Assembly: GCA_002786025.1 (NCBI GenBank)
Contig: NHNW01000002.1
Coordinates: 1,426,001 to 1,490,000, forward strand
DNA from: Zasmidium citrigriseum
Taxonomy: Eukaryota; Ascomycota; Dothideomycetes; Mycosphaerellales; Mycosphaerellaceae
Direction: 5' to 3'
DNA: 64,000 bases
Both the position numbers and the translations under genes were made by a program. How positions within the stretch are numbered: the first letter of the stretch is position 1; the number at the start of each line of letters is the position of its first letter. Shown here piece by piece: positions 1 to 64,000 of the stretch. The notes under the pieces were generated by a model. The model saw only the letters and a list, made by a program, of their open reading frames with translations. It was not told where the DNA came from and did no database searches.

Positions 1-584
1 GTAGGCAGCGTTAGTCCAGCTGCAACTACGGATGGATTGCCTGGGCGAAAACAAGTTCGAGTGGCTAGCCTTATAAGACGCCAAAGCGCATTCACAGAGC
101 TGTAGTTGAGCGAGCCAAGATCAAATGTGACTCAACGTTCCGATCGAATGTGTATGGGGGAATCGAGGAAATATTATTAAGACTAAGCGCCAGGAGAGAG
201 TGGTGAAGTCACATCTACGTGGACATTTGAGCAGAAATCCTCACGTACCTTGACCATGTGGACCACCAGGGGCAGGGCTCGATTGGTAGAAGGAGTAGTC
301 AGGCAGCTGATCGTTTGGGTGGGCGCCGGGCAGCACATTCTGTTGCCCGAAGGTGAACATGCTCGAAGCGGCGGGAGAGGTCTCCAGATCAGGCGACCAT
401 GGTCCAGACTCGTGAAAGGCTGGTCCACTTGACGAACATCATTACTCAAGACAGGCAAAGTCACGACGATGGATGCTGGAACGTACCAATTATGGACAGG
501 AGTGCCCTGCCACGAAGTGTTGTCGGTCCACGGGCTACTGGCCGACGACGAGCTATACATGAAGGAGCTCTCGTCACTTGACAT
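1..584 (-). CDS. hypothetical protein, N-terminal part, runs off the left edge
   Basis: The ATG at 584 opens a Ser/Thr-rich reading frame (MSSDESSFMY). Exon 1 is 584-487. A GTACGT donor at 486 and an AAG acceptor at 428 join it in phase to exon 2 (427-249), which reads as a Pro/Ser/Gln-rich segment containing MFTFGQQNVLPG and ends at another GTACGT donor (248). A CAG acceptor at 41-42 could start a third exon leaving the window. Low-complexity sequence like this is common at the N terminus of fungal regulators, but no domain is visible and the product is unknown. Phase consistency across the first junction is the main support; the second intron (about 200 nt) is doubtful. Confidence 0.4.
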
Positions 585-2453
585 GGTGACAGGGTAGGTG
601 GCGGCAGGCAGTAGTACTGTATAGACGTATGGAGTTTGATGATTGCAAAGTTCAGCAGGCAGTCACTGTAGAAAAAGGACGATGGAGATGGCGAGAAAGG
701 TGCAGCTCAGATTTCAAGAGCATATACAGACGTACGCCCTCTGCAACGCCCTCTCGACGACGGCCGTGCGTACGACCTTTTCAACCTGAAGCAGGAGCAA
801 GGCAACATCTTGAGGCATGACAGGCCAATCATCGAGCCATCCAGCAGAGGTGAATGGAGAAAGCAGGAAAATGTCAGAGGCCGCACGCATTGAGGCCGCC
901 GAGGGCGACCAACCAATGAAGTTGAGATCACATGATGAGGTGGATAGGCCAATGACCGTCGACTCGAGATGGGAGGCCGCCGGCTAGCCGTGCATGTGCG
1001 GTCAGGTTGCATCGAGAGGCCAGCTGGGCAGTGCTGATGCGTGGCCGGCGGCCGGGCGGCTCTTGGTCGAGCACAGCCTGGTGGATATGCCTGAGGTGTG
1101 AGCAAGGCAGACTTGTCTTGTCGGATCTAAGACTGCCATTGTGAACAGCAGCATTGTAGTAAGCAGGGGAACGTCAAACAGGCGACGATAGCTCTGACGA
1201 CAGCAACCAGCGCCCATTTTGGTGAGCGTCGAAGTGCATTGCCAGGCCATCGTCTCGTGGTTGGACTCTTCCACTCAAGGAAGGAAACAAATAATGTTGC
1301 AGCATTTCGAGAACGGATGAAGAATGATCTCGCTCGCAGTTCCAGCCTCGAGAAGTGTCAACACTGTGCAATGTTGCAACGAGAGAGCAAGTGAGTAGGG
1401 TCAAAAACTCGACAGAAGGGGCTGAACCAGTTTGGTATTTATTCTTGCGATGGCAGACAAGGAGTAGGACTGTCGACGTTTGAAAAGAGGCCGCCCTCCA
1501 AAGGAACAAGTAAGTTGCGCCGAGCATGCCAGTATCCCGGTCACACACAGGGATGTGGTGCGCGAAGGAGCCCTCAGAGGCGCAGTATGCAACTTGGGGG
1601 CCGACACGAGGGTATCACCTGACGCCGTGGCGTGGTATCGACTGGGTGGCCTTCACCGGTGTTGGAATTCGAGAACAAGGCAAAGAAGGAGAAAGTGAGA
1701 TGGTGGGAAGGCAGCAAGCTGAAGTGGGTCACGTCCGTGCACTCAGCGGGCGGCCAATCCCGCTCGACCTCACCTCCCGAAAGCTGCGCCTTCAAGAGGG
1801 CGACCACACATTCGAGAGGCCGCCCTCTCATCAGCTGAACTTTGAAACCTCGGAACCAGAGATTTCTGGCGAAGCTGCAGCTCGCGTGCGTATCACCAGG
1901 GTCATTTGTGTTCGCCTTGCGCGGCTAGACAGCGCTGAAGTAGGGCTCGAGGAGGGCGGCCTCACATATTCACTTATCGAGAGGCTAGGGGCGAAGAAGG
2001 ATTACGCCCCGTGTCGGACAATGCAGTGAAGTGCGTCAGCTGAAGGGCTTGTGGCATGAGCCGAAATCAGAGGACCTTCCACACGCCGGACTGGATTCAG
2101 TGATTGCACGTTGTGACATGGGGCGGAGTTTCGAGCCAGTGTTGTGAACACACATTCAGGTAACACGGGACTTCGACTTGATCCGAAACTGGCTGACCTG
2201 GATGTATATCGTGTCTATCGTACCTCTCGTGAAATGTCGTACAAAGTTTGCTTTTGCCGTCTTCTGTAGTCGAGCCCGCAAGGCGGAAGGTATTCCCAGG
2301 CGAAGTCGCACACGCATGGCTTGGCTTGGTAAAATGTGCCCTCTTCTAGCCAAGGAAGAGCCCCAACAATCCCTCGTGGTGGTCACGGAGCGCCTGAGTC
2401 AAGCGGGTGACCTCGCTTCGTCATAATGCGTTTGCATCTCAACTTCTCCCACC
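585..2453. other. non-coding stretch with clustered GAGGCCGCC motifs
   Basis: No reading frame here looks like protein. The stretch holds five exact copies of the 9-mer GAGGCCGCC at 892, 973, 1487 and 1816 on the plus strand and at 1955-1963 on the minus strand. Several continue as GAGGCCGCCCTC. Related GGGCGGCCAAT sequence is at about 1748. No terminal repeats or transposase remnant were recognised. Confidence 0.5.
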
Positions 2454-3119
2454 TCAGTCCTTCGACCCATCATTCGTCGATTCATGAAAGCAAACAGTGA
2501 ACTGCTCCTCGCCTCTGCTCTGCTTGTGGACCTTCTGGCAATGCTCTCTCATCTTGTCCTGGCGACGAGTCTTCCGAGAGCATGTGGGCACATCGCATTC
2601 GTAGTGTCTGTCACTTTGCTGGTGGACATCAGACACATGACGGCGAAGGTCTGCTGTCCTCGCAAAGTCTTTCTTGCACGGCGTTTCTGTGCAAGCATGT
2701 CGAAGCTTCTGTCCCAGGCGAGCTGTTTTGGATCTCGTCAAGGGTGGCAAGTATACTTTTTCCGGAGTTTGGAAAGATTGCGTTTGGTTGCTATTCCTAG
2801 GCTCCTGGTGCTGCGTGGAATTAGGCGTGGAATTGGATGCGTCCTCCAATGTGTCGATGCCATTGAGACTGGCTTTGGACAAATCCAGTTGAAAATCAAA
2901 TCCGCAGAAGTACAGATCTGAGGGTGACCAGGAACCGAACCTCGAAGTATCGTTTCCAGCGGGTACACTGCTTGAGATGCCTTTTAGTTTCACGTTGTTT
3001 CCGTTCCACTACTTCAATTGAACTCACCCATGGACAGGGCATATACATTGAGATGCACTTCCGTAGTGACTTCCAATAGGCTGGGTCGTGGAGTAGAAAT
3101 GAAAATTGCTGTTTGACAT
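2454..3119 (-). CDS. small C2H2 zinc-finger protein
   Basis: Two-exon model of 201 aa: exon 1 3119-3028, intron 3027-2968 (GTGAGT donor, CAG acceptor), exon 2 2967-2454. The long frame of exon 2 has no usable ATG of its own, whereas the ATG at 3119 gives MSNSNFHFYS and splices in phase. Near the C terminus are two adjacent fingers, both C-x4-C-x12-H-x4-H (CTETPCKKDF...HVSDVH and CDVPTCSRKT...HCQKVH). The N-terminal half is Ser/Asn/Gln-rich and probably disordered. Probably a DNA-binding regulator; targets cannot be told. It lies alone in a gene-poor stretch. Confidence 0.65.
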
Positions 3120-5673
3120 GGCTTGACCAACAATTTTTTTTCGACTTTTTTGGTTCTCCTCAAGATGGCGAGTTTCTGCTCGCAACAAAACTTTCTGGCA
3201 TCTCAGGAACGTCGAAATCACCAGATTCGCGCAGCTTCATATTCTCGTCCGAATGCGCCCTCTCACAAGGGCGTACCTCCCCCACTTCTTCCTCCACCTC
3301 GTTTGCCGCACGCGCTCAATGCCATCGGCGTCCAAATTGAGCCTGCACTTCGACCGCGGACATGCCGCCGCAAGCAATGCCTTCCAATCAGCAAGCACGA
3401 AAACTCCGTCACCGCCCAAGCCAGAGATTAGAGTTCCAGGAATTCGTGAGGCCATACGGTCGCGCCAGTCTCAGTTGCAGCCCCCATGAATATGACGTCG
3501 CTGCGGTGGGAGGGCAACCCAGTGGCGGTTGATCGGAGCATAGCGCAGCTGCCAGTGCGGCCGATCGCAAGGCGATCAATAAATCCTCTGCCAAGAAAGG
3601 ACGCGTCGACATTGCATGTTGAATGCGGTCGCTCGTCATGAGGCGTTTTCGGCGTTTTCGGCGTCGTCGTTGCCGAGGCATCCAGTCGATCAGGTGACCA
3701 GTCAGGTGATGACTGTCAGGTGACCGGTCGACTTTGGGGGCCGAAAATGATAAGCTACCGCACACCTGGGGGCCAAATTCGGTGGAGGTGCTTGCGGTTC
3801 TCTTGTAGCGCTTGCAGTTCTCAGATGGCTTTGGCGGTCTTCAGGCGAATCTGACGGTACTGTCGCTTGGAATATGCAATCTTCTTTGTAGTGCAAATTG
3901 GGCCGTGGAAATAAGCTTCTTGTGTGCCTCCGACGGTGTGCCTGTGAGTGTCAACCGCGGTAAGCTGCTAGGTCAGGACGGTGATAGCCTGTTCAATCAT
4001 TATCAGCTTGAATCGCAGCCACATCGAAGGGCGTTGCAAGTGATCGCTGCAGTCGATGATGCGACCGCCGCAGAGGCCGCGACGATGTAAAGCGAAATCG
4101 CTGGGTGTAAGGAAGACGGTGATGGTGAAGACTGGGCGACGGCAAAGGTCAATTCGCAATGTTGTGCAGTGTAGGAGATAAGAAAAGGACAGGAGTGGAA
4201 TGGAGAAGGGATGTGTGTGGGACTTAGCAGTGGTTAAGAGAAGAAGAGATGTCGTGTCCTGTGGCATGGGAAAGAAGGTGAGAGAGATCGAAGGGGGAGG
4301 ACGAGGAATATATGCGCAGCCGGAGGCCGCCCTTCAATGAGAGGCGCAGGTGGAGGCCGCCCCACGTCAGAGGCAAGCTGCAGCACAGCGGCCTCCCACC
4401 CAGTTATCCGTACCCTCTTCATCTTCTCCCATCGCGCATCAGTGCACGGGCGGCCGCCAATGAGCATTCGAGCTGTCGAGCGAATTGCAATCTTGTGCCG
4501 CTCCATTCCAGAACCTTTTACATGCCCAAATGATGCTTGGTCTTTAATCGTCATACCGGCACTGGAGGCGGCCCTCTCTGGCTCTCCCAGCCTCCAACTA
4601 GATCATCACACACTCTGCGTCGTCCAGAAGAACGTGAGCAGGATATGTTCTTCTCCAGCGGTATGTACGATACTTGGAGTGTGACAAAAGACAGATGAGA
4701 ATCGCGTTACTGCGAGGCGCAGCTGGCAGCTTGGGGGCCGCTCGGCGAGGCTGCGGGCGGTGCTGGCGGTGCTGGCGATTCTATTGCGCAAGAATTCCCT
4801 GCCATCACTTTCTGCAGCGTGCGAAATGTCGAGCCGAACGAGATCTTGTGTCGTATATGTCAGTAGGTTACCCGTTTTCGCATGTTCAGTGCACCATTTC
4901 CTGCGTGGACGAAGTTCTGCGCCCCCAGCCCACGCGGTCTGCTGTGGCACGAATTTGCCTCCGGTGGTTTGCGGGAATCACACACTCCATTCCTTTGAAA
5001 GAGGGACGATTGCACATTGCCGACGCGAAAATTTGTCAAGACAAAGCATCAAAAGTAGAGTACGTTGCGACCATGTTGGCGGCGTTCGGGACAAGAGCCG
5101 CCGATCAGCGTGGAAAATCACAAAGTTCGAGAGCTGAAGTCGACCTCGGACGTTGGTCGAAAAGTCAGGCTCACGTGCCGCTGCATCAATGTCGCGAGGC
5201 GGTGAATTGTTAGAGGCTGTCACTGGCGGCGGCATATTGATGGCAGCCTCGAGCTTCTTCGCCAACTCCAACAGAATTTCCCGCTTCCATTACCTGTCTT
5301 TCTCGATCAACATGCGGTGGTTGCTTGGAACGTAAAGTAGCGCAGTTCTTTGATCAAGATGGACGACGTCTCCGGCGAACAGTCCAGCGGTATGCGTCAC
5401 CACATGTCGCCTGAGATCCTTGAGATAATGAAAGCTTCCTCATCAGACACAATACCATTACTTTCGTTCTGTGATGTATCTACACCCCTCTATGACCGTC
5501 GCCATGCACCAAAGCAACAAGGAGGATCAAAGAAAGCGTCGCATCGAAAATGCCCACACGCCATCCATTCGTTCACAATCAATCGCCATGCAAACGCTGC
5601 TAACAAAAGTATTGCTCTCGTTTCTGCCGTATCGAAGTGTTCATTCCCTGTTTCTCCGCACTACACCTCCTCT
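3120..5673. other. gene-poor stretch, no gene recognised
   Basis: Many short open frames exist on both strands but none reads as a convincing protein or splices to a neighbour. Two more exact GAGGCCGCC copies occur at 4323 and 4353, with a GAGGCGGCCCTC variant at about 4565 and GGGCGGCCGCCAAT at about 4449, so the motif cluster continues here. The last part is presumably 3' flank of the PH-domain gene. Confidence 0.4.
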
Positions 5674-8600
5674 TCATCTCCTCGCAGGTTGCTGCTGCTG
5701 CCACCTCTGCCCGCCCTGCTGCTGCGGCATCCCACCATAAGGCATACCTTGCTGAGGCGACTGCATCATACCCTGTTGCTGTACAAATTGCCCTCCATAG
5801 CCTCCCGCCTGCGACGGTTGCTGCTGCATAGGGATATGCATCGACTGAGGTCGACTCAATCTCCACGAACTGTGCCGTCGGTTATCAGGTCGGGGTTGTT
5901 GCTGCATAGCCTGCTGGTGCTGCATCTGCTGCCATTGCGCCTGTGCCATAGCCTGCGCTTGAGCTTGCTGTTGCGCTCGCTGCTGCATATCGAATTGCAT
6001 TTGAGCTTGTGCTTGTTGCTGAGCGCGCTGGTGCATTTCGTACTGCATCTGAGCCTGAGCTTCAGCTTCCAATTGTAGCTGCTGTTGTTGTCGTGCTGCA
6101 ATAGCTTGTTGTACTGCGTTGCTCCTCATGCCTTGTGTAAGTGCTGCCTTCTCGCGCTCACGAGCCTGCAGAGCACCGATCAACCCCGGCGAGACTTGCT
6201 CCTGTCCCTTTGGATTCGATGCCATGTTTATCAAGGGTGTTCCGCTAGCTCTTGCAACGTACATCTGTTCTTTTGCGGAAAGAGTTGCAGGTTGTTGATT
6301 GCTGACAAGGGCGCTCTGGTTGAGATAATTGCCTGCACCCCTCGAATTCGGGCGACTCGGTGGTGTTCTGTTCTGTCCTTGCAGTAGCTCGCCAGACGGA
6401 GATCGAGAAAAAGGCGGCGGCGTCTTCGACATAGACTGTCTCATAGTATGTACTGCACTCATCGATGCCGTCCTCTGATGTGCGAGGTGAGGCGGGACAA
6501 CTGATCGTCGCTGAGGTGCTTGAGGCTGCGCTGCTAGTTCTGCCCGATGCTGTACCCATTCCTCTGGTGACAATGTTTTGCGCTTGTTCATGGTGACTTC
6601 AGGCGATGCTCGACCCGCGGAGCCTGGCGATGCTCCCGGCCAAGCAATGCTGTGTCGATGGTTCGGTGGATCGGCAGTCTCGATTCCAGTAGGAGTCGTT
6701 CTGCCGCCAAAGTAAGAATTGCGATTGTTCTCTCCAGGACTGGGCGTGAAGTAGGCGCTCATCCTCGACCCGGCTCCCTGCCGCAACTTGTCGGCAGAGC
6801 GAGATCGAGAGCGGCGTCCATCCATGTCTCCCGGGGTGATAGTGCCACTGGTGCCAGGCCGCGAGGTCGGCTTGTAAGAGTATGTCGGTCCAAACGAGAC
6901 GATCGGTATTTCAGACGTCTGCTCCTCAAGATCTTTGTTATAGGTATCCAATTTTCCAACTCCACCTGATCGGGCATCTGCGGTTGGCATTTCTGGGTCG
7001 CCGACCGTCTTGAGCTTGCCCGGCCGCACCCATTCTTTTGGCTTCTTCTTCACTTCGTGATCAGAGCTTTCGACGCTCTCGTAGTCTGGCGTGGCTGACG
7101 AGCCCGAAGCCAAGGTGCTGGTGCGCTCATCGTTCAATATCCGTTCTATCGCATCGGAGTCAACAAAATCCATCAGACTTCCAGTAGGAGATACTGGTGA
7201 GGTAGAGTTGGACTCCATTGTAGAACGCACCTGTTGACGAGACGAAGTTTGCCCTCCCTCTGATTGCTTCGGCAGGGGCTTTCTCTGAATGCTATGACTA
7301 GATCGCAGTTGCTCGGGAGGGTCAGGACGGACCTGCCCAGCTCCCTCAACCATGCCGTCCATCTGCGGCATGTGGCCCTGCTGGTGAAAGTACTCGCTGT
7401 CGTTGCTTCCGTATGGGGAGCCTGGGATTGTGCTCAGCCGCTGCTGATTCGGCTCGGATGTAGCAAATTGCTGGTTACGGTACGGCAAGGCGCCGTTTCC
7501 GACAGCTTGGGCGGGCGGGTAGTTGTCAAAGTCCTCATCGGCAGGAGGACGAATGGCGTCGCGCATCTCATTGAGAGTCTCCTGATCAACGTTCGAGTGC
7601 TGCCTACGCAACTCGGGCGCTTGATAAGGTTGAGTCGGAGGGCGACTGTTGGGGTTGTGCTGGAAAGCTGGGGGAGAAAGGACCGGCTCTGGCGGTGGCG
7701 ATGGAGCGACCTGGGCTTGATCGTTGAGACCAGCACCCAGCATGCCTCCATGTCGAGGCGGCGCTGGTGGTTCGTCATCGTCGTCTCGGCCCTGCTCATA
7801 GGATAGGCGAGATGGCGTTTCGACCATGTGCTTGCGATGGCCATATACATCGGATGCGGATCGCTTGTGTGGGCTCATGTGAAGGGCCTGGGGCGGTGCA
7901 CTATCCGTACGTCTGACGATCGGCTCCGCACCAGGTCTAGCAGCAGGAGACCCAGACCTCGAACCTGGGGAAGAATGAATACTAGGTTCCTGGAATTGAA
8001 CTCCGCCTCGCGCAGGTGGCAAAGAAGACCGACTAGTCGTGTTGCGACGGTGGGCCATCTGCCTACTACTGCGTGGGGAGTCCTCCATAACGTTCATCAT
8101 TCTGGTAGAAGTGAGTTTCTTCAACTCTTTCCGCCACTGACGTTCACTCCAGTTCTGGCTTCCTTCCGTGTGGATGAGTCCAGACACATCCAGAATATCC
8201 AGGTAGCCATATCTCCTGTCACGGGGCATTGCGAACATCAGACCTCTCTGGTCCAGGGTATCGGCAATCAGTCTCGAAGGGCGACCATACAAGCCAAAGG
8301 TATCGAACACAGGGAAAAGCCACCTCAACATCATCTCGAAACCAGATACAGCGGGGTGGACTTCTGGCATGACGAAGACAAAACCCTCAGTGGTCGTCTC
8401 CTGACCGCCATGGATGGTTACAAGACCCTCGAGCTTGACCAGTGTCGACTGATCGATCAGGGGCTTCGACTGAGGGTAGATAGCATACGCTGCAAAAGCG
8501 TCGGTGATAGTCGCAATCGGCCTCGTCTTCTTGGTGATCTTGCGGGTGTCATAGAACTTGATGTCGCCCTTGGGCACTGCAGCTCGGCCGTACGCAGAGC

Positions 8601-9537
8601 CCTTCTTCAATGTCTTCTGTGCCTTCTGGTATTCCTTCTCATCTGGGGGTGAAATGACACACCAGCATCTCTTCCATGGCGTACCAGCCCCGAATCTTAC
8701 TCTGGCCCAATCTTCATGCGCGAACCTGGATCGATCCATGATTGCCTTGATGTTGTTCAAGAACTTGCCCTTGCCTGCAATCAAAGAGCCCGTGTACGCC
8801 TCTTGTAATGTCGAGTGTTCGAACATGGCCAGTCTAATACCCGCGGTCCACTGGGTGAGCGAGTTGAGCGAGTTGAAATGTAAGAGGTAGCGGTTGTTGG
8901 CGGCAGTGGAGATGCTGAGCACGTTTTGGAGGTTGCCGCCCTGAGCGCCGTTCATTGGCAAAGACTCAATCATCTTGATGGATGCATCGCTGAGGTTGAT
9001 GAAAGTGGGAACGACTTCACCATCTTCGCCAGCCTGGTCGAGAGCGGCAGCATCCCATAGAGACAGCACCGTTCCAACAAGCTGAGCGAAGCACTCATTC
9101 CATACTCTGTCCGTGCTGGGTCTGCCTCTTGAATCCAGATCATGCAGCTTCAAGAAATAGCCTTCCTGGTACAGCTTGTTGGAGTGGCTGTTGAGGAAGC
9201 TGAATATGGGGGCCAACTCGGGCGGGGTGTCGTTGGCAACCTCCACCTGGGGAGGATTGTACGTCTGGATCATGCTGTTGGGGCGAGTGTTTGCTCGAGA
9301 ATCGGCTCGAGCTCGTGAGGGAGTTGCGGGTGAACGCGGGGCGGGCGAGGCGGAGTAAGGCTCAACTTTTTGGTTGAGCTGCTGGAGCGACTGGGTGGGG
9401 GCGGTGGTGTCGAGGTTGAGCGTCTTCTTCAAGACATTGCGGTTCTCGTTGTCCGACGGTGAGGAGTTCTGCTTCTGCTGCTTCTCGGGGTCAGGCGAGG
9501 CGGTGGTGGGAGAGCGCTGGCCGCCCCACTGCGACAT
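5674..9537 (-). CDS. Skg3/Caf120-like PH-domain protein
   Basis: Single long exon of 1287 aa from the ATG at 9537 (MSQWGGQRSP). The frame stays open further upstream to 9837 but begins there with TTG, so the ATG is preferred. A GTACGT/CAG pair at 9664-9581 looks like an intron in the 5' leader. A pleckstrin-homology region lies around residues 110-360, with a duplicated PH-like half as in yeast Skg3 and Caf120, which are bud-neck/cortex proteins (Caf120 also associates with CCR4-NOT). The middle is long, disordered, and rich in Ser/Pro/Arg. The C-terminal 200 residues are strongly Gln/Ala/Met-rich. Assignment rests on the PH-region pattern (KLYQEGYFLKLHDLD, WKRCWCVISPP). The exact orthologue is not settled. 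Confidence 0.78.
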   Translation of the reverse strand: MSQWGGQRSPTTASPDPEKQQKQNSSPSDNENRNVLKKTLNLDTTAPTQSLQQLNQKVEPYSASPAPRSPATPSRARADSRANTRPNSMIQTYNPPQVEVANDTPPELAPIFSFLNSHSNKLYQEGYFLKLHDLDSRGRPSTDRVWNECFAQLVGTVLSLWDAAALDQAGEDGEVVPTFINLSDASIKMIESLPMNGAQGGNLQNVLSISTAANNRYLLHFNSLNSLTQWTAGIRLAMFEHSTLQEAYTGSLIAGKGKFLNNIKAIMDRSRFAHEDWARVRFGAGTPWKRCWCVISPPDEKEYQKAQKTLKKGSAYGRAAVPKGDIKFYDTRKITKKTRPIATITDAFAAYAIYPQSKPLIDQSTLVKLEGLVTIHGGQETTTEGFVFVMPEVHPAVSGFEMMLRWLFPVFDTFGLYGRPSRLIADTLDQRGLMFAMPRDRRYGYLDILDVSGLIHTEGSQNWSERQWRKELKKLTSTRMMNVMEDSPRSSRQMAHRRNTTSRSSLPPARGGVQFQEPSIHSSPGSRSGSPAARPGAEPIVRRTDSAPPQALHMSPHKRSASDVYGHRKHMVETPSRLSYEQGRDDDDEPPAPPRHGGMLGAGLNDQAQVAPSPPPEPVLSPPAFQHNPNSRPPTQPYQAPELRRQHSNVDQETLNEMRDAIRPPADEDFDNYPPAQAVGNGALPYRNQQFATSEPNQQRLSTIPGSPYGSNDSEYFHQQGHMPQMDGMVEGAGQVRPDPPEQLRSSHSIQRKPLPKQSEGGQTSSRQQVRSTMESNSTSPVSPTGSLMDFVDSDAIERILNDERTSTLASGSSATPDYESVESSDHEVKKKPKEWVRPGKLKTVGDPEMPTADARSGGVGKLDTYNKDLEEQTSEIPIVSFGPTYSYKPTSRPGTSGTITPGDMDGRRSRSRSADKLRQGAGSRMSAYFTPSPGENNRNSYFGGRTTPTGIETADPPNHRHSIAWPGASPGSAGRASPEVTMNKRKTLSPEEWVQHRAELAAQPQAPQRRSVVPPHLAHQRTASMSAVHTMRQSMSKTPPPFSRSPSGELLQGQNRTPPSRPNSRGAGNYLNQSALVSNQQPATLSAKEQMYVARASGTPLINMASNPKGQEQVSPGLIGALQAREREKAALTQGMRSNAVQQAIAARQQQQLQLEAEAQAQMQYEMHQRAQQQAQAQMQFDMQQRAQQQAQAQAMAQAQWQQMQHQQAMQQQPRPDNRRHSSWRLSRPQSMHIPMQQQPSQAGGYGGQFVQQQGMMQSPQQGMPYGGMPQQQGGQRWQQQQPARR

Positions 9538-11127
9538 GAACGAGAGGACTGGGCGAAGTTCAATGTCAGTTCGGTGCTCACTGCAAGGGGGAGCGGAGGG
9601 CAGAGCGGGAGGCAGCAGAGGGCGGACCCGCTGGCCTGGCACGCAGGCCCAACCGTGAACGTACCGCGATTGCGAGGCATGCTGTGCAACTCTTTGACCG
9701 AATCTCTTGGTCCGCCGTCTTTGTCCTGCAACGTAGCCGCGTAATCCGGCGGCTGTCCCTACGACTGAGATTCTGGCGATGTTGGTGGTCGAGAGGAGGC
9801 AGCTGGCAGGCGGAGAAGCAGGATTACGCGTGGCCAACGCAGTGGGCAGGTGTCGGTCACGGGAAACGAGCGTAAGAGGGGAATCTTGGACTTGGAGTTG
9901 AAAGAGAGTGTCAGAAGCTGTCAGTGTCCGGGATGATGGCAGCAGGCGGATCTGGAGTGGCGATGACGCTAAGTCCGATGATCAACTCAAAGTTAAATAG
10001 AGAGCCTCATTCATTGACGCTTGTTTCTCGATCCCGATGCCGCCACACAATGCCACAATGCTCCCGTCGTTCGGTCGCCAGTCGAGGGAGGAGTGAGAGT
10101 GAATACAGCAATTTGGAAGGCGGCGGCGGCGCTCACCCATTCTTACGCCGGCTCCAGGCCCTCCGCGGCGAGCCGACGAACGCATTGAATGCCCATTGCA
10201 TCGCCAAGAGCGTCCTCGTCAGCTCCACGCCGTGGGCGCAACTGAGTTCTGAGGGAATCGGCAACGCTTGTTCAGCACTAACTCTGCAAGGCACGCGCGA
10301 GAGATCCTCCTCACCACTCAACCAGCTTGTTCCGCTGCTTTTTGGCCGCACTTATACGAAACAAATGCGAGGGCTGATGAACTGCAAAAAGCGTCTCTCA
10401 TCTTGTGCGCGCACGCTCGCTTGGCCATTTGATACGAATACGCCACTGGTCGGTGGACACCCTGCTGCGTTGGCTTGGTATTAATAGGCCGCCAGCCAGC
10501 CATCAGAGCTCGTGCGAGACGGCCAGACACGTATATGTATCAGCTCCCTGTCCTACAACGAGTTCTCCAGGTCCAAGTGCTGCGGTATGTCATCCATTGA
10601 GACGAACGCTGCTGGCTCAGTGATGCCGATGGCCCTTTGTAAAGTGATACTTCGGCAGGTAGATATGAAGATGGCTGGAGAGGTAATCGCACGCAAAGTC
10701 CTGCGGTTGAAGCCGAGGGGTGAAAGCAACTGTGGCATCACATGATAGTGAATCTGCAAAGCACATGCGTGGAGCTATCATGGCTTCAGTATCACATGAA
10801 AAGTAGAAATATAAGTGAGTGAGTGAGCGAAGTTTCCACTGAGAGCTTGCTGCCGTCGATCCAGCCCTGCCACGCCTAAAGCCGCCTCGCGCGTCGCGAC
10901 CTGCCCGCCACCAGCCTCCGACTTCGATTCTGTTCAAACCCCATCTTCTCCGCCGTCGCAATCTCGACAGCTACGTGCAGCTCATCGCCGCGACGTTGAA
11001 GTGAAGCGCTCTTGAGCTCGCCAACCACCCCAACACCGATATCCGACATCCGACACCTAACGCGAAACCACCACGACCGAGTCCACAACCCTGCAAAGCA
11101 CCCACGGAGAAGTCGGCGTCCCTCACA
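9538..11127. promoter_or_regulatory. divergent intergenic region between the PH-domain and BAH genes
   Basis: Both neighbouring genes point away from this 1.6-kb stretch, so it should hold both promoters. It includes the probable leader intron of the PH-domain gene at 9581-9664. No protein-like reading frame or clear repeat was seen. A TGAG(TGAG)n-like run occurs at about 10815. Confidence 0.5.
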
Positions 11128-12438
11128 ATGCGCACGAAACAAACCTCGAAGGGGGAGAAGTTCGCGAAGCTGGAGAAGGCGGAAAAGGCTGCTGCTGCCG
11201 CCAACAAGAAGGGCAGAGTGGTGAAGAAACCCAAGACCGACACCGAAAATGCTTCTAAGCGGGGTGCGCGGAAGTCAGACAACTCGACCGATCCAGAAAA
11301 GATCAAGGCATGGCTAGATAAGACAACCGAGGGGCCATGGACGGTGCATACCGTTCCTATATCCAACAAGCGGAAGAGAGATGCGCCTGCGAAAATGGAG
11401 ATCGAGGACCGGCTATTTGAAGACAGACTCAAGGTGCAATACGAAGTGAAGCCACGGGAGAAGTGGGATGCTCTCAAGCCATATAAGAAATTCACGGGTA
11501 AGTAAGACCGCGTGGGAAACATGAGGCTTTACTAACATGATCAGTTGCCGCGGAGAGCATCGCGATTGGAGATTGCATTCTAGTCGGACACAGCGACGGC
11601 GGAGAGGAGCCAGATGCAAGAGTCGACGTTGCGGATCAATGGAAGGCGAAGGTGCTGGAAGTGCGAGCTCTGGACTCGGAGCACGTCTATTTACGTGTGA
11701 GCTGGCTCAACAGACCGGAAGACCTGGACTCGGGTCGCAAGGACTACCACGGCGAGAACGAATTGATACCGACCAACCAAATGGATGTCATTGATGCCAT
11801 GACTGTCAATGGCATGATTGATGTGATGCATTGGGACGAGAACGACGTCGACGCTCAGATGGTCAACGAGAACCAGTATTTCTGGAGACAGACGTTTGAC
11901 TATGTGGGCAGCAAGACCTTTTCGGTGTGTATTCAATGTATCCTTTGGTGAGAGGTTTCAACTGACTTGAGAATAGAAACTCCGCCAGATCTGCAGAGAC
12001 AATCGACCACAGAATCCTGACGAGATTATCATTGAATGCTCAAACGAGGGCTGTCGGAGTTGGCTACATGCAAATTGTGTGGTACAACAGGCCGCCAAAT
12101 CAGCAGGTATGTTAGCGCTTAATCAAGCAGCAGGATCGAACATACCACTGACACCTTGTACAGCAGAAGAAGCATCCGGAAAAGCCAAGTCGAATACGCC
12201 CAAGAAACGCCAACCTCGAACCGTCTTCAGCGGCTCAAATCGACCACCTCCCGCCGCAAAAGCAATCCAAGGCGACTTCACGGCAGAGCTTTACCTCGCA
12301 AGTCCACCCAGCACAGAACCCGACGAGATCTCCGTCAAGCCGGCTGCCACAAAGCCTGAGATCATCATCACAGACTCCAAAGGCGAAAAGCAAGCGCAAG
12401 ATCTCTACTGTCTGTGCTGCTCAAAACCAATCGAGTGA
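11128..12438 (+). CDS. BAH-PHD chromatin reader (EPR-1/EBS-like)
   Basis: Four-exon model of 384 aa: 11128-11497, 11545-11924, 11977-12106, 12164-12438. Introns are 47, 52 and 57 nt with GT/AG ends and CTAAC or CTGAC branch points; all junctions keep phase. The N terminus is Lys-rich. A BAH domain spans about residues 125-250, with the conserved YLRVSWLNRPEDL and YHGENELIPTNQMDVID segments. It is followed by a PHD-like zinc module (CRDN...ECSNEGCRSWLHANC and a terminal YCLCC). BAH-PHD proteins of this size include plant EBS/SHL and Neurospora EPR-1, which read H3K27me3 in facultative heterochromatin. That role is inferred from architecture; other fungal BAH-PHD proteins exist. Confidence 0.78.
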
Positions 12439-14269
12439 ACGTGCTCGGCGTTCTCACCACACAAGCAAGTACAAGCAAGCATGGACCCGCCTCCACGGCC
12501 TCCACGTGGATGCATGAAGGACCCGCTTTGCTAACGCAGGAGCGCATGGAGCCGTCTACCACCGCCGGCGTCTCTTGCAGGCGTCGGGAGATTATGTATG
12601 TACGGGGACGGGCGAGAAGTAGGAACGTTGCTTGCGATGCGAACTGAACGAATGGCTACCGAATTTCGATCTACCGACATACGGAGCTCCGCGGCGTGCA
12701 GCGAGCATCTCATGCGGCTAGAAAAGGGACGATATGCTGCGTGAGCATCACTGGTACTGGTGTTCTTGGATGTTGCTCTTGCTCTGCCTTTTGGGATCTG
12801 AAGTCTGAAGAAGACACGGATGAGCTACGGCACGGCACGCCGTGGTTGTTGATGCCTATCTACGAGGGAACGAGAAGCATGCATGCAGTTTGCTGTAGTA
12901 ATGTATCAAAAGACATACGAAAATCGGAACGTCAACTTGCCGAAGAGGACTTGCGGATCCGAATTGTTTCAAACGCCTGTCGAGATGATTCAATGCGCTG
13001 TCAAAGCGTTGAATCCCCTCCGTCGTTCTCATCAGCAGTGCCGTTTACGTTTATTATATTCGATTTATCAATCAAGCTTTGGGCTTTGCAGAAAGTTTAA
13101 ATTTCTTCCACAAGTACATGCACTGCACGAGCATGTGACGTTGATGCAAGATGCAGGAGAACGCAGAAGCCAATGGCTAATAAGAAATTGGCAGGTTGTC
13201 GAACCCCTGCTGGAAGTGGTTTGCGCGCTCCGCCGGCCCCGGCACCGAACGCACCTGCCGAGTTCGAGGGAGTCGTGCCGAATATGAGCCAAATTGAAAG
13301 GTTTCGATGATTCCTCTTGGAGATCTTTCGGTGATCGGGTGCGATGGAATGTGGTTGTCGAAGGGTCCGGAGATAGGTTCAGGTGGAGGATAAGAACAAG
13401 AATGTCTCGGGATGTGGGAGGTTTGGAGAGGGTGAAGATTGATTGAGCAGACGGCAAGTGGTTGATGAGGTGTGGGTTCTTTCGGCTGTTCACTTTCCCT
13501 CTCCCCCGTCGCCGTCGCCGACGCCGCCGCGAACACTCGACCGAATGGCTCGGCAAGACATGTACTGTCCATTCACCTACCTACACGTATGTTACATCGT
13601 CTCATCCGAACTGTCTTGCCTGTCTTCTTTCGTTCATACCGTCATATCATCCTCCGGGGCCGTGAACGGTTCGTCCGTCGACAGAGTGGGTTGTCGAACT
13701 AAACCCACCCCCTGCTTTCTGGCTGCATATGCACGAGCAAGGCTTTGGCCCGGTTCAAATCAAATTGGCGCGCGCTCGCTGATGGAGATGATGCAGCATG
13801 CAAGCTACGCAACGGACGACTCTAGTCATGCAACTGCGCATGTTCGAGTGTACCTGATCGTCGTCGTCGCTCTCGTCGGCGCTATTCATCCTAGATCGAT
13901 CCCCCATTCCCTTTTCCCTTCCTTCTCTTTCTTCTCTCCTACGGCATTCCTATCGCGTGCGAGTCATCAACTCTGCGCGGGGAGGGTTTGGATTGGCAGA
14001 GCTCCCTCGACCGACCGACACTACCACGACTCGACATCACTTCTGCACGACGAACGAACAGGCGAGCTTGACGATTATCTAACCGCTCTTCTCTTCTCTT
14101 TCTTTCTAGCTTTCTAGTCGGTCCTTACCGTGTGAAACCTTGAAACAACCAGAGAGAGTCTACTACTACCAAGCTTCTTGTATATCTGTTTTATCTTGCC
14201 GAGGAGATCCGCCGCCCGCATTGCTGGAAAGGAAAGGAAAGCTTCACCCCTCACTTTCGAGAGAGAGCG
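12439..14269. promoter_or_regulatory. long intergenic region and probable 5' leader of the epimerase gene
   Basis: No protein-like frame was found. Sequence just upstream of the ATG at 14270 is pyrimidine-rich (runs of CTTTCT at about 14090-14118), as is common in fungal core promoters and leaders. The first part is 3' flank of the BAH-PHD gene. Confidence 0.45.
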
Positions 14270-15791
14270 ATGGCCGATACGAGCCCCGCAGTTCCTTCGA
14301 CCGCCGACGGCGAGCAGCCACCACAGGCGATAGCGGGAGCTGAGGAACAGAAGACTGAAGCTGTTGCGAGTGAGGAGAAGCCTCAGGAAGCTGGCGCAGA
14401 TGGACCAGCACAGACACCATCACAGCCGGAGGGCGAGACTCCGGCTGCTGCTGCGAGCTCAGAACAGCAGGCCAACTCAGGCGCCGCAGAGATCGACCCG
14501 TCAAAACCCAGCGTTCTCATAATCGGTGGTCTCGGTATGCAAAATCTCACATACGTCTACAGCGCGTGCGGAATGACAAGCTTATCGAAAGATTTTGTGA
14601 AATAGGATACATCGGCCGCTACCTCGCCGACTACATCCACAAGAACCAACTCGCCTCGACCCTACGTCTCGTCGACAAGCAACTCCCGCAACTCGCCTCT
14701 CTCGCGCCTGAACATCAGGAAGCCTGCTCCAACGATAACTTCGTGCAAGCCGACGCCTCGCGCGAGCAATCCCAATCGCGGATCTTCGACCTCCCACCCG
14801 CGGCCGACGGCTCGAACAGGGAGTTTGACTATGTCTTCAACTGCGGGGGTGAAACGCGCTTCTCGCAGGAGGACGAGGTGTACCGTCTGCGTAGCTATCA
14901 GCTGAGTCTCACAGTAGGCAAAGAAGCAGCGCGAAGAGGCGTGAAAGCTTTCGTGGAGTTGAGTACAGGGACTGTGTACAACCCCAACAAGAACCCGCAA
15001 AAGGAGACGGATAAGACGAGTAAACCGCACACCAAACAGGCGAAGTGGAAGCTTTCTGCCGAAGAGGAGTTGGCGAAGATTCCCGGGTTGAGGCTGGTTG
15101 TGCTCAGGTTTCCGAATGTTTATGGTCCGTATGGACGGGGCTGGCTAGGGACGCAGCTGTGTTTGGCGAGAGTATACCAGAGTCGCGAGCCTAAGGAGAC
15201 GATGAAATGGCTCTGGAGCGGCGATCTGCGCACCAACACTCTCCACGTCGAAGACGCCGCGCGCGCGTGTTGGCTCGCAGCCGAATGGCGCTCCACGCAC
15301 GATAGTCTCCCCTCCGGCCCCGCGGACAGCAAGATCGTCTTCAACGTCGTCGACAAAGGCCAAACAACGCAAGGGACCATGGCGAGCATCATCAAAGACC
15401 TCTTCGGGATCGAGACGGGATTCCAGAACGCTCTTGTCAACACATTTGCGCGGTTGAATTTGGAGCATGTGGTCGATGATGTGAATGATGATACTCTGGA
15501 CGATTGGGCGGATTTGCAGGAGGCGGCGGGGATTAGGGGGAACGGGGGCCCGTTGAGTCCGTTTATGGAGAAGGAGATTTTGAGGGATGCGGATTTGAGT
15601 ATTGATGGGGCGAGGTTTGAGGGGGTTGTTGGGTTCAGGTGAGTTTTATTATGTTTGTGTTAGAGGTGGTGGGATTTGAGCATGACTTACTGACTCTTTT
15701 CGTGTTTGGCAGGCCACAGCATGAACGCATCACCAAAGAAGAAGTCCAGCGCGTGATTGACAGTTACAAGACGATGAATTGGTGGCCTTGA
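14270..15791 (+). CDS. NAD-dependent epimerase/dehydratase (extended SDR)
   Basis: Three exons: 14270-14534, 14606-15638, 15713-15791; 458 aa. The first intron (71 nt) splits the nucleotide-binding motif and splicing restores VLIIGGLGYIGRYLADYI, a GxxGxxG Rossmann loop. The catalytic YxxxK is seen in STGTVYNPNK. Further extended-SDR features are LRFPNVYGPYG and NTLHVEDAARACWLA. About 80 N-terminal residues are Ala/Glu/Pro-rich and look disordered. The C terminus ends MNWWP after the last short exon. The protein probably acts on a nucleotide-sugar or similar substrate, but the substrate cannot be read from sequence. Confidence 0.85.
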
Positions 15792-16355
15792 TGCACCACC
15801 CGTGAGGAAGAAACGGCCGAATTTTTTTCGTTGTATGAAATGACTTGCTGGAGATTCTTGTAGCATAGCGATTTTCTATCTTCTTCTTTTGATACCGATT
15901 TAAAGAATAGAGGGCATGAGGAAGGGAAAGGGGGATTGTTGGAGATCGTATTTGTTGATGGCTGACCGTTGGCGGGAAGATCCGTTGCCAAATCTCATCG
16001 ATGTGGTTTGACTTCACCTCTTCTTCTCTCCTTCCCTCCTTCCCACTCATCAAAGATTTGCTCTTTCTGCCCGTGATTCGACAAATCGGCGTATGAAGCA
16101 CGGCCGACTATGACTGGCATCGAATCTCAGCAAGATGATCTCAGTGGCGGCTTCAACGTGCAGCAGGCACGCGCCGCAGGCAGCCTCTACTTCGGCGGAC
16201 CTCACCTGATCTTGAAATCGAAGCTCTGAGGCTGGAGCTGGAGCTTAGGGAAGACCTGAAAATGCGCTGAGTATCTGCGCCCACCTAGGTGAGTATGTCG
16301 TGAGAGACCAGCGTTGCGTGTCGGCACAGAAGACAGGCCGTCTCCAGGAGCTCTG
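15792..16355. promoter_or_regulatory. upstream region of HET gene 1
   Basis: It contains a 39-codon upstream frame starting at 16110 and a likely leader intron (GTGAGT at 16289 to CAG at 16329). No separate gene is supported. Confidence 0.35.
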
Positions 16356-19010
16356 ATGGATCATCTACCCGCTCCAGCCGATCCTGTAGCACCGCTGCCA
16401 GAGGTGCCGTATGTTTGCAAGATCCCGTACGATGGCGGAGGATTTCTATTTTATCCGATCCGCCAGGGAATTCCGCAGTTGAGCAAGTCGGACACTTGGG
16501 CCAGCATAGCCGCTTGGGAGGCCAAACATCCCCTCGATGATAGGATTCTCGAGGATCTGCTCCAGTCGTGGCTCTTCTTTGGCCTGCTTCATGAGCTTTT
16601 GAGTCGGCATAATCTGTTTGATGCGGCCGGTTACGTGGAAACGAGCGGATCTGGACGGAAATGCGTGCATACGAAGAATCTGATCCGGCGTCTAGGACAG
16701 TGGGCTAACATCGTACGCTTCTGGGAAAAGAGACAAAAGGTCGAAGAGCTGAAGCACTTGTCGGCTTGTCTGACACTTGCCACTGAAGCCAGTCTCCTCA
16801 TCTTTATGGATCGCCACCAGGGCTGCAACCGCGCACTCGCGTGGTCGCTCGCGGCTCTCCAAGAGACCATCGCGGGCGCCGTCAGTCTCGCCTTCGTCAG
16901 CCCGACGAACTTCACGACAGTCCCGGCAACGACGGCCGTAGTCTTGAACTACGCGGAGATGGACTCGATGATCCGCAATGGATGGTGTATCCATGAAGTC
17001 CTCTGTGCTCATAAACAGTTCGAGAGCACTGCGGGACGGTTTTATATCCAGCGAATGCGCAGGTCTAGTCTCGGTCTCGAGCACAGCCGTTGCGAGGAAG
17101 ATACTTGCAAGCGTCTGCAGATCGATCTCTCCATGTACAAGCCGCAGCATATTTCAGAGACCTGTCAGTGCTCGTGGTCTGGACCGACGCCACGAGAGAT
17201 TGCAAGGTGCCTGGAAGCTGGAAGCTTCCCGGTGCTGCGGATCCGGGGCGACGATTTGGGAAGCGTTGAAATCGATATTGTGCCGTACGTCAAAGGCATG
17301 GTGTATGTGGCACTGTCTCACGTATGGGCAGATGGGTTGGGGAATCCAGCTGCGAATCGTTTGCCCCAGTGCCAGCTACTTCGCCTGAAGAGGCTGGTCG
17401 AAGATGTGCGCGAGACGCGCTTCTTACAGTTAGTCGACAAGAATGCCGAGTTCATACGCCCACCGCGTCCGATCAAGTTCATGGATGAATCACAGGAGAT
17501 GTTCATCTGGTGTGATAGCATTTGCTGCCCAGTGCAAGACACAGCAGACCCATTTTCATCGGCCGATCTGGCATATGCACAGTCCACTGCTATCGCAAGG
17601 CTGCGGGATGTATATCAACAAGCAGCATATGTCCTGGTCTTGGACAAGGGCCTCGAGCAGGTCGATTTTGATGCCATCGACAGTCTTGAAGCGGGCCTCA
17701 GGATCTTCACAAGCAGATGGATACGCCGGCTATGGACTTTTCAAGAAGCTGGACTGGCTCGACGACTTCTCATCTCCTTCCGTGATACCATTGTTAATTT
17801 CGAGCGGATTCATGGTGCCATGCACTGGACTTCTTCATATGCGCTTGATGCTCGGAATTTTCAGCTGCGGCGAGATCTGACGCAGCACTGTTTCAACCTT
17901 CGGGCATGGTTTGATCAGAAGGGGCTCGTTGGCATCGACCGTCGTGGACTCGTCTGGAGCTTGTGTTGGCGCAGAGTCAGTATCCCTGCCGACGAAGCGC
18001 TCTGCCTGGCCGCGGCTTTCAATGTGGATATCATGGCCGTCTCCAGAACATTTAACACTGTCGATGAGCGGATGAGGGAATTGTGGCGACAGGTGTCGTT
18101 GTCGTCAAGGGGAGTCTCCGCGTTCCTCATCTTCAGCTGCCTGCCGCGCATTACATTGCCGGGATTTCGATGGGCGCCTTCGACCATATTGCAGAGTGTC
18201 CGAGCTAGTAGCGTGCTGGAGACCGTGTTGGCAGGTAACAATGACCCGCGAGGGCAAGTGACTCCGCATGGCTTGCGTGTGAATCTACCGGGCTGGACAG
18301 TGCGGATTCTGGGACCTCCCGACGGAATTCCAGGCGACTTGATGGCCAATGACGACCCAACGGGTTACGCTTTCAGGGATACCAGGACCGGTGCTTGGTA
18401 TTCAATCGGCGAAAGTCAAGATCTACAGCCCGGAAGGCATATGCGCTTGAATCATTTGTTGAAGGACCGGGACCGACTCTGGCATGTGATCCTCGACACT
18501 ACTGGCACGAAAGAGCAGCAGCTTCACCTTGGCTGTAAAGGGCTCTTAGTTTCCTCAGCAGCCCTCGTGGGCTCAAGCATACCGGTTCAACGCTCGGAAA
18601 TGGTCGTTTGGGTTCAAAGACTCTCTCCTCATCGTTGCTTCATCTGGGAATATGTCTACCACCGTATACACTCTCTGCGGGACGATTGGAAAATTGAGGC
18701 CATATCCCGCATGTTGGAAGACGTGCAAGCTATAGACCAAGCGTGGGCCAAAATTTTGTACGATACGCATCTTGATGCAGGGGCCGAGGTATCGAAACTC
18801 ACGCCTCTGGAGGAGCTATGTCGAGAACTGTTGATTCAAATCAAGTCCGAGACAGAGGCGCTCGTAAGAGACGAAGCAATGGTGCAAGCCTTTTGGGAGG
18901 CTGGGGCCCATGTGAGTGATCTGCCACATCTTTTGAAAAGTGTGTTCTTGGGGTGGATAGGGACGATTGAGGAGACTTTTTACGAGGCCACGACTTGGTA
19001 TGTGGACTGA
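16356..19010 (+). CDS. HET-domain protein 1
   Basis: Intronless, 884 aa from the ATG at 16356; the open frame extends a little upstream but only with TTG. The HET (heterokaryon incompatibility) domain lies around residues 320-480, with the family motifs in divergent form: YVALSHVWADG, MFIWCDSICCPV and SRWIRRLWTFQEA. HET domains in known incompatibility proteins trigger cell death when a non-self partner is sensed. The long N-terminal (about 320 aa) and C-terminal regions have no recognised domain. Its stop codon lies 7 nt from the stop of the convergent HxxHC gene, so the transcripts must overlap. Confidence 0.85.
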   Translation: MDHLPAPADPVAPLPEVPYVCKIPYDGGGFLFYPIRQGIPQLSKSDTWASIAAWEAKHPLDDRILEDLLQSWLFFGLLHELLSRHNLFDAAGYVETSGSGRKCVHTKNLIRRLGQWANIVRFWEKRQKVEELKHLSACLTLATEASLLIFMDRHQGCNRALAWSLAALQETIAGAVSLAFVSPTNFTTVPATTAVVLNYAEMDSMIRNGWCIHEVLCAHKQFESTAGRFYIQRMRRSSLGLEHSRCEEDTCKRLQIDLSMYKPQHISETCQCSWSGPTPREIARCLEAGSFPVLRIRGDDLGSVEIDIVPYVKGMVYVALSHVWADGLGNPAANRLPQCQLLRLKRLVEDVRETRFLQLVDKNAEFIRPPRPIKFMDESQEMFIWCDSICCPVQDTADPFSSADLAYAQSTAIARLRDVYQQAAYVLVLDKGLEQVDFDAIDSLEAGLRIFTSRWIRRLWTFQEAGLARRLLISFRDTIVNFERIHGAMHWTSSYALDARNFQLRRDLTQHCFNLRAWFDQKGLVGIDRRGLVWSLCWRRVSIPADEALCLAAAFNVDIMAVSRTFNTVDERMRELWRQVSLSSRGVSAFLIFSCLPRITLPGFRWAPSTILQSVRASSVLETVLAGNNDPRGQVTPHGLRVNLPGWTVRILGPPDGIPGDLMANDDPTGYAFRDTRTGAWYSIGESQDLQPGRHMRLNHLLKDRDRLWHVILDTTGTKEQQLHLGCKGLLVSSAALVGSSIPVQRSEMVVWVQRLSPHRCFIWEYVYHRIHSLRDDWKIEAISRMLEDVQAIDQAWAKILYDTHLDAGAEVSKLTPLEELCRELLIQIKSETEALVRDEAMVQAFWEAGAHVSDLPHLLKSVFLGWIGTIEETFYEATTWYVD

Positions 19011-19017
19011 TACACCC

Positions 19018-19656
19018 TTACTTCGTCCACGGCGTCGGATCACACTCATACATCCCCAATGTCGCCACCGTCAACGGATCATCTCCTTCGCCCAAAGCCT
19101 TCAGTTGATCAATACAATGCCGGGCATGATCGAAACTCAACGACTTCCTATCCAGCCACGACAACCCCTTCTTCTGAGCATACGCCGATTTCTCCCACAG
19201 GAACAGGCAGTGTTCGGTGTGGTACCCTGCTTCGCCGGTCCAGATGTTGAGCTCCTTTCCCTCCCACAGGTCTTCTTCCGTCAGGGGCTTCGTCAGGTTC
19301 TCGTCGGCGTACCAGGTCCATTTGTTGAAGGAATACGAGTTGGTCACTTCGGCGAATTGGCAGTGAGGTGGCATCCAGCCGTAGATTAGGGGCTCCATTA
19401 CGCAGCCGCGGGATATGGCGTCGGCGCTTGTGCGGCCGCAGTTCGTGATGAGAGGAGTCGGAGTTCTTGATCTGGCTGAGAACCTGAGAGGACGAATGGA
19501 ACCAAGAAGTATCCCGAGGCCTATCGAAGCGACGATGCCGATGAAAAGGAGGCCATATCTTGTCCGTTGTCTGGATTGTGGAGGCCTTGTCAATACCTTC
19601 TCGTCCTGCGTCTCATCATCCGCGACCTGGGTGTACTGGAAGTCTTTGAATGCCAT
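19018..19656 (-). CDS. membrane protein with two HxxHC motifs (UstYa/DUF3328-related)
   Basis: Intronless, 212 aa from the ATG at 19656. A short cytosolic N terminus is followed by one membrane helix (about residues 34-54, LLFIGIVASIGLGILLG), giving type II topology. The lumenal part begins with a Cys-Gly segment (NCGRTSADAISRGC) and carries two HxxHC motifs, HTEHC and HARHC, 31 residues apart. Paired HxxHC is the signature of the UstYa family, whose characterised members oxidise and cyclise ribosomal peptides; this protein belongs to a divergent branch found widely in ascomycetes. It lies downstream of, and on the same strand as, the repeat precursor. A role in maturing that peptide is an inference. 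Confidence 0.72.
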   Translation of the reverse strand: MAFKDFQYTQVADDETQDEKVLTRPPQSRQRTRYGLLFIGIVASIGLGILLGSIRPLRFSARSRTPTPLITNCGRTSADAISRGCVMEPLIYGWMPPHCQFAEVTNSYSFNKWTWYADENLTKPLTEEDLWEGKELNIWTGEAGYHTEHCLFLWEKSAYAQKKGLSWLDRKSLSFDHARHCIDQLKALGEGDDPLTVATLGMYECDPTPWTK

Positions 19657-20302
19657 TGCTCGAGCCTTTGATTGGACCAGACTTGGTTTACTGGACGAAG
19701 CAAAACGAAGTAGCTGGTGTGCTCAAGGACGGCGAAGACAGCTGCTCAGAGGACTGCAACGCGGAACGCATCTTCGACCAATGCACCATGGCTCAGCCCT
19801 CGAATCTCGTCAAGAGCACGATGTAACATCATTGCCACTATCACCTCAATGCCGCGGAAAGCCATGAATCCAGCACGCCTTCTCATGCAATGCAATGCAA
19901 TACCACGCGGAAGAGGCACTTCTCCATTCGGAAGGTTGACACATGCGCACACTTGCCCGCATGGGGCAGGTCAGAACAACCTATCATTGTTCCGTGGACG
20001 CCACCAACAGCCTGATACACTAAATTCTCGAAGGATTTGCGAAAGTCGCGAAGCTACACTTGCTCGCGTGAGTAGCGCCTGCTTGGTCAACCACCGGCTC
20101 AGGCTATCAGCTCCGCAACCCGCATTTACTATCGAACTTGGCTGTGGAGCTTTACGAGCTTCAGTGTGAGCTTGATGAGACGGAAGACAAGCTTGCGTGG
20201 GTCTTGGATTGTTCCTGTCTTGAGGCTACTTGAAGACAAGGAGAATTGCCAAGGGTGTCGGATGCTTGACTTCGACGGCAGCCAAAGAGCCAGCTTTCTG
20301 AT
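19657..20302. other. intergenic stretch between HxxHC gene and precursor gene
   Basis: It holds the promoter of the 19018-19656 gene and the 3' flank of the precursor. A short plus-strand Leu/Glu-rich frame at about 20120-20225 (LAVELYELQCELDETEDKL) looks coiled-coil-like but has no start or partner exon. Confidence 0.35.
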
Positions 20303-20890
20303 CTACTCTGGAGATTCATTCAGACAACGCTTTCTGCACCCATCCGGGCTTGGGGAAACGATGTCGCCTCGCTTCTCTGCTTCAACTCCATCGGCACCTG
20401 GAGGAACGTAAAACATGTTGCCTCGCTTCTCCGCTGCGACACCCTCCGCACCGGCAGGAACGTAGAACTACAATAGTCAGAAGCGTCAGCAATCATTCTG
20501 ACAGAAGTTCACACTGCAACTCACCATGTTGCCTGGAGCACGCTTCTCTGCTTCAACACCTTCCGCGCCAGCAGGAACGTAAAACTTCGGGAAAGTTAGC
20601 TTCACTCTCAGGGGTTGAAGTTTTGGATATACCATGTTGCCACGCTTCTGTGCTTCAGCACCGTCTGCGCCGGGTGGGACGTAGAACTGTTCGAGCTGAT
20701 CAGCATCGTTCAATTCCTGACAATGTTTGTCCAGCTAGCTTACCATGTTACCTGGATCACGCTTCTCCGCCTCTGTACCTTCCGCACCAGCTGGCACATA
20801 GAACATGTTGCCCGGAGCACGCTTGTCTACCGGTGCAGCAGCAGACAAAGCCAGCATGCAAGCGGCACTGAGAATCGTGGAGGTCTTCAT
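20303..20890 (-). CDS. secreted Kex2-processed repeat precursor (candidate RiPP precursor)
   Basis: Four-exon model, 141 aa: exons 20890-20744, 20686-20633, 20584-20525, 20467-20303; introns of 57, 48 and 57 nt, all phase 0 with GT/AG ends. A signal peptide (about 19 residues, MKTSTILSAACMLALSAAA) and a short PVDKR leader precede five tandem 18-20-residue units. Each unit contains NMFYVP, then P/A-G-A-D/E-G, then an acidic spacer ending in Lys-Arg, the Kex2 cleavage site. A 21-residue tail follows, with two Cys. Signal peptide, KR-separated repeats and a Tyr-containing core are the hallmarks of fungal dikaritin-type RiPP precursors. HxxHC genes on both sides fit this. An alpha-pheromone-like precursor is the main alternative. 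The product and its activity are unknown. Confidence 0.85.
20369..20818 (-). repeat. five tandem coding repeats of the precursor
   Basis: Unit 1 is 20818-20759, unit 2 20758-20642, unit 3 20641-20540, unit 4 20539-20423 and unit 5 20422-20369. Units 2, 3 and 4 are each interrupted by an intron exactly between Met and Phe of NM/FYVP; units 1 and 5 are uninterrupted. Units 1, 2 and 4 begin with an extra Ala-Pro or Asp-Pro before GNM; units 3 and 5 do not. Units 2 and 5 carry VPPGADG, the others VPAGAEG. Confidence 0.85.
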
Positions 20891-21607
20891 GTTGTTGCTG
20901 TACCGGCTGCGGTTTGTCCTCGAAGGTGTGTTCTTGACGGAATCAATCTGGTCAACGCTTCAACAAAGAGACAAAGATATATGTTTGAACTCTGTCGAAT
21001 TTCGACCAGCGCCCAAGATGCGGATCAGGTTACATCGTCCGTCACCTGCAGATGCATCACCTTGGACTCCACAAAGATAACGCACCTGCTCAAAATTGTG
21101 AGCATCCATCGTTTGGAAGACCTTTGCCGTACTAGGCAGTTGGGAAGGCTTCAGCTCCGGATACCACCTTTACCCGCGGGCTCAATAACCACGCTAGTAC
21201 ATCAGCCCTAGAAGTCCGGCCCATGTGAGGGCATCCAGAAATTCTCTCACACGCTACTGCTATGCAGACGGACGCCTCGAACCTCATGTGGTTCTCGGAT
21301 CAGCTTACCAGAACCTGTATTCATAGGTTAGCATCGGTTCAGAAGCTGGATCCTTTAGTCAACGATGGATTCACTTACATCTCGAAGCAAGCTAGACCGG
21401 ATCTGGAAGGTCCCCGATATCTGTTCATGCACTACACTAGCTTCATGCACGTGAGCTGAAGGCTTGATGTTGGCTTCGAAATTCTTCGCCATTGCTTGTG
21501 TTGCATCGACAAGACGCTGAGGTAGAGAGTTGTCTCTTGGAGTGAAAGCTTCTCCGGACGTCGATTGGAATCGGGGCTTGTCAAGTTCAACTTTTTCACA
21601 CTTCGCG
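20891..21607. promoter_or_regulatory. divergent promoter region between precursor and UstYa-family genes
   Basis: The two genes point away from this 717-bp stretch. An AT-rich ATATAT at 20977-20982 lies about 87 bp upstream of the precursor ATG and may act as its TATA element. No protein-like frame was found. Confidence 0.45.
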
Positions 21608-22518
21608 ATGGAGACCAAGTCCTGGGAGCAGAAGGAATCATTACTCACGGAGAGGAATGAAGACTCCCAATTGCAGAATGAAAGGCACAGGAGACGACGG
21701 AAGGCCCTGCTCTGGTCCTTCATTGTGTGCTCGAATTTGCTGTCTTTCCTCGTTGGATGCAGTCTGAACTGGACGAATCTTGTGTCGAAGACGGCCTCAT
21801 ACACAACATCATCTGAAGCCGGGAGAGAAGACCTCTTCGCCGACATCGACCGCACGAATTTGCGCGATACAGTCTTTGAGCCTTTCTCCTATAAGATGAG
21901 CAACTATACAACCCCAGCAGGCGGAGACGTCGACGTTGATGCGAATTGGGAGGCACTCGGAGCAATGTGTATGACCTGCAACCTTACATGACTGCCAACG
22001 TACTGACCTGCTCCCTAGACGAAGCATTCTTGATCCCACCTTCTCACGCAGAAGCCTTCGATCTAACACCCGAGCACATCCTCTACACTCCTGAGACGAT
22101 CTCCGATCCCCCAAACATCATCACAGAACCCGGTTATCCCGCCACAATGCAAGCAATCCACCAAATACACTGCCTCAACCTTCTCCGCAAATCCATGTGG
22201 TTCAACGCAGACTACTACCGAGACGAAGCCAAAGGCTCCTGGGGCGGAGGCCAAAGCGACGAGGTCATCATGGCTCACGTCGGCCATTGTTTGGACACAA
22301 TGCGGCAGGTGGTCATGTGCAATGCGGATACGGATGTTGTGCCGCTATATTGGTTTAGCAGGAACGGACGGACGATTTTCGATTTCGCTCGGCATAAGCA
22401 GTGTCGGAATTTCGAGTCGGTGAGAGCTTGGTCGGAGAAGCATGAGGTTAGGGCGTTTGAGAATGCGGTCTTTCAGCCTCCGCCTGGGGTTACATTGGCG
22501 AAGATTGAGGGTGTGTGA
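21608..22518 (+). CDS. UstYa-family (DUF3328) oxidative cyclase-like protein
   Basis: Two exons, 21608-21968 and 22019-22518 (50-nt intron, GTATGA donor, TACTGAC branch), 286 aa. The ATG at 21608 is chosen because it opens a typical type II membrane protein: a charged N terminus, then one helix at about residues 39-60 (LLWSFIVCSNLLSFLVG). After the splice the family segment WEALGAMYEAFLIP is restored. Both signature motifs are present, HQIHC (followed by LNLLRKSMW) and HVGHC (followed by LDTMRQ), as is the C-terminal CRNFESVRAW. UstYa proteins carry out C-H oxidation and cross-linking in dikaritin biosynthesis, in the secretory pathway. Divergence from the repeat precursor suggests the two are functionally linked. 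Confidence 0.87.
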
Positions 22519-22990
22519 GGGACGGTCTAGCCTGGGGAATGTGTAATCTGTACGTGAGAATCGGGGCTGGTAGCCATTTTCAGCCAGAGTTGAGGCTACT
22601 CACATCTCCTGTCACGAGACCTGAGCAAGGACTGTATGTGGACACTCCGAAAATCGCAGTGAAAGGAATGCTGGCCGTCGCTGGTCAGTTCATTGTCGTC
22701 AAAGACTTCCTCCGCCACGAAGCCTTCGCATAGAAGTGAGGCTACATGCCATCATCTGATAAGATAAAAAAGAAGACAAATGCTCTAGTGATCGTCAGAA
22801 CTCGTGAATCTTTATCATTCAATCTTTGATTATCACTTCCTGCCGTCAACTACCAAAGGGTCTCCCGCGTGCGCTGAGACTGCTTCAAAGCGTAGACTAT
22901 CTATCATTATCCCGTCCGATCTCATCAGATAACTCGGCCAGATTCGGAATTGGGAGTGGGAAACGTGACGTCGAAGTTGGAGGGGATCAA
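22519..22990. other. intergenic, convergent 3' flanks
   Basis: 3' flanks of the UstYa-family gene and of the SnoaL-like gene. Nothing else was recognised. Confidence 0.4.
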
Positions 22991-23741
22991 TTAGACCCCC
23001 ATATCATCCACTCTCATCCCCGTGTGTCGATAACACCACCACTTCCCCGCCTCTGGAAATGATTTTCGTCAGCTGAGCGGTCACGTATTTTGCAAAAAGA
23101 AGTCAGGTGCGAAAACGCGGGCTAAGACAGCCCTGAAGGATCAAAACTCGAAGGGTTAACAACTCACCATCCCTCCTCCACCTCAACTCACTAAACCCCT
23201 TCATCCGCACCTCACTCCACCGATTCTCAATCTCCAACCACACCTTCCCCTCCCCCGTCCCCTCATCAACATCAGAACTAACACCCACAACCTCAAGCGA
23301 ATACCCCGGGTCCTTCTCCATATGCTCCCTCGTGGCGGCCATATTCTCCTCAAACGTCAACGGCCTGGGAAATGAATCAAAGTACGCGACGAAATCCGGC
23401 GCGAGGTGGGATTTCGCTTCGGCGGCCGTGGGTGAGGACATGTCCCAGTCGTGCTCGTTACATGCAGAAATGCCCGGGAGGGAGAGGCGTTCGAGTTCGG
23501 CGGCGGTGGGGGTTTTGGTGGGGTTGGGGGCGATTGTGCTGGTTGAGGGGGAGGTTATGGAGGTTTCGTCTGTTTGGGCTGCGGGCGTGTTGATTTGGGA
23601 CCATTCGGAGGAGGGTGCTGTGCTGGAAGTCGCTGTGGCGGTACTGTTGTTGGCGAGATTTTGTGCTGCTTCCGCGGCGGCCGCGTGGGCGGCTGCTTTC
23701 TCTTCAAGCTTCTTTCTGAGCTCACTCTTGGGTCGCGCCAT
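22991..23741 (-). CDS. NTF2/SnoaL-like small protein
   Basis: Two exons, 23741-23168 and 23052-22991, 211 aa. The 115-nt intron (GTGAGT donor, GCTGACG branch, CAG acceptor) was chosen because it restores the ending GKWWCYRHTGMR, typical of fungal SnoaL-like proteins; reading through the donor gives a different tail. The N terminus is Ala/Glu-rich helix then a Ser/Thr/Pro linker (residues 1-90). The alpha+beta NTF2-like fold is seen from about residue 95 (DFVAYFDSFPRPLTFEENM) to the end. Such proteins are small-ligand binders or enzymes of unknown substrate. Start ATG at 23741 follows in good context. No operon-like link to neighbours. Confidence 0.72.
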
Positions 23742-24066
23742 ATCTCCGTCCTATTCAATTAGGCGTCCAGCAGATCGGTACAGTAGTCTAAATTTTCCTT
23801 TACCAGTCGCTCGGCTCTCAGCTTTTATCCTCCTAAAGCCACCTCTCAGAAAATCGTAAGACAGATGGCTGTGTACTGCGTGTGACGATGCGAGTGAGCA
23901 AGCAGGACTTGTGTACCTCTCGGCGGGAGGAATGCCGTCCGAGGTCCCCCAATGCCGAAAGCCATTTGTTAGCACAGCGCCGCCTGCATAAGTGGCTCCT
24001 ACTCAAAGCGGTAAGCACTCCGTTCATAAAACTGCGAAAAAAGCGGTTGAACAAAACTCTGATGTT
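23742..24066. other. short intergenic region
   Basis: Promoter of the SnoaL-like gene (minus strand) and 3' flank of VPS8. Nothing further seen. Confidence 0.4.
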
Positions 24067-27000
24067 TCATTTCGGCGCTGCTGCTGTACACAATGGACAT
24101 TTATACATCTGTCGCCGCAGCGGCTTGCCGTCCCTGTAATCATCATCAAGACACACGCGGTGGAAGACGTGTCGACAGGCAAACACCACCAGCGCGAGCT
24201 TCCGCGTGTCTTCGCTCTCGCTGGCGTCCACCATCGAAGCCGATGCTTTTGCTTTCCCTCGAGACATTCGGCGAGCTTCTTGTCCGCCGCTGCGTTCTAG
24301 CATTTTTCGGGTCTTTTCTGTTTCGCGTTCTTGTTCGCGAGCGACCCATTCGTCCCATACTACTTCGCCAATACCGGGCCCCCAGGCGCGACGTTTGCAT
24401 TGCTCGCAGACTTGGGTTCGGGGCCGCCAGCCTCGTTGGCGGAGTTTGTTCGCTTTCTCGATGTCGATGAAGACGTCTGATCCGAGTAGGTCGTGTGCGA
24501 GCGACAGCACGCCTTGTTCGAATGTGTAGGCTGAGAAGATGTCTGACAGGACGGCTCGGAGATCTGCCAACGATGGCGCTGATTTGGCTGCTCGTGTGAG
24601 GAAGGCGCGGAGCACTCGTAGAAAGCCTTGGTGGTCCGCTTGTTTCTGAAGCTCCGCACCCTCCTCTTTACTCCGGATGCTCGGCGTTGCAGTCGATGCC
24701 ATTAGAGCAGTGAAGGCTTGCTGTACATGTGAGCGCAGCGCAGAAGCGATTTTGGCAGAATCAATGGTTTCTGTGGCCTGTTCTGAAGGATGGCTGTCGA
24801 AGTTTTTCAGCGCGGATATGGTGTTCTGGGCAACCTGCACCACCACATCGACCAAATTCAGCCACAAATACTCGTCAAGATCGAGATCGTTTTCATTGAC
24901 ATCCCAGGCGAGATTCGTCCGGGGTCGCGGCCGTCTTTGCGTCGTGGCAGTCTGGCCCTGACATAGCCAGATGCCGACCTTGGTATATTTCTCCAGATCT
25001 TCGATCAAGTCATCACACGGTTCTTGAGAAGCAGTAACGTCCGGATTGGATGCAGCAGCATCAATCAAGCTGACCAAAGCGCTTTGGAGATTTTGCATGT
25101 GTGATACCAACCGATCCATTGCGTCCCGCGCCAGTCCATCTCGAGCGAGGAGAGCGACTGCCGCATCAATGACTCCGCTGCTCTCCATCGCCGGCAGGAC
25201 CTGCTCCAGTCGGAGATCTCCTGATGGCAGTGTTTTGATGTAGTCCGCAACGTGCAAGGGATCATGATTGCACATCAGTCGCACGTATTGCTCGATGAAT
25301 GCGGACTGCTGATCGACGAGTGGAGGCGAGGTGGGTGCATTTTCGTGTCGCAGAAGAGCGGGCTCAAGGAGTGTTCGCAAGAAGACGAATTGCTGATGTG
25401 TATCAGAGAGAGAATCGACGATGGATTGCAGCAGGTCCGGGGCCGAGATGGCGAGCGTGCGAGCGGTCAGCACTGTGTTGATGTCGGCCAGTTCTTGAGC
25501 ATGCCTTGATATGACGTGCTTGACCGATTGAGTCTGCTTTTGATTCAGACCAGTAATCTGGCGCAAGCACAGAGTGATGCAATCAAAGACGTTTTCTCTG
25601 TCGTCAGGATCTTCGAAGTATGTCTCCACTAGTTCCGTGAACATACGCTCTCCACGATACACCGATTTCAGAACTCGATAGAATCTCGCACCTCGTAGTG
25701 ACTCGATGAGGGATGGAACATTCGTGGGATGATACCCTGACAGAAGATACTCCACGCTGAGCTGGCATTCTTCTCGCAAGGACTGTACCGGCGGGTGGCA
25801 GAGTCTTTGAAGAACACCATTCAAAAGCGATCCCGATAATACCAGTTGTCCTGGGTACTTCGGCAGACTCCGTGCAACGAACATGTCCAGATAGACGACC
25901 TGCGTCGGCTCGAATTCGCCTTGCTTCATCACATGGAGAAGAATGTCGATGATCTGCTGACGACTCTTCTTGTGAGTCGAGACTCCATTTGTAGTGATGA
26001 TCCCGTTCATCCCGATGTCCTCGTCTTCGTTGAGGAACGCATCTTCGAATGCCTCATTCAGCATACTCATGAAGTTGGGAGTGTCAAACTGTAGTAGAAG
26101 ATCCAGATACGGAAAAGCAGGCTCGTCGTCCGAATCATCTGTGGTTCGGAAGATCTTGTTGCTTCCTTTGGGCCAAGGGACGGGCGTGCCTGAGAAGACA
26201 AAGTCGTACAGATCTGTCTTGGCTTGGCATGCTTCCTGGTCATCGGTGAGATCCCCACTAGGATACCGCCGTCCGGTCAAAGAGTAGGCGAGGAATGGGA
26301 AGACTTTCATGGCTGACTCGAAAAAAGGATTATCAGTGAGGTCCTCATCGTCGTCTCCTGCCTGTAGCATCTTCACCAGCGTGAGAAGATCGATGAGTGG
26401 TGTCACGTAGTCTTTGATGGCTTGCGTCCAGATGTAGATGAGCGCTTCGTAAAGCTGATGCTGCCGACATAACATCGTCACTTGGTCCAGATCAAACGAA
26501 AGCGGATTAAGACGGAACAAGAGTTCTTCAAGACGCGGTCCTTGGTTCTCTCCAATGAAGTGGGCGACAAGGGCCTTCACCACCTCTGCTGGCAGTGCTT
26601 TCACTTCACCTTCAAGCACGTAGGGCTCCAGTGTAGCAATGAAGATCGATTCTTCATCGGCCTCCGCAAACCATTCAAAGACGTCCGAGAAGAGGTAGTC
26701 GGTCTCCTTCATGGTCACACATGCTTCAAAGCAGACTTCGGCAAGCTCCCGTAATCGGATCGGTCGTTCCTCGTCTTGTTGAGAGAACGTGTAGTTGAGT
26801 GACGCTGATATCATCGCCAAAAGCCGTTCTCTGACCATTTGATGCCTTGCTTTATCGTTCTCTGGCAAGCCGATTGTCACATTGTTGGCACTTCCAGAGT
26901 AGTAGTCAGTGGCCAATCGAATCGCAGCAATGTGGTCTCCGGCCTCCATCAAGGCCATGAGTCGATCTGCCCAATTTGAGAGGGTCCCTACCGCGAGGTC

Positions 27001-28890
27001 GTTGAAGCCAAGGAGGAAGGTCCTCCCTTTGTATACTCGAAAACTCATATGAAAGGCGTCGGCGACCACGCCATGCAGGGAAGGCTCCTCAGAATCAAGC
27101 CGTTCCACGATTGCATGCAATTGATGCGAGAATAGGTCTTGATGATAGATGTGCTTGTGCAGCAGGTCGATCGAGTCTGTCACTTGCAAGCTTCCATCTT
27201 CGACAATCAGCATTCTCTGGCTAATCGTCAATACTGCCATGACAGATCGACCCAGCCATTGAACAGCGACTATGGCTTCTTCTGCCCGCCATCGACTCCT
27301 CGGATTGAATTCCAGGGACGGAGGCTTCTGAGGGTCTGCATTCTCAATGACTTTGACCTCGAGAATAGTAAGAACGTTCGACCACGAGTATGCAAGCTTG
27401 GTGTCCGAATTGCCCTTCTCTGCGTCCGTGCTCGTACTCTTTAGTTTGACTGCTGGGAACCAGGCCAAGCAGCCGCTCAGTGTACTATGCGGCGTGATCT
27501 CTTTTGGGCGAGGAGATTTGTGTTGGGTCTGCGCAATGGGCATTGTTGAGACGATGACCAGAAGGTAAGGCGTGAGCAACGCTGTCAGTCCCATTCCATC
27601 TGTTGCCTGCTCAACATTTCCGAGAGGCAGTGGCGAGAAGGCTAGAACCGAGCTGGGCTTCTTTGGTCCTTCAACACTTGGGTCTGCAGGTGGATACCTT
27701 CCAAGTAATCTTGTGGTTTTGATAGTCCTGGTCACGGGTCCAAGCCCGCGGCTTGCGACGTGCGAGAAAGCCATGCCTCCTGCATCTGCCGACACCAATG
27801 CAGTGTGTCTAGTACCCAGGAAGCCAAGATGGAGGATCGCCGAGTTCGCAAGGTGCCCATCAGCATGCTGAGGTTCTTGTAGCACACTCCTGTCGAGGGG
27901 CGCGACTTGCAGGAACGGTCTCGAAGGCCGGTTGATCTCCCAGGTAAAGATGTGGCCATTTGCATGACCACTTGCAATGGTCGAGTAGTCAGCTGCAATG
28001 GCAAGCGCCGTGACTGAACCGCATTCTGTCGCCTTTGTACCCTGTCCAATGATGATCTTGAGCGTTTGATGGTAATCGAATCCTAAGACGAGACCTTTCG
28101 AAGTTCCGATCGCGATCAAAGCAGATACGGCCATACAAGTAGGACGACCGAAGTTGCGCTTGCCTGCCTCGGAAAACGCCTGCCCGGTTATCTTTTTCAG
28201 CTTCGTCCACCTCACGACCTCCCACGGTGCTTGGGGAGTGTCGGTCCCTGAATCGTCATCCTGGGAAGAGATTCCAGAAAGTCGGGAGGTCATCGATATC
28301 TGTCTCGATCGAGGACTTAGAAAAGCTGGCGACTGTGCTCTAGGAGATCCCGCTGGGGAAGCAGATAACCGAGTCTCGAACCGACGTTCAAATGGCTGCA
28401 ATGCTCCTGAGGGTGTTCGTGTAGCTGTCTTCCGTGGTGATTGTGCCCGCCCAGGGGATGACAGTAAAGAGCCACGCTGCGAAAGGGTATCATCTGGTAC
28501 CGATCCTGAATCAATCGGACTGGCAAGCGGACTTCGCGCTGTTGGGGTTGCTGGCCCGGCATCTGGTCCAACATCTGGTCCAACATCTTCCACCGGAGGT
28601 GTCTCTCGTTCTTCAAAGTCTGTTATTTCCTCTCTACTGAGCTGAGGGTAGTCTTCATCTGCGGCATCTTCTTCCTGAGCTCCCGCATCCTCCGCCTCTC
28701 CGTTGACAGGAAGTAACCCCTCGTCTTCTACTTCGTCTTCTCTTTCCTCTCCTGGACCGATGTATTCTCCATATTCTATGTCCTCCTCCGCGTCTTGTTC
28801 CAGCCTCGCCTCAGCATTCCGCACCGCCTCATCCGCCTCGACATCCTCGTTGGGGCCGCCTTCCTGGCCTTCTCCAAACGTGGAGCTCAT
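24067..28890 (-). CDS. vps8: Vps8, CORVET tethering complex subunit
   Basis: Single exon, 1607 aa from the ATG at 28890; the frame upstream to 28932 starts with TTG. The N-terminal 230 residues are acidic and disordered. A beta-propeller follows (about residues 240-650; ACMAVSALIAIGTSKGLVLGFD is part of it, shown here to name the region). A long alpha-solenoid contains the Vps8 core (LLLQFDTPNFMSMLNEAF). The protein ends in a RING-H2 module: CEQC, then CRHVFHRVC and CPLC. Vps8 is the Rab5-binding subunit of CORVET and tethers early endosomes; the RING closes the subunit contact. Length and domain order match the family, so confidence is high. Confidence 0.92.
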   Translation of the reverse strand: MSSTFGEGQEGGPNEDVEADEAVRNAEARLEQDAEEDIEYGEYIGPGEEREDEVEDEGLLPVNGEAEDAGAQEEDAADEDYPQLSREEITDFEERETPPVEDVGPDVGPDAGPATPTARSPLASPIDSGSVPDDTLSQRGSLLSSPGRAQSPRKTATRTPSGALQPFERRFETRLSASPAGSPRAQSPAFLSPRSRQISMTSRLSGISSQDDDSGTDTPQAPWEVVRWTKLKKITGQAFSEAGKRNFGRPTCMAVSALIAIGTSKGLVLGFDYHQTLKIIIGQGTKATECGSVTALAIAADYSTIASGHANGHIFTWEINRPSRPFLQVAPLDRSVLQEPQHADGHLANSAILHLGFLGTRHTALVSADAGGMAFSHVASRGLGPVTRTIKTTRLLGRYPPADPSVEGPKKPSSVLAFSPLPLGNVEQATDGMGLTALLTPYLLVIVSTMPIAQTQHKSPRPKEITPHSTLSGCLAWFPAVKLKSTSTDAEKGNSDTKLAYSWSNVLTILEVKVIENADPQKPPSLEFNPRSRWRAEEAIVAVQWLGRSVMAVLTISQRMLIVEDGSLQVTDSIDLLHKHIYHQDLFSHQLHAIVERLDSEEPSLHGVVADAFHMSFRVYKGRTFLLGFNDLAVGTLSNWADRLMALMEAGDHIAAIRLATDYYSGSANNVTIGLPENDKARHQMVRERLLAMISASLNYTFSQQDEERPIRLRELAEVCFEACVTMKETDYLFSDVFEWFAEADEESIFIATLEPYVLEGEVKALPAEVVKALVAHFIGENQGPRLEELLFRLNPLSFDLDQVTMLCRQHQLYEALIYIWTQAIKDYVTPLIDLLTLVKMLQAGDDDEDLTDNPFFESAMKVFPFLAYSLTGRRYPSGDLTDDQEACQAKTDLYDFVFSGTPVPWPKGSNKIFRTTDDSDDEPAFPYLDLLLQFDTPNFMSMLNEAFEDAFLNEDEDIGMNGIITTNGVSTHKKSRQQIIDILLHVMKQGEFEPTQVVYLDMFVARSLPKYPGQLVLSGSLLNGVLQRLCHPPVQSLREECQLSVEYLLSGYHPTNVPSLIESLRGARFYRVLKSVYRGERMFTELVETYFEDPDDRENVFDCITLCLRQITGLNQKQTQSVKHVISRHAQELADINTVLTARTLAISAPDLLQSIVDSLSDTHQQFVFLRTLLEPALLRHENAPTSPPLVDQQSAFIEQYVRLMCNHDPLHVADYIKTLPSGDLRLEQVLPAMESSGVIDAAVALLARDGLARDAMDRLVSHMQNLQSALVSLIDAAASNPDVTASQEPCDDLIEDLEKYTKVGIWLCQGQTATTQRRPRPRTNLAWDVNENDLDLDEYLWLNLVDVVVQVAQNTISALKNFDSHPSEQATETIDSAKIASALRSHVQQAFTALMASTATPSIRSKEEGAELQKQADHQGFLRVLRAFLTRAAKSAPSLADLRAVLSDIFSAYTFEQGVLSLAHDLLGSDVFIDIEKANKLRQRGWRPRTQVCEQCKRRAWGPGIGEVVWDEWVAREQERETEKTRKMLERSGGQEARRMSRGKAKASASMVDASESEDTRKLALVVFACRHVFHRVCLDDDYRDGKPLRRQMYKCPLCTAAAPK

Positions 28891-29317
28891 CGGTGTCCTC
28901 TCCTCGAGCGCATTGCGTTGGGCTGGTACCAAAATTGAAAGAGGTCTGTTTCAGATGCCTGTGCCACACACAGAACGGAGCTGAAGGTGGATATGCGAGG
29001 GTGACTTGGTGGCTAGGCGGCGAAGGATTGGGACTCGTAATCGCGGGTTGCCGCTTCAAAATGTCGGGTACAACTTTGAATTTGTCAATGTTTGCTTCGT
29101 GAAGTCGTCGAAATCGTTGTCTTCGTGTCACTGCGGTATCTCTGTGGCCGTGCGAGGTGACGTTGTTGTTGGAGATTGCCTGAGGTTGATGGCCCAGCCG
29201 GATGCCATCCGAAGCTCGAGCAGTTGAGCTGCACTCCCGCGGACTTTGGAGCTTGCTGCTGAACAACATCGTCACTGCACTTGAACCAACACACAATCAC
29301 CACAACGCGAGGTCATC
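28891..29317. promoter_or_regulatory. divergent promoter between vps8 and the GPALPP-motif gene
   Basis: 427 bp separates two genes transcribed away from each other. No specific element recognised. Confidence 0.5.
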
Positions 29318-30223
29318 ATGTCGGGCATTGGCGCAGACCTACCGCCGCATCTACTGGCGAAGAGGAAGAGACAGCAAGACGAAGATGAGGCAGATGCGCC
29401 CACCACAGCTTCCGGCGCAAAGCGACCTGACAGCCCAGATGAACCTGAGAAACGGCGGAAAGTAATGGGACCTGCTATGCCTCCCGCACCGCTCGATGAG
29501 AGACCGGCCGAACCACCAAACCCTGCCGAAGACGAGAGCAGCGACGATGACGACGATTTTGGCCCCTCGCTACCTACTGGCGGGGCTGTGACCAAGACAC
29601 TTAACGAGGATGAAGAGGACGGTCTAGAAGCAGATGCAGCGACTACTGCGCCTGCAGAGCAGAAAATCAAAAGGGACGACTGGATGATGATGCCTCCACA
29701 ACAAGACGATCTGGCAGCGCGGATGGACCCCTCCAAGCAGAGGCCCAAAGCATTCAACACAGGGAAAGGCGCACGAGGGCCTAATCCTGGAGGAGATGAT
29801 AGTTCAACATGGCATGAAACACCTGAGCAGAAGCAAAAGCGCCTGCAAGACGAGATGATGGGCATCAGCAGCAAGGCTGCAGCACCAGCCAAGGCGGCCA
29901 GCTCCACCAAGAATTCAAAAGACGAGTCTACCAAGCGCAAGATCCAGGAGCACGTAAGTCTTCGTTTCCCACCCGTCTCCCTCCACGTCCGGAACTTGCT
30001 AACATCCACATCCGCAATGCAGGACAAGGCTCGAGGCCCATCTCTCATGGAACAGCACCGAGCTACGAAAGGCGCAGAGGCAGAAGACGATCCGAGCAAA
30101 CGCGCCTTCGACAGGGAGAAGGACATGGCTAGCGGCGCACAATTCTCCTCCTCGCAGAAGAGGGAAATGCTCAACAAGGCCAGCAACTTCTCAGGCAAAT
30201 TCTCGGGCGGGACGTATCTGTAG
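29318..30223 (+). CDS. GPALPP-motif protein (DUF3752)
   Basis: Two exons, 29318-29953 and 30023-30223, with a 69-nt intron (GTAAGT to CAG) that is a multiple of three and open, so an unspliced reading would add 23 residues. The spliced product is 278 aa. Motifs of the family are MGPAMPP and FGPSLPT, followed by RDDWMMMPP and the C-terminal DUF3752 block (RAFDREKDMASG, MLNKASNFSGKFSGGTYL). The protein is highly charged, with acidic and Lys/Arg-rich stretches. Human GPALPP1 is poorly characterised; a nuclear role is likely from composition only. It is transcribed divergently from vps8. Confidence 0.82.
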   Translation: MSGIGADLPPHLLAKRKRQQDEDEADAPTTASGAKRPDSPDEPEKRRKVMGPAMPPAPLDERPAEPPNPAEDESSDDDDDFGPSLPTGGAVTKTLNEDEEDGLEADAATTAPAEQKIKRDDWMMMPPQQDDLAARMDPSKQRPKAFNTGKGARGPNPGGDDSSTWHETPEQKQKRLQDEMMGISSKAAAPAKAASSTKNSKDESTKRKIQEHVSLRFPPVSLHVRNLLTSTSAMQDKARGPSLMEQHRATKGAEAEDDPSKRAFDREKDMASGAQFSSSQKREMLNKASNFSGKFSGGTYL

Positions 30224-31255
30224 AAGCCAATGCAAGATGGTCCAGGCATGTCCCGTCTCTTGGGCAGCAAGAGTGAAGTTCAGGCTGGCAATTGGTACAG
30301 GTCCCAGGACCACTCAATGCCCCGTCCACTCGCGTCCGAAAATCACTCATTCTCATGGCCGCAAACCTTATAGCCGGTCCTTGGGTGCATCTCGTGCAGT
30401 CGTCTTCACCCACAATCACCACAAGCATCATCCCGGTATCTCCCCACTAGTGGATATGCACTCGACCTTCGCAGGAATCTTCTTCGCCACCATCTGGAGA
30501 CTCTTGATACATTATAAGGGAGACACCAGCTCGCATTCGAACCCCCCACGTCCTTGGATCATGAGCCCTCGTTCCATCGATACGCTGGAGGGACGAAAAG
30601 GTTGTGATTTAGACTTTGTTCTAGCGACCTTCTCTTGCAGCATCTTCTTTGCCATCACGTAAGACCGGCGCGCAGGTTGCTCTTCCTTCGAGAACGCCAC
30701 AGATTGCGTGGCTGCATGCACGTCAAACAATGAGCGCGAACCCTAAATACTGTCCATCATTTTGAGTGGTTGATCTTTCGCCTCACGTCAGAAGTACAAC
30801 AAAGGTCCTGCTTCGACCTGCTCTTCGTAGTATGAGCGTTGTAGGTCGCAGACGTCGATGGCTTGAATATCAGATGCTCTGGTTGTCGGAGAAGGAGAAC
30901 GTGATGTTGCATCGCATGTGAATAGACTTCTGTTAGAGCCAGGGACGCTGAAACTGCCACCAACGTTTCACAATCGCTTGGCTTCACCTCCCGTGCGCGC
31001 CAGCCATTCCAACTTCACTCCTGCCACCAAACACACCACCCACCACACTCCTTTCGTTACACACGCCAAAGTCATCTGGCGACGTCACTCGTTCTCAACC
31101 CTCATCTCACTCACCTCACTCGCTTCTTGTCATTTCGCAGCCGACCGAACCGTACCCCCTATACTGCAGATAAGGCACCGGACCTTGCAGTAGCGCACAC
31201 GGGACCCGCTTACCACCGGCTGACGTTCCTTCGCGACGTCCGCCTGCATTGAGCC
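30224..31255. other. intergenic region
   Basis: 3' flank of the GPALPP gene and promoter of the PY-motif gene. Short frames on both strands do not look like protein. CACC/CTCA-rich sequence at 31020-31110 probably belongs to the downstream promoter. Confidence 0.4.
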
Positions 31256-31886
31256 ATGGCGGCGTACCTGAGCATGTGGAAGAGAGAGGGCGAGCAGGAG
31301 CAGAATAATGGCGGTCTTGGGGAGGACTCGGGGGCGGACAGTCACCAGTATGCCGACTATGATGATGGGGATGATAGTTGGTGGTGGTCGCCTGTAAGTC
31401 ACAACAACAAGAGAAAGGAAGTTTGGAGAATCTGGTTGCTAATGGTGAACATGGCAGACGGGCATGGCGATCCGCTACACCATCATCATCCTCATCTTCG
31501 CCGGCATCTTCCTCTTCCTGATCGCAGGCTACTACCACGCCCACCGCCGCATCCGCAAAGGCCTCGCCCCCTTACCCTACCACTCCTGGATGGTCCGTCG
31601 CGCATACCGCAACCAGCCACGCTACAACCATCCCTACTACTACCACCAGCAGCAACAGCCAGATCCGTACTACCGCCCGCAAGGCTACGCCATGCACGAC
31701 GGAGAACCACCTCTTCCGCCTCCACCCTACACCGCGCCCCCACCTGCGTATGCGCCTCCTGTCGGTGCTAGCAAGGCCATGGCTGATCAGAACTTCCCGA
31801 GTGCGCATGCGCAAGGCAGGGATGAAGGCCAGAACCCGGGAGAGTCGAGCCAGGTCCTGCCGCCGCTCCCTCCCGTGCGGCAGTGA
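31256..31886 (+). CDS. small single-pass membrane protein with PY motifs
   Basis: Two exons, 31256-31393 and 31458-31886 (64-nt intron, GTAAGT/CAG, phase 0); 188 aa. Acidic N terminus rich in Asp/Gly/Tyr ending WWWSP, one membrane helix at about residues 52-72 (YTIIILIFAGIFLFLIAGYY), then a basic stop-transfer (HAHRRIRKG) and a Tyr/Pro/Gln-rich tail. The tail has PPPPYTAPPPAY, which contains PPxY-type motifs that recruit Rsp5-family ubiquitin ligases. Layout resembles yeast Rcr1/Rcr2-type adaptors but no close identity can be claimed. Hypothetical function: trafficking adaptor. Confidence 0.68.
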
Positions 31887-32603
31887 AGAAGGTTTCGTAA
31901 GGATGTTTCGAGATTGCGGCGTTTGAGAGAAGCGAGAAAGCATGCATGCATCATAGCGTCAAAAAGATCAATGATACCAAGCGGGATATGGCGTAAGGTT
32001 TGGAAGAGTTTATACCAAGTCGGGCAGGCGTTTAGGCAAGGCGGGTGGGCGATGCTGCAGACTGATCAGGAAGGTGCGTTTGAGTAGCAAGGCTGTGACG
32101 TCTTTTTTGTCCCCTAGAAGCTCCGTAGAAGCCAACCTTAACACAACATCACTTGAAGACCATGAGTCGTGTCGTGCTTCTAAGCGAGATGTCGAAAGCC
32201 CCCCATGTCGAACATCACATGCCCGCTGCAGTAGTGCCCAATAGCCGCCCGCGTCGAAGCTTTCTTTCGTGCGAAACAGATGTGGGCCATGAAGCGAAGA
32301 CATGGAGCATTTGCATGTGCCGATGATGAAAGTCTGACTGCCTCGGCTCGAATTTCATTAATGTCCTTGGATCTCGTGGAGCTCGTGTTGACGCTAGTAC
32401 CTCTGGATGGCCTCTGTGCCCTACGGATGAATAACACTCCGCAGACCAGTGCTCGTTCCAGGCGGTGGAATCAGGGAATCGTCCGAGGGGTGGAAGATGA
32501 AAGTGCAATTGCAGCCGCACGCATGTGCAGCCAGCAGACGCCTCCCCCATGCCGCTAATGCAGGTACTTGGTCCTCATGGAGATTAAATGACGCTTCCTT
32601 CGT
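31887..32603. other. intergenic, convergent 3' flanks
   Basis: Lies between the ends of the PY-motif gene and cia2. No gene recognised. Confidence 0.4.
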
Positions 32604-33209
32604 TCATTCGCACGAGGCCAGCATGTGGTTCACCATGTTGATCAGGTTCTTGTTCTCCATGGCGGCGGCCACGCGCTCCTTGTCGCCCAGCTGCTTGTTC
32701 GCTTCGTCTGCGGAGGAGGAGGTGCCCTCTTTGATGCGCACGTCCACCCGGAAGCGTGGAGGGAGGGCATTGACGAGACGCACTTTAACGCCCAGGCCGA
32801 TGACAGTTGTCAGCGAGCAGGCCGAGGTGGTGGGCGTTATCAGCACCTGGACAGAACTAATGCGCGAGCGCGGAGACGACGGCGGGATGATCTTGATGTC
32901 CTCCAGATTCACGACGCCCAGCGAGCCCAGGGTGAGGGGGTGCTCCGGGTCGGTGATGTTGGAGATCAGGTCGTAGACTTCCTGCTCGTCGATTTCCTCA
33001 CGTGCGTCATCGTCTTCGTCTGAAGATAAGTCCGAGAGGGCCTCAGGCGGCGACGAGGTGCCATCGACAGCAGCAAGGCTGGGATATGCTGGGGCCAAGG
33101 CGTCGAAGATTCCGCGCTTGGTCTGCGTTGACGGGGTGGAACGGCGGCGGCGAGGCAAATCGTCCGGGTTGAGAATCGTGGGATTGGCGTTGTCTTTGCC
33201 GGGCTCCAT
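32604..33209 (-). CDS. cia2: Cia2 (MIP18 family), cytosolic Fe-S assembly targeting factor
   Basis: Single exon, 201 aa, ATG at 33209. After a 75-residue disordered N terminus with an acidic patch, the MIP18/DUF59 domain covers the rest: EVYDLISNITDPEHPLTLG, then ITPTTSACSLTTVIGLGV containing the reactive Cys, PPRFRVDVRIKEGT, and NKQLGDKERVAAAMEN. Cia2 works with Cia1 and Met18 to hand Fe-S clusters to nuclear and cytosolic apo-proteins. The residue before the key Cys, usually His, is Ala here, and the usual His in the KEGTH segment is Ser. The domain is otherwise complete, so the gene is probably functional. Confidence 0.9.
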   Translation of the reverse strand: MEPGKDNANPTILNPDDLPRRRRSTPSTQTKRGIFDALAPAYPSLAAVDGTSSPPEALSDLSSDEDDDAREEIDEQEVYDLISNITDPEHPLTLGSLGVVNLEDIKIIPPSSPRSRISSVQVLITPTTSACSLTTVIGLGVKVRLVNALPPRFRVDVRIKEGTSSSADEANKQLGDKERVAAAMENKNLINMVNHMLASCE

Positions 33210-34563
33210 CTTCGCTGTCTCTGGCGGGCGTCGGGCGGCACAGCAGGCTAGCTAAGGTAGTGGCGTTGCAATTGCAATCCGCGAGCGAACGGGATGTAAC
33301 TGTGCAAGGGTGGTGGGCGAGCAGCAAGAGGGAGAGTGCAGAGATGTCGAGATGATTGCTTGCTTGCTTGCTTGTGAAAAGTCGCGGGAGCGGTCGGGAG
33401 GCGACCGACGGCAAGAGCCGGCGGGTGGCACGCCACGAATGTGAGGCGATTTCAGTGCAAATCGCAGATGCGGCGAGATTGTAGCTGAGATTGTACCTCA
33501 AGAATACTGCTTACATGTCCTATTCACCACTCTCAAAGAGTCGTTGTTCTGTCGAAGTCTCCAACAACGTAAGAAGATTTTATGCGGCAAGTTATGATAG
33601 CCTAAAGGAGCAAATCGGTAGTCCAGTCTGGGATGAATACGGCGATTTCAGGTCCAAATGTCCTTACACTAAGTTCTACTTGTCAGTCGATTTCTTTGCA
33701 GCAAATGTCAGTAGAGGTCTAAGCCACGATGCAACTCAAATCACTCCTGGTCGGAGGCGGAAGAGTGAAAGGCTCGCTGCAGGTCCGGCGTGGCGATTAC
33801 TGGGTACTTCTGGTGGTGTGCTGCTGAGCTGCTGACGAGTCGCCCACGACGAGCGCACAAACTCCAAAGTCTCTTGGTCTAGCTGGCTGATGCCCTGATG
33901 CGATCGCCGCCGCCTTCAAGGTTGCGTGCAGGGGTAGTGCTGTGTGCGTGGATACCGGTAGAACCCCCGCAGCCCACGGAGGACAACACGCTCACGCTGC
34001 CCACCGAGCCGCTACCCGTTCTCTGCAGCTGCTCCAGTCTGCTGCTGCGACGTCTCATCTGTTCGTCTCGCCTTGTCTTTGTCGGTGCCGTCTGCCCTCC
34101 CGCTGCTCGACACCACTCCTTCTGCCACTCCCGCCGCGCCGGACGCCTTCGCGTCTGCACTCCCTTCCCGGAGATTCTGCTGCTACTAGGGACGGCGGTC
34201 GCTGACGTCCTCACTACTGCCCACGCTGGCATGCTACGCCTTTGAGATCGCATCCTCTTCCTATTACTACCCCCATCCTGCCCGCCAGCTGTCCGCGAGC
34301 GTTCGGCGAGTCCGACCCTGTCTCTTCCTTCGCCCAGGCCCGCTGATGCCTTTCAAAATCCCAAAGACTACCTGGCCGCCCGCGAGCTAACAGCTCCAAA
34401 CTCGGACCATTTTCCATTATGGACAACACTACCAGTACGGCCCCGTCGGCCACACAGGCGAAGAACTACGTCTTCGTGAGTCTAATGGGCATCGTTATGT
34501 CGCGGACAGCTGCTAATATCTCTATCGGTCTCCGAATTTTCCAGGTCTAAGCGTCTAAAGGTA
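33210..34563. promoter_or_regulatory. divergent promoter region of cia2 and the Zn2Cys6 gene
   Basis: Contains TTGC repeats at 33357-33373 and a C/T-rich stretch at 34010-34190. A candidate first exon of the regulator lies at 34419-34475 (MDNTTSTAPSATQAKNYVF, then GTGAGT). No other gene is supported. Confidence 0.45.
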
Positions 34564-37225
34564 ATGCGCGCCTGCGATGGCTGCCGTAAGCGGAAAATAC
34601 GATGCGATGGCGCTCTCCAAAATGGACCTTGGCCCTGTGGAGCTTGCGTTCGCCTGAAGTTGAAATGCGTTCCCCCAGCTCTGGACCAGGACGACGATCA
34701 GGATACTCCCGATAGCGCAACCGGCCAGCAGACATTTTCTTTCCAGAACACCACTTTTCCAACCAGCAGCCCCGTCAACAGCAAGCCAGGCAATGGCGCC
34801 ACAAACCAACCCCAGATGGTCCACGAATGGGCCGCTGCTGTACCGCCGCACAAGACAACGACTGCACAAAATACTGCCCCAGACCTCCAGCATGAATTCG
34901 ATACCAGCGCATACCACCAGGCCTACCAACAGCAACTTCCTCCCCAGCCGTCTTATTCTCCGGAACAATATTATGCATCCACTTCTCAATTTCAACAGAG
35001 AGGCCAAACGCCGAACTTGATACGCGCGCAGACTGAGGTATCAGAGACTTCGAGTGGCGACCCCCAGGAGATCGATGCTTCCCTTCGCGAGTTATCTGAG
35101 CAGATGGGCGATCTCAAAATCGACATTACCTCTGCTGCGCCGTACATTATGAGACCCAACAATGCCGCGGGTGCCCCAGCGGTGGATTTGGAAGCCGATG
35201 TGGTACTCCCACCGTCAGTCTACAGCGATCCGACTCCTCGTATCCCGCCTGAGATGATGCCCTCCGAGGAGCGGGCCATGGACTACTTCATGTACTTCTT
35301 CGAGCACATTCACCCTTATTGTCCGGTGCTCAATCGAAATCAGTTCTATCAACAGTGGCGAACAGCTCGAGGGTCTATTTCGCCCTTGATACTAGAGGCC
35401 ATTTTTGCCTGCGTCGCTCGATACCTCGAAGAGCCCGTGGAATCTCGACGGTGGCTGGCTCTGGCAGCCAGGCACGAAGAAAGCTTTAAGGACGTGCCGC
35501 GTTTGAGCACCATCCAAGCTATGATCATTCTCATGAAGGCGCAGGAAAGTATTTCGAAACGTGGATATTACTACCGCTCTTGGATGGCTGTGAAGTACAT
35601 GATCACCATGGGCTTCGATCTCGGCCTCCATGAGCATGTTGAGAAGCACCGTCCGGACAACAGATGTACCCTCAGCAAATCCGAATGTTTTATTCAGACC
35701 CGAGTCTGGGAGTCGTTGTGGGTATTGGAAATGCTGGTTGGAGCGCCACAAGGGAGAACCGATTTCCAAATGGAAGCGGATTCCGTGCAAGCCACATTAC
35801 CTTTACCCACACCAGAGATTGATGCATACGAGCACCAGGCCTCACGACGATCATGCTTCTTGGCGCAGGCCGTCAAGAACATCAAGATATCCAACAATCT
35901 CTGGCAGACGATGCGGAAATATAAAAAGGACTGGGCTTTGGACCCAACGTTCGTTCGACACAACGAAGATCTCCCCAATTGGCTCAAGAATCTACCGGCC
36001 GACTTCCAAATACATCACCCTGAGGATGGCAGCCCGCCTTGGCTGGGTGGAGACCACTTTGTTGCGGGTCTTCATACATACCATCACCTGGTGGTGATCA
36101 TGCACCATCGTCCGCAAATGCAGGCGCTACTGGAGAGACGGGATCCTGCATTCAAGGCACAGCTGGATATCTGCCTCTCATCGGCCATGCAAATGTGTCG
36201 CATTCAGGAAGCTCTTTACCGCGATTTCGGTTTCCACGGCCTACATTTTATGCTTCGGGGAGTCAACTTTACGATTTACTGCGTTTTGACATGTACTATG
36301 CTGCATCTTGTAAGTATAAACATGCGTAGTTCGTGCTATGTGCTAACGATTACAGGCCGCCATTACTTCGCCTGATCCCGTCTTCAACACTCAAGCTCGA
36401 ATGTACTTCACAAGACACATGCGGGTCCTCGAACATTGCCTCCCCTCCTCGCCTGCACACATGCAAGTCCAGATCAACGCACTTCGCGAAGCTTTCAGCG
36501 CAGACACCAACCTACCATTCGAGCTGAAACCGACGCTTGGCCTACGGAGTCCCACCATGGACAACCATCCCACGCCTCCAAGCACTGGATCTGGACCTAC
36601 GAGCGCACCGATGCCCAACCAGACGTGGTCAAACCTGGATGCTGCATCCTCCAAGACAATGACACCTGCCACAGAGTATGGTCATCCGTTCGATGCCATG
36701 ACTAGCCACGGCATGGCAGCTCGCCCACCCATGTCTCACCACAGCAACAGCTACGAGATGCCTCCACATACATCCTACTCGCCGCAGCACATGCAGCAAG
36801 TCACATCTGCGCCGCAAATGGGATACGCGCTGGAGCCTGTCATCAGCAACGACCAGCAGACACCTGTCTGGGATCCATCTGGAATCTTCAACCAGTGGAA
36901 CACGGCTTTTGGCGGTGCCCAGGCGCCACCGCAGCACCCTTCGCCTCCTGATCCTCGCAGCATGCAACCCACCTCTGCACCGATAATGCCCAATCAGACC
37001 TCTCCGCTCAGCGCCAACGCGATCTACGGCGCACAACAGCTACCAGTGAATGCAAATGCGGTCGTACCGGATACCGCACCTGCTATGCCGACGGTAACGC
37101 CGGTCATGTGGCAAGATGCCTTCACGAGCGCTTACGTGTCTGGACATGGCCAGAAGAGATATCGCGAGGCAAGTGTCGACCATACTGGTTACAACCAGTA
37201 TCCCACCAGCAAACGTCGAGGATAG
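34564..37225 (+). CDS. Zn2Cys6 transcription factor with fungal-specific middle homology domain
   Basis: The ATG at 34564 starts MRACDGCRKRKIRCDG, the zinc cluster CDGCRKRKIRC...CGACVRLKLKC. Exons 34564-36309 and 36356-37225 (46-nt intron, GTAAGT, TGCTAACG branch, CAG) give 871 aa. The fungal_trans domain runs from about residue 235 (EERAMDYFMYFFEHIHPYCPVLNRN, of which EHIHPYCPVLN is the core) to about 560. A Pro/Gln/Ser-rich C-terminal activation-like region ends in KRYRE and SKRRG basic patches. An upstream coding exon at 34419-34475 ending NYVF is likely in this family, but the best acceptor (34544) puts it out of frame; an AAG acceptor at 34560 would join it in frame. True N terminus is therefore unsettled. 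Targets unknown. Confidence 0.85.
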
Positions 37226-38246
37226 CCTGACCACATCTGATTGCGTATCCGAATCATTGCGCGCCGAGAAATACGCGAGACGAGAGTCTGGACCATGGGT
37301 CTGGGACTGATGTGGTTGATCTATCGAACGAGAGGGAAGAATTTGAAACCTACGATGCCGAATACAAGGACTGGCCTGGTATGAAACCCTGCTACGAACG
37401 GAAGTCGGCTCCCGCAGAAGCTCTCCGTCTCCATCGGATTGAGAACAAGGCATCCCGGGGTTCATGCGATGCAGGCTTCACGTGATGTGGACGGTTGCAC
37501 AGTCATCCTACGACCGCTGTCTCCGGAGATGTCACAAACTGATGCGTGTGATGTCGAGGATGTCGTTCGTCGCCAAGCAACCAGTTCGGGTAGGGGATTC
37601 CGTTCAGCGGCTCTAAAACTAGCTGCCGGACTTGATGAAGCAATGAGACAGCTACACAACGGCCGATATGTACGAGATGATATGGAGATAAGAGACGACT
37701 GTGACACGACTTTGTATAAGCTGCTATCTGGACGACATCTGGCTCATGTATACACGACCTTCGATGGCTCAATCTGCCGTCTTTTCGTCGATCTGTTGCT
37801 GCATTGGGGAGCTCACAAAAGTTCATTGGAGGAATAGTGGGGAATGTGGACACGCGGGGTCGTGTGGAGGAGGGGAAGACTTTCTTCTGCAACGACGTGA
37901 CACGATACAGTGAGCGACGACTGCATGTGGTTTGGGGGTGCGTTGCTTTGGGGGAACCGGCAGGTCTGCCCGCATTTGATGTTGCACTTCGGCATCTCGA
38001 GGCAAACTTCTACCGTCGCTCGGGGTAGGATTTGTTCTTGTATATGAGGATTTTCTTGTCTTTGCCACTTCTTTCTGCTCCCTTGCGCCCTGTAAGAGTA
38101 TTGAAGACGGACGCATCTCACTTTCTCGTTCATCTTTCCTTCTCTTCTCGCCGTCACAGTCAGGAAACCTCTCCTCGATGCCAAACCTCCCAGCTCTTGT
38201 CTAACCTAAGCATTGTCGAAGCACAACGCCTCGAAGCTTACACACC
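37226..38246. other. intergenic region
   Basis: 3' flank of the regulator and promoter of the transporter gene. The 38090-38200 part is C/T-rich. No gene recognised. Confidence 0.4.
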
Positions 38247-40303
38247 ATGGGCCTCTTCAAGCGCTCGGCTGCGACAGCCACAGACGAGAGCATCTCGCCT
38301 TCACCTCAACGAGAACACGCCACCCCCGACAAAGTCGACATCGTCCACCAAGAGACCGCCTCGACCGCCGACCAAGAACAAAAATGGAAACTCAACAAAG
38401 CCGGCGATGGCGATGCCGCAATGGCACTCTTCAATTCGCCCGACGAAGTCCACGAACCCATCGATCCTGCGGAGGAGAAGCGGGTGGTGAGGAAGATTGA
38501 TTTCATGATCTTGCCATACTTGGCGGTTTGCTATGCATTGTAGGTACTCCCATCTTCTTGGAACTTCATAAGCATACTGATAATATCGATCCCAAGTTTC
38601 TACATCGACAAAACCACCCTCTCCTACGCCGCCATCTTCGGCATCCGCGAAGACCTCAACCTCGTCGGCACAGAATACTCCTGGCTCTCCTCGATCTTCT
38701 ACTTCGGATTCCTAGCCTGGGCCCTCCCTACCAACCTACTATTGCAAAGATTGCCTGTGGGGAAGTATCTGGGCAGTCAGATCTTCCTTTGGGGCTTCTT
38801 TTTGATGTTGCAGGCTGTGGCGAAGAACTTTTCGACTCTGGCTGCGTTGAGGGCATTGGCCGGAGCGGCGGAGGCGTGTAGTGATCCGGCTTTTATGTTG
38901 GTTACTGCGATGTGGTATGATGATTTGAGTGCCGAGGCTCTTCTGTTGCGTGGATGGGTTGTGTGCTGACGTTTTGGTTGTTTAGGTATACGAGACGCCA
39001 GCAGCCGATCCGGATGGGTCTGTGGTATGTCCAGAACGATCTTCCATGTTAAAGACACCTTCTAACCGCGCAAAAATGCAGGTATACGGCCAATGGCATT
39101 GGGATAGCTCTGGGTGGTCTTTTAGGCTTTGGCATCGGAAATATCAAGGGCTCCTTGCCCAGCTGGAAATACGAGTTCCTAATCATCGGCGCTCTGTGCT
39201 GTATATGGGGCATCGTCATGATGATCTTCTTGCCGGACAGTCCCATCACGGCGAAGGGACTCACCCAAAGGGAAAAGAGAATTGCTGTCGAAAGATTGAG
39301 GGAGGACCAGACGGGCGTGGAGAACAAGAGCTTCAAGGCCTACCAGGTCAGGGAAGCGTTTAGCGACTACAAGCTATATCTGTTCTTCGTTTTGGGCATT
39401 GTTTGCAATGTCCCGAACGGCGGCATCTCGAACTTCGGTAAGTCGTCCCATTGATGTTGTGGGGAGGCCTTGGTTGCTGACGGGTTGGTCGTAGGAACGA
39501 TCATCATCAAGGGCTTCGGCTTTTCGACCCTTGTCACAACGTAAGTCAAGGGCAGAAACCCATTCTACGACATTTGTGAAACACCTACTGACCCTCTGCC
39601 TTCTAGTCTAATGCAAGTAAACTCAAATGCAGAAGCCATACTGGCACATGTCCAAGACGCCCGCTGACTTTCTAATGCAGGCAAATTCCATATGGCGCCA
39701 TTATCGCACTGTCGATTCTGCTCTGCGTCTACTTGAACGACTACATGGCCCGCCATGGACGTCAAACTCGATGCTGGTTCATCCTGGCCTTCCTCTCGCC
39801 GAACATCGCAGGAGCCTTTGGTCTACGCTTCCTCCCACAACACAATATGGGTGGACGGCTCGTGTGTTACTACCTCACCGGCCCTTACAACGCCGCTTTC
39901 TGCATGATTCTCTCCCTCACGACGGCCAACACCGCGGGCCACACCAAGAAAGTTATTACGAACGCTTGTCTCTTTCTGGGATATTGTACTGGTAATATCA
40001 TCGGGTAAAACATCTCAATATTCTCCCGCTTCGTCCGTCACTAACCCCTGATGATGCAGCCCCTTTTTCTACCTCTCCAACCAGTCCCCCGAATACCCCC
40101 TCGGCATTTGGAGCATGATCGTCAGCCATCTGATCGAATTCTGCCTCATCCTGGTTCTGAGGTTCTTGCTCGCTTGGGAGAACAAGCGAAGAGATCGAAT
40201 CCAGAGTGCCATGGAGGGTGGACTTGAGGGGAGGGACTTGGATGCGACGGCATTCAGTGACATGACGGATCGGGAGAATATGAATTTCAGGTATATCTAT
40301 TAG
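38247..40303 (+). CDS. MFS transporter, Dal5 (anion:cation symporter) family
   Basis: Eight-exon model, 541 aa: 38247-38539, 38597-38914, 38986-39024, 39082-39437, 39495-39540, 39607-39612, 39681-40004, 40060-40303. All junctions keep phase. After a 90-residue cytosolic N terminus come about 12 membrane helices. Family markers are FYIDKTTLSYAAIFGI, YFGFLAWALPTNLLLQRLP, and the loop R-rich segment after TRRQQPIRMGLWYT. Dal5-type carriers import allantoate, nicotinate, vitamins or similar organic anions. The 6-nt exon 39607-39612 is needed to restore TTLMQIPYGA; it is followed by a GC-AG intron (39613-39680). The substrate is not predictable from sequence. Confidence 0.85.
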
Positions 40304-40697
40304 AGGGACGGCATACATGAATTGAAGATCTAGAATAGGAGGGGCCTGGACGCTTACTGGGTTGAGTGACTGGTTAGCTCTGCAATGGGAAAGGTATGAG
40401 ACACTACATGGAGTTGTAAGCTTACAATCAGGACCAAATCCAACACTACCGTCGACTCTTCCTCATTATCTACATCAACAGACCTTGCTTTAGCAACCAG
40501 TATTATCTCCAATAGAAGGAGCTTGGCTATGGCAATGTGGCTTCTTCAACAGCCACGAGCTTGGTGCAGCAATCTGGAGACTGCCCGTTGAGCCTTGACT
40601 AGACATCACATCGGCAGCGACTCAACTGCACTTTGCTCAACGCCGAGCACACCCATTCGCAAGCCATCACATTTCGACATTAGGAAACGATTCCAAA
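40304..40697. other. intergenic, convergent 3' flanks
   Basis: Between the ends of the transporter and the Cys-rich protein gene. Nothing recognised. Confidence 0.4.
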
Positions 40698-41358
40698 TCA
40701 CAGCGCTTGGATGACGGCCGCGATCAACATCATGACAGTCAGTATATTTCCAATCGAGCCAACTCTTGCTGTCTCTGCCCCATTGGGCGGCATCGTCGGG
40801 TCTGGGGCCGGTGTACTCGTCGCGGCAGGCTGCGAACTTGTCGGATCAGGTATAACCCCGTTCCGTCTGGGATCAGAGCACATCATATCATAGCGATGGT
40901 AAGAGGGGTCCTTCGAGTCCTCCGCGAGACAGTACGAAAATTCCCACAGAACGTCGCCCATGCGATTGAAAGGTCTTCTTTCTGGTGGTGGAATCACGTT
41001 GCACCAGGAATAACAGTCCGGCCTGAAGTTCACTTCTTGTGAGCCGTTGTTGAATCTGGCGCAGCATATGCTCATACGTTTCGCGCTGGAAAGCTTGAGT
41101 CAGCCTGTTGGTTTTGTGAGTCTTTACGAGGATGGAGATATACCCTCCGGGTACGATGCAGTAAGGAAGAGTGGTGTTGGCGATTGGTATGGCCGTCGTT
41201 TTGCAACGGTATGTTGGCGAATCCGTGTAATTGTTGCTTGCTAGGTTTCCATCGGTAATTGGGAGTTGCATGTTGTGTCGGTTGGTGTCCAAGTCTTCGA
41301 TTGAACGCGAGAGTTCGAGAAGCAGTAGCTTGTGACCAAGGCAGCGCCTAGTGCACAT
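40698..41358 (-). CDS. small Cys-rich protein with GPI-like tail
   Basis: Two-exon model, 41358-41144 and 41085-40698 (58-nt intron, GTATAT donor, CTGACTCAAG branch, CAG), 200 aa. Features: several N-glycosylation sequons (NYTDS, NTTLP, NGSQE), eight or so Cys including CCARF and CYSWC, a Ser/Thr/Pro-rich segment near the C terminus, and a final hydrophobic helix of about 19 residues (GSIGNILTVMMLIAAVIQAL). This is the layout of fungal GPI-anchored surface proteins. The model's N terminus (MCTRRCLGHKLLLLELSRS) is a poor signal peptide, so an upstream exon may be missing. Function unknown; an effector or wall protein is possible. Confidence 0.5.
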
Positions 41359-41907
41359 GTGATCCTCTGATGGAAAGCCACCTGGGTGGTCCTTACGCTA
41401 GATCCCTCGGAGCCTGTTCCACGGCATGTTAGCCGTTGTCCAAGACTTTGCGGCTCAGAACCAGGACTGATCGCCAAAACAAATCATTTGTAGACACGAA
41501 TACTATACCGTACAGCTGCATAGATCTTACCAGATAACAACGTTATACAGCATCAACACTACACAAGCTACCAACCCAAGTCTTCGTTGGTTCCGCACGC
41601 TTTTAGAGCTCCGCGGTCGACTGTGGATACTTTGGTCGAACTACCAGCTGTCACTCCGTTGACCAGTGACCCAGATCGTTTCTTAGGACTCGTGCATCTT
41701 ACTGAAAATGGAACAAGCCAGAAAACATATTACTAATCGCAAGAATGGGGCGGCGCCCTTTACCTTTCAACTTCCGGCCCGTGCCGTTAGCGCCGAGCTT
41801 AAAGAGCGTTGCATGTGATCGGACCATACAAACGACATCCAGGTTCAAAGGTGCCGACACCCTCACATCGGCACGACGACAATACGTTACGGCAATTCGA
41901 AGTCATC
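41359..41907. other. intergenic region
   Basis: Divergent between the Cys-rich gene and the frameshifted gene. No element recognised. Confidence 0.35.
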
Positions 41908-42500
41908 ATGGCTGATGAAGATGAAGACCTCCCGACGCTCGACGAGGTGTACGAAATGTACGAAAGGACGATCTCGACAACTTCTTCGAGGCAGCCGAAC
42001 TGCTGCTCAAGTGGGACCTCGACCTTAACCGCTTCCATACCATCAATCTCTTCGTACTAATGGCCAACGCGGCTGGTGATGGCTCCGATGGATTACATTA
42101 CCTGCAGCAGGCCCAGCATCATCACCGCCTGGCACGGATCCACGACTGGGAGAGTTGGCAAGCTCCAGTAGATGCGGCCGCATTTGACGAACTCACCCAG
42201 AAGCTGGAGACTGTTCGAGCGGCTGTGGAGGCGATGCTTCGACAGGACATCGAAGATGAAGAGGAAGAATCACCATCAGACTTGTCGCCTGAGGGTAGTT
42301 TGCATGGTGATGAAGAGATGGTCGAGTCGGAGACGGTGGATGTTGTGGACGAACCAGCAGCGCAAGCAGATACGCGAAGGGACCTTTCGATTCGCTTGAA
42401 GCCGTCCAAGTTCGAGAGAAGCCGCAGGCTCCGCACCGGACAAGGCTTGAAGTCCCCGAAAAAGTCAGATGCTCCAGTATGTTTGACGTGCCTCGACTGA
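41908..42500 (+). pseudogene. frameshifted helical/acidic protein gene
   Basis: The ATG at 41908 opens MADEDEDLPTLDEVYEMYER; at about 41968 protein-like sequence continues in another frame as DDLDNFFEAAELLLKWDL and then runs through MANAAGDGSDGLHYLQQ to a stop at 42500. The two parts read naturally as one protein (about 197 aa) if a single base is missing after GAAAG. No intron can bridge it. The product would be acidic and helical with a coiled-coil-like segment (DELTQKLETVRAAVEAML) and a basic tail. The frameshift may be a real mutation or an assembly error. The last 40 codons resemble a second copy at 42890-43002. A GTATGT at 42479 could instead be a donor. No family recognised. Confidence 0.42.
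42380..42500 (+). repeat. duplicated gene-tail segment, copy A
   Basis: Encodes KPSKFERSRRLRTGQGLK and ends TGCCTCGACTGAC. It resembles 42890-43007 (SRPSKSDESLKLRKGRGLK, also ending TGCCTCGACTGAC) in order, spacing and reading frame. Confidence 0.5.
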
Positions 42501-43526
42501 CATCTTGATAGCAAATCCGAGTTGCGAAGACTTTGCAGGCAGTTTGACACCGAGGAGCAAACAGACGACAGGGGGCGTGCAGATGGCGATAAGAAAGACG
42601 ATCGTAGCACAGGTATTGAGTAGGGTGGCATGGCTTGGGAGAACATTGCTTTTAGGGTGGGGCTGAATCATACGGAGCATGGAGATTGGTTACTTCATTA
42701 GGGAAAAGATGTTTGGGACGGGGCGACTAGTGTTGATTTGGTATCATGTGAAGCACGACGGCGTTGGAAGTGGCTAAAACGACCACGTTCGGACTTCACG
42801 GCTGTACTGAATGCCACGCTTGCTGCAGGTATTGCAAACGAAATAACAGCGAATTCCAATACGTACAAGAAGTATGCGGCGATTTGTTCGAGACCGTCGA
42901 AGTCGGACGAAAGTCTCAAGCTTCGCAAGGGACGAGGCTTGAAGCCTCAGAAAGGTCAGACGCCAGACCTTCCTATACGTGTTTATATGTGCCTCGACTG
43001 ACGATCTAAGTGGTGATGTAGTTTTGGGCTATTTGATACAGGAATACGATCAGCTGTAAAAGATATGCTTTCTCATGACGTCGAAGGCGGACTTGGACAT
43101 GTAATAGTTGGCCTGAACAGTGCGATTGATCAAAACCATGATCAGCTAAATGCTTGTGCAATTGCTCACTTGCTCGATTGTTTACTTGCCCACTTGCTCA
43201 GCAGAGCATTTCAATCGATCTGTCTGTTGTTCTGTCGTTCGTATCTTTAAGGACCGGGTGATTAGGTCATCGATCAAGATGGATGTCTCTCGTGGCCTGA
43301 ACGTGAGTTTGTGTCAATTCGTTCCACCACAGCTCAGGGTTCATTGCTTCTCCTCCCAGACCACTCTTCTACCATTTCCTCATATCAACATGGAAGGTCA
43401 GAGATTCTAATACAATGCTAGACTTTAGACCACACTTGATCTACGAACAACTTAGTATCCGCCGCTTGTAGTCACGCCGCCGCAGTCCCTCCTTCGGAGA
43501 CGATTCCTACGTCATCTAAAACAAAC
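42501..43526. other. degenerate stretch with duplicated tail, copy B
   Basis: At 42890-43007 lies a second version of the tail of the preceding gene without the rest of the protein; the frame before it (from 42738) has only scattered similarity. The near-palindrome GAGGCTTGAAGCCTC with following AGAA is at 42934-42952 and recurs exactly at 44269-44287. The rest looks non-coding. Confidence 0.45.
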
Positions 43527-44165
43527 ATGCATCAACTACGAAAACCCTCCACGACGACGCCCACCGACTTCTGGTATATTGGTCAAGAGCAGTGGGACAG
43601 ATATTCTCTCGAGGTAGAAACGGGCGGCCCCAACAAGGCCAGTGCACTCAATCAAATGAGGAAATTCGATGGTGCTGGTCGAATAATGGAAACCGACGAA
43701 GGTTGTATGTTCAAACGACTCGAGGATGGAGGTTAACAACCGGCAGGCAAAATAGCCCCGTCGCCCTGTTCCTGGTGTCTGCGGCGTTCGAGCAAAGCAC
43801 CCTGTCGAATATACAGCAAAAGGAACGACACAGCTTGTGCATTTTGTAAAAGGATGGGCAAGAAGGGCTGTACAGCGACGATCGAAAAAGCGAAAGATGA
43901 AGAAGAGCATGTGGACGATTGCAACAACAGGGGGATAGAAGAGCAGATGACAGAGGTGAACGATCGTCTTGAGGCGCTGGAGCGAAATCTCGCCCGTTTG
44001 GGGGACCTCGAGAAGCTCGAACGCAAATTCGACGAGTTGCGGCCTACTATTCGACATCTCGAACAGCTACATAGGAGTCGACAAGATCCCTGCGCCGGGA
44101 GGTTTCGACCAGCAACAGAGGGCGATTGGGGTAGAGTCTCAAACGGTCCACGTTCGACAACTTGA
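43527..44165 (+). CDS. Cys-pair zinc-binding-like protein with coiled coil
   Basis: Two exons, 43527-43704 and 43747-44165, 198 aa. The 42-nt intron (GTATGT donor, GGTTAAC branch, CAG acceptor) removes an in-frame TAA at 43733 and restores ETDEGCKIAPSPCSWC. The N-terminal part (ALNQMRKFDGAGRIMETDEGC) leads into two cysteine clusters, CSWCLRRSSKAPC and CAFCKRMGKKGC (C-x2-C-x7/8-C), which could bind zinc. A Glu/Leu-rich coiled coil follows (MTEVNDRLEALERNLARLG). This resembles an uncharacterised protein type of dothideomycetes that I know only by pattern. The last 35 residues are less certain. Role unknown. Confidence 0.55.
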
Positions 44166-44268
44166 AGGTCGCGTAAGAGACCTTGGATGCTGCGCACGGA
44201 ACAAAAGCTGGTCATAATCCGTTCCAACCACTTTGGATCTAAAAAGTAGCCTCAGAATAATCAGAAAA

Positions 44269-44287
44269 GAGGCTTGAAGCCTCAGAA
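44269..44287 (+). repeat. third copy of the GAGGCTTGAAGCCTCAGAA element
   Basis: Exact 19-bp match to 42934-42952. The first 15 bases form an inverted repeat with 7-nt arms around one central base. Confidence 0.6.
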
Positions 44288-44456
44288 TGGGAGATCGAAA
44301 TGCGATCTTGCATTCAGGCCGGCTCCTATTGATGATTTGATACCGTTTCTTGACGCAAGCGTTGTCTTGAACGTCCTGCCTGTTTGCAGCTCTGACGTTG
44401 AATCAAGCCCGAGGAGGCGTAATCTGCGCTTTCTTTCTTTGATCCCTCTTTCTACG

Positions 44457-46319
44457 CTATGTGTGCTCTATCAAAGCACAGTGGCCTTGTCGAATTATGT
44501 TGTGGAAGGTTAGGTCCGTGGTCAGGAGCTGCTGGACTTTGGGGGAGCGGTATCCATTAACCCTGCCTAGACTCCCCGAAACTTGAGGCTCGTCTCGCGG
44601 TTTCAAGGGGGGTTGTTTGCTGCTCCTAGGGAGAACCGTATTCGACGACCTCAGGTTGATTTCTGAAATCCGGCTGAGTTGCGAGGGGACCTTCTGCAAA
44701 TACTCGCGCCCTAAGAGGAACATGAGAATGAATTCCCTCACCTCAGGCCACCTTTCGACGCCCATCGTCTGGATGGCTTTGGACAGCCTGGCTTTGAAGA
44801 AGGCCGTATGGCCTGCATCTCTTGATGCCGCGAGTCCAGTCGACAGGACCATGAGCTGCAGGAAAGGTATGCTGCGCCAGGGCTCCTGAAAATCTGCCAG
44901 GATCGAAGTGACCAGCCCCTGGACGTGGCTCGTGTTGCTGGTGTGCCGGTATGATCGACCGTTCGCCACAAGATTGTAAAGAACCGCTTGCTGATGATAG
45001 CACACCCTCGCAATGTGATGGACCGTGGGTGAGTCCGGATCATCACGACAACTTTCTCTTCGGAAGTTCTCAAGGCTTTCGTAGAAGCTATCGAAGATGC
45101 TGCCGCCCATTGTTGCGTTGATGATTACGGCCTGGACGCTGGCGAAGGCTGAAGATAGGAGCTCATTCAAACCTCGAAGTCTCGAGGGGTGAGTCTCTTC
45201 GTTGTAGACAGTACTTTCCATTGTGAGGAGACCGCCGAGCTTTTCAGCCATTTCCCATGCTGAGATTCGAGGATGTGTTGATAATGCTGATGTTATCAAT
45301 GGTGTGTCGAATGTGAGCGACTGGATCAAGTCGAGGCTTTCTCCTTCTTTAGTCAGGCGATGCGGATGACGGGGAGTGAGAGACTTACGTTTCAAGCATC
45401 ATACTGTAGGAGATCGGTATGCAGGCGGATGAAGAACACCTCTGCTGGAGTATGTCATCCATGGCACGGAGATGCGTTCGTGCTTCGCAGTTGGAGCGGG
45501 CGAGCTGTCATTTCGTCAGTTGTCAGATGTCTCCTTTTGCAGAAAGGTCCAGACTCACATCGAACGAGGTAAGGAACATGAGGGCACATATCGTCTCATC
45601 CGAAACGGCCGTCTCCTCAAACTTCATTCGTTCGCCAAGTTCGTGGAGGACTTTCGCTTTGAAGATCCCCTCGGGCTGACAGGAATCCTCGATGTCTCCT
45701 GCTGCAGCAAGACTTCCTGCCGCAAGAAGCATTGGGCAGGGTGAAACATCCCACGCCGTCTGCATGACTGCTGTGGCATGGTCAAAGGTGACCAAGGGTC
45801 GTATTTGAGTCAAATCTAGAGGATCGTAAGCCTTTGGCCGTTGATATGAAGTCATGTTATACGTACAAGATGCACAGAAGCCAATTATCTGGTCGACTTG
45901 CACGGGAGATCTGAAGGCGTTGTAGTCCCATTGTGTTGGACCTCTTGGTATTGAGAATCGCGAAAAGGCTGTCGACTGAGAACCAGGGGTAACACGGCCT
46001 GGCCCAGAGTCACAACTTCCGCCACTTCTACCTTGATCTGAACATGATCGCTTCCTCTTTCGGGAAGCTTGACCAGCCAGTGGCCCACCATTTTCTGAAC
46101 GAGGCTTGTCTGTCCGGCGAGCCAGAGCTAGTGTCACCGCTACAACGTATGTGAGCCAAGACAGAGCAGCATGATTCAAATCACGATGATGTACGTACCT
46201 GCTTGTCTCTCTGCCCTTTGCCTACTCCTGAAGCTCTTCATAGCTTGCGATCGGACTTTTCGCTTATCAGAGGCATTGCTGCCTGCTAAGCTGTTCTGGT
46301 CTATCCACTCGAGAAGCAT
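44457..46319 (-). CDS. fungal-specific transcription factor domain protein without zinc cluster
   Basis: Four exons, 46319-46199, 46139-45559, 45504-45389, 45336-44457; 565 aa, all junctions in phase. Introns are 59, 54 and 52 nt; one acceptor is AAG. The N terminus from the ATG at 46319 has a basic block (DKRKVRSQAMKSFRSRQRAER) as in a large group of Pezizomycotina proteins with Fungal_trans_2-type regions but no DNA-binding cluster. The body is helical: LDLIQSLTFDTPLITSALS, ISAWEMAEKLGGLLTM, FLQLMVLSTGLAASRDA. A regulatory role is inferred. It lies on the same strand as HET gene 2, 277 bp upstream of which it does not overlap. Frames upstream of 46319 suggest no better start. Confidence 0.7.
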
Positions 46320-46596
46320 GTCGGTCGGTTGCCTCCACCCGGCATCGAAGAAGTGCAGAGCTGCTTCGATTCAAGAATCGCCAGTTTTGTCTGCAATGAG
46401 CTGAGGTGAACGATGGTGGCATTACGCATCGTGGCGGAAGGGTTGTCCACATCCAGAAACCCGCAGGAAGAATTGGAGCCATGAGCGGTTTCTTGTTTGG
46501 GATGAATGAGGGTCGATCACTTTGTCCTGCCCTTGTCGAGCCCTAAACGAGGACAGAGCCCATCAGGTATGAAGATCAATCGTCCGTGCAGCCTGT

Positions 46597-48687
46597 CTAC
46601 ACCCATAATATTGTCTTCAATGCCTTTGAGTCGGCAAACCATTCGTCGTAGTCCCGCTCTCGATATCCGGGCGGATAGAGAGCGAGATCTTTCGAATGAA
46701 GATAGCCAATCCGTCGAAAGACGTTCGTTTCGTCGTCTACCTTCTCAAAGATCAGTGCTTGAAAGATGGTGTAGGACTCAGAGGCATCGTCAACAGTCAT
46801 CGGAACAACATAATGCTCTCGGCCATCGCTGGAAGACGGCATGTCTGGCCCGCCAAAGTCAGGCCATGTATACGTCTCTTTCAAGGCGACACCGTCATTG
46901 CTGGTCGATAGGATCCTCTCAGCGTCTGATTCTGCGTGGTAGTTCTGAAGATAGATACGCATCGGCGAGCATCGAATTTTGAGACGGGTGTACTCCGAAC
47001 CAGGCTTTCCATTGTCAGAATGTATTTGGACGATTTCGTAGAGCCACCTGGTGAAAGACCAATCGAAAGTCGAGATCCTTGTATCAAGAGCCAGCCACGA
47101 GAAACTGGGGATGCGACGATGAGATGGTTTGGCGTTCCTTAATTCTTGCCGGCTGGCAATGTCAGGATTCCACCACAGGAGCTGCCTTCGGAGGTGGCCA
47201 TGAAACATGCCCAGCATGTAACGAAGTTGATACGCGTTCTCAGTCTCTTTTGCTAGTCCAAGAATCGCTTTGGGCCTGTCGTCGGGAAATGTGAGATCCC
47301 CGTTTGTGAAGCTAAATACGAGGCTGTACCACTCCTTACAGAAGTTGCAGCTGTTCACGCTCAGGTCGCAGCTCTTCACATCCTCATCATTCCATCCTCG
47401 AAGAAATTCCTTCTTGGTACTGGTATGGAGATGAATAGCGGCACTGTTGGGATAGCTCTCAGTGCTAGCCATCTCGCCACATTCCCATATGACTTGATTG
47501 CAGCTGAAATGGAGTGTTCTGGGGGAGAGCAGTCGCTCTTGAAACACCCATGCTCTCCTATTGAGGGGCTGAGACTCAGTCGCACTCATCCAGAGGCGTC
47601 CATCGACCATGCTGTATGTTCCCTGAGCAATATTTGATGCAGATGATACGTTCTTCGAGATGGTGACCTGAAAGGGGGCCACGGTCCTTCGATGCCGCTC
47701 TCTGAACAACGACATACTCGAGTTCAAATTTGCGGTTGCGGCAATATTACATAGAGCGTGTTTGTAGACGTAGCACATGCTTTGTGTTTCGGCATCCCAG
47801 TCGGACGGATCGTCTTGAATAATGCAAAGGCTGTCGATCCATATGTATCGGACATCGAGACTACGGCAGACATTCATAGCGTCTCGAAATGTGGGAGGGA
47901 GATCGTCTTTGTTCGTTGCTTGATGTAGTCTGGAGTGGTTGGCCTTCGTAAGCTTGAGGATGCCCTCATTGCCGCCCCAGCAGTGGGAAAGTGACAGGTA
48001 TGGAGCTGTGGTGGATTCTGCCGCTGACCATATGACGCGGAAGAGATGCTGACCTTCTGGTGGATCTACATCAACCAGACGTGACGGACGCCACGATGTA
48101 TCGTCGGCCGCACAGCTATGATTAGCCCGGCATGCCTTGATCCATTGCAACGCTTTTCCCATCACATCTCCATCTCCAGTACTCGATACTTGTAGCAAGC
48201 TTGGATCGTATGTGGCTTGCTCCGCCTGAGATGTTGACTCTGGAAAAGGTACTCTGTCCGTTGAGATGAACCTCCGCTCGGCACTTCCAGGTCTGGGGCC
48301 ATCGGCAGACAGACACATGCTGAACGAATCTTCGGTCTCCCAAGACCACCAGCCAATCACGAATAGCTCAGGATGATCAATGAGCCTCCACTCTTTCCAC
48401 AGGGGATCTGATGGCTGTTGCAGAATTTGCCTTTCAGGATCGATTCGATACCACAGCTCTGAGCACATCAGGCACCCGTCCTTCACTGCTTTGGCGAGGC
48501 TATCGGGAGTCTTGTGGTGAGGTCTCCAGAGGGCGCGTCTTGGTTCGCTCTCCTTCAGAAAGCACGTGCAGACATTGCACAATCCTGTCTCTCGGACGCA
48601 GAGTAACTGGTCTGGTTCGGGATTGGCGGTCCATATGGACAGACGATGGCCTTGAGTCTGTATGCGGGTCCTGAAATCGACGGACAT
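46597..48687 (-). CDS. HET-domain protein 2
   Basis: Intronless, 696 aa from the ATG at 48687 (frame extends upstream only with GTG). The N-terminal part has paired cysteines (CNVCTCF, CLMC) typical of this HET subgroup. The HET domain begins at about residue 235: YLSLSHCWGG, then LPPTFRDAMNVCRSLDVRYI, WIDSLCIIQDDPSDW, and later RAWVFQERLLSPRTLHF. These are canonical HET motifs. The C-terminal 250 residues are of the usual composition with no added domain. Such proteins act in non-self recognition and cell death; many copies in a genome are only presumed to do so. It sits beside a kinase gene on the same strand. Confidence 0.92.
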   Translation of the reverse strand: MSVDFRTRIQTQGHRLSIWTANPEPDQLLCVRETGLCNVCTCFLKESEPRRALWRPHHKTPDSLAKAVKDGCLMCSELWYRIDPERQILQQPSDPLWKEWRLIDHPELFVIGWWSWETEDSFSMCLSADGPRPGSAERRFISTDRVPFPESTSQAEQATYDPSLLQVSSTGDGDVMGKALQWIKACRANHSCAADDTSWRPSRLVDVDPPEGQHLFRVIWSAAESTTAPYLSLSHCWGGNEGILKLTKANHSRLHQATNKDDLPPTFRDAMNVCRSLDVRYIWIDSLCIIQDDPSDWDAETQSMCYVYKHALCNIAATANLNSSMSLFRERHRRTVAPFQVTISKNVSSASNIAQGTYSMVDGRLWMSATESQPLNRRAWVFQERLLSPRTLHFSCNQVIWECGEMASTESYPNSAAIHLHTSTKKEFLRGWNDEDVKSCDLSVNSCNFCKEWYSLVFSFTNGDLTFPDDRPKAILGLAKETENAYQLRYMLGMFHGHLRRQLLWWNPDIASRQELRNAKPSHRRIPSFSWLALDTRISTFDWSFTRWLYEIVQIHSDNGKPGSEYTRLKIRCSPMRIYLQNYHAESDAERILSTSNDGVALKETYTWPDFGGPDMPSSSDGREHYVVPMTVDDASESYTIFQALIFEKVDDETNVFRRIGYLHSKDLALYPPGYRERDYDEWFADSKALKTILWV

Positions 48688-48999
48688 GCTCGCCGGAGAT
48701 TCCAAGGAAGATATCAAAAGCCTGTTGTAAAGCCCAAGAAAATTAGCTGGACCGCAGATCACGGTCGGTGGTCATGCAGAACTTCTGGGATGTTGAAGAG
48801 GAGCAAGCTGAAAATGAGAGGCTGAGTCGCACAAACATCGCATGCAGGGATGCCTCAGGCGAGTAGGCCACGCCGTCAAAGTATAAATGGGCGATGAGAA
48901 CGTGTAGACTGCATGAAAAAGTGTTCACGTCTTCATCTCAAGAGAAAACGTCTTACGAACTATCTCGCAAATGCAGCAGCCTCGCTCATCTCTTCTCTT
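48688..48999. other. short intergenic region
   Basis: 312 bp upstream of HET gene 2 and downstream of the kinase stop. Nothing specific seen. Confidence 0.4.
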
Positions 49000-51900
49000 T
49001 CACCTGACCCACAGAAGATATTGATCCTCCTTACATCTGAACTCACCCTCATCCTTCAGTTCCTTGCGCTGCTTCATTGATACTTCCTCTGTTTCCTTGA
49101 CACGAGCGACTTCATCATGCACTTCTCTCCAAAGCTCTTCAATACTCGGCCTTTGCTTCGGATCCTTTTGCACGCATCGCCTCACCAAATCGCAAAGTGT
49201 CTTCGAGTACAGTGCCTCTCGCTCAGGCTTGAAAGGAGGATGGTCACCCGTGGATTGTAACGTGAACGGCGCGAAGTCGATCTGGCCGTCAACAATTCGG
49301 TCGAGGTTGATCATGGAAAGGAGCACGCGGCCGATGGAGTAAATGTCAGATTTGAGGTCAACCAGCAGAGGCACGCCTTCCAGGCCACAGGCTGTGTGCT
49401 CCTGTACAATGGGGTGTCAGCATTACTGCTTCAATTGTGGCTTACAATAAGGACTTACTGGGGCAGAGTAGCCAGGTGTTCCACGGGCTCCTTGCAGGTT
49501 GGTGGCAGGGCTTGTTAACGTAGCTATGCCGAAGTCACCAAGCTGCGTAGCATGAACTGTCAGTCTGAATATTCTCTGTGCATCAATAAGGCTCTTACCC
49601 GTGGCTGGGGAATGCCTGGCCAGTGGCAATCGTGAGGATTGTCCAGAAAGACTGTACAACACCCATCAGCTATGCTTTGACGACAATTTCAAGGGATAGT
49701 CACTATTGTCGGGCTTGATGTCGCAGTGCACCATCTGCTCAAACCCCTCAATGGGAGCTTCCTCGTCAGGGTGTCTCCCAAGTTGCATCAAGCATACAGC
49801 CTCAACAAGGACCTCGAGGATTGCCCAGATCGCTCGTTCAGGGATCCGGCTGGTTCTCATCAGTCACGATCATCAGCACATGTACTCACACAACTCACGC
49901 ATCATCTTGACTGCCCTCGGCATCTTTAACCTCTCCATGGAAACCAAGCACATCCTCTAAGCTTCCTCTGGGACAGAACTCGAGATAGAATCTCTGCATA
50001 CGCAACTTCTCGTAAACCACACCAGCGTAGTATCGCACAGTAGCATGAGCCTTATCTATCTCGTTCACGGCCCGGGCAAGTCCAGACTCCGCAGGTATGG
50101 CCAACGTAGAATCTCGATACCAGAGACGCTGGCTCCACCAGCCGCCAAGGGTATAGTACGACTCTTTGATCACCACTCGATTGAGAATGCCTGCGTACTT
50201 GCTGCACTGGATCCAGAGACTAGCGTGACCAAAGGCGCCGACTCCAAGATGCTGTGCAAATTGCCAGGAACCAGTAAGCCCACTACGGGAGTTGTCGAAT
50301 GAAAGAGTTTGTGCAAAGCGTTTCTTATCGTCCGCAGTCAGAGGATCCGTGGGGGCGCCGTGTTCATGAGGGCGCCAGTCAACGCCGTCTTTCATGAATC
50401 GTTGGTCCATGTCTCTCTGGCTCTTCTCCAAACGAGACACTTGCTCTTTATCATTAGCCTTGCCGGCTCGAGACAATGCTTTCTGCCATGCGGCGTTCCG
50501 GCGGTCGATGTGGGTCTTCTCGATATGGTTTCTCAAAGCTGTACAGTACTTGGCTGGCTGAAAGTTTTCTTGCCATGGCAGAGGCATGATATGTTCGCCG
50601 TAACGATCTCCCATCTCCCGAGCCATTTCCTTTAGATCTTCGAAGCGGCCGAGGGTATCACCGCGGGGCTTCTTAGATCGAATGCTTTGCTCAGCCTGCT
50701 CCCATTCGATATCCCAAAGAATTTGATCCGGGCTATGGGGCCATTGCTCTCCAGAATTAACAGCTTTGGTCATAGATTCAAGTCCGGTCTCCAGTCGCTC
50801 TTTGGAAGCTTGATCCTCTCTGTCGTCAATCACTGTTCTCCAATGCGGTACTTCCAATTCGAGCATTCGCTTCACCATGGATGGCTTGAGAACATCAGTG
50901 AGATACTCACCTGCCGCGGCACCGGCAGTATACTCAGGCGGCAAAAGGAAGTCCTCGTATTTCTCAGCAACATTCTCAGCTCGTTGCAGGCAATCGTCAA
51001 TCTCGATCATGACCTCGTCGCTTGGTCCTTGCGCCTGGATAGTAGACAGCAGACTCCGCCAAGCAGACCGAAACTTTGTCTCTTCCTGCAGAGATTCGCT
51101 CTCAGTCCGCGCTGGATCGCCAGGCCACGCCTCATTGAGCAGGGACTCGTCGTTGACGTAGTCTTTTATTGGTCTGACGTAGTCATCCCAGGCATCGTGG
51201 AAGTCGTGGCGTCTGTAAAGAGCGAGGACAATTCGGTGCATCTCAGGCTGTCCTTCACTCCTGTTCATGTAGTCCCGTATCTTCTTGGCTTTGGAGTCGA
51301 AGATGATCCCATCTAAGACTTCTTCTGCATCTTCTTCTTCTTCCTCCTCTTCCTCATCCTCCTCCTTGTCTTCTTCTTCGCCGTCATCCTCCTGTTCGCC
51401 GGCTTCGCCCTGTTCGGCATGGTCGGTGCCTTCCTTGGGTCGCTCTCCATCTTGTGATGCCCTTTCGCTTGTACCCGCAATCTTCACGTTGTTATTGTCT
51501 TCCTTGCCTTCCCCACCATCTGCAAGATCGTCTTGATTTGTCCCATCGGTAAACAACCCTCCAAGGGAATCATCTTCATCAAGTCCAGGTTCCTGAGGAG
51601 AGGCGCCAGCTCCAGTGGAGGTCCCAGTCTGGCCGACAAGGGTATTGGACGCCGCTAGGTTTTGGCCAGCTCTTTGGTCATTGGGTACTGCATGTCGAGC
51701 TACATCGCCTTCGGAGCGGCCAGTGGCTGGAGCGGAAAGACGATCTTGGGCCTGTGAATTTTTTCCCCGGTCATCATCCGGAGGCACTCCTGGCGGACTT
51801 GCACCAGCGTTGGTGGAAGGACCGGTTTTCGAGCCACGACCCCGTTGTCCTTGCTGCTCTTGAAATGGGACTTGAGTAGCTATGGAAAGTGCATCGGCAG

Positions 51901-52138
51901 CGATGTCTTCATCTGCCCCTGTGTCAGCTGCATCGGCAGCAGCTAGTTGCTGAACTTCGTTATCCTCGCCTGTCGTAACGGAGACATTCTCCTCACTCGC
52001 GTTCTGCTGCTGAGAATCATCCGGTGCCGGTGGTTCCTGGTTCTGGGGTGCAGGATTGCGTCTCTTGCGCTTAGGAGGCGTATAACCATCGAATTCGGGC
52101 GCTTGCCGCTTCTTCCGACGATCCGTAGGATACACCAT
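49000..52138 (-). CDS. large protein kinase with acidic disordered N terminus
   Basis: Five exons: 52138-49899, 49855-49704, 49651-49599, 49542-49459, 49401-49000; introns 43-57 nt; 976 aa. The ATG at 52138 (MVYPTDRRKKRQ) is preferred to the upstream GTG. Residues 1-270 are disordered and end in a long Asp/Glu run; a helical middle follows. The kinase domain starts near residue 630: P-loop LGVGAFGHASLW, Lys in VVIKES, catalytic loop HCDIKPDN, DFG in LGDFGIA, and after splicing SAPEHTACG. All catalytic residues are present, but the usual Arg of HRD is Cys (non-RD kinase). The family looks fungal and lineage-specific. Position between two HET genes suggests, but does not prove, a part in non-self response. 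Confidence 0.85.
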
Positions 52139-52571
52139 GTCGACATAGCCTGTCGACACCCATGAGGAGGCTTGAATTCAAGGACACCGGGGAGGGGACT
52201 TGCTCTGCTGTCTTTGTCCAACAGCTTGCCAGAGCATACCAACTTCCGGATTTGGCGGGTGCGTTTGATCTTTGTCAGGTGTCAAACAAAGCAGCATTGT
52301 TCAGTGTGCTCCTTTCCATTGAACGGAATTGCCCATAATTGCCTCGGTCGCCTACTCACATGTCGATGATTATAGTCAGGTTCTTGAAATCGTCGCTCAT
52401 ATCCATCGCGAGACTTCATGCTTGACTGATCAAGAGCGTCCTGACCCTACTTTGATACTGCACAACCACACGTCAAGATAACAAATTGGGTTCCAAGGTA
52501 CACAACCTTCGCCAAGTTCGTGATAAACATTTCGTCGTACACAGTGAGCTTTTTACTCCACTATCTCTAGC
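52139..52571. other. intergenic region
   Basis: Promoter of the kinase gene and 3' flank of the hydrophilic protein gene. No gene recognised. Confidence 0.4.
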
Positions 52572-52911
52572 TTACTTCCCAACACTTCCATCCGAAAAGG
52601 TTGCACCTTTGGTGTCGTGGATCTTGTTAGGCACGACCTTCTCGACCTTCTCTGGCAACCCTTCTTGAAGAGTCTTGGGGACCTTGGAATCGCCCGTAGC
52701 ATGAGACACCTTGCCGGTGTGAGGGTTGCTACCGGTGTCGTGGGCGGCGTCGGGCAGCTTGTGTTCGACACTCTCCGGGACCTGCAGGAGGCGAGCCCGT
52801 TAGCAGAGGAAGATGTTGCTTGATCATAGGAATGCATACCTTCTCCTGCGCCTTCTGGGGCACTTTCGAGTCAACGGCGTGGGAAACGCCTTGGCCGTTT
52901 TCGTTTTGCAT
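52572..52911 (-). CDS. small hydrophilic repeat protein
   Basis: Two exons, 52911-52840 and 52781-52572 (58-nt intron, GTATGC donor, GCTAACGG branch, CAG), 93 aa. Strongly hydrophilic, rich in Lys, Glu, Val, Pro, with an internal duplication: VSHAVDSKVPQKAQEKVPE and VSHATGDSKVPKTLQEGLPE, each followed by a Lys-Val/Leu-Pro segment and IHDT/AHDTG. No signal peptide, membrane segment or Cys. Composition recalls LEA-like or stress-induced proteins of ascomycetes; function is not known. The intron falls inside the first repeat only. Confidence 0.7.
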
Positions 52912-53661
52912 GATGGAAGAAATTGGCGATCTGTGGAATTGGTTGATGTTTCGGGCGTGTTCGGTATTGCAGATGATACTATGGTGGACTGGGTTAAATG
53001 CAGAGTGTTTGATCTCTTATACTCCAACAAGAGCATCGCTCTTTGCCGCATTGCACCGCCTCATACACAACGTTGACGCTGATATGACGCTTGCTTGGCT
53101 CACGCCGGTCACAAAGCCCCGTACGTCGGACACAAAGCTCCGTGTGCGACAAAGCAAGGATTGCCGCTAACTTGTAATGGACGTGAAGGCGACATCTCCT
53201 CGTAATACTGACGCTGCAATCTGAGGTCCGCCGCTGTTCCCGGTAGACACCGCGATAGCTGGATTTGACGATCGATCATTCACTTCACGATTTTCACGTG
53301 CTGAAAATGGGTCTTGGCAGGCGCGGCTTGAAGCTAATCCGCACGGACCCAGCTCCAACATGCGCAGTTCGTGGCGGGCGTCTATGCAGCAGATCTCGCT
53401 ATTCCTGGCTAGGCATGTTTCTGTCATGCGACAATGTTGACACCGCACTTGCTCAGTCCCCGTCAGTCTGACAGATCAATGCTTTGAAGATGTGGACAGC
53501 ATGTGGCGCCAAATATACTGCAATATTGGACCTTCGGCCGATTCCCACCCTTGTAAAGGCCATCAGACGCTGAAATCTCATTCGCAAGTTAATTCCCGCG
53601 GCTTGAGGGATCCGCCGCCTTGTTCACTGAAGTTGAAGTCCGTTCCAGATCTCGACAAGAA
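52912..53661. other. intergenic region
   Basis: Promoter of the small hydrophilic gene and 3' flank of HET gene 3. A short imperfect duplication (CACAAAGCCCCGTACGTCGG and CACAAAGCTCCGTGTGCG) is visible at 53109-53150. No gene seen. Confidence 0.35.
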
Positions 53662-55913
53662 TCATGATAGATAGTGGGATCTCCGCCTGCCAAATATTAG
53701 TACGCAGGTGACGAAGACCAGAATCATCCCAAACACGCAATAGATAGCGATAGCTCTTTGTTTAACCTCGCTGTCAGATAGGTCCATACTGAGAGTTATT
53801 CCCATGATGCCTCCGGCCAACGAGAGGTAAACGGCGGCGAAAGCAGCTCTCATTTCCCAGAAGGTCGCGCCGAAGGAGTCCAGCAATCGGATGCCGCTCT
53901 TGACCCTGAACTCGACGATGCAGAATCGACCTTCCAGTAACGGCGGAGTCATTACTCTTGTTGTGACGGGCTTCCAATTTCGAGCAAATACGACGTCGAA
54001 GAGAGGCGCAAGTGGTGCTCGGCGAAATTGCGTGCTCGTCGAGTGGCGCTGATATTTCACCTGTACGGCCGAATCTTGAGTGAACGACCACTTCTCGTCG
54101 CCCATGTGCTCTGGATAAATGGAGACGGTCGACTCTACTGGGATCGAAGTATGCTCCGATGTCAGTATGACTTTAGCCTCGAGAAGGATAGGAGGCTGGT
54201 CGTAGTCTCCTCCAAAGTCGACTGTTTCTTTGCGTCGAACAACAAGGCAGCCGCTCTTCCAGTCCCACACATCGTCGGACAGGCGCTGCGACTCGCTCAC
54301 ATCTGGCCGCTCTGGATTGGTGATGATATATGCCTCTACTTTGCGAATGGCTAGATTGGCGTCTTCCGCTCCGCTGTTTTGACATCGAAACATGAATCGT
54401 TGATGCTTGTAGTCCTCGTGCTTGGTCAAAGTGCCCTCTAATCTAGTCCGTGCCTCGTCTGGATATCGGAGGACGGTTAGTGAGCGAAGTGTACATCGGA
54501 GTGCTGCGTCGTAGATGTCGCAATCGCCAAGAGAAGTCCTCATGAAGTGACCGGCCGGGCCACAAAGAAGGCGAATGACAATGATCCTTGTGGGCTCGTC
54601 TTCGAAGCAGCAGTTGAGCACTGCCGTGATGACTGCAGATGATCTCAAATCAGAAGTCTTCGACGCCTCAAACACAGGAAGGTCGAAACTGATGCATCTG
54701 CCAAGAATCTCGTACTCTTTTTGCGATCGATTCCATTTCGCTGACACGATTTCTCGACAGCAGTCTTCCTGGAAAGCATCCGGAGATGTGGCTAGTAAGC
54801 TTGCTGGTGCAATGGCTCTCCTTTCACCAGGTACCTCAGGTCGATAGCCCCAGGTGAAAATGGTGTGATCAGAGTACACTCGCAGAAGCTCCTCTTGAAG
54901 TCGTTGGAAAGCTCGCCCGCCTTCTCCATAAATGACAGCCAGGCTGATGTCAAAGATCCCCAGCAGAGAGTATGCTCGATCCTCCAAGCGGGTCGTGATT
55001 CGTCTCGAGGCCCAAGTCATCTTTTGAGATATGCTGAAGGATGAAAGTGGACGTTGTCTTCTGAGCAACTCAGGGTGAACACCTGTGGTCAACGCAATGG
55101 GCTCAGCGAACTCGTGCAGGTCACCGATGTGATTCCCGTTTGCATCGAAGAATCCAACACGCGGAGATGCGATCATCTCTTGCAAGGTCCTGTGAGTAGA
55201 CAAGGCGACCATCAGTGCTTTATTATTGCAACATTGTATCCTTGTTCTTACCAGCCCCGGGTGAACCAACGACATTCGGTAAATCCGTCAGGCACCAAGT
55301 CAGATTGCCTCAATTGTTTGAAAGCGGGCCTGATGATGTCCAACTCGATGGAACCGCCAGCAGCAAGCAAGCTTTCAGTAAGACCGCTCGGCTCAGAAGG
55401 AGCCTCTTCACCGCTGTCGGAAATGCTTGTCACACATATACTCGGCAGAGTCTCCGTGGACGCCTGAATTGTCTCAGGTCCTGATATAGTCTGCAAGCTC
55501 GACGTAGCCACTAATTTGGATGAGCTCTGCTGAAGACCGGCTTCATCTTGTGCTCCATCATGTCCATCGCTTGGTAGATCGTCGAGGTACACATAACACT
55601 CCTGCGAATTCTGATACCAGCGATACATGGAGTTAATCGACTCTGATAACTCTGAAGAGCTGTTCTTGTCAATACAGCATGTATCAATCCAGACGTAGTC
55701 CAGACCATTTCGTGCAGCCTGCGTGGTCGTAAATTCCAGTTTGCTCCAGCCTTTCTTCTTCCTCGCCTCCGCCAGATCGTTCATGTGCGAGAAAAGGACT
55801 TCTTCTCCTTCTCCGGGCTGCAGCCAAGTGTGCGATAGAATGGCATACTTGGGAATTCTGCTCTCATCGGTGAAGAGTTCCAGCTGGAGGGTGTCGCTCC
55901 GCAAGAGCCTCAT
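53662..55913 (-). CDS. HET-domain protein 3 with C-terminal membrane segments
   Basis: Two exons, 55913-55252 and 55189-53662 (62-nt intron, GTAAGA/CAG), 729 aa. Start MRLLRSDTLQ at 55913 is the usual beginning of HET-D/E-type proteins. HET motifs: YAILSHTWL, GLDYVWIDTCCIDK, ECYVYLDDL, and after the splice CRWFTRGWTLQEMIAS. Between the last two motifs is an unusual Ser/Thr/Glu-rich insertion of about 80 residues. Next comes the typical RAYSLLGIFDISLAVIYGEG segment. Instead of a NACHT/WD part, the C terminus has hydrophobic helices, the last being YCVFGMILVFVTCVLIFG followed by GRRR, so the protein is probably membrane-anchored. Presumed role in non-self recognition. Confidence 0.9.
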
Positions 55914-56395
55914 CTTATCGCTAGAGACTGCGGAGACGATTGGAGACTGCGGCAGCAGAACCTTGACCCGCTGGTCCACACAACCTCATACCTTGGTGCA
56001 GATGACGAGGGAGACTCTTGGTTACTGCAACAATTCGAAAGGCTCTGAAGCTGTTGGCGTTCGACGTTGTCCCGCCTGGAAGATACGTCCCTCAGCCGCA
56101 TGCGGGCCAGACTCTCGTGCGGGGGCCGACATGGCGCCACTGCCGCCGGTGTGGAAGATGGTCCTCGCTTGCATCGTGGGAAGACACTCCTATATCACGG
56201 CGAATGGCGAGAGAAAAGGAGGAAAGCCATTTCGGCGAAGGTCTGGAGGAAGAAGGAAGAAGTGAAGATGAAGACGTGACGTTGGCAGACTGCATGGTCC
56301 AAGCGTCGCGCCGTGTCATCTTCGCGTTTTGACTTCACCCTTGTCTGCAACTTCACAGTCTCCTCTACCTCTAAGCCATCCATTCGGACGGCCTC

Positions 56396-57616
56396 CTAGC
56401 AGATGCCCAGAACTTCACTACCGACAATAGTTCTTATCAGGTGCATCATCGCAGACGCTACCTCTTTTCTCAGTTTGACGAAAGCGTTCTTGCGATTTTC
56501 GGCGTCGACATTGGCTGATAAGATAACCTCTTGATTACAGAGCGGGCAAGTGAAGAACCTGAGGTTGGAAAAAGACACAAGCAATCCAGAAAGACGTAGC
56601 AGGCACGCGGCATCTTGTGTGATACAACTTTCGGTCATGCACCGGCCTCCCGCCATGGTTGGGCGAGGCATTCGCCATGTAACCCAGTAGGAGGTCGAGT
56701 GCTACCGAAGGCCACGTGGTAGGATCCCTGATGCTGACCATGGAAGCAAAGGTCCCAAGAAAGGTCTTCTCCATGGCATTCGAGGTCGCACTGTTTTCTC
56801 CTTCCAGCTGCCATATGTGGAACGGCGTTCAGCTAGCCCCGCAAGCTCAGCGCCCGGCTCACGCATATAATGTTCATTGGCAGCATCGGAAAGAACCATC
56901 ATGCTGTCTACAAAGCATTCACACGCCTGAGAAGTCTGTTCGAACAGCTAGAGTATGCAACTCGACGCGGGTCCACGATGGACGGATTGATTCGGGAGAT
57001 TTGCAAGCACGCCATGTGAGACGGCATTAAGCCTTGCCTTGCGAAAGTTTCTCCGCGAGCTACTGCCCTCATTCTCCGTCGACCTACTTCATTCAGCCAT
57101 CCAGGTACCCGTCGGACGCAACATTAGACTCGCCTGACCGCTCCACTTCTTTTCTTGAGGCAGATTCTTATGGACAAGTATCTTGATTGACTCTCCGGAC
57201 GTCAAACCCCCAGGCTTGGTACACCTCAGCACCCGCTCTGATACCGTCTTGACTACACTCTGAGGCTGCAGGTCTCGAAGTAGCTCTTGACATTTTCCGA
57301 TCGAGCTAGTAGATCCTAAAGCAGGCCAAGGACTGGCCTCGAGAACGAGTGAATGGTCAAAGAGCGGATCAAGGGACATGACATGTCTCCCGGAAGGCGT
57401 CATTCTCTGGTCCAATGGAACTGCCCGTATCCCTGAACAGTCTGCCGGCATCTGTGATAATGGGTCTGCCGGCTGCATATTCCGCGAGATCACGCCACTA
57501 ATGCTAGTCAATCCGAACTCTCGCGGAGAGATGCACCTGTCAATGACTGAGGGCCGGGGCGTGTAAAACACAGAGCAAGCCATCGAAGCGGCGTCCAGCA
57601 CGCGCTTACTGTGCAA
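56396..57616 (-). pseudogene. possible degenerate gene, unknown product
   Basis: Two open pieces on the same strand (57616-57089, 175 codons with no ATG at its start, and 56671-56396) may be remnants of one gene. The second has a CPLC and nearby Cys as in a zinc-binding tail. Stops and frame changes separate them, and no splice set joins them. Could also be unrelated shadow frames. Confidence 0.22.
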
Positions 57617-58113
57617 GGTTAAAAGTTACCATCCATTCTCCATTCTGAGCAGGTTGACTGAGAGACTTACAGTGTCTGTCAATGTATTCTCCGATTAGAG
57701 GCCTTTCTACCGGCACTCTAGGCCGTTAACGGCAGGAGAACCTCTTTCACTTTCCACGTGGTAGCCAGCTATATCACGGCCGGTCTCGCAATGGACGCCG
57801 CAGCTGACACACTGAATCGTCGTATGACACCACGGAGTGACCGATATGCCGTCTACGAAAGCTTCGTTGATCGTCACATCCAGTATGGCGCATACATCTG
57901 CACGCCAGCTGGGTGTCGTTGGCCTAGCGAGAGCAGACATACCTTTTTAGTGACATCTTAGAGATGGCCTGATGGTGAGAAAGGGGAAACATGACCATTC
58001 AGGGCGTCCAAAGCGTCAGAAACCTTCGATTCGTCAAGTCTAGAGACGACAGAGTTCTCTCGTGGCTGGCTGGACATTCAACGATGTCCCAGGTCTCCAG
58101 AAGGGCAGCAGTC

Positions 58114-58120
58114 TATAAAG
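58114..58120 (+). promoter_or_regulatory. TATA-like element of the GLEYA adhesin gene
   Basis: TATAAAG lies 84 bp before the ATG at 58198, a usual distance in fungal promoters. Confidence 0.45.
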
Positions 58121-58197
58121 GAAGGAGCTGAAGAACAGTTTTTGACCGTCTCATCGATCAAGAAACACCGCAGACTTCTTCACAAGATTGTACCATC

Positions 58198-59447
58198 ATG
58201 GGCGCCCTTTCAAAGCTTCTCGCTGGCAGCCTTCTGGCCCACGGGGCATATGCCTCTCCCTTGGTCGGCGCCCTCGAGTGTCTGGCTGTGGGAGTTATTG
58301 TCAATGATCTGAACCTCATCCCTACTGCCACTCCGTTTTGTTCCTCATTCTTGGGCATCAAGACTTCAACGGTTTACACGACGACTACGACGACCCTTCC
58401 GGTTGTGACGACCACACGAACGACAACGGTGGCCACTGTGACGACTACGCCGCCTCCCGTTACAGTCACTACCACGAGGTACGATCCCCTCCATTATTTG
58501 AGGTCCATCAGCCTACTGACCCATATTTGCACAGTACCTCTACCTTCTCTAGCTGCAGTCCTACGCCTGTCGGCGGCGGCAATCGAAAGCGCCAGGCCAG
58601 CATCGGCTTGCCAGCCCCTATCGCTTCGTTCAACAGCGCCCAGATCTCCACCGCTTGCAGCTGCTTGCGAATCCCTACTCCAACCTCGACCGTCACCCAG
58701 ACCGCCACTAGCAGCCCAACTTCCACCGTCGTCACCTCTGTTACTGCTACATCGACGGCCACACCGTCCACTGTGACTTCTACAGCCTCAACGACGACAA
58801 CATTTGCAGCATGCCCTACACCACCCATGTGCGACAACGGAGGCCTCCAATACGGCGTCTTCAACAACCCAGCAGGACGAGACGTGGCGCCCAACTATCC
58901 CCAGTTCGATCCGACCTACCTGAAAGCCGCAAACAATGGCGCCAGATATTACATCTACAACGACACCGTCAATCCGCCGGGCAACTTGCGTGGCAGCTGC
59001 AGTGGTACTTTCGACTTCTACGGCTCGACACAACAGGTACCCTGCCAGTTCTTCACCATCGACCACCGCGGATACTTCTTCGCACCGACGGCTGGCACCT
59101 ACAACTTCAGTCTGCCCAACATCGATGATATTGCCTTGCTCTGGACTGGTCCCATTGCGCAACAGGGCTGGACCCGCGGGAACGCGGACCTTGTCTCTAC
59201 ATTTACGGGCAGGGCGGGTGCCAACTCGTTCAGTGTTACGTTGGCCCAGGGGCAGTATTTGCCACTGAGGATTGTCTATGCCGATGCTCAGAGCAATTAC
59301 GGCTTTGACTTTGTCGTCACGGATCCGTATGGAGATGTCATTATCAATGCGGCGATGTCGGGCGATCCCTCTCCGTACTTAGTTCAGTATAGCTGTGATG
59401 GAACGACGGCTCCGCAGTTTGTTGGGGCTTTTGGAGCAGAGCCATGA
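58198..59447 (+). CDS. secreted GLEYA-domain adhesin
   Basis: Two exons, 58198-58478 and 58535-59447 (56-nt intron, GTACGA donor, TACTGAC branch, CAG), 397 aa. Signal peptide MGALSKLLAGSLLAHGAYA, then a Thr-rich region (TTTTTTLPVVTTTRTTTVAT), a dibasic site GNRKR that Kex2 could cut, and a second Ser/Thr-rich linker. The GLEYA lectin-like domain covers about residues 225-390: RGYFFAPTAGTYNFSLPNI, DDIALLWTGPIAQQGW, and YLPLRIVYADAQSNYGFDF. GLEYA domains occur in fungal cell-surface adhesins that bind glycans. No GPI signal is visible at the C terminus, so it may be released or held in the wall otherwise. Confidence 0.87.
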
Positions 59448-59891
59448 GTGAATAGAGGTTGCGCGACATGAGAGGGCGATTAAGATTGCGGGTAGGACCA
59501 AACAATGGGTGGACAGTGCCAAAGAAAAGTTGCTCGGATTGCGTTGGTCGCGGCGAGTGGGAATCATTAACTTGCGTAAGTCCTTTGCACATTCGTTCGT
59601 CTACAGGGGGCATGATATGACAGTCTCTGCGATCTGTTGACGAAACTGGCGCATATTTTCTTCTTAGATTGGTCTTGAGCAGTCCTATTCTTCGATATTT
59701 GCTGGGTCGAAATGCACAAAGGGATCGAGATCCTATGAAACACTCTAGAGAAGATTGCAACGCATCAAATTGCAGTGAACTCTTGGAGTTGGTAACATCT
59801 CAAGAGATATACCTCAATGTCCCTTCCGGGATGTGCCATAGATGTGCCCTGGGATGAAGAACGCATCGAGCTGAAACCTCTCGCAGGAGCT
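59448..59891. other. intergenic, convergent 3' flanks
   Basis: Between the ends of the adhesin and aldo-keto reductase genes. Nothing recognised. Confidence 0.4.
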
Positions 59892-61058
59892 CTAGCTACT
59901 GAATATACTGTAATCTCTTCCAATTGGTTTTGGTTCCTCCACCCAATCGAAATTCCCCATTAACTTCGTCAACCACACATCCTGTGGCCCCTCAGGAGCT
60001 CTTTGTGGACCATCTGCAAAGTATGTTCCGCTGAGGAAAGTATGCGGAAAGCCTGGATCAAAGTCGTATGCGCCCTCAATCGCCTCCATGTCATCAGCGC
60101 TTAGAGGGACACTCAACGCCTCAATGTTGGCCAGCAAATGCTCCACCTTCCTGCACCCTACGAGTGGGATGACGAACGGCGTTTTGTGCATCACGTAGGC
60201 CAGAGCCACGCTTGTTATGCTGGTGTCCAGCTTCTCTGCCAGTGCTTCCAATACACGCGACACTTTCTTGTCGTGCTCCGTCACCTTGGCTTTCCGCCCA
60301 GGATTGTCCTTTTCACGCTCTCTCAGGGTTGCTTCGCTCATGAATCGGCCCTGGCCTAATGCACCCCACGGGCACAATCCCATCCCTTCGTGGCGTGCCA
60401 TTGGGATGATGTCCCGTTCAAAATCTCGGATCGAGGCATTCCAGAGCCCTTGGTAGACTGTGAATTGGCGCAGGCCATGGTCGCGAGCGTACTGGTTCGC
60501 TGCTGATACCACCCACGCCGGGGTATCTGAAACCCCTAAGTAGATGACTTTGCCGGCAACGATCAGGTCATTGAGTGCGTGCATCAGCTCCGGAATGCTC
60601 ACGGTGTAGTCCCACCAGTGTAAGTAGAAGAGGTCAATGTATGAAGTTCGGAGTTTCTTCAGCGACAAGTCGAGAGAGACCTTCATCGATTTCGCGCCGT
60701 TGCCGCCGTAGTTGGATTGAATTTTGCTTTTGTCGTGGGTCTTGTAGGCGCTCGAGTACTTGGTGGCCAGGACCAGATCATCACGGTTCTGGCGAGCGTG
60801 GATCCATTCGCCCAGCCATTGCTCGGATTGTTCGGCCTGGTAGTTGTTGGCTGTGTCGATGAAATTGCCGCCCTGGGCGACGAAGGTGTCAAGAATGGAG
60901 AATGCATTCTCCTTGCTGCATTCGCCCATTTGTTCCTTTTGAGCCTCACCAAACCCCATAGTGCCGAGACAAATTGGTGAGACTCGAACAGAGGCGGTGG
61001 GTGCCAGTTGCCGGTGACGGGCGAGCAATGATACGGGAGGGGGGTGTCTGGGAAACAT
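59892..61058 (-). CDS. aldo-keto reductase (aryl-alcohol dehydrogenase type)
   Basis: Single exon, 388 aa from the ATG at 61058; the frame upstream to 61112 starts with TTG. The catalytic tetrad is visible: Asp and Tyr in GGNFIDTANNYQ, Lys in LVLATKYSS, His in FYLHWWDYTV. NADPH-binding parts are CPWGALGQGRFMS and IPLVGCRKVEHL. Overall it matches the AKR9-type group (yeast Aad, Aspergillus NorA/StcV), which reduce aromatic aldehydes or polyketide intermediates. Substrate unknown. Transcribed away from the alcohol dehydrogenase at 61700, with which it probably shares regulation. Confidence 0.9.
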   Translation of the reverse strand: MFPRHPPPVSLLARHRQLAPTASVRVSPICLGTMGFGEAQKEQMGECSKENAFSILDTFVAQGGNFIDTANNYQAEQSEQWLGEWIHARQNRDDLVLATKYSSAYKTHDKSKIQSNYGGNGAKSMKVSLDLSLKKLRTSYIDLFYLHWWDYTVSIPELMHALNDLIVAGKVIYLGVSDTPAWVVSAANQYARDHGLRQFTVYQGLWNASIRDFERDIIPMARHEGMGLCPWGALGQGRFMSEATLREREKDNPGRKAKVTEHDKKVSRVLEALAEKLDTSITSVALAYVMHKTPFVIPLVGCRKVEHLLANIEALSVPLSADDMEAIEGAYDFDPGFPHTFLSGTYFADGPQRAPEGPQDVWLTKLMGNFDWVEEPKPIGRDYSIFSS

Positions 61059-61699
61059 CGTACCAGAGTTTTGAAGCGAGTGAGGACGAGAGGATTGTGA
61101 CTGAGAACTCAAAATCGGTACAACGTACGATGGCCATGCTTATATTCGGTACCTTGCGAAGTATTGCGTCGCTGAGGGAAGTTGTATCCATATTGCCACA
61201 GCCCTGTAGGACACCTTTTGGTCCGATGACGTATGATAAGCCATGTGCATGAGAGAAAGCCTTGCGGTCGCTGGGGCATCGAAAGCGGAAACGAGAATAC
61301 CAATCCTGGTCATCAAATCAATTGACGCAAGCTCGGCCATTCCTCATGCTCTTGCCTTCCGTGTGCTCTATCATGGAAATGCGGAGTGGAGAACCGCGTG
61401 AAGCGGACTGCGGTTCGATGTTGCCACCTTCAGCCCGTCCACCGCACGTCCTTGAGAAGCTGGCCAAGACTTTGTACGTAGACCTGGACGGGCTTGACTC
61501 GGAGACAAGGCCAATATCGATGTCTCTGCTCTCGGACCTTGCGCCATCATGTCACTTAAGGGGTAAGGGAAGGGGGTAGAAAGCATCGTATATAAGAGTC
61601 AAGGATATCCCAGGCCATTCATCACAGAGTCTTCTTGACTTTCCTCAGCGTTGTCTTCACGTACGTTTTTTGTATCATCGTTTCCTCCCCGCTGCCGCC
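61059..61699. promoter_or_regulatory. divergent promoter of the reductase/dehydrogenase pair
   Basis: 641 bp. TATATAA at 61589-61595 lies 105 bp before the dehydrogenase ATG. A TTATATT at about 61140 is suitably placed for the reductase. Confidence 0.5.
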
Positions 61700-62934
61700 A
61701 TGGCCCTTGCCAATGTAACTGCAATCCTCAATGCTACCATGCGAGCCGTACTCTGGGAAGGTCACGCCTACAATGTGACCGTGGCAGACGTTCCGAGACC
61801 TCAGATCATCAACGCGACTGATGTGATTGTCAAAATCAGCCGCGCAGCCATTTGTGGCTCTGACCTACACATCTATCGAGGCACCAACGCAGGTCCGGAG
61901 CTACCTTGGATTTTGGGCCACGAGGGGATCGGATATGTCGATCAAGTCGGTCAAGGTGTCGGCAGCCTTGCTGTTGGCGATGCAGTCATTGTTCCGTTTA
62001 CCACAGCCGAGGGGCATCTCCATCAAGACTTGACGAACCAATTGTATGGGGCGTATGGCAGCGGAGGCGGCATGGGCGGGACTCAGGGTATGCTTGCTCA
62101 ACAGAAAGGTGCTTTACTCGACCACGTCAATTCTAATTTTCCCGCGTGGTAGCTGAATACCTCCGTGTCCCTTTAGCAGACGAAGGACTCATACGCATCC
62201 CCTCTTTTGAACGAGTAGACGAAACCACGAATGAAACCAGGTCTTTCGCCAACGACTACCTCATGCTGTCTGACATCTTCGCGACGGGTTGGGCAGCCCT
62301 GGACTACGCCGGATTCAAGGCCGGTGATAGTATTGCCATCTTCGGTGCTGGTCCGGTCGGACTTATGACGCTGCATGCCGCTAAACTCAGAGGCGCATCA
62401 CGAGTGTACAGCGTGGACTATGTACCAGAGAGACTTTCATTGGCGCAATCTCAAGGAGCACTCCCAGTCAACTTTCGAGAGGTCGACCCTGTCGAGCGTA
62501 TTCTTGCACTGGAGCCGAATGGAGTGACCCGCAGTGTGGATGCCGTAGGATACGAACAAGTCAATCGAAATTTGACGGTCCAGGCAGATGTCATCACTCG
62601 CAACATGCTCGCGGTAACGGCCACTGGAGGAGGAATGGGAACCGTTGGCGTGTACAACGTCCCTACGAATAATACCGTCGAAGCTCCCCGAGGATCAGCT
62701 TTGCAGCACACGATGACTTTCGACCTTTCTGATTTCTTCTTCGGTCATCGACAGTGGCAGGGTGGTCCATCCGATCCTATAGCTTTGGCACCTGAGTTGC
62801 TTGCATTGGTGTCATCTGGCGTGGCAAGACCTGGTTTCGTTGTATCGAATGAATTTGGCATTGAAGATGCGCCGGAGGCATACCGCGCATTCGAGCGGCA
62901 CGAAATCGTCAAAGCTGTGATCACCTTTGACTGA
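61700..62934 (+). CDS. zinc-type alcohol dehydrogenase (formaldehyde dehydrogenase-like group)
   Basis: Two exons, 61700-62087 and 62153-62934 (65-nt intron, GTATGC/TAG), 389 aa; splicing restores GGTQAEYLRVPLA. Catalytic zinc ligands: Cys in AAICGSDLHIYRG, His in LGHEGIGYV, and Asp in MLSDIFATGW. The loop that normally carries four structural-zinc Cys has none here (EGHLHQDLTN...), as in a known fungal subgroup. Rossmann motif SIAIFGAGPVGLMTLHAAK binds NAD(P). The first 13 residues before MRAVLWEG contain two N-x-T sequons and may not be the true N terminus; the Met at 61739 is an alternative. Oxidises or reduces an unknown alcohol/aldehyde; divergent from the aldo-keto reductase. Confidence 0.85.
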
Positions 62935-63026
62935 TCCTGAGTCTTTGTGGCTTGGCACTTGGCTCGCCGTGGCGAAGGAGAGTGGAGTGGTATGTTGTTG
63001 ATAGATTACACACACGGAGCTGCACA

Positions 63027-64000
63027 TCAGTTCAAAACACCATCTCCCCTCGTGGCTCGCCAAGCATTTGTTGATGCGATTAGCTCGTCACACCCCTTTA
63101 ACGTCCAGTTCCACTTGCGGAAGAACCTCTCGCTGACTTCCCACCCTGAAATCTCCCAAGGGCGTGTCCAGACAATGAGGCCAGTATTCTCGTTAGAGAT
63201 GCCGTCAAACTCCAGTATGTCGTTGCACAGATCAGTCTCATCGTAGGTGCCCTCTGCCAGGAGAAGATTGTCCCTCAGCTGCGGTACTGGCATGAGGTCA
63301 ATCCACGGATGGTGCTGGATTTGTCTTTGCAGCGTCGTGGGACGGAGGTGATGAGGGACCTCAAGAGCTGCGCCTTGTCCGCTCAATGGTGTCGGAGAGA
63401 ATTGGCAATGTGGCGAGATGGCGTCTTCTGATTCATACCATTCCCTGTTGAACGCCAAGTCGGTCATGTTGCTGATAAAGGCACGCCACACGTTGAACTG
63501 AATCAAGGTCAAAAGTGTATCGGCCCGGGGCTCACCCATGGACAAGTCATTGCGAGCGCTGTTTTCCAGTGCCAAGGTTGCGCTTTCAATGTCCTCGAAA
63601 GTCGAAGAGTGGATGGAAAGCAATCGCTGAACAGCATCAGCCGATCGCATTGCCGAGCGAGGCAGTTGGCGAGATACGACGTCGCTTATGTGCCCATGTG
63701 TGATTGGTCTCGTATCGTCAGCTACTGATCTTGCAACGCCCGCGGGATTCGCTCGCCGCTTGGATTTGTCGGGATTCTGCCTTCTCATTCCTACACAGGC
63801 TTGTCAGATGCACGCGGACGCCGTCGACTGATCACTGTGGGTGAGTGGACTTGCTGTACAAGCGCTGATTCAAGCGATTCTGAAGCTTCTTCCTCACGTC
63901 TGGGTCAGTCACACCAGCCCAGTCATCTTGCCGATGGCGAATCAGGCTCTGATGAGGCAGCATGGCCAGGCTCATGCCAGGCACGTCGTCTGTTGGCACC
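63027..64000 (-). CDS. bZIP-type regulator with DUF3425 domain, 5' end beyond the window
   Basis: Two exons seen: from the right edge to 63855, and 63790-63027. The intron (63854-63791, 64 nt) has a GC donor (GCAAGT) and TAG acceptor; splicing restores KKLQNRLNQRLYRMRRQNPD, a bZIP-like basic segment. The C-terminal half is DUF3425: HHPWIDLMPVPQLRDNLLLA, TDLCNDILEFDG, LIVWTRPWEISGWEVSERFF and the end WRATRGDGVLN. Proteins of this type are fungal regulators, often near metabolic genes. It is convergent with the alcohol dehydrogenase, 92 bp away, and may control the AKR/ADH pair. The N terminus lies outside the window. Confidence 0.82.

Follow-up and report, generated by a model that had tools for sequence, protein, structure and literature searches.

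Kex2-processed repeat proteins (KEPs) of fungi are defined by a signal peptide and at least three tandem repeats of at least 8 residues, which lie between KR, KK, RK or RR sites (PMC7329392), and dikaritins are the KEP-derived RiPPs that are cyclised by UstYa homologs (PMC10512285). Genes of the DUF3328 (UstYa) family accompany 22% of 7878 KEPs, and Tyr, which is the cross-linked residue in ustiloxins, asperipin-2a and phomopsins, is found in 65.6% of the repeats of DUF3328-accompanied KEPs versus 38.2% of those of the rest, with ascomycete pheromone KEPs almost never having DUF3328 neighbours (PMC7329392). For ustiloxin and phomopsin precursors an EDYxI core motif has been named (PMC6339444). 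Asperipin-2a derives from a four-gene cluster with one UstYa homolog and no tyrosinase, and sequential macrocyclisation by the single UstYa homolog has been proposed (PMC6514808). Ste13 takes off XP or XA dipeptides once Kex2 has cut (PMC9769878), and UstYa genes are found in polyketide and nonribosomal-peptide clusters too (PMC12048977). The large KEP survey began from annotated proteins (PMC7329392, methods), and neither its main text nor that of PMC6339444 contains the word ‘intron’. Neither an FYVP family nor introns within KEP repeats were met in the best-matching titles and abstract openings of the literature, a scope that leaves aside subscription papers and the supplementary tables of the KEP surveys.

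The window analysed here, namely the whole stretch of 64,000 nucleotides of Zasmidium citrigriseum DNA, contains a split gene that most likely encodes the precursor in a small cluster for a dikaritin-type RiPP, with the order YA2, precursor, YA1 (table 1).

Table 1. Coordinates (positions in the window) of the precursor gene, its parts and its neighbours.
Feature	Position	Strand	Remarks
NAD-epimerase-type gene	14374-15642		beyond the HET gene
HET-domain gene	16314-19010		match above Pfam cut-off
YA2, 212 aa, UstYa-like, below Pfam cut-off	19018..19656	minus	HTEHC and HARHC; N-terminal hydrophobic stretch (by inspection)
Precursor gene, start to stop codon	20303..20890	minus	4 exons, 141 aa; Z. 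cellare homolog P0001, E 1.7e-18
C-terminal tail GDIVSPSPDGCRKRCLNESPE and stop	20303..20368	minus	two Cys flanking RKR
Unit 5, GNMFYVPPGADGVEAEKR	20369..20422	minus	intronless
Unit 4, APGNM-intron 3-FYVPAGAEGVAAEKR	20423..20539	minus	spliced APGNMFYVPAGAEGVAAEKR
Intron 3, 57 nt	20468..20524	minus	GTGAGT...TAG; retention would give in-frame stops
Unit 3, GNM-intron 2-FYVPAGAEGVEAEKR	20540..20641	minus	spliced GNMFYVPAGAEGVEAEKR
Intron 2, 48 nt	20585..20632	minus	GTATAT...AAG; no stop and frame-neutral when retained
Unit 2, DPGNM-intron 1-FYVPPGADGAEAQKR	20642..20758	minus	spliced DPGNMFYVPPGADGAEAQKR
Intron 1, 57 nt	20687..20743	minus	GTAAGC...CAG; retention would give an in-frame stop
Unit 1, APGNMFYVPAGAEGTEAEKR	20759..20818	minus	intronless
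Signal peptide and short leader, KR-ended, aa 1-24	20819..20890	minus	hydropathy; strongly kept in Z. cellare alignment
Divergent intergenic region, 717 bp	20891..21607		possible common promoter, precursor and YA1
YA1, UstYa (DUF3328, PF11807) gene, 286 aa	21608..22518	plus	exons 21608-21968 and 22019-22518, 50-nt intron
VPS8	24067-28950

Removal of the three introns produces a single 141-residue frame, and position, strand, intron borders, four exons and five units all agree with the original prediction. Its statement that open reading frame calling misses the gene completely was too strong, since a 75-residue frame at 20486-20713 displays two of the units. The leader, MKTSTILSAACMLALSAAAPVDKR, ends in APVDKR and reaches its hydropathy maximum (2.16) at residues 6-17, followed by SAAAPVDKR; the signal peptide, which had been proposed together with the KR end, is judged by hydropathy only, and the hydrophobic N-terminus is conserved in the homolog from Zasmidium cellare described below. 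The units are 20, 20, 18, 20 and 18 residues long, respectively, and, once spliced, conform to the consensus GNMFYVP[A/P]GA[E/D]G..A.KR, which is preceded by AP or DP in three of the five. In units 2, 3 and 4, the predicted intron follows the ATG (Met) codon of NMFYVP and is followed in turn by TTY (Phe). The three introns have GT...AG ends with a CTRAY branch-like box 13-22 nt before the 3' end, and measure multiples of three (57, 48 and 57 nt); as intron 2 is also free of stops, its retention would insert 16 extra residues within unit 3 with the frame kept. NMFYVP is unbroken in the intronless units 1 and 5, and identical to that obtained by splicing units 2-4, which provides internal support for the introns; as far as the DNA can tell, this match of unspliced with spliced units is the best evidence for them short of a transcript. 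When the introns were compared with each other for signs that an intron-containing unit had been duplicated (1000 shuffles per pair), the score of the pair 1/3 was reached by 9 shuffles, and those of the other two pairs by 752 and 86.

A detector of at least three similar KR-ended stretches picks out the precursor gene, and found no chain in 792,000 shuffled bases obtained by two-base-block shuffling (three shuffles for each of 21 sources). Likewise, FYVP is encoded five times in the six frames of the window, each time in a unit of the precursor, whereas 20 mononucleotide shuffles average 0.4 occurrences. Comparison of the units with one another yielded overall values of 0.62 for pS and 0.07 for pN (pN/pS, 0.12), with pS exceeding pN in all 10 pairs. 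Silent sites are thus far more diverged than replacement sites, which implies that the DNA of the units drifted while the peptide was held, and from these comparisons the five KR-bounded units are judged to be under strong constraint at the protein level.

The search for a homologue with a related repeat, suggested in the original prediction, was successful. Among 377 candidates drawn from 5.8 billion proteins (E up to 10), the spliced precursor had one match, M409DRAFT_25424 (P0001) of Zasmidium cellare ATCC 36951 (E 1.7e-18, 51% over 83%), with which it has most of the signal peptide in common. The protein is annotated at 91 residues, with FY in four of its four units and FYVPP in two; two units read FYVPPSVDGKEA.., and the other two are without VPPSVD. 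The latter reflect either mis-annotation or real divergence: FYV is spelled TTY TAY GTN, and a false GT donor recognized inside the unit could account for the loss of VPPSVD. With YA1 as the query (423 candidates), three proteins were returned. The best match, at 62% over the full length, was M409DRAFT_25423; PRZ48_009346, which comes from a second assembly of Z. cellare, matched at 68% over 83%, and the third, from Sistotremastrum, was distant (30% over 39%). The tags 25424 and 25423 are consecutive and their contigs are of equal size (520,093), which puts the precursor and the UstYa gene next to each other in ATCC 36951 as well. For the PRZ48 assembly of Z. cellare, the protein search returned the UstYa homolog and no precursor; such searches depend on shared 5-residue words and on annotated proteins, so that relatives may be overlooked.

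Exon 2 of YA1 matches PF11807 with 112 bits (Pfam cut-off, 25). The protein contains the motifs HQIHC and HVGHC and, by inspection, an N-terminal hydrophobic helix, and its alignment with the Z. cellare homologs P0002 and P0003 supports the gene model. The region between the two divergent start codons is a possible common promoter. The words that it shares with the region 19657-20302 are one 10-mer (0.8 expected) and three 9-mers (3.3 expected), that is, nothing beyond chance. When the alignment of YA1 was run against PDB sequences, no match was obtained up to E 1, and the AlphaFold2 model of the homolog P0002 is of low confidence (mean pLDDT, 36.6). The closest relative of YA1 within the genome, on contig C58, matches it at 41%, with no repeat precursor around it in the stretch scanned (L026).

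On the other side of the precursor, YA2 resembles YA1 in having two HxxHC motifs and a putative helix (by inspection), but with 14.4 bits falls below the PF11807 cut-off that YA1 passes. Profile comparison of YA1 with YA2 gave a match spanning both HxxHC motifs (E 0.0024), which at 12% probability was set aside as proof of kinship. Among five YA2 relatives scanned against the UstYa profile (E up to 1), four had no match and one a sub-threshold match. The protein search with YA2 returned only two relatives (P0005 and P0006), both of a source that carries no organism labels, and none from Z. cellare; a viral-contig search with P0005 gave one pattern match and no confirmed one, NCBIfam had no family for any of the five proteins submitted, and the AlphaFold2 model of YA2 is again of low confidence (mean pLDDT, 41.8). 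The family occupies seven places in the genome, YA2 included. Alignment of six sequences (five of these places, YA2 among them, and P0005) shows 16 invariant columns, with CG....A.S.GC, a W, a C and both HxxHC motifs common to all six. Four of the seven places lie at most 3 kb from a UstYa match; with the window excluded they are three of six (binomial P 1.2e-6). YA2 is therefore a candidate member of the pathway on the basis of its position and of this in-genome pattern. One YA2-like protein (L039:4413-5999, plus strand) carries a long C-terminal His/Met-rich array of the MHPDMHP type, which is possibly metal binding.

As for other biosynthetic genes, no tyrosinase (PF00264) was found near the precursor, the nearest match on the contig being approximately 455 kb off, and none of the three S41 peptidase matches listed in the genome is on the contig of the precursor (C61). 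Scoring of 92 of the 229 P450 candidates gave no match in the window. The 25 frames scanned there, which hold 22 of its 30 frames of at least 200 residues, included no transporter or methyltransferase, and no isoflavone-reductase-like gene was recognized in them. Frames for HET (heterokaryon incompatibility) proteins above the Pfam cut-off number three in the 64-kb window (16314-19010, 46600-48771 and 55251-55985).

Other repeat precursors exist in the same genome. The window and 20 further stretches, which cover part of the places with UstYa genes (six others lying outside), were scanned, and KR-repeat chains were detected in four of the 21 sources: the window, L022, L023 and L027. The precursor in L022 (G000:C110:32001-42000, approx. 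6045-6506, minus strand) has four PP[IV]YRPLVNV.LPPS units and an intron with two possible acceptors. It is placed between a YA2-like gene (4662-5381, minus) and a UstYa gene (7378-8070, plus), matching the window in both strands and order; since the UstYa protein of L022 matches YA1 at 35%, below the 41% of the C58 relative, and is thus not its nearest relative in the genome, simple cluster duplication seems disfavoured. L023 (G000:C110:172001-182000, approx. 5792-6428, plus) encodes a long precursor with W[SN]SPDAYTIP and AYQIN units next to a UstYa gene; the detected chain has seven KR-ended units, with more in frame, and YxIP is reminiscent of phomopsin-type cores. In L027 (G000:C58:366001-376000, 249-1359, minus), a single open frame with a signal-like start and UstYa matches nearby contains 21 APQYVWSPKAA[E/A] units before KR. 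A laxer scan, run without a shuffled control and giving sources other than the window, L022, L023 and L027, listed short repeats of the KK/KR/RR type near UstYa matches in L024 (approx. 5578-5917, plus; DDVYHSKDGGIIKK), L029 (approx. 6492-6624, plus; DGSTEFDPDAFLKR) and L033 (approx. 7223-7556, plus; EPESCVGAQCYKAWRR), together with candidates in L021, L025 and L036 that are unconvincing by eye. At the other YA2-UstYa loci, L020 has no repeat precursor, and L021 has two-copy and Ala-rich matches only, which were not taken as a precursor.

The Kex2-processed, dikaritin-type precursor that had originally been proposed is still the best reading of the locus, where a secretory leader, constrained KR-bounded units and an adjoining UstYa gene can be read from the sequence, with the pairing kept in a second species. 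The UstYa gene and the double-HxxHC protein downstream, neither of which the original prediction had mentioned, add support. The precursor has the features of a KEP (a signal peptide, by hydropathy, and five units of 18-20 residues) and, 717 bp from its start, the start of a gene with a 112-bit match to PF11807. The core is FYVP and not EDYxI, and neither the tyrosinase expected for the ustiloxin/phomopsin branch nor the S41 peptidase of phomopsin-type clusters has a match nearby. Having the KEP traits and the UstYa homolog that marks dikaritins genetically, and lacking the ustiloxin/phomopsin traits, the gene is filed as that of a dikaritin-type KEP with a putative chemistry. The absence of a tyrosinase is no objection, given that the asperipin-2a cluster also lacks one. 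Because members of the UstYa family also take part in polyketide and nonribosomal pathways (PMC12048977), YA1 as a neighbour is strong, though not decisive, evidence.

By analogy with known KEPs, and from its architecture, the precursor would enter the ER and be cut after KR by Kex2 in the Golgi, with Kex1 taking off KR. We infer that a Ste13-type dipeptidyl aminopeptidase may then strip the opening AP or DP from units 1, 2 and 4, after which all five would start with GNMFYVP. The UstYa-like membrane proteins would oxidize the core, for which the invariant Tyr of FYVP and its surroundings are the likeliest site, and with the acidic tail trimmed away the five copies would yield a single short, modified peptide. 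As in dikaritins, the product may be cross-linked, with a loss of 2 Da for each link. Calculated [M+H]+ values for the linear and singly cross-linked forms are 1640.7261 and 1638.7104 for GNMFYVPAGAEGVEAE, 827.3756 and 825.3600 for GNMFYVP, and 525.2708 and 523.2551 for FYVP. The shared intron position would make each internal exon a circularly permuted, phase-0 unit, so that exon skipping could alter the number of units with the frame intact. A class of Kex2-processed repeat proteins with UstYa is already known; new, as far as searched, are the FYVP core, the placing of introns at one and the same point of three units, and a partner family that lacks annotation. NMFYVP, FYVPAG, FYVPPG and MFYVPP occur in none of the openly accessible papers searched, in line with the initial remark that the core was not a recognized one. 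It is a doubtful step further to see here a new dikaritin subclass, in which an FYVP core would be oxidized jointly by a UstYa protein and by a member of a Pfam-unrecognized double-HxxHC family that accompanies UstYa in several clusters, with one exon per core and splicing setting the copy number.

Alternatively, the Kex2-processed secreted peptide may stay linear (a hormone, an effector or a pheromone-like peptide) and the UstYa genes may have another role, which we consider unlikely. UstYa proteins do act in other pathways as well (PMC12048977), 78% of KEPs are without a DUF3328 gene nearby, and such a neighbour is present for 17 of 76 KEPs resembling putative Basidiomycota pheromones, so that by itself it does not exclude a pheromone-like role; however, a DUF3328 gene is near only 3 of the KEPs grouped with α-mating factors (227) and with ascomycete-type pheromones (216) (PMC7329392). 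At this locus, AP or DP directly after KR in three of the five units is the Ste13 motif of α-pheromone-type precursors, the other two units opening with G, but the neighbourhood is not DUF3328-free as for such precursors: the UstYa gene is adjacent and, judging from the consecutive tags, was retained in Z. cellare. What we take to be the α-pheromone peptide motif is absent from the units by inspection. Much less probable is a repellent- or wall-type repeat protein from which Kex2 cuts would release structural peptides: we know of no UstYa neighbour for Rep1-like repeat proteins, and the units found here are short and acidic with an invariant aromatic core, although a signal peptide and Kex2 repeats are common to such proteins (Rep1 in PMC9769878). 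That the repeat is due to chance, or belongs to an unexpressed pseudogene, is hardly credible in view of the pN/pS ratio between units, the homolog in another species, the lack of chains in shuffled DNA and the intact splice signals at all three introns.

Although its class is known, the locus rises above the routine in that the pair is conserved in a second species, that three units carry their intron at the same position, and that the partner family, for which Pfam has no name, recurs. As the mechanism of UstYa proteins is still being settled, one precursor with two small candidate enzymes, and with a conserved two-gene counterpart, offers a tractable test case, and the YA2 family, should it prove to work together with UstYa, would provide a new marker for clusters missed by Pfam-based mining. 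Furthermore, genes with intron-broken repeats invite mis-annotation, of which the Z. cellare copy is a possible case, and such families can therefore be undercounted.

Among known systems, precursors of ascomycete α-pheromones share with the present one the signal peptide, the Kex2 sites and XP dipeptides after KR (PMC9769878), but differ from it in that a UstYa neighbour is present here. UstA and PhomA, the precursors of ustiloxin and phomopsin, are similar in their signal peptide, several KR-bounded Tyr cores and association with UstYa-type proteins (PMC7329392, PMC6514808), whereas the precursor described here is without the EDYxI core (PMC6339444) and without a tyrosinase or S41 match nearby. 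Asperipin-2a (aprA with aprY) has a small cluster with a Kex2-type precursor, a UstYa homolog and no tyrosinase, and a core, FYYTGY, that also opens with FY (PMC6514808); the locus differs from it by its FYVP core and two UstYa-like genes, with no isoflavone-reductase-like or transporter gene recognized among the frames scanned. The Z. cellare protein M409DRAFT_25424 differs in its annotated length (91 residues versus 141 here) and in the two units without VPPSVD, but with M409DRAFT_25423 it forms the homologous pair of precursor and UstYa gene, both entered in the source as ‘hypothetical protein’.
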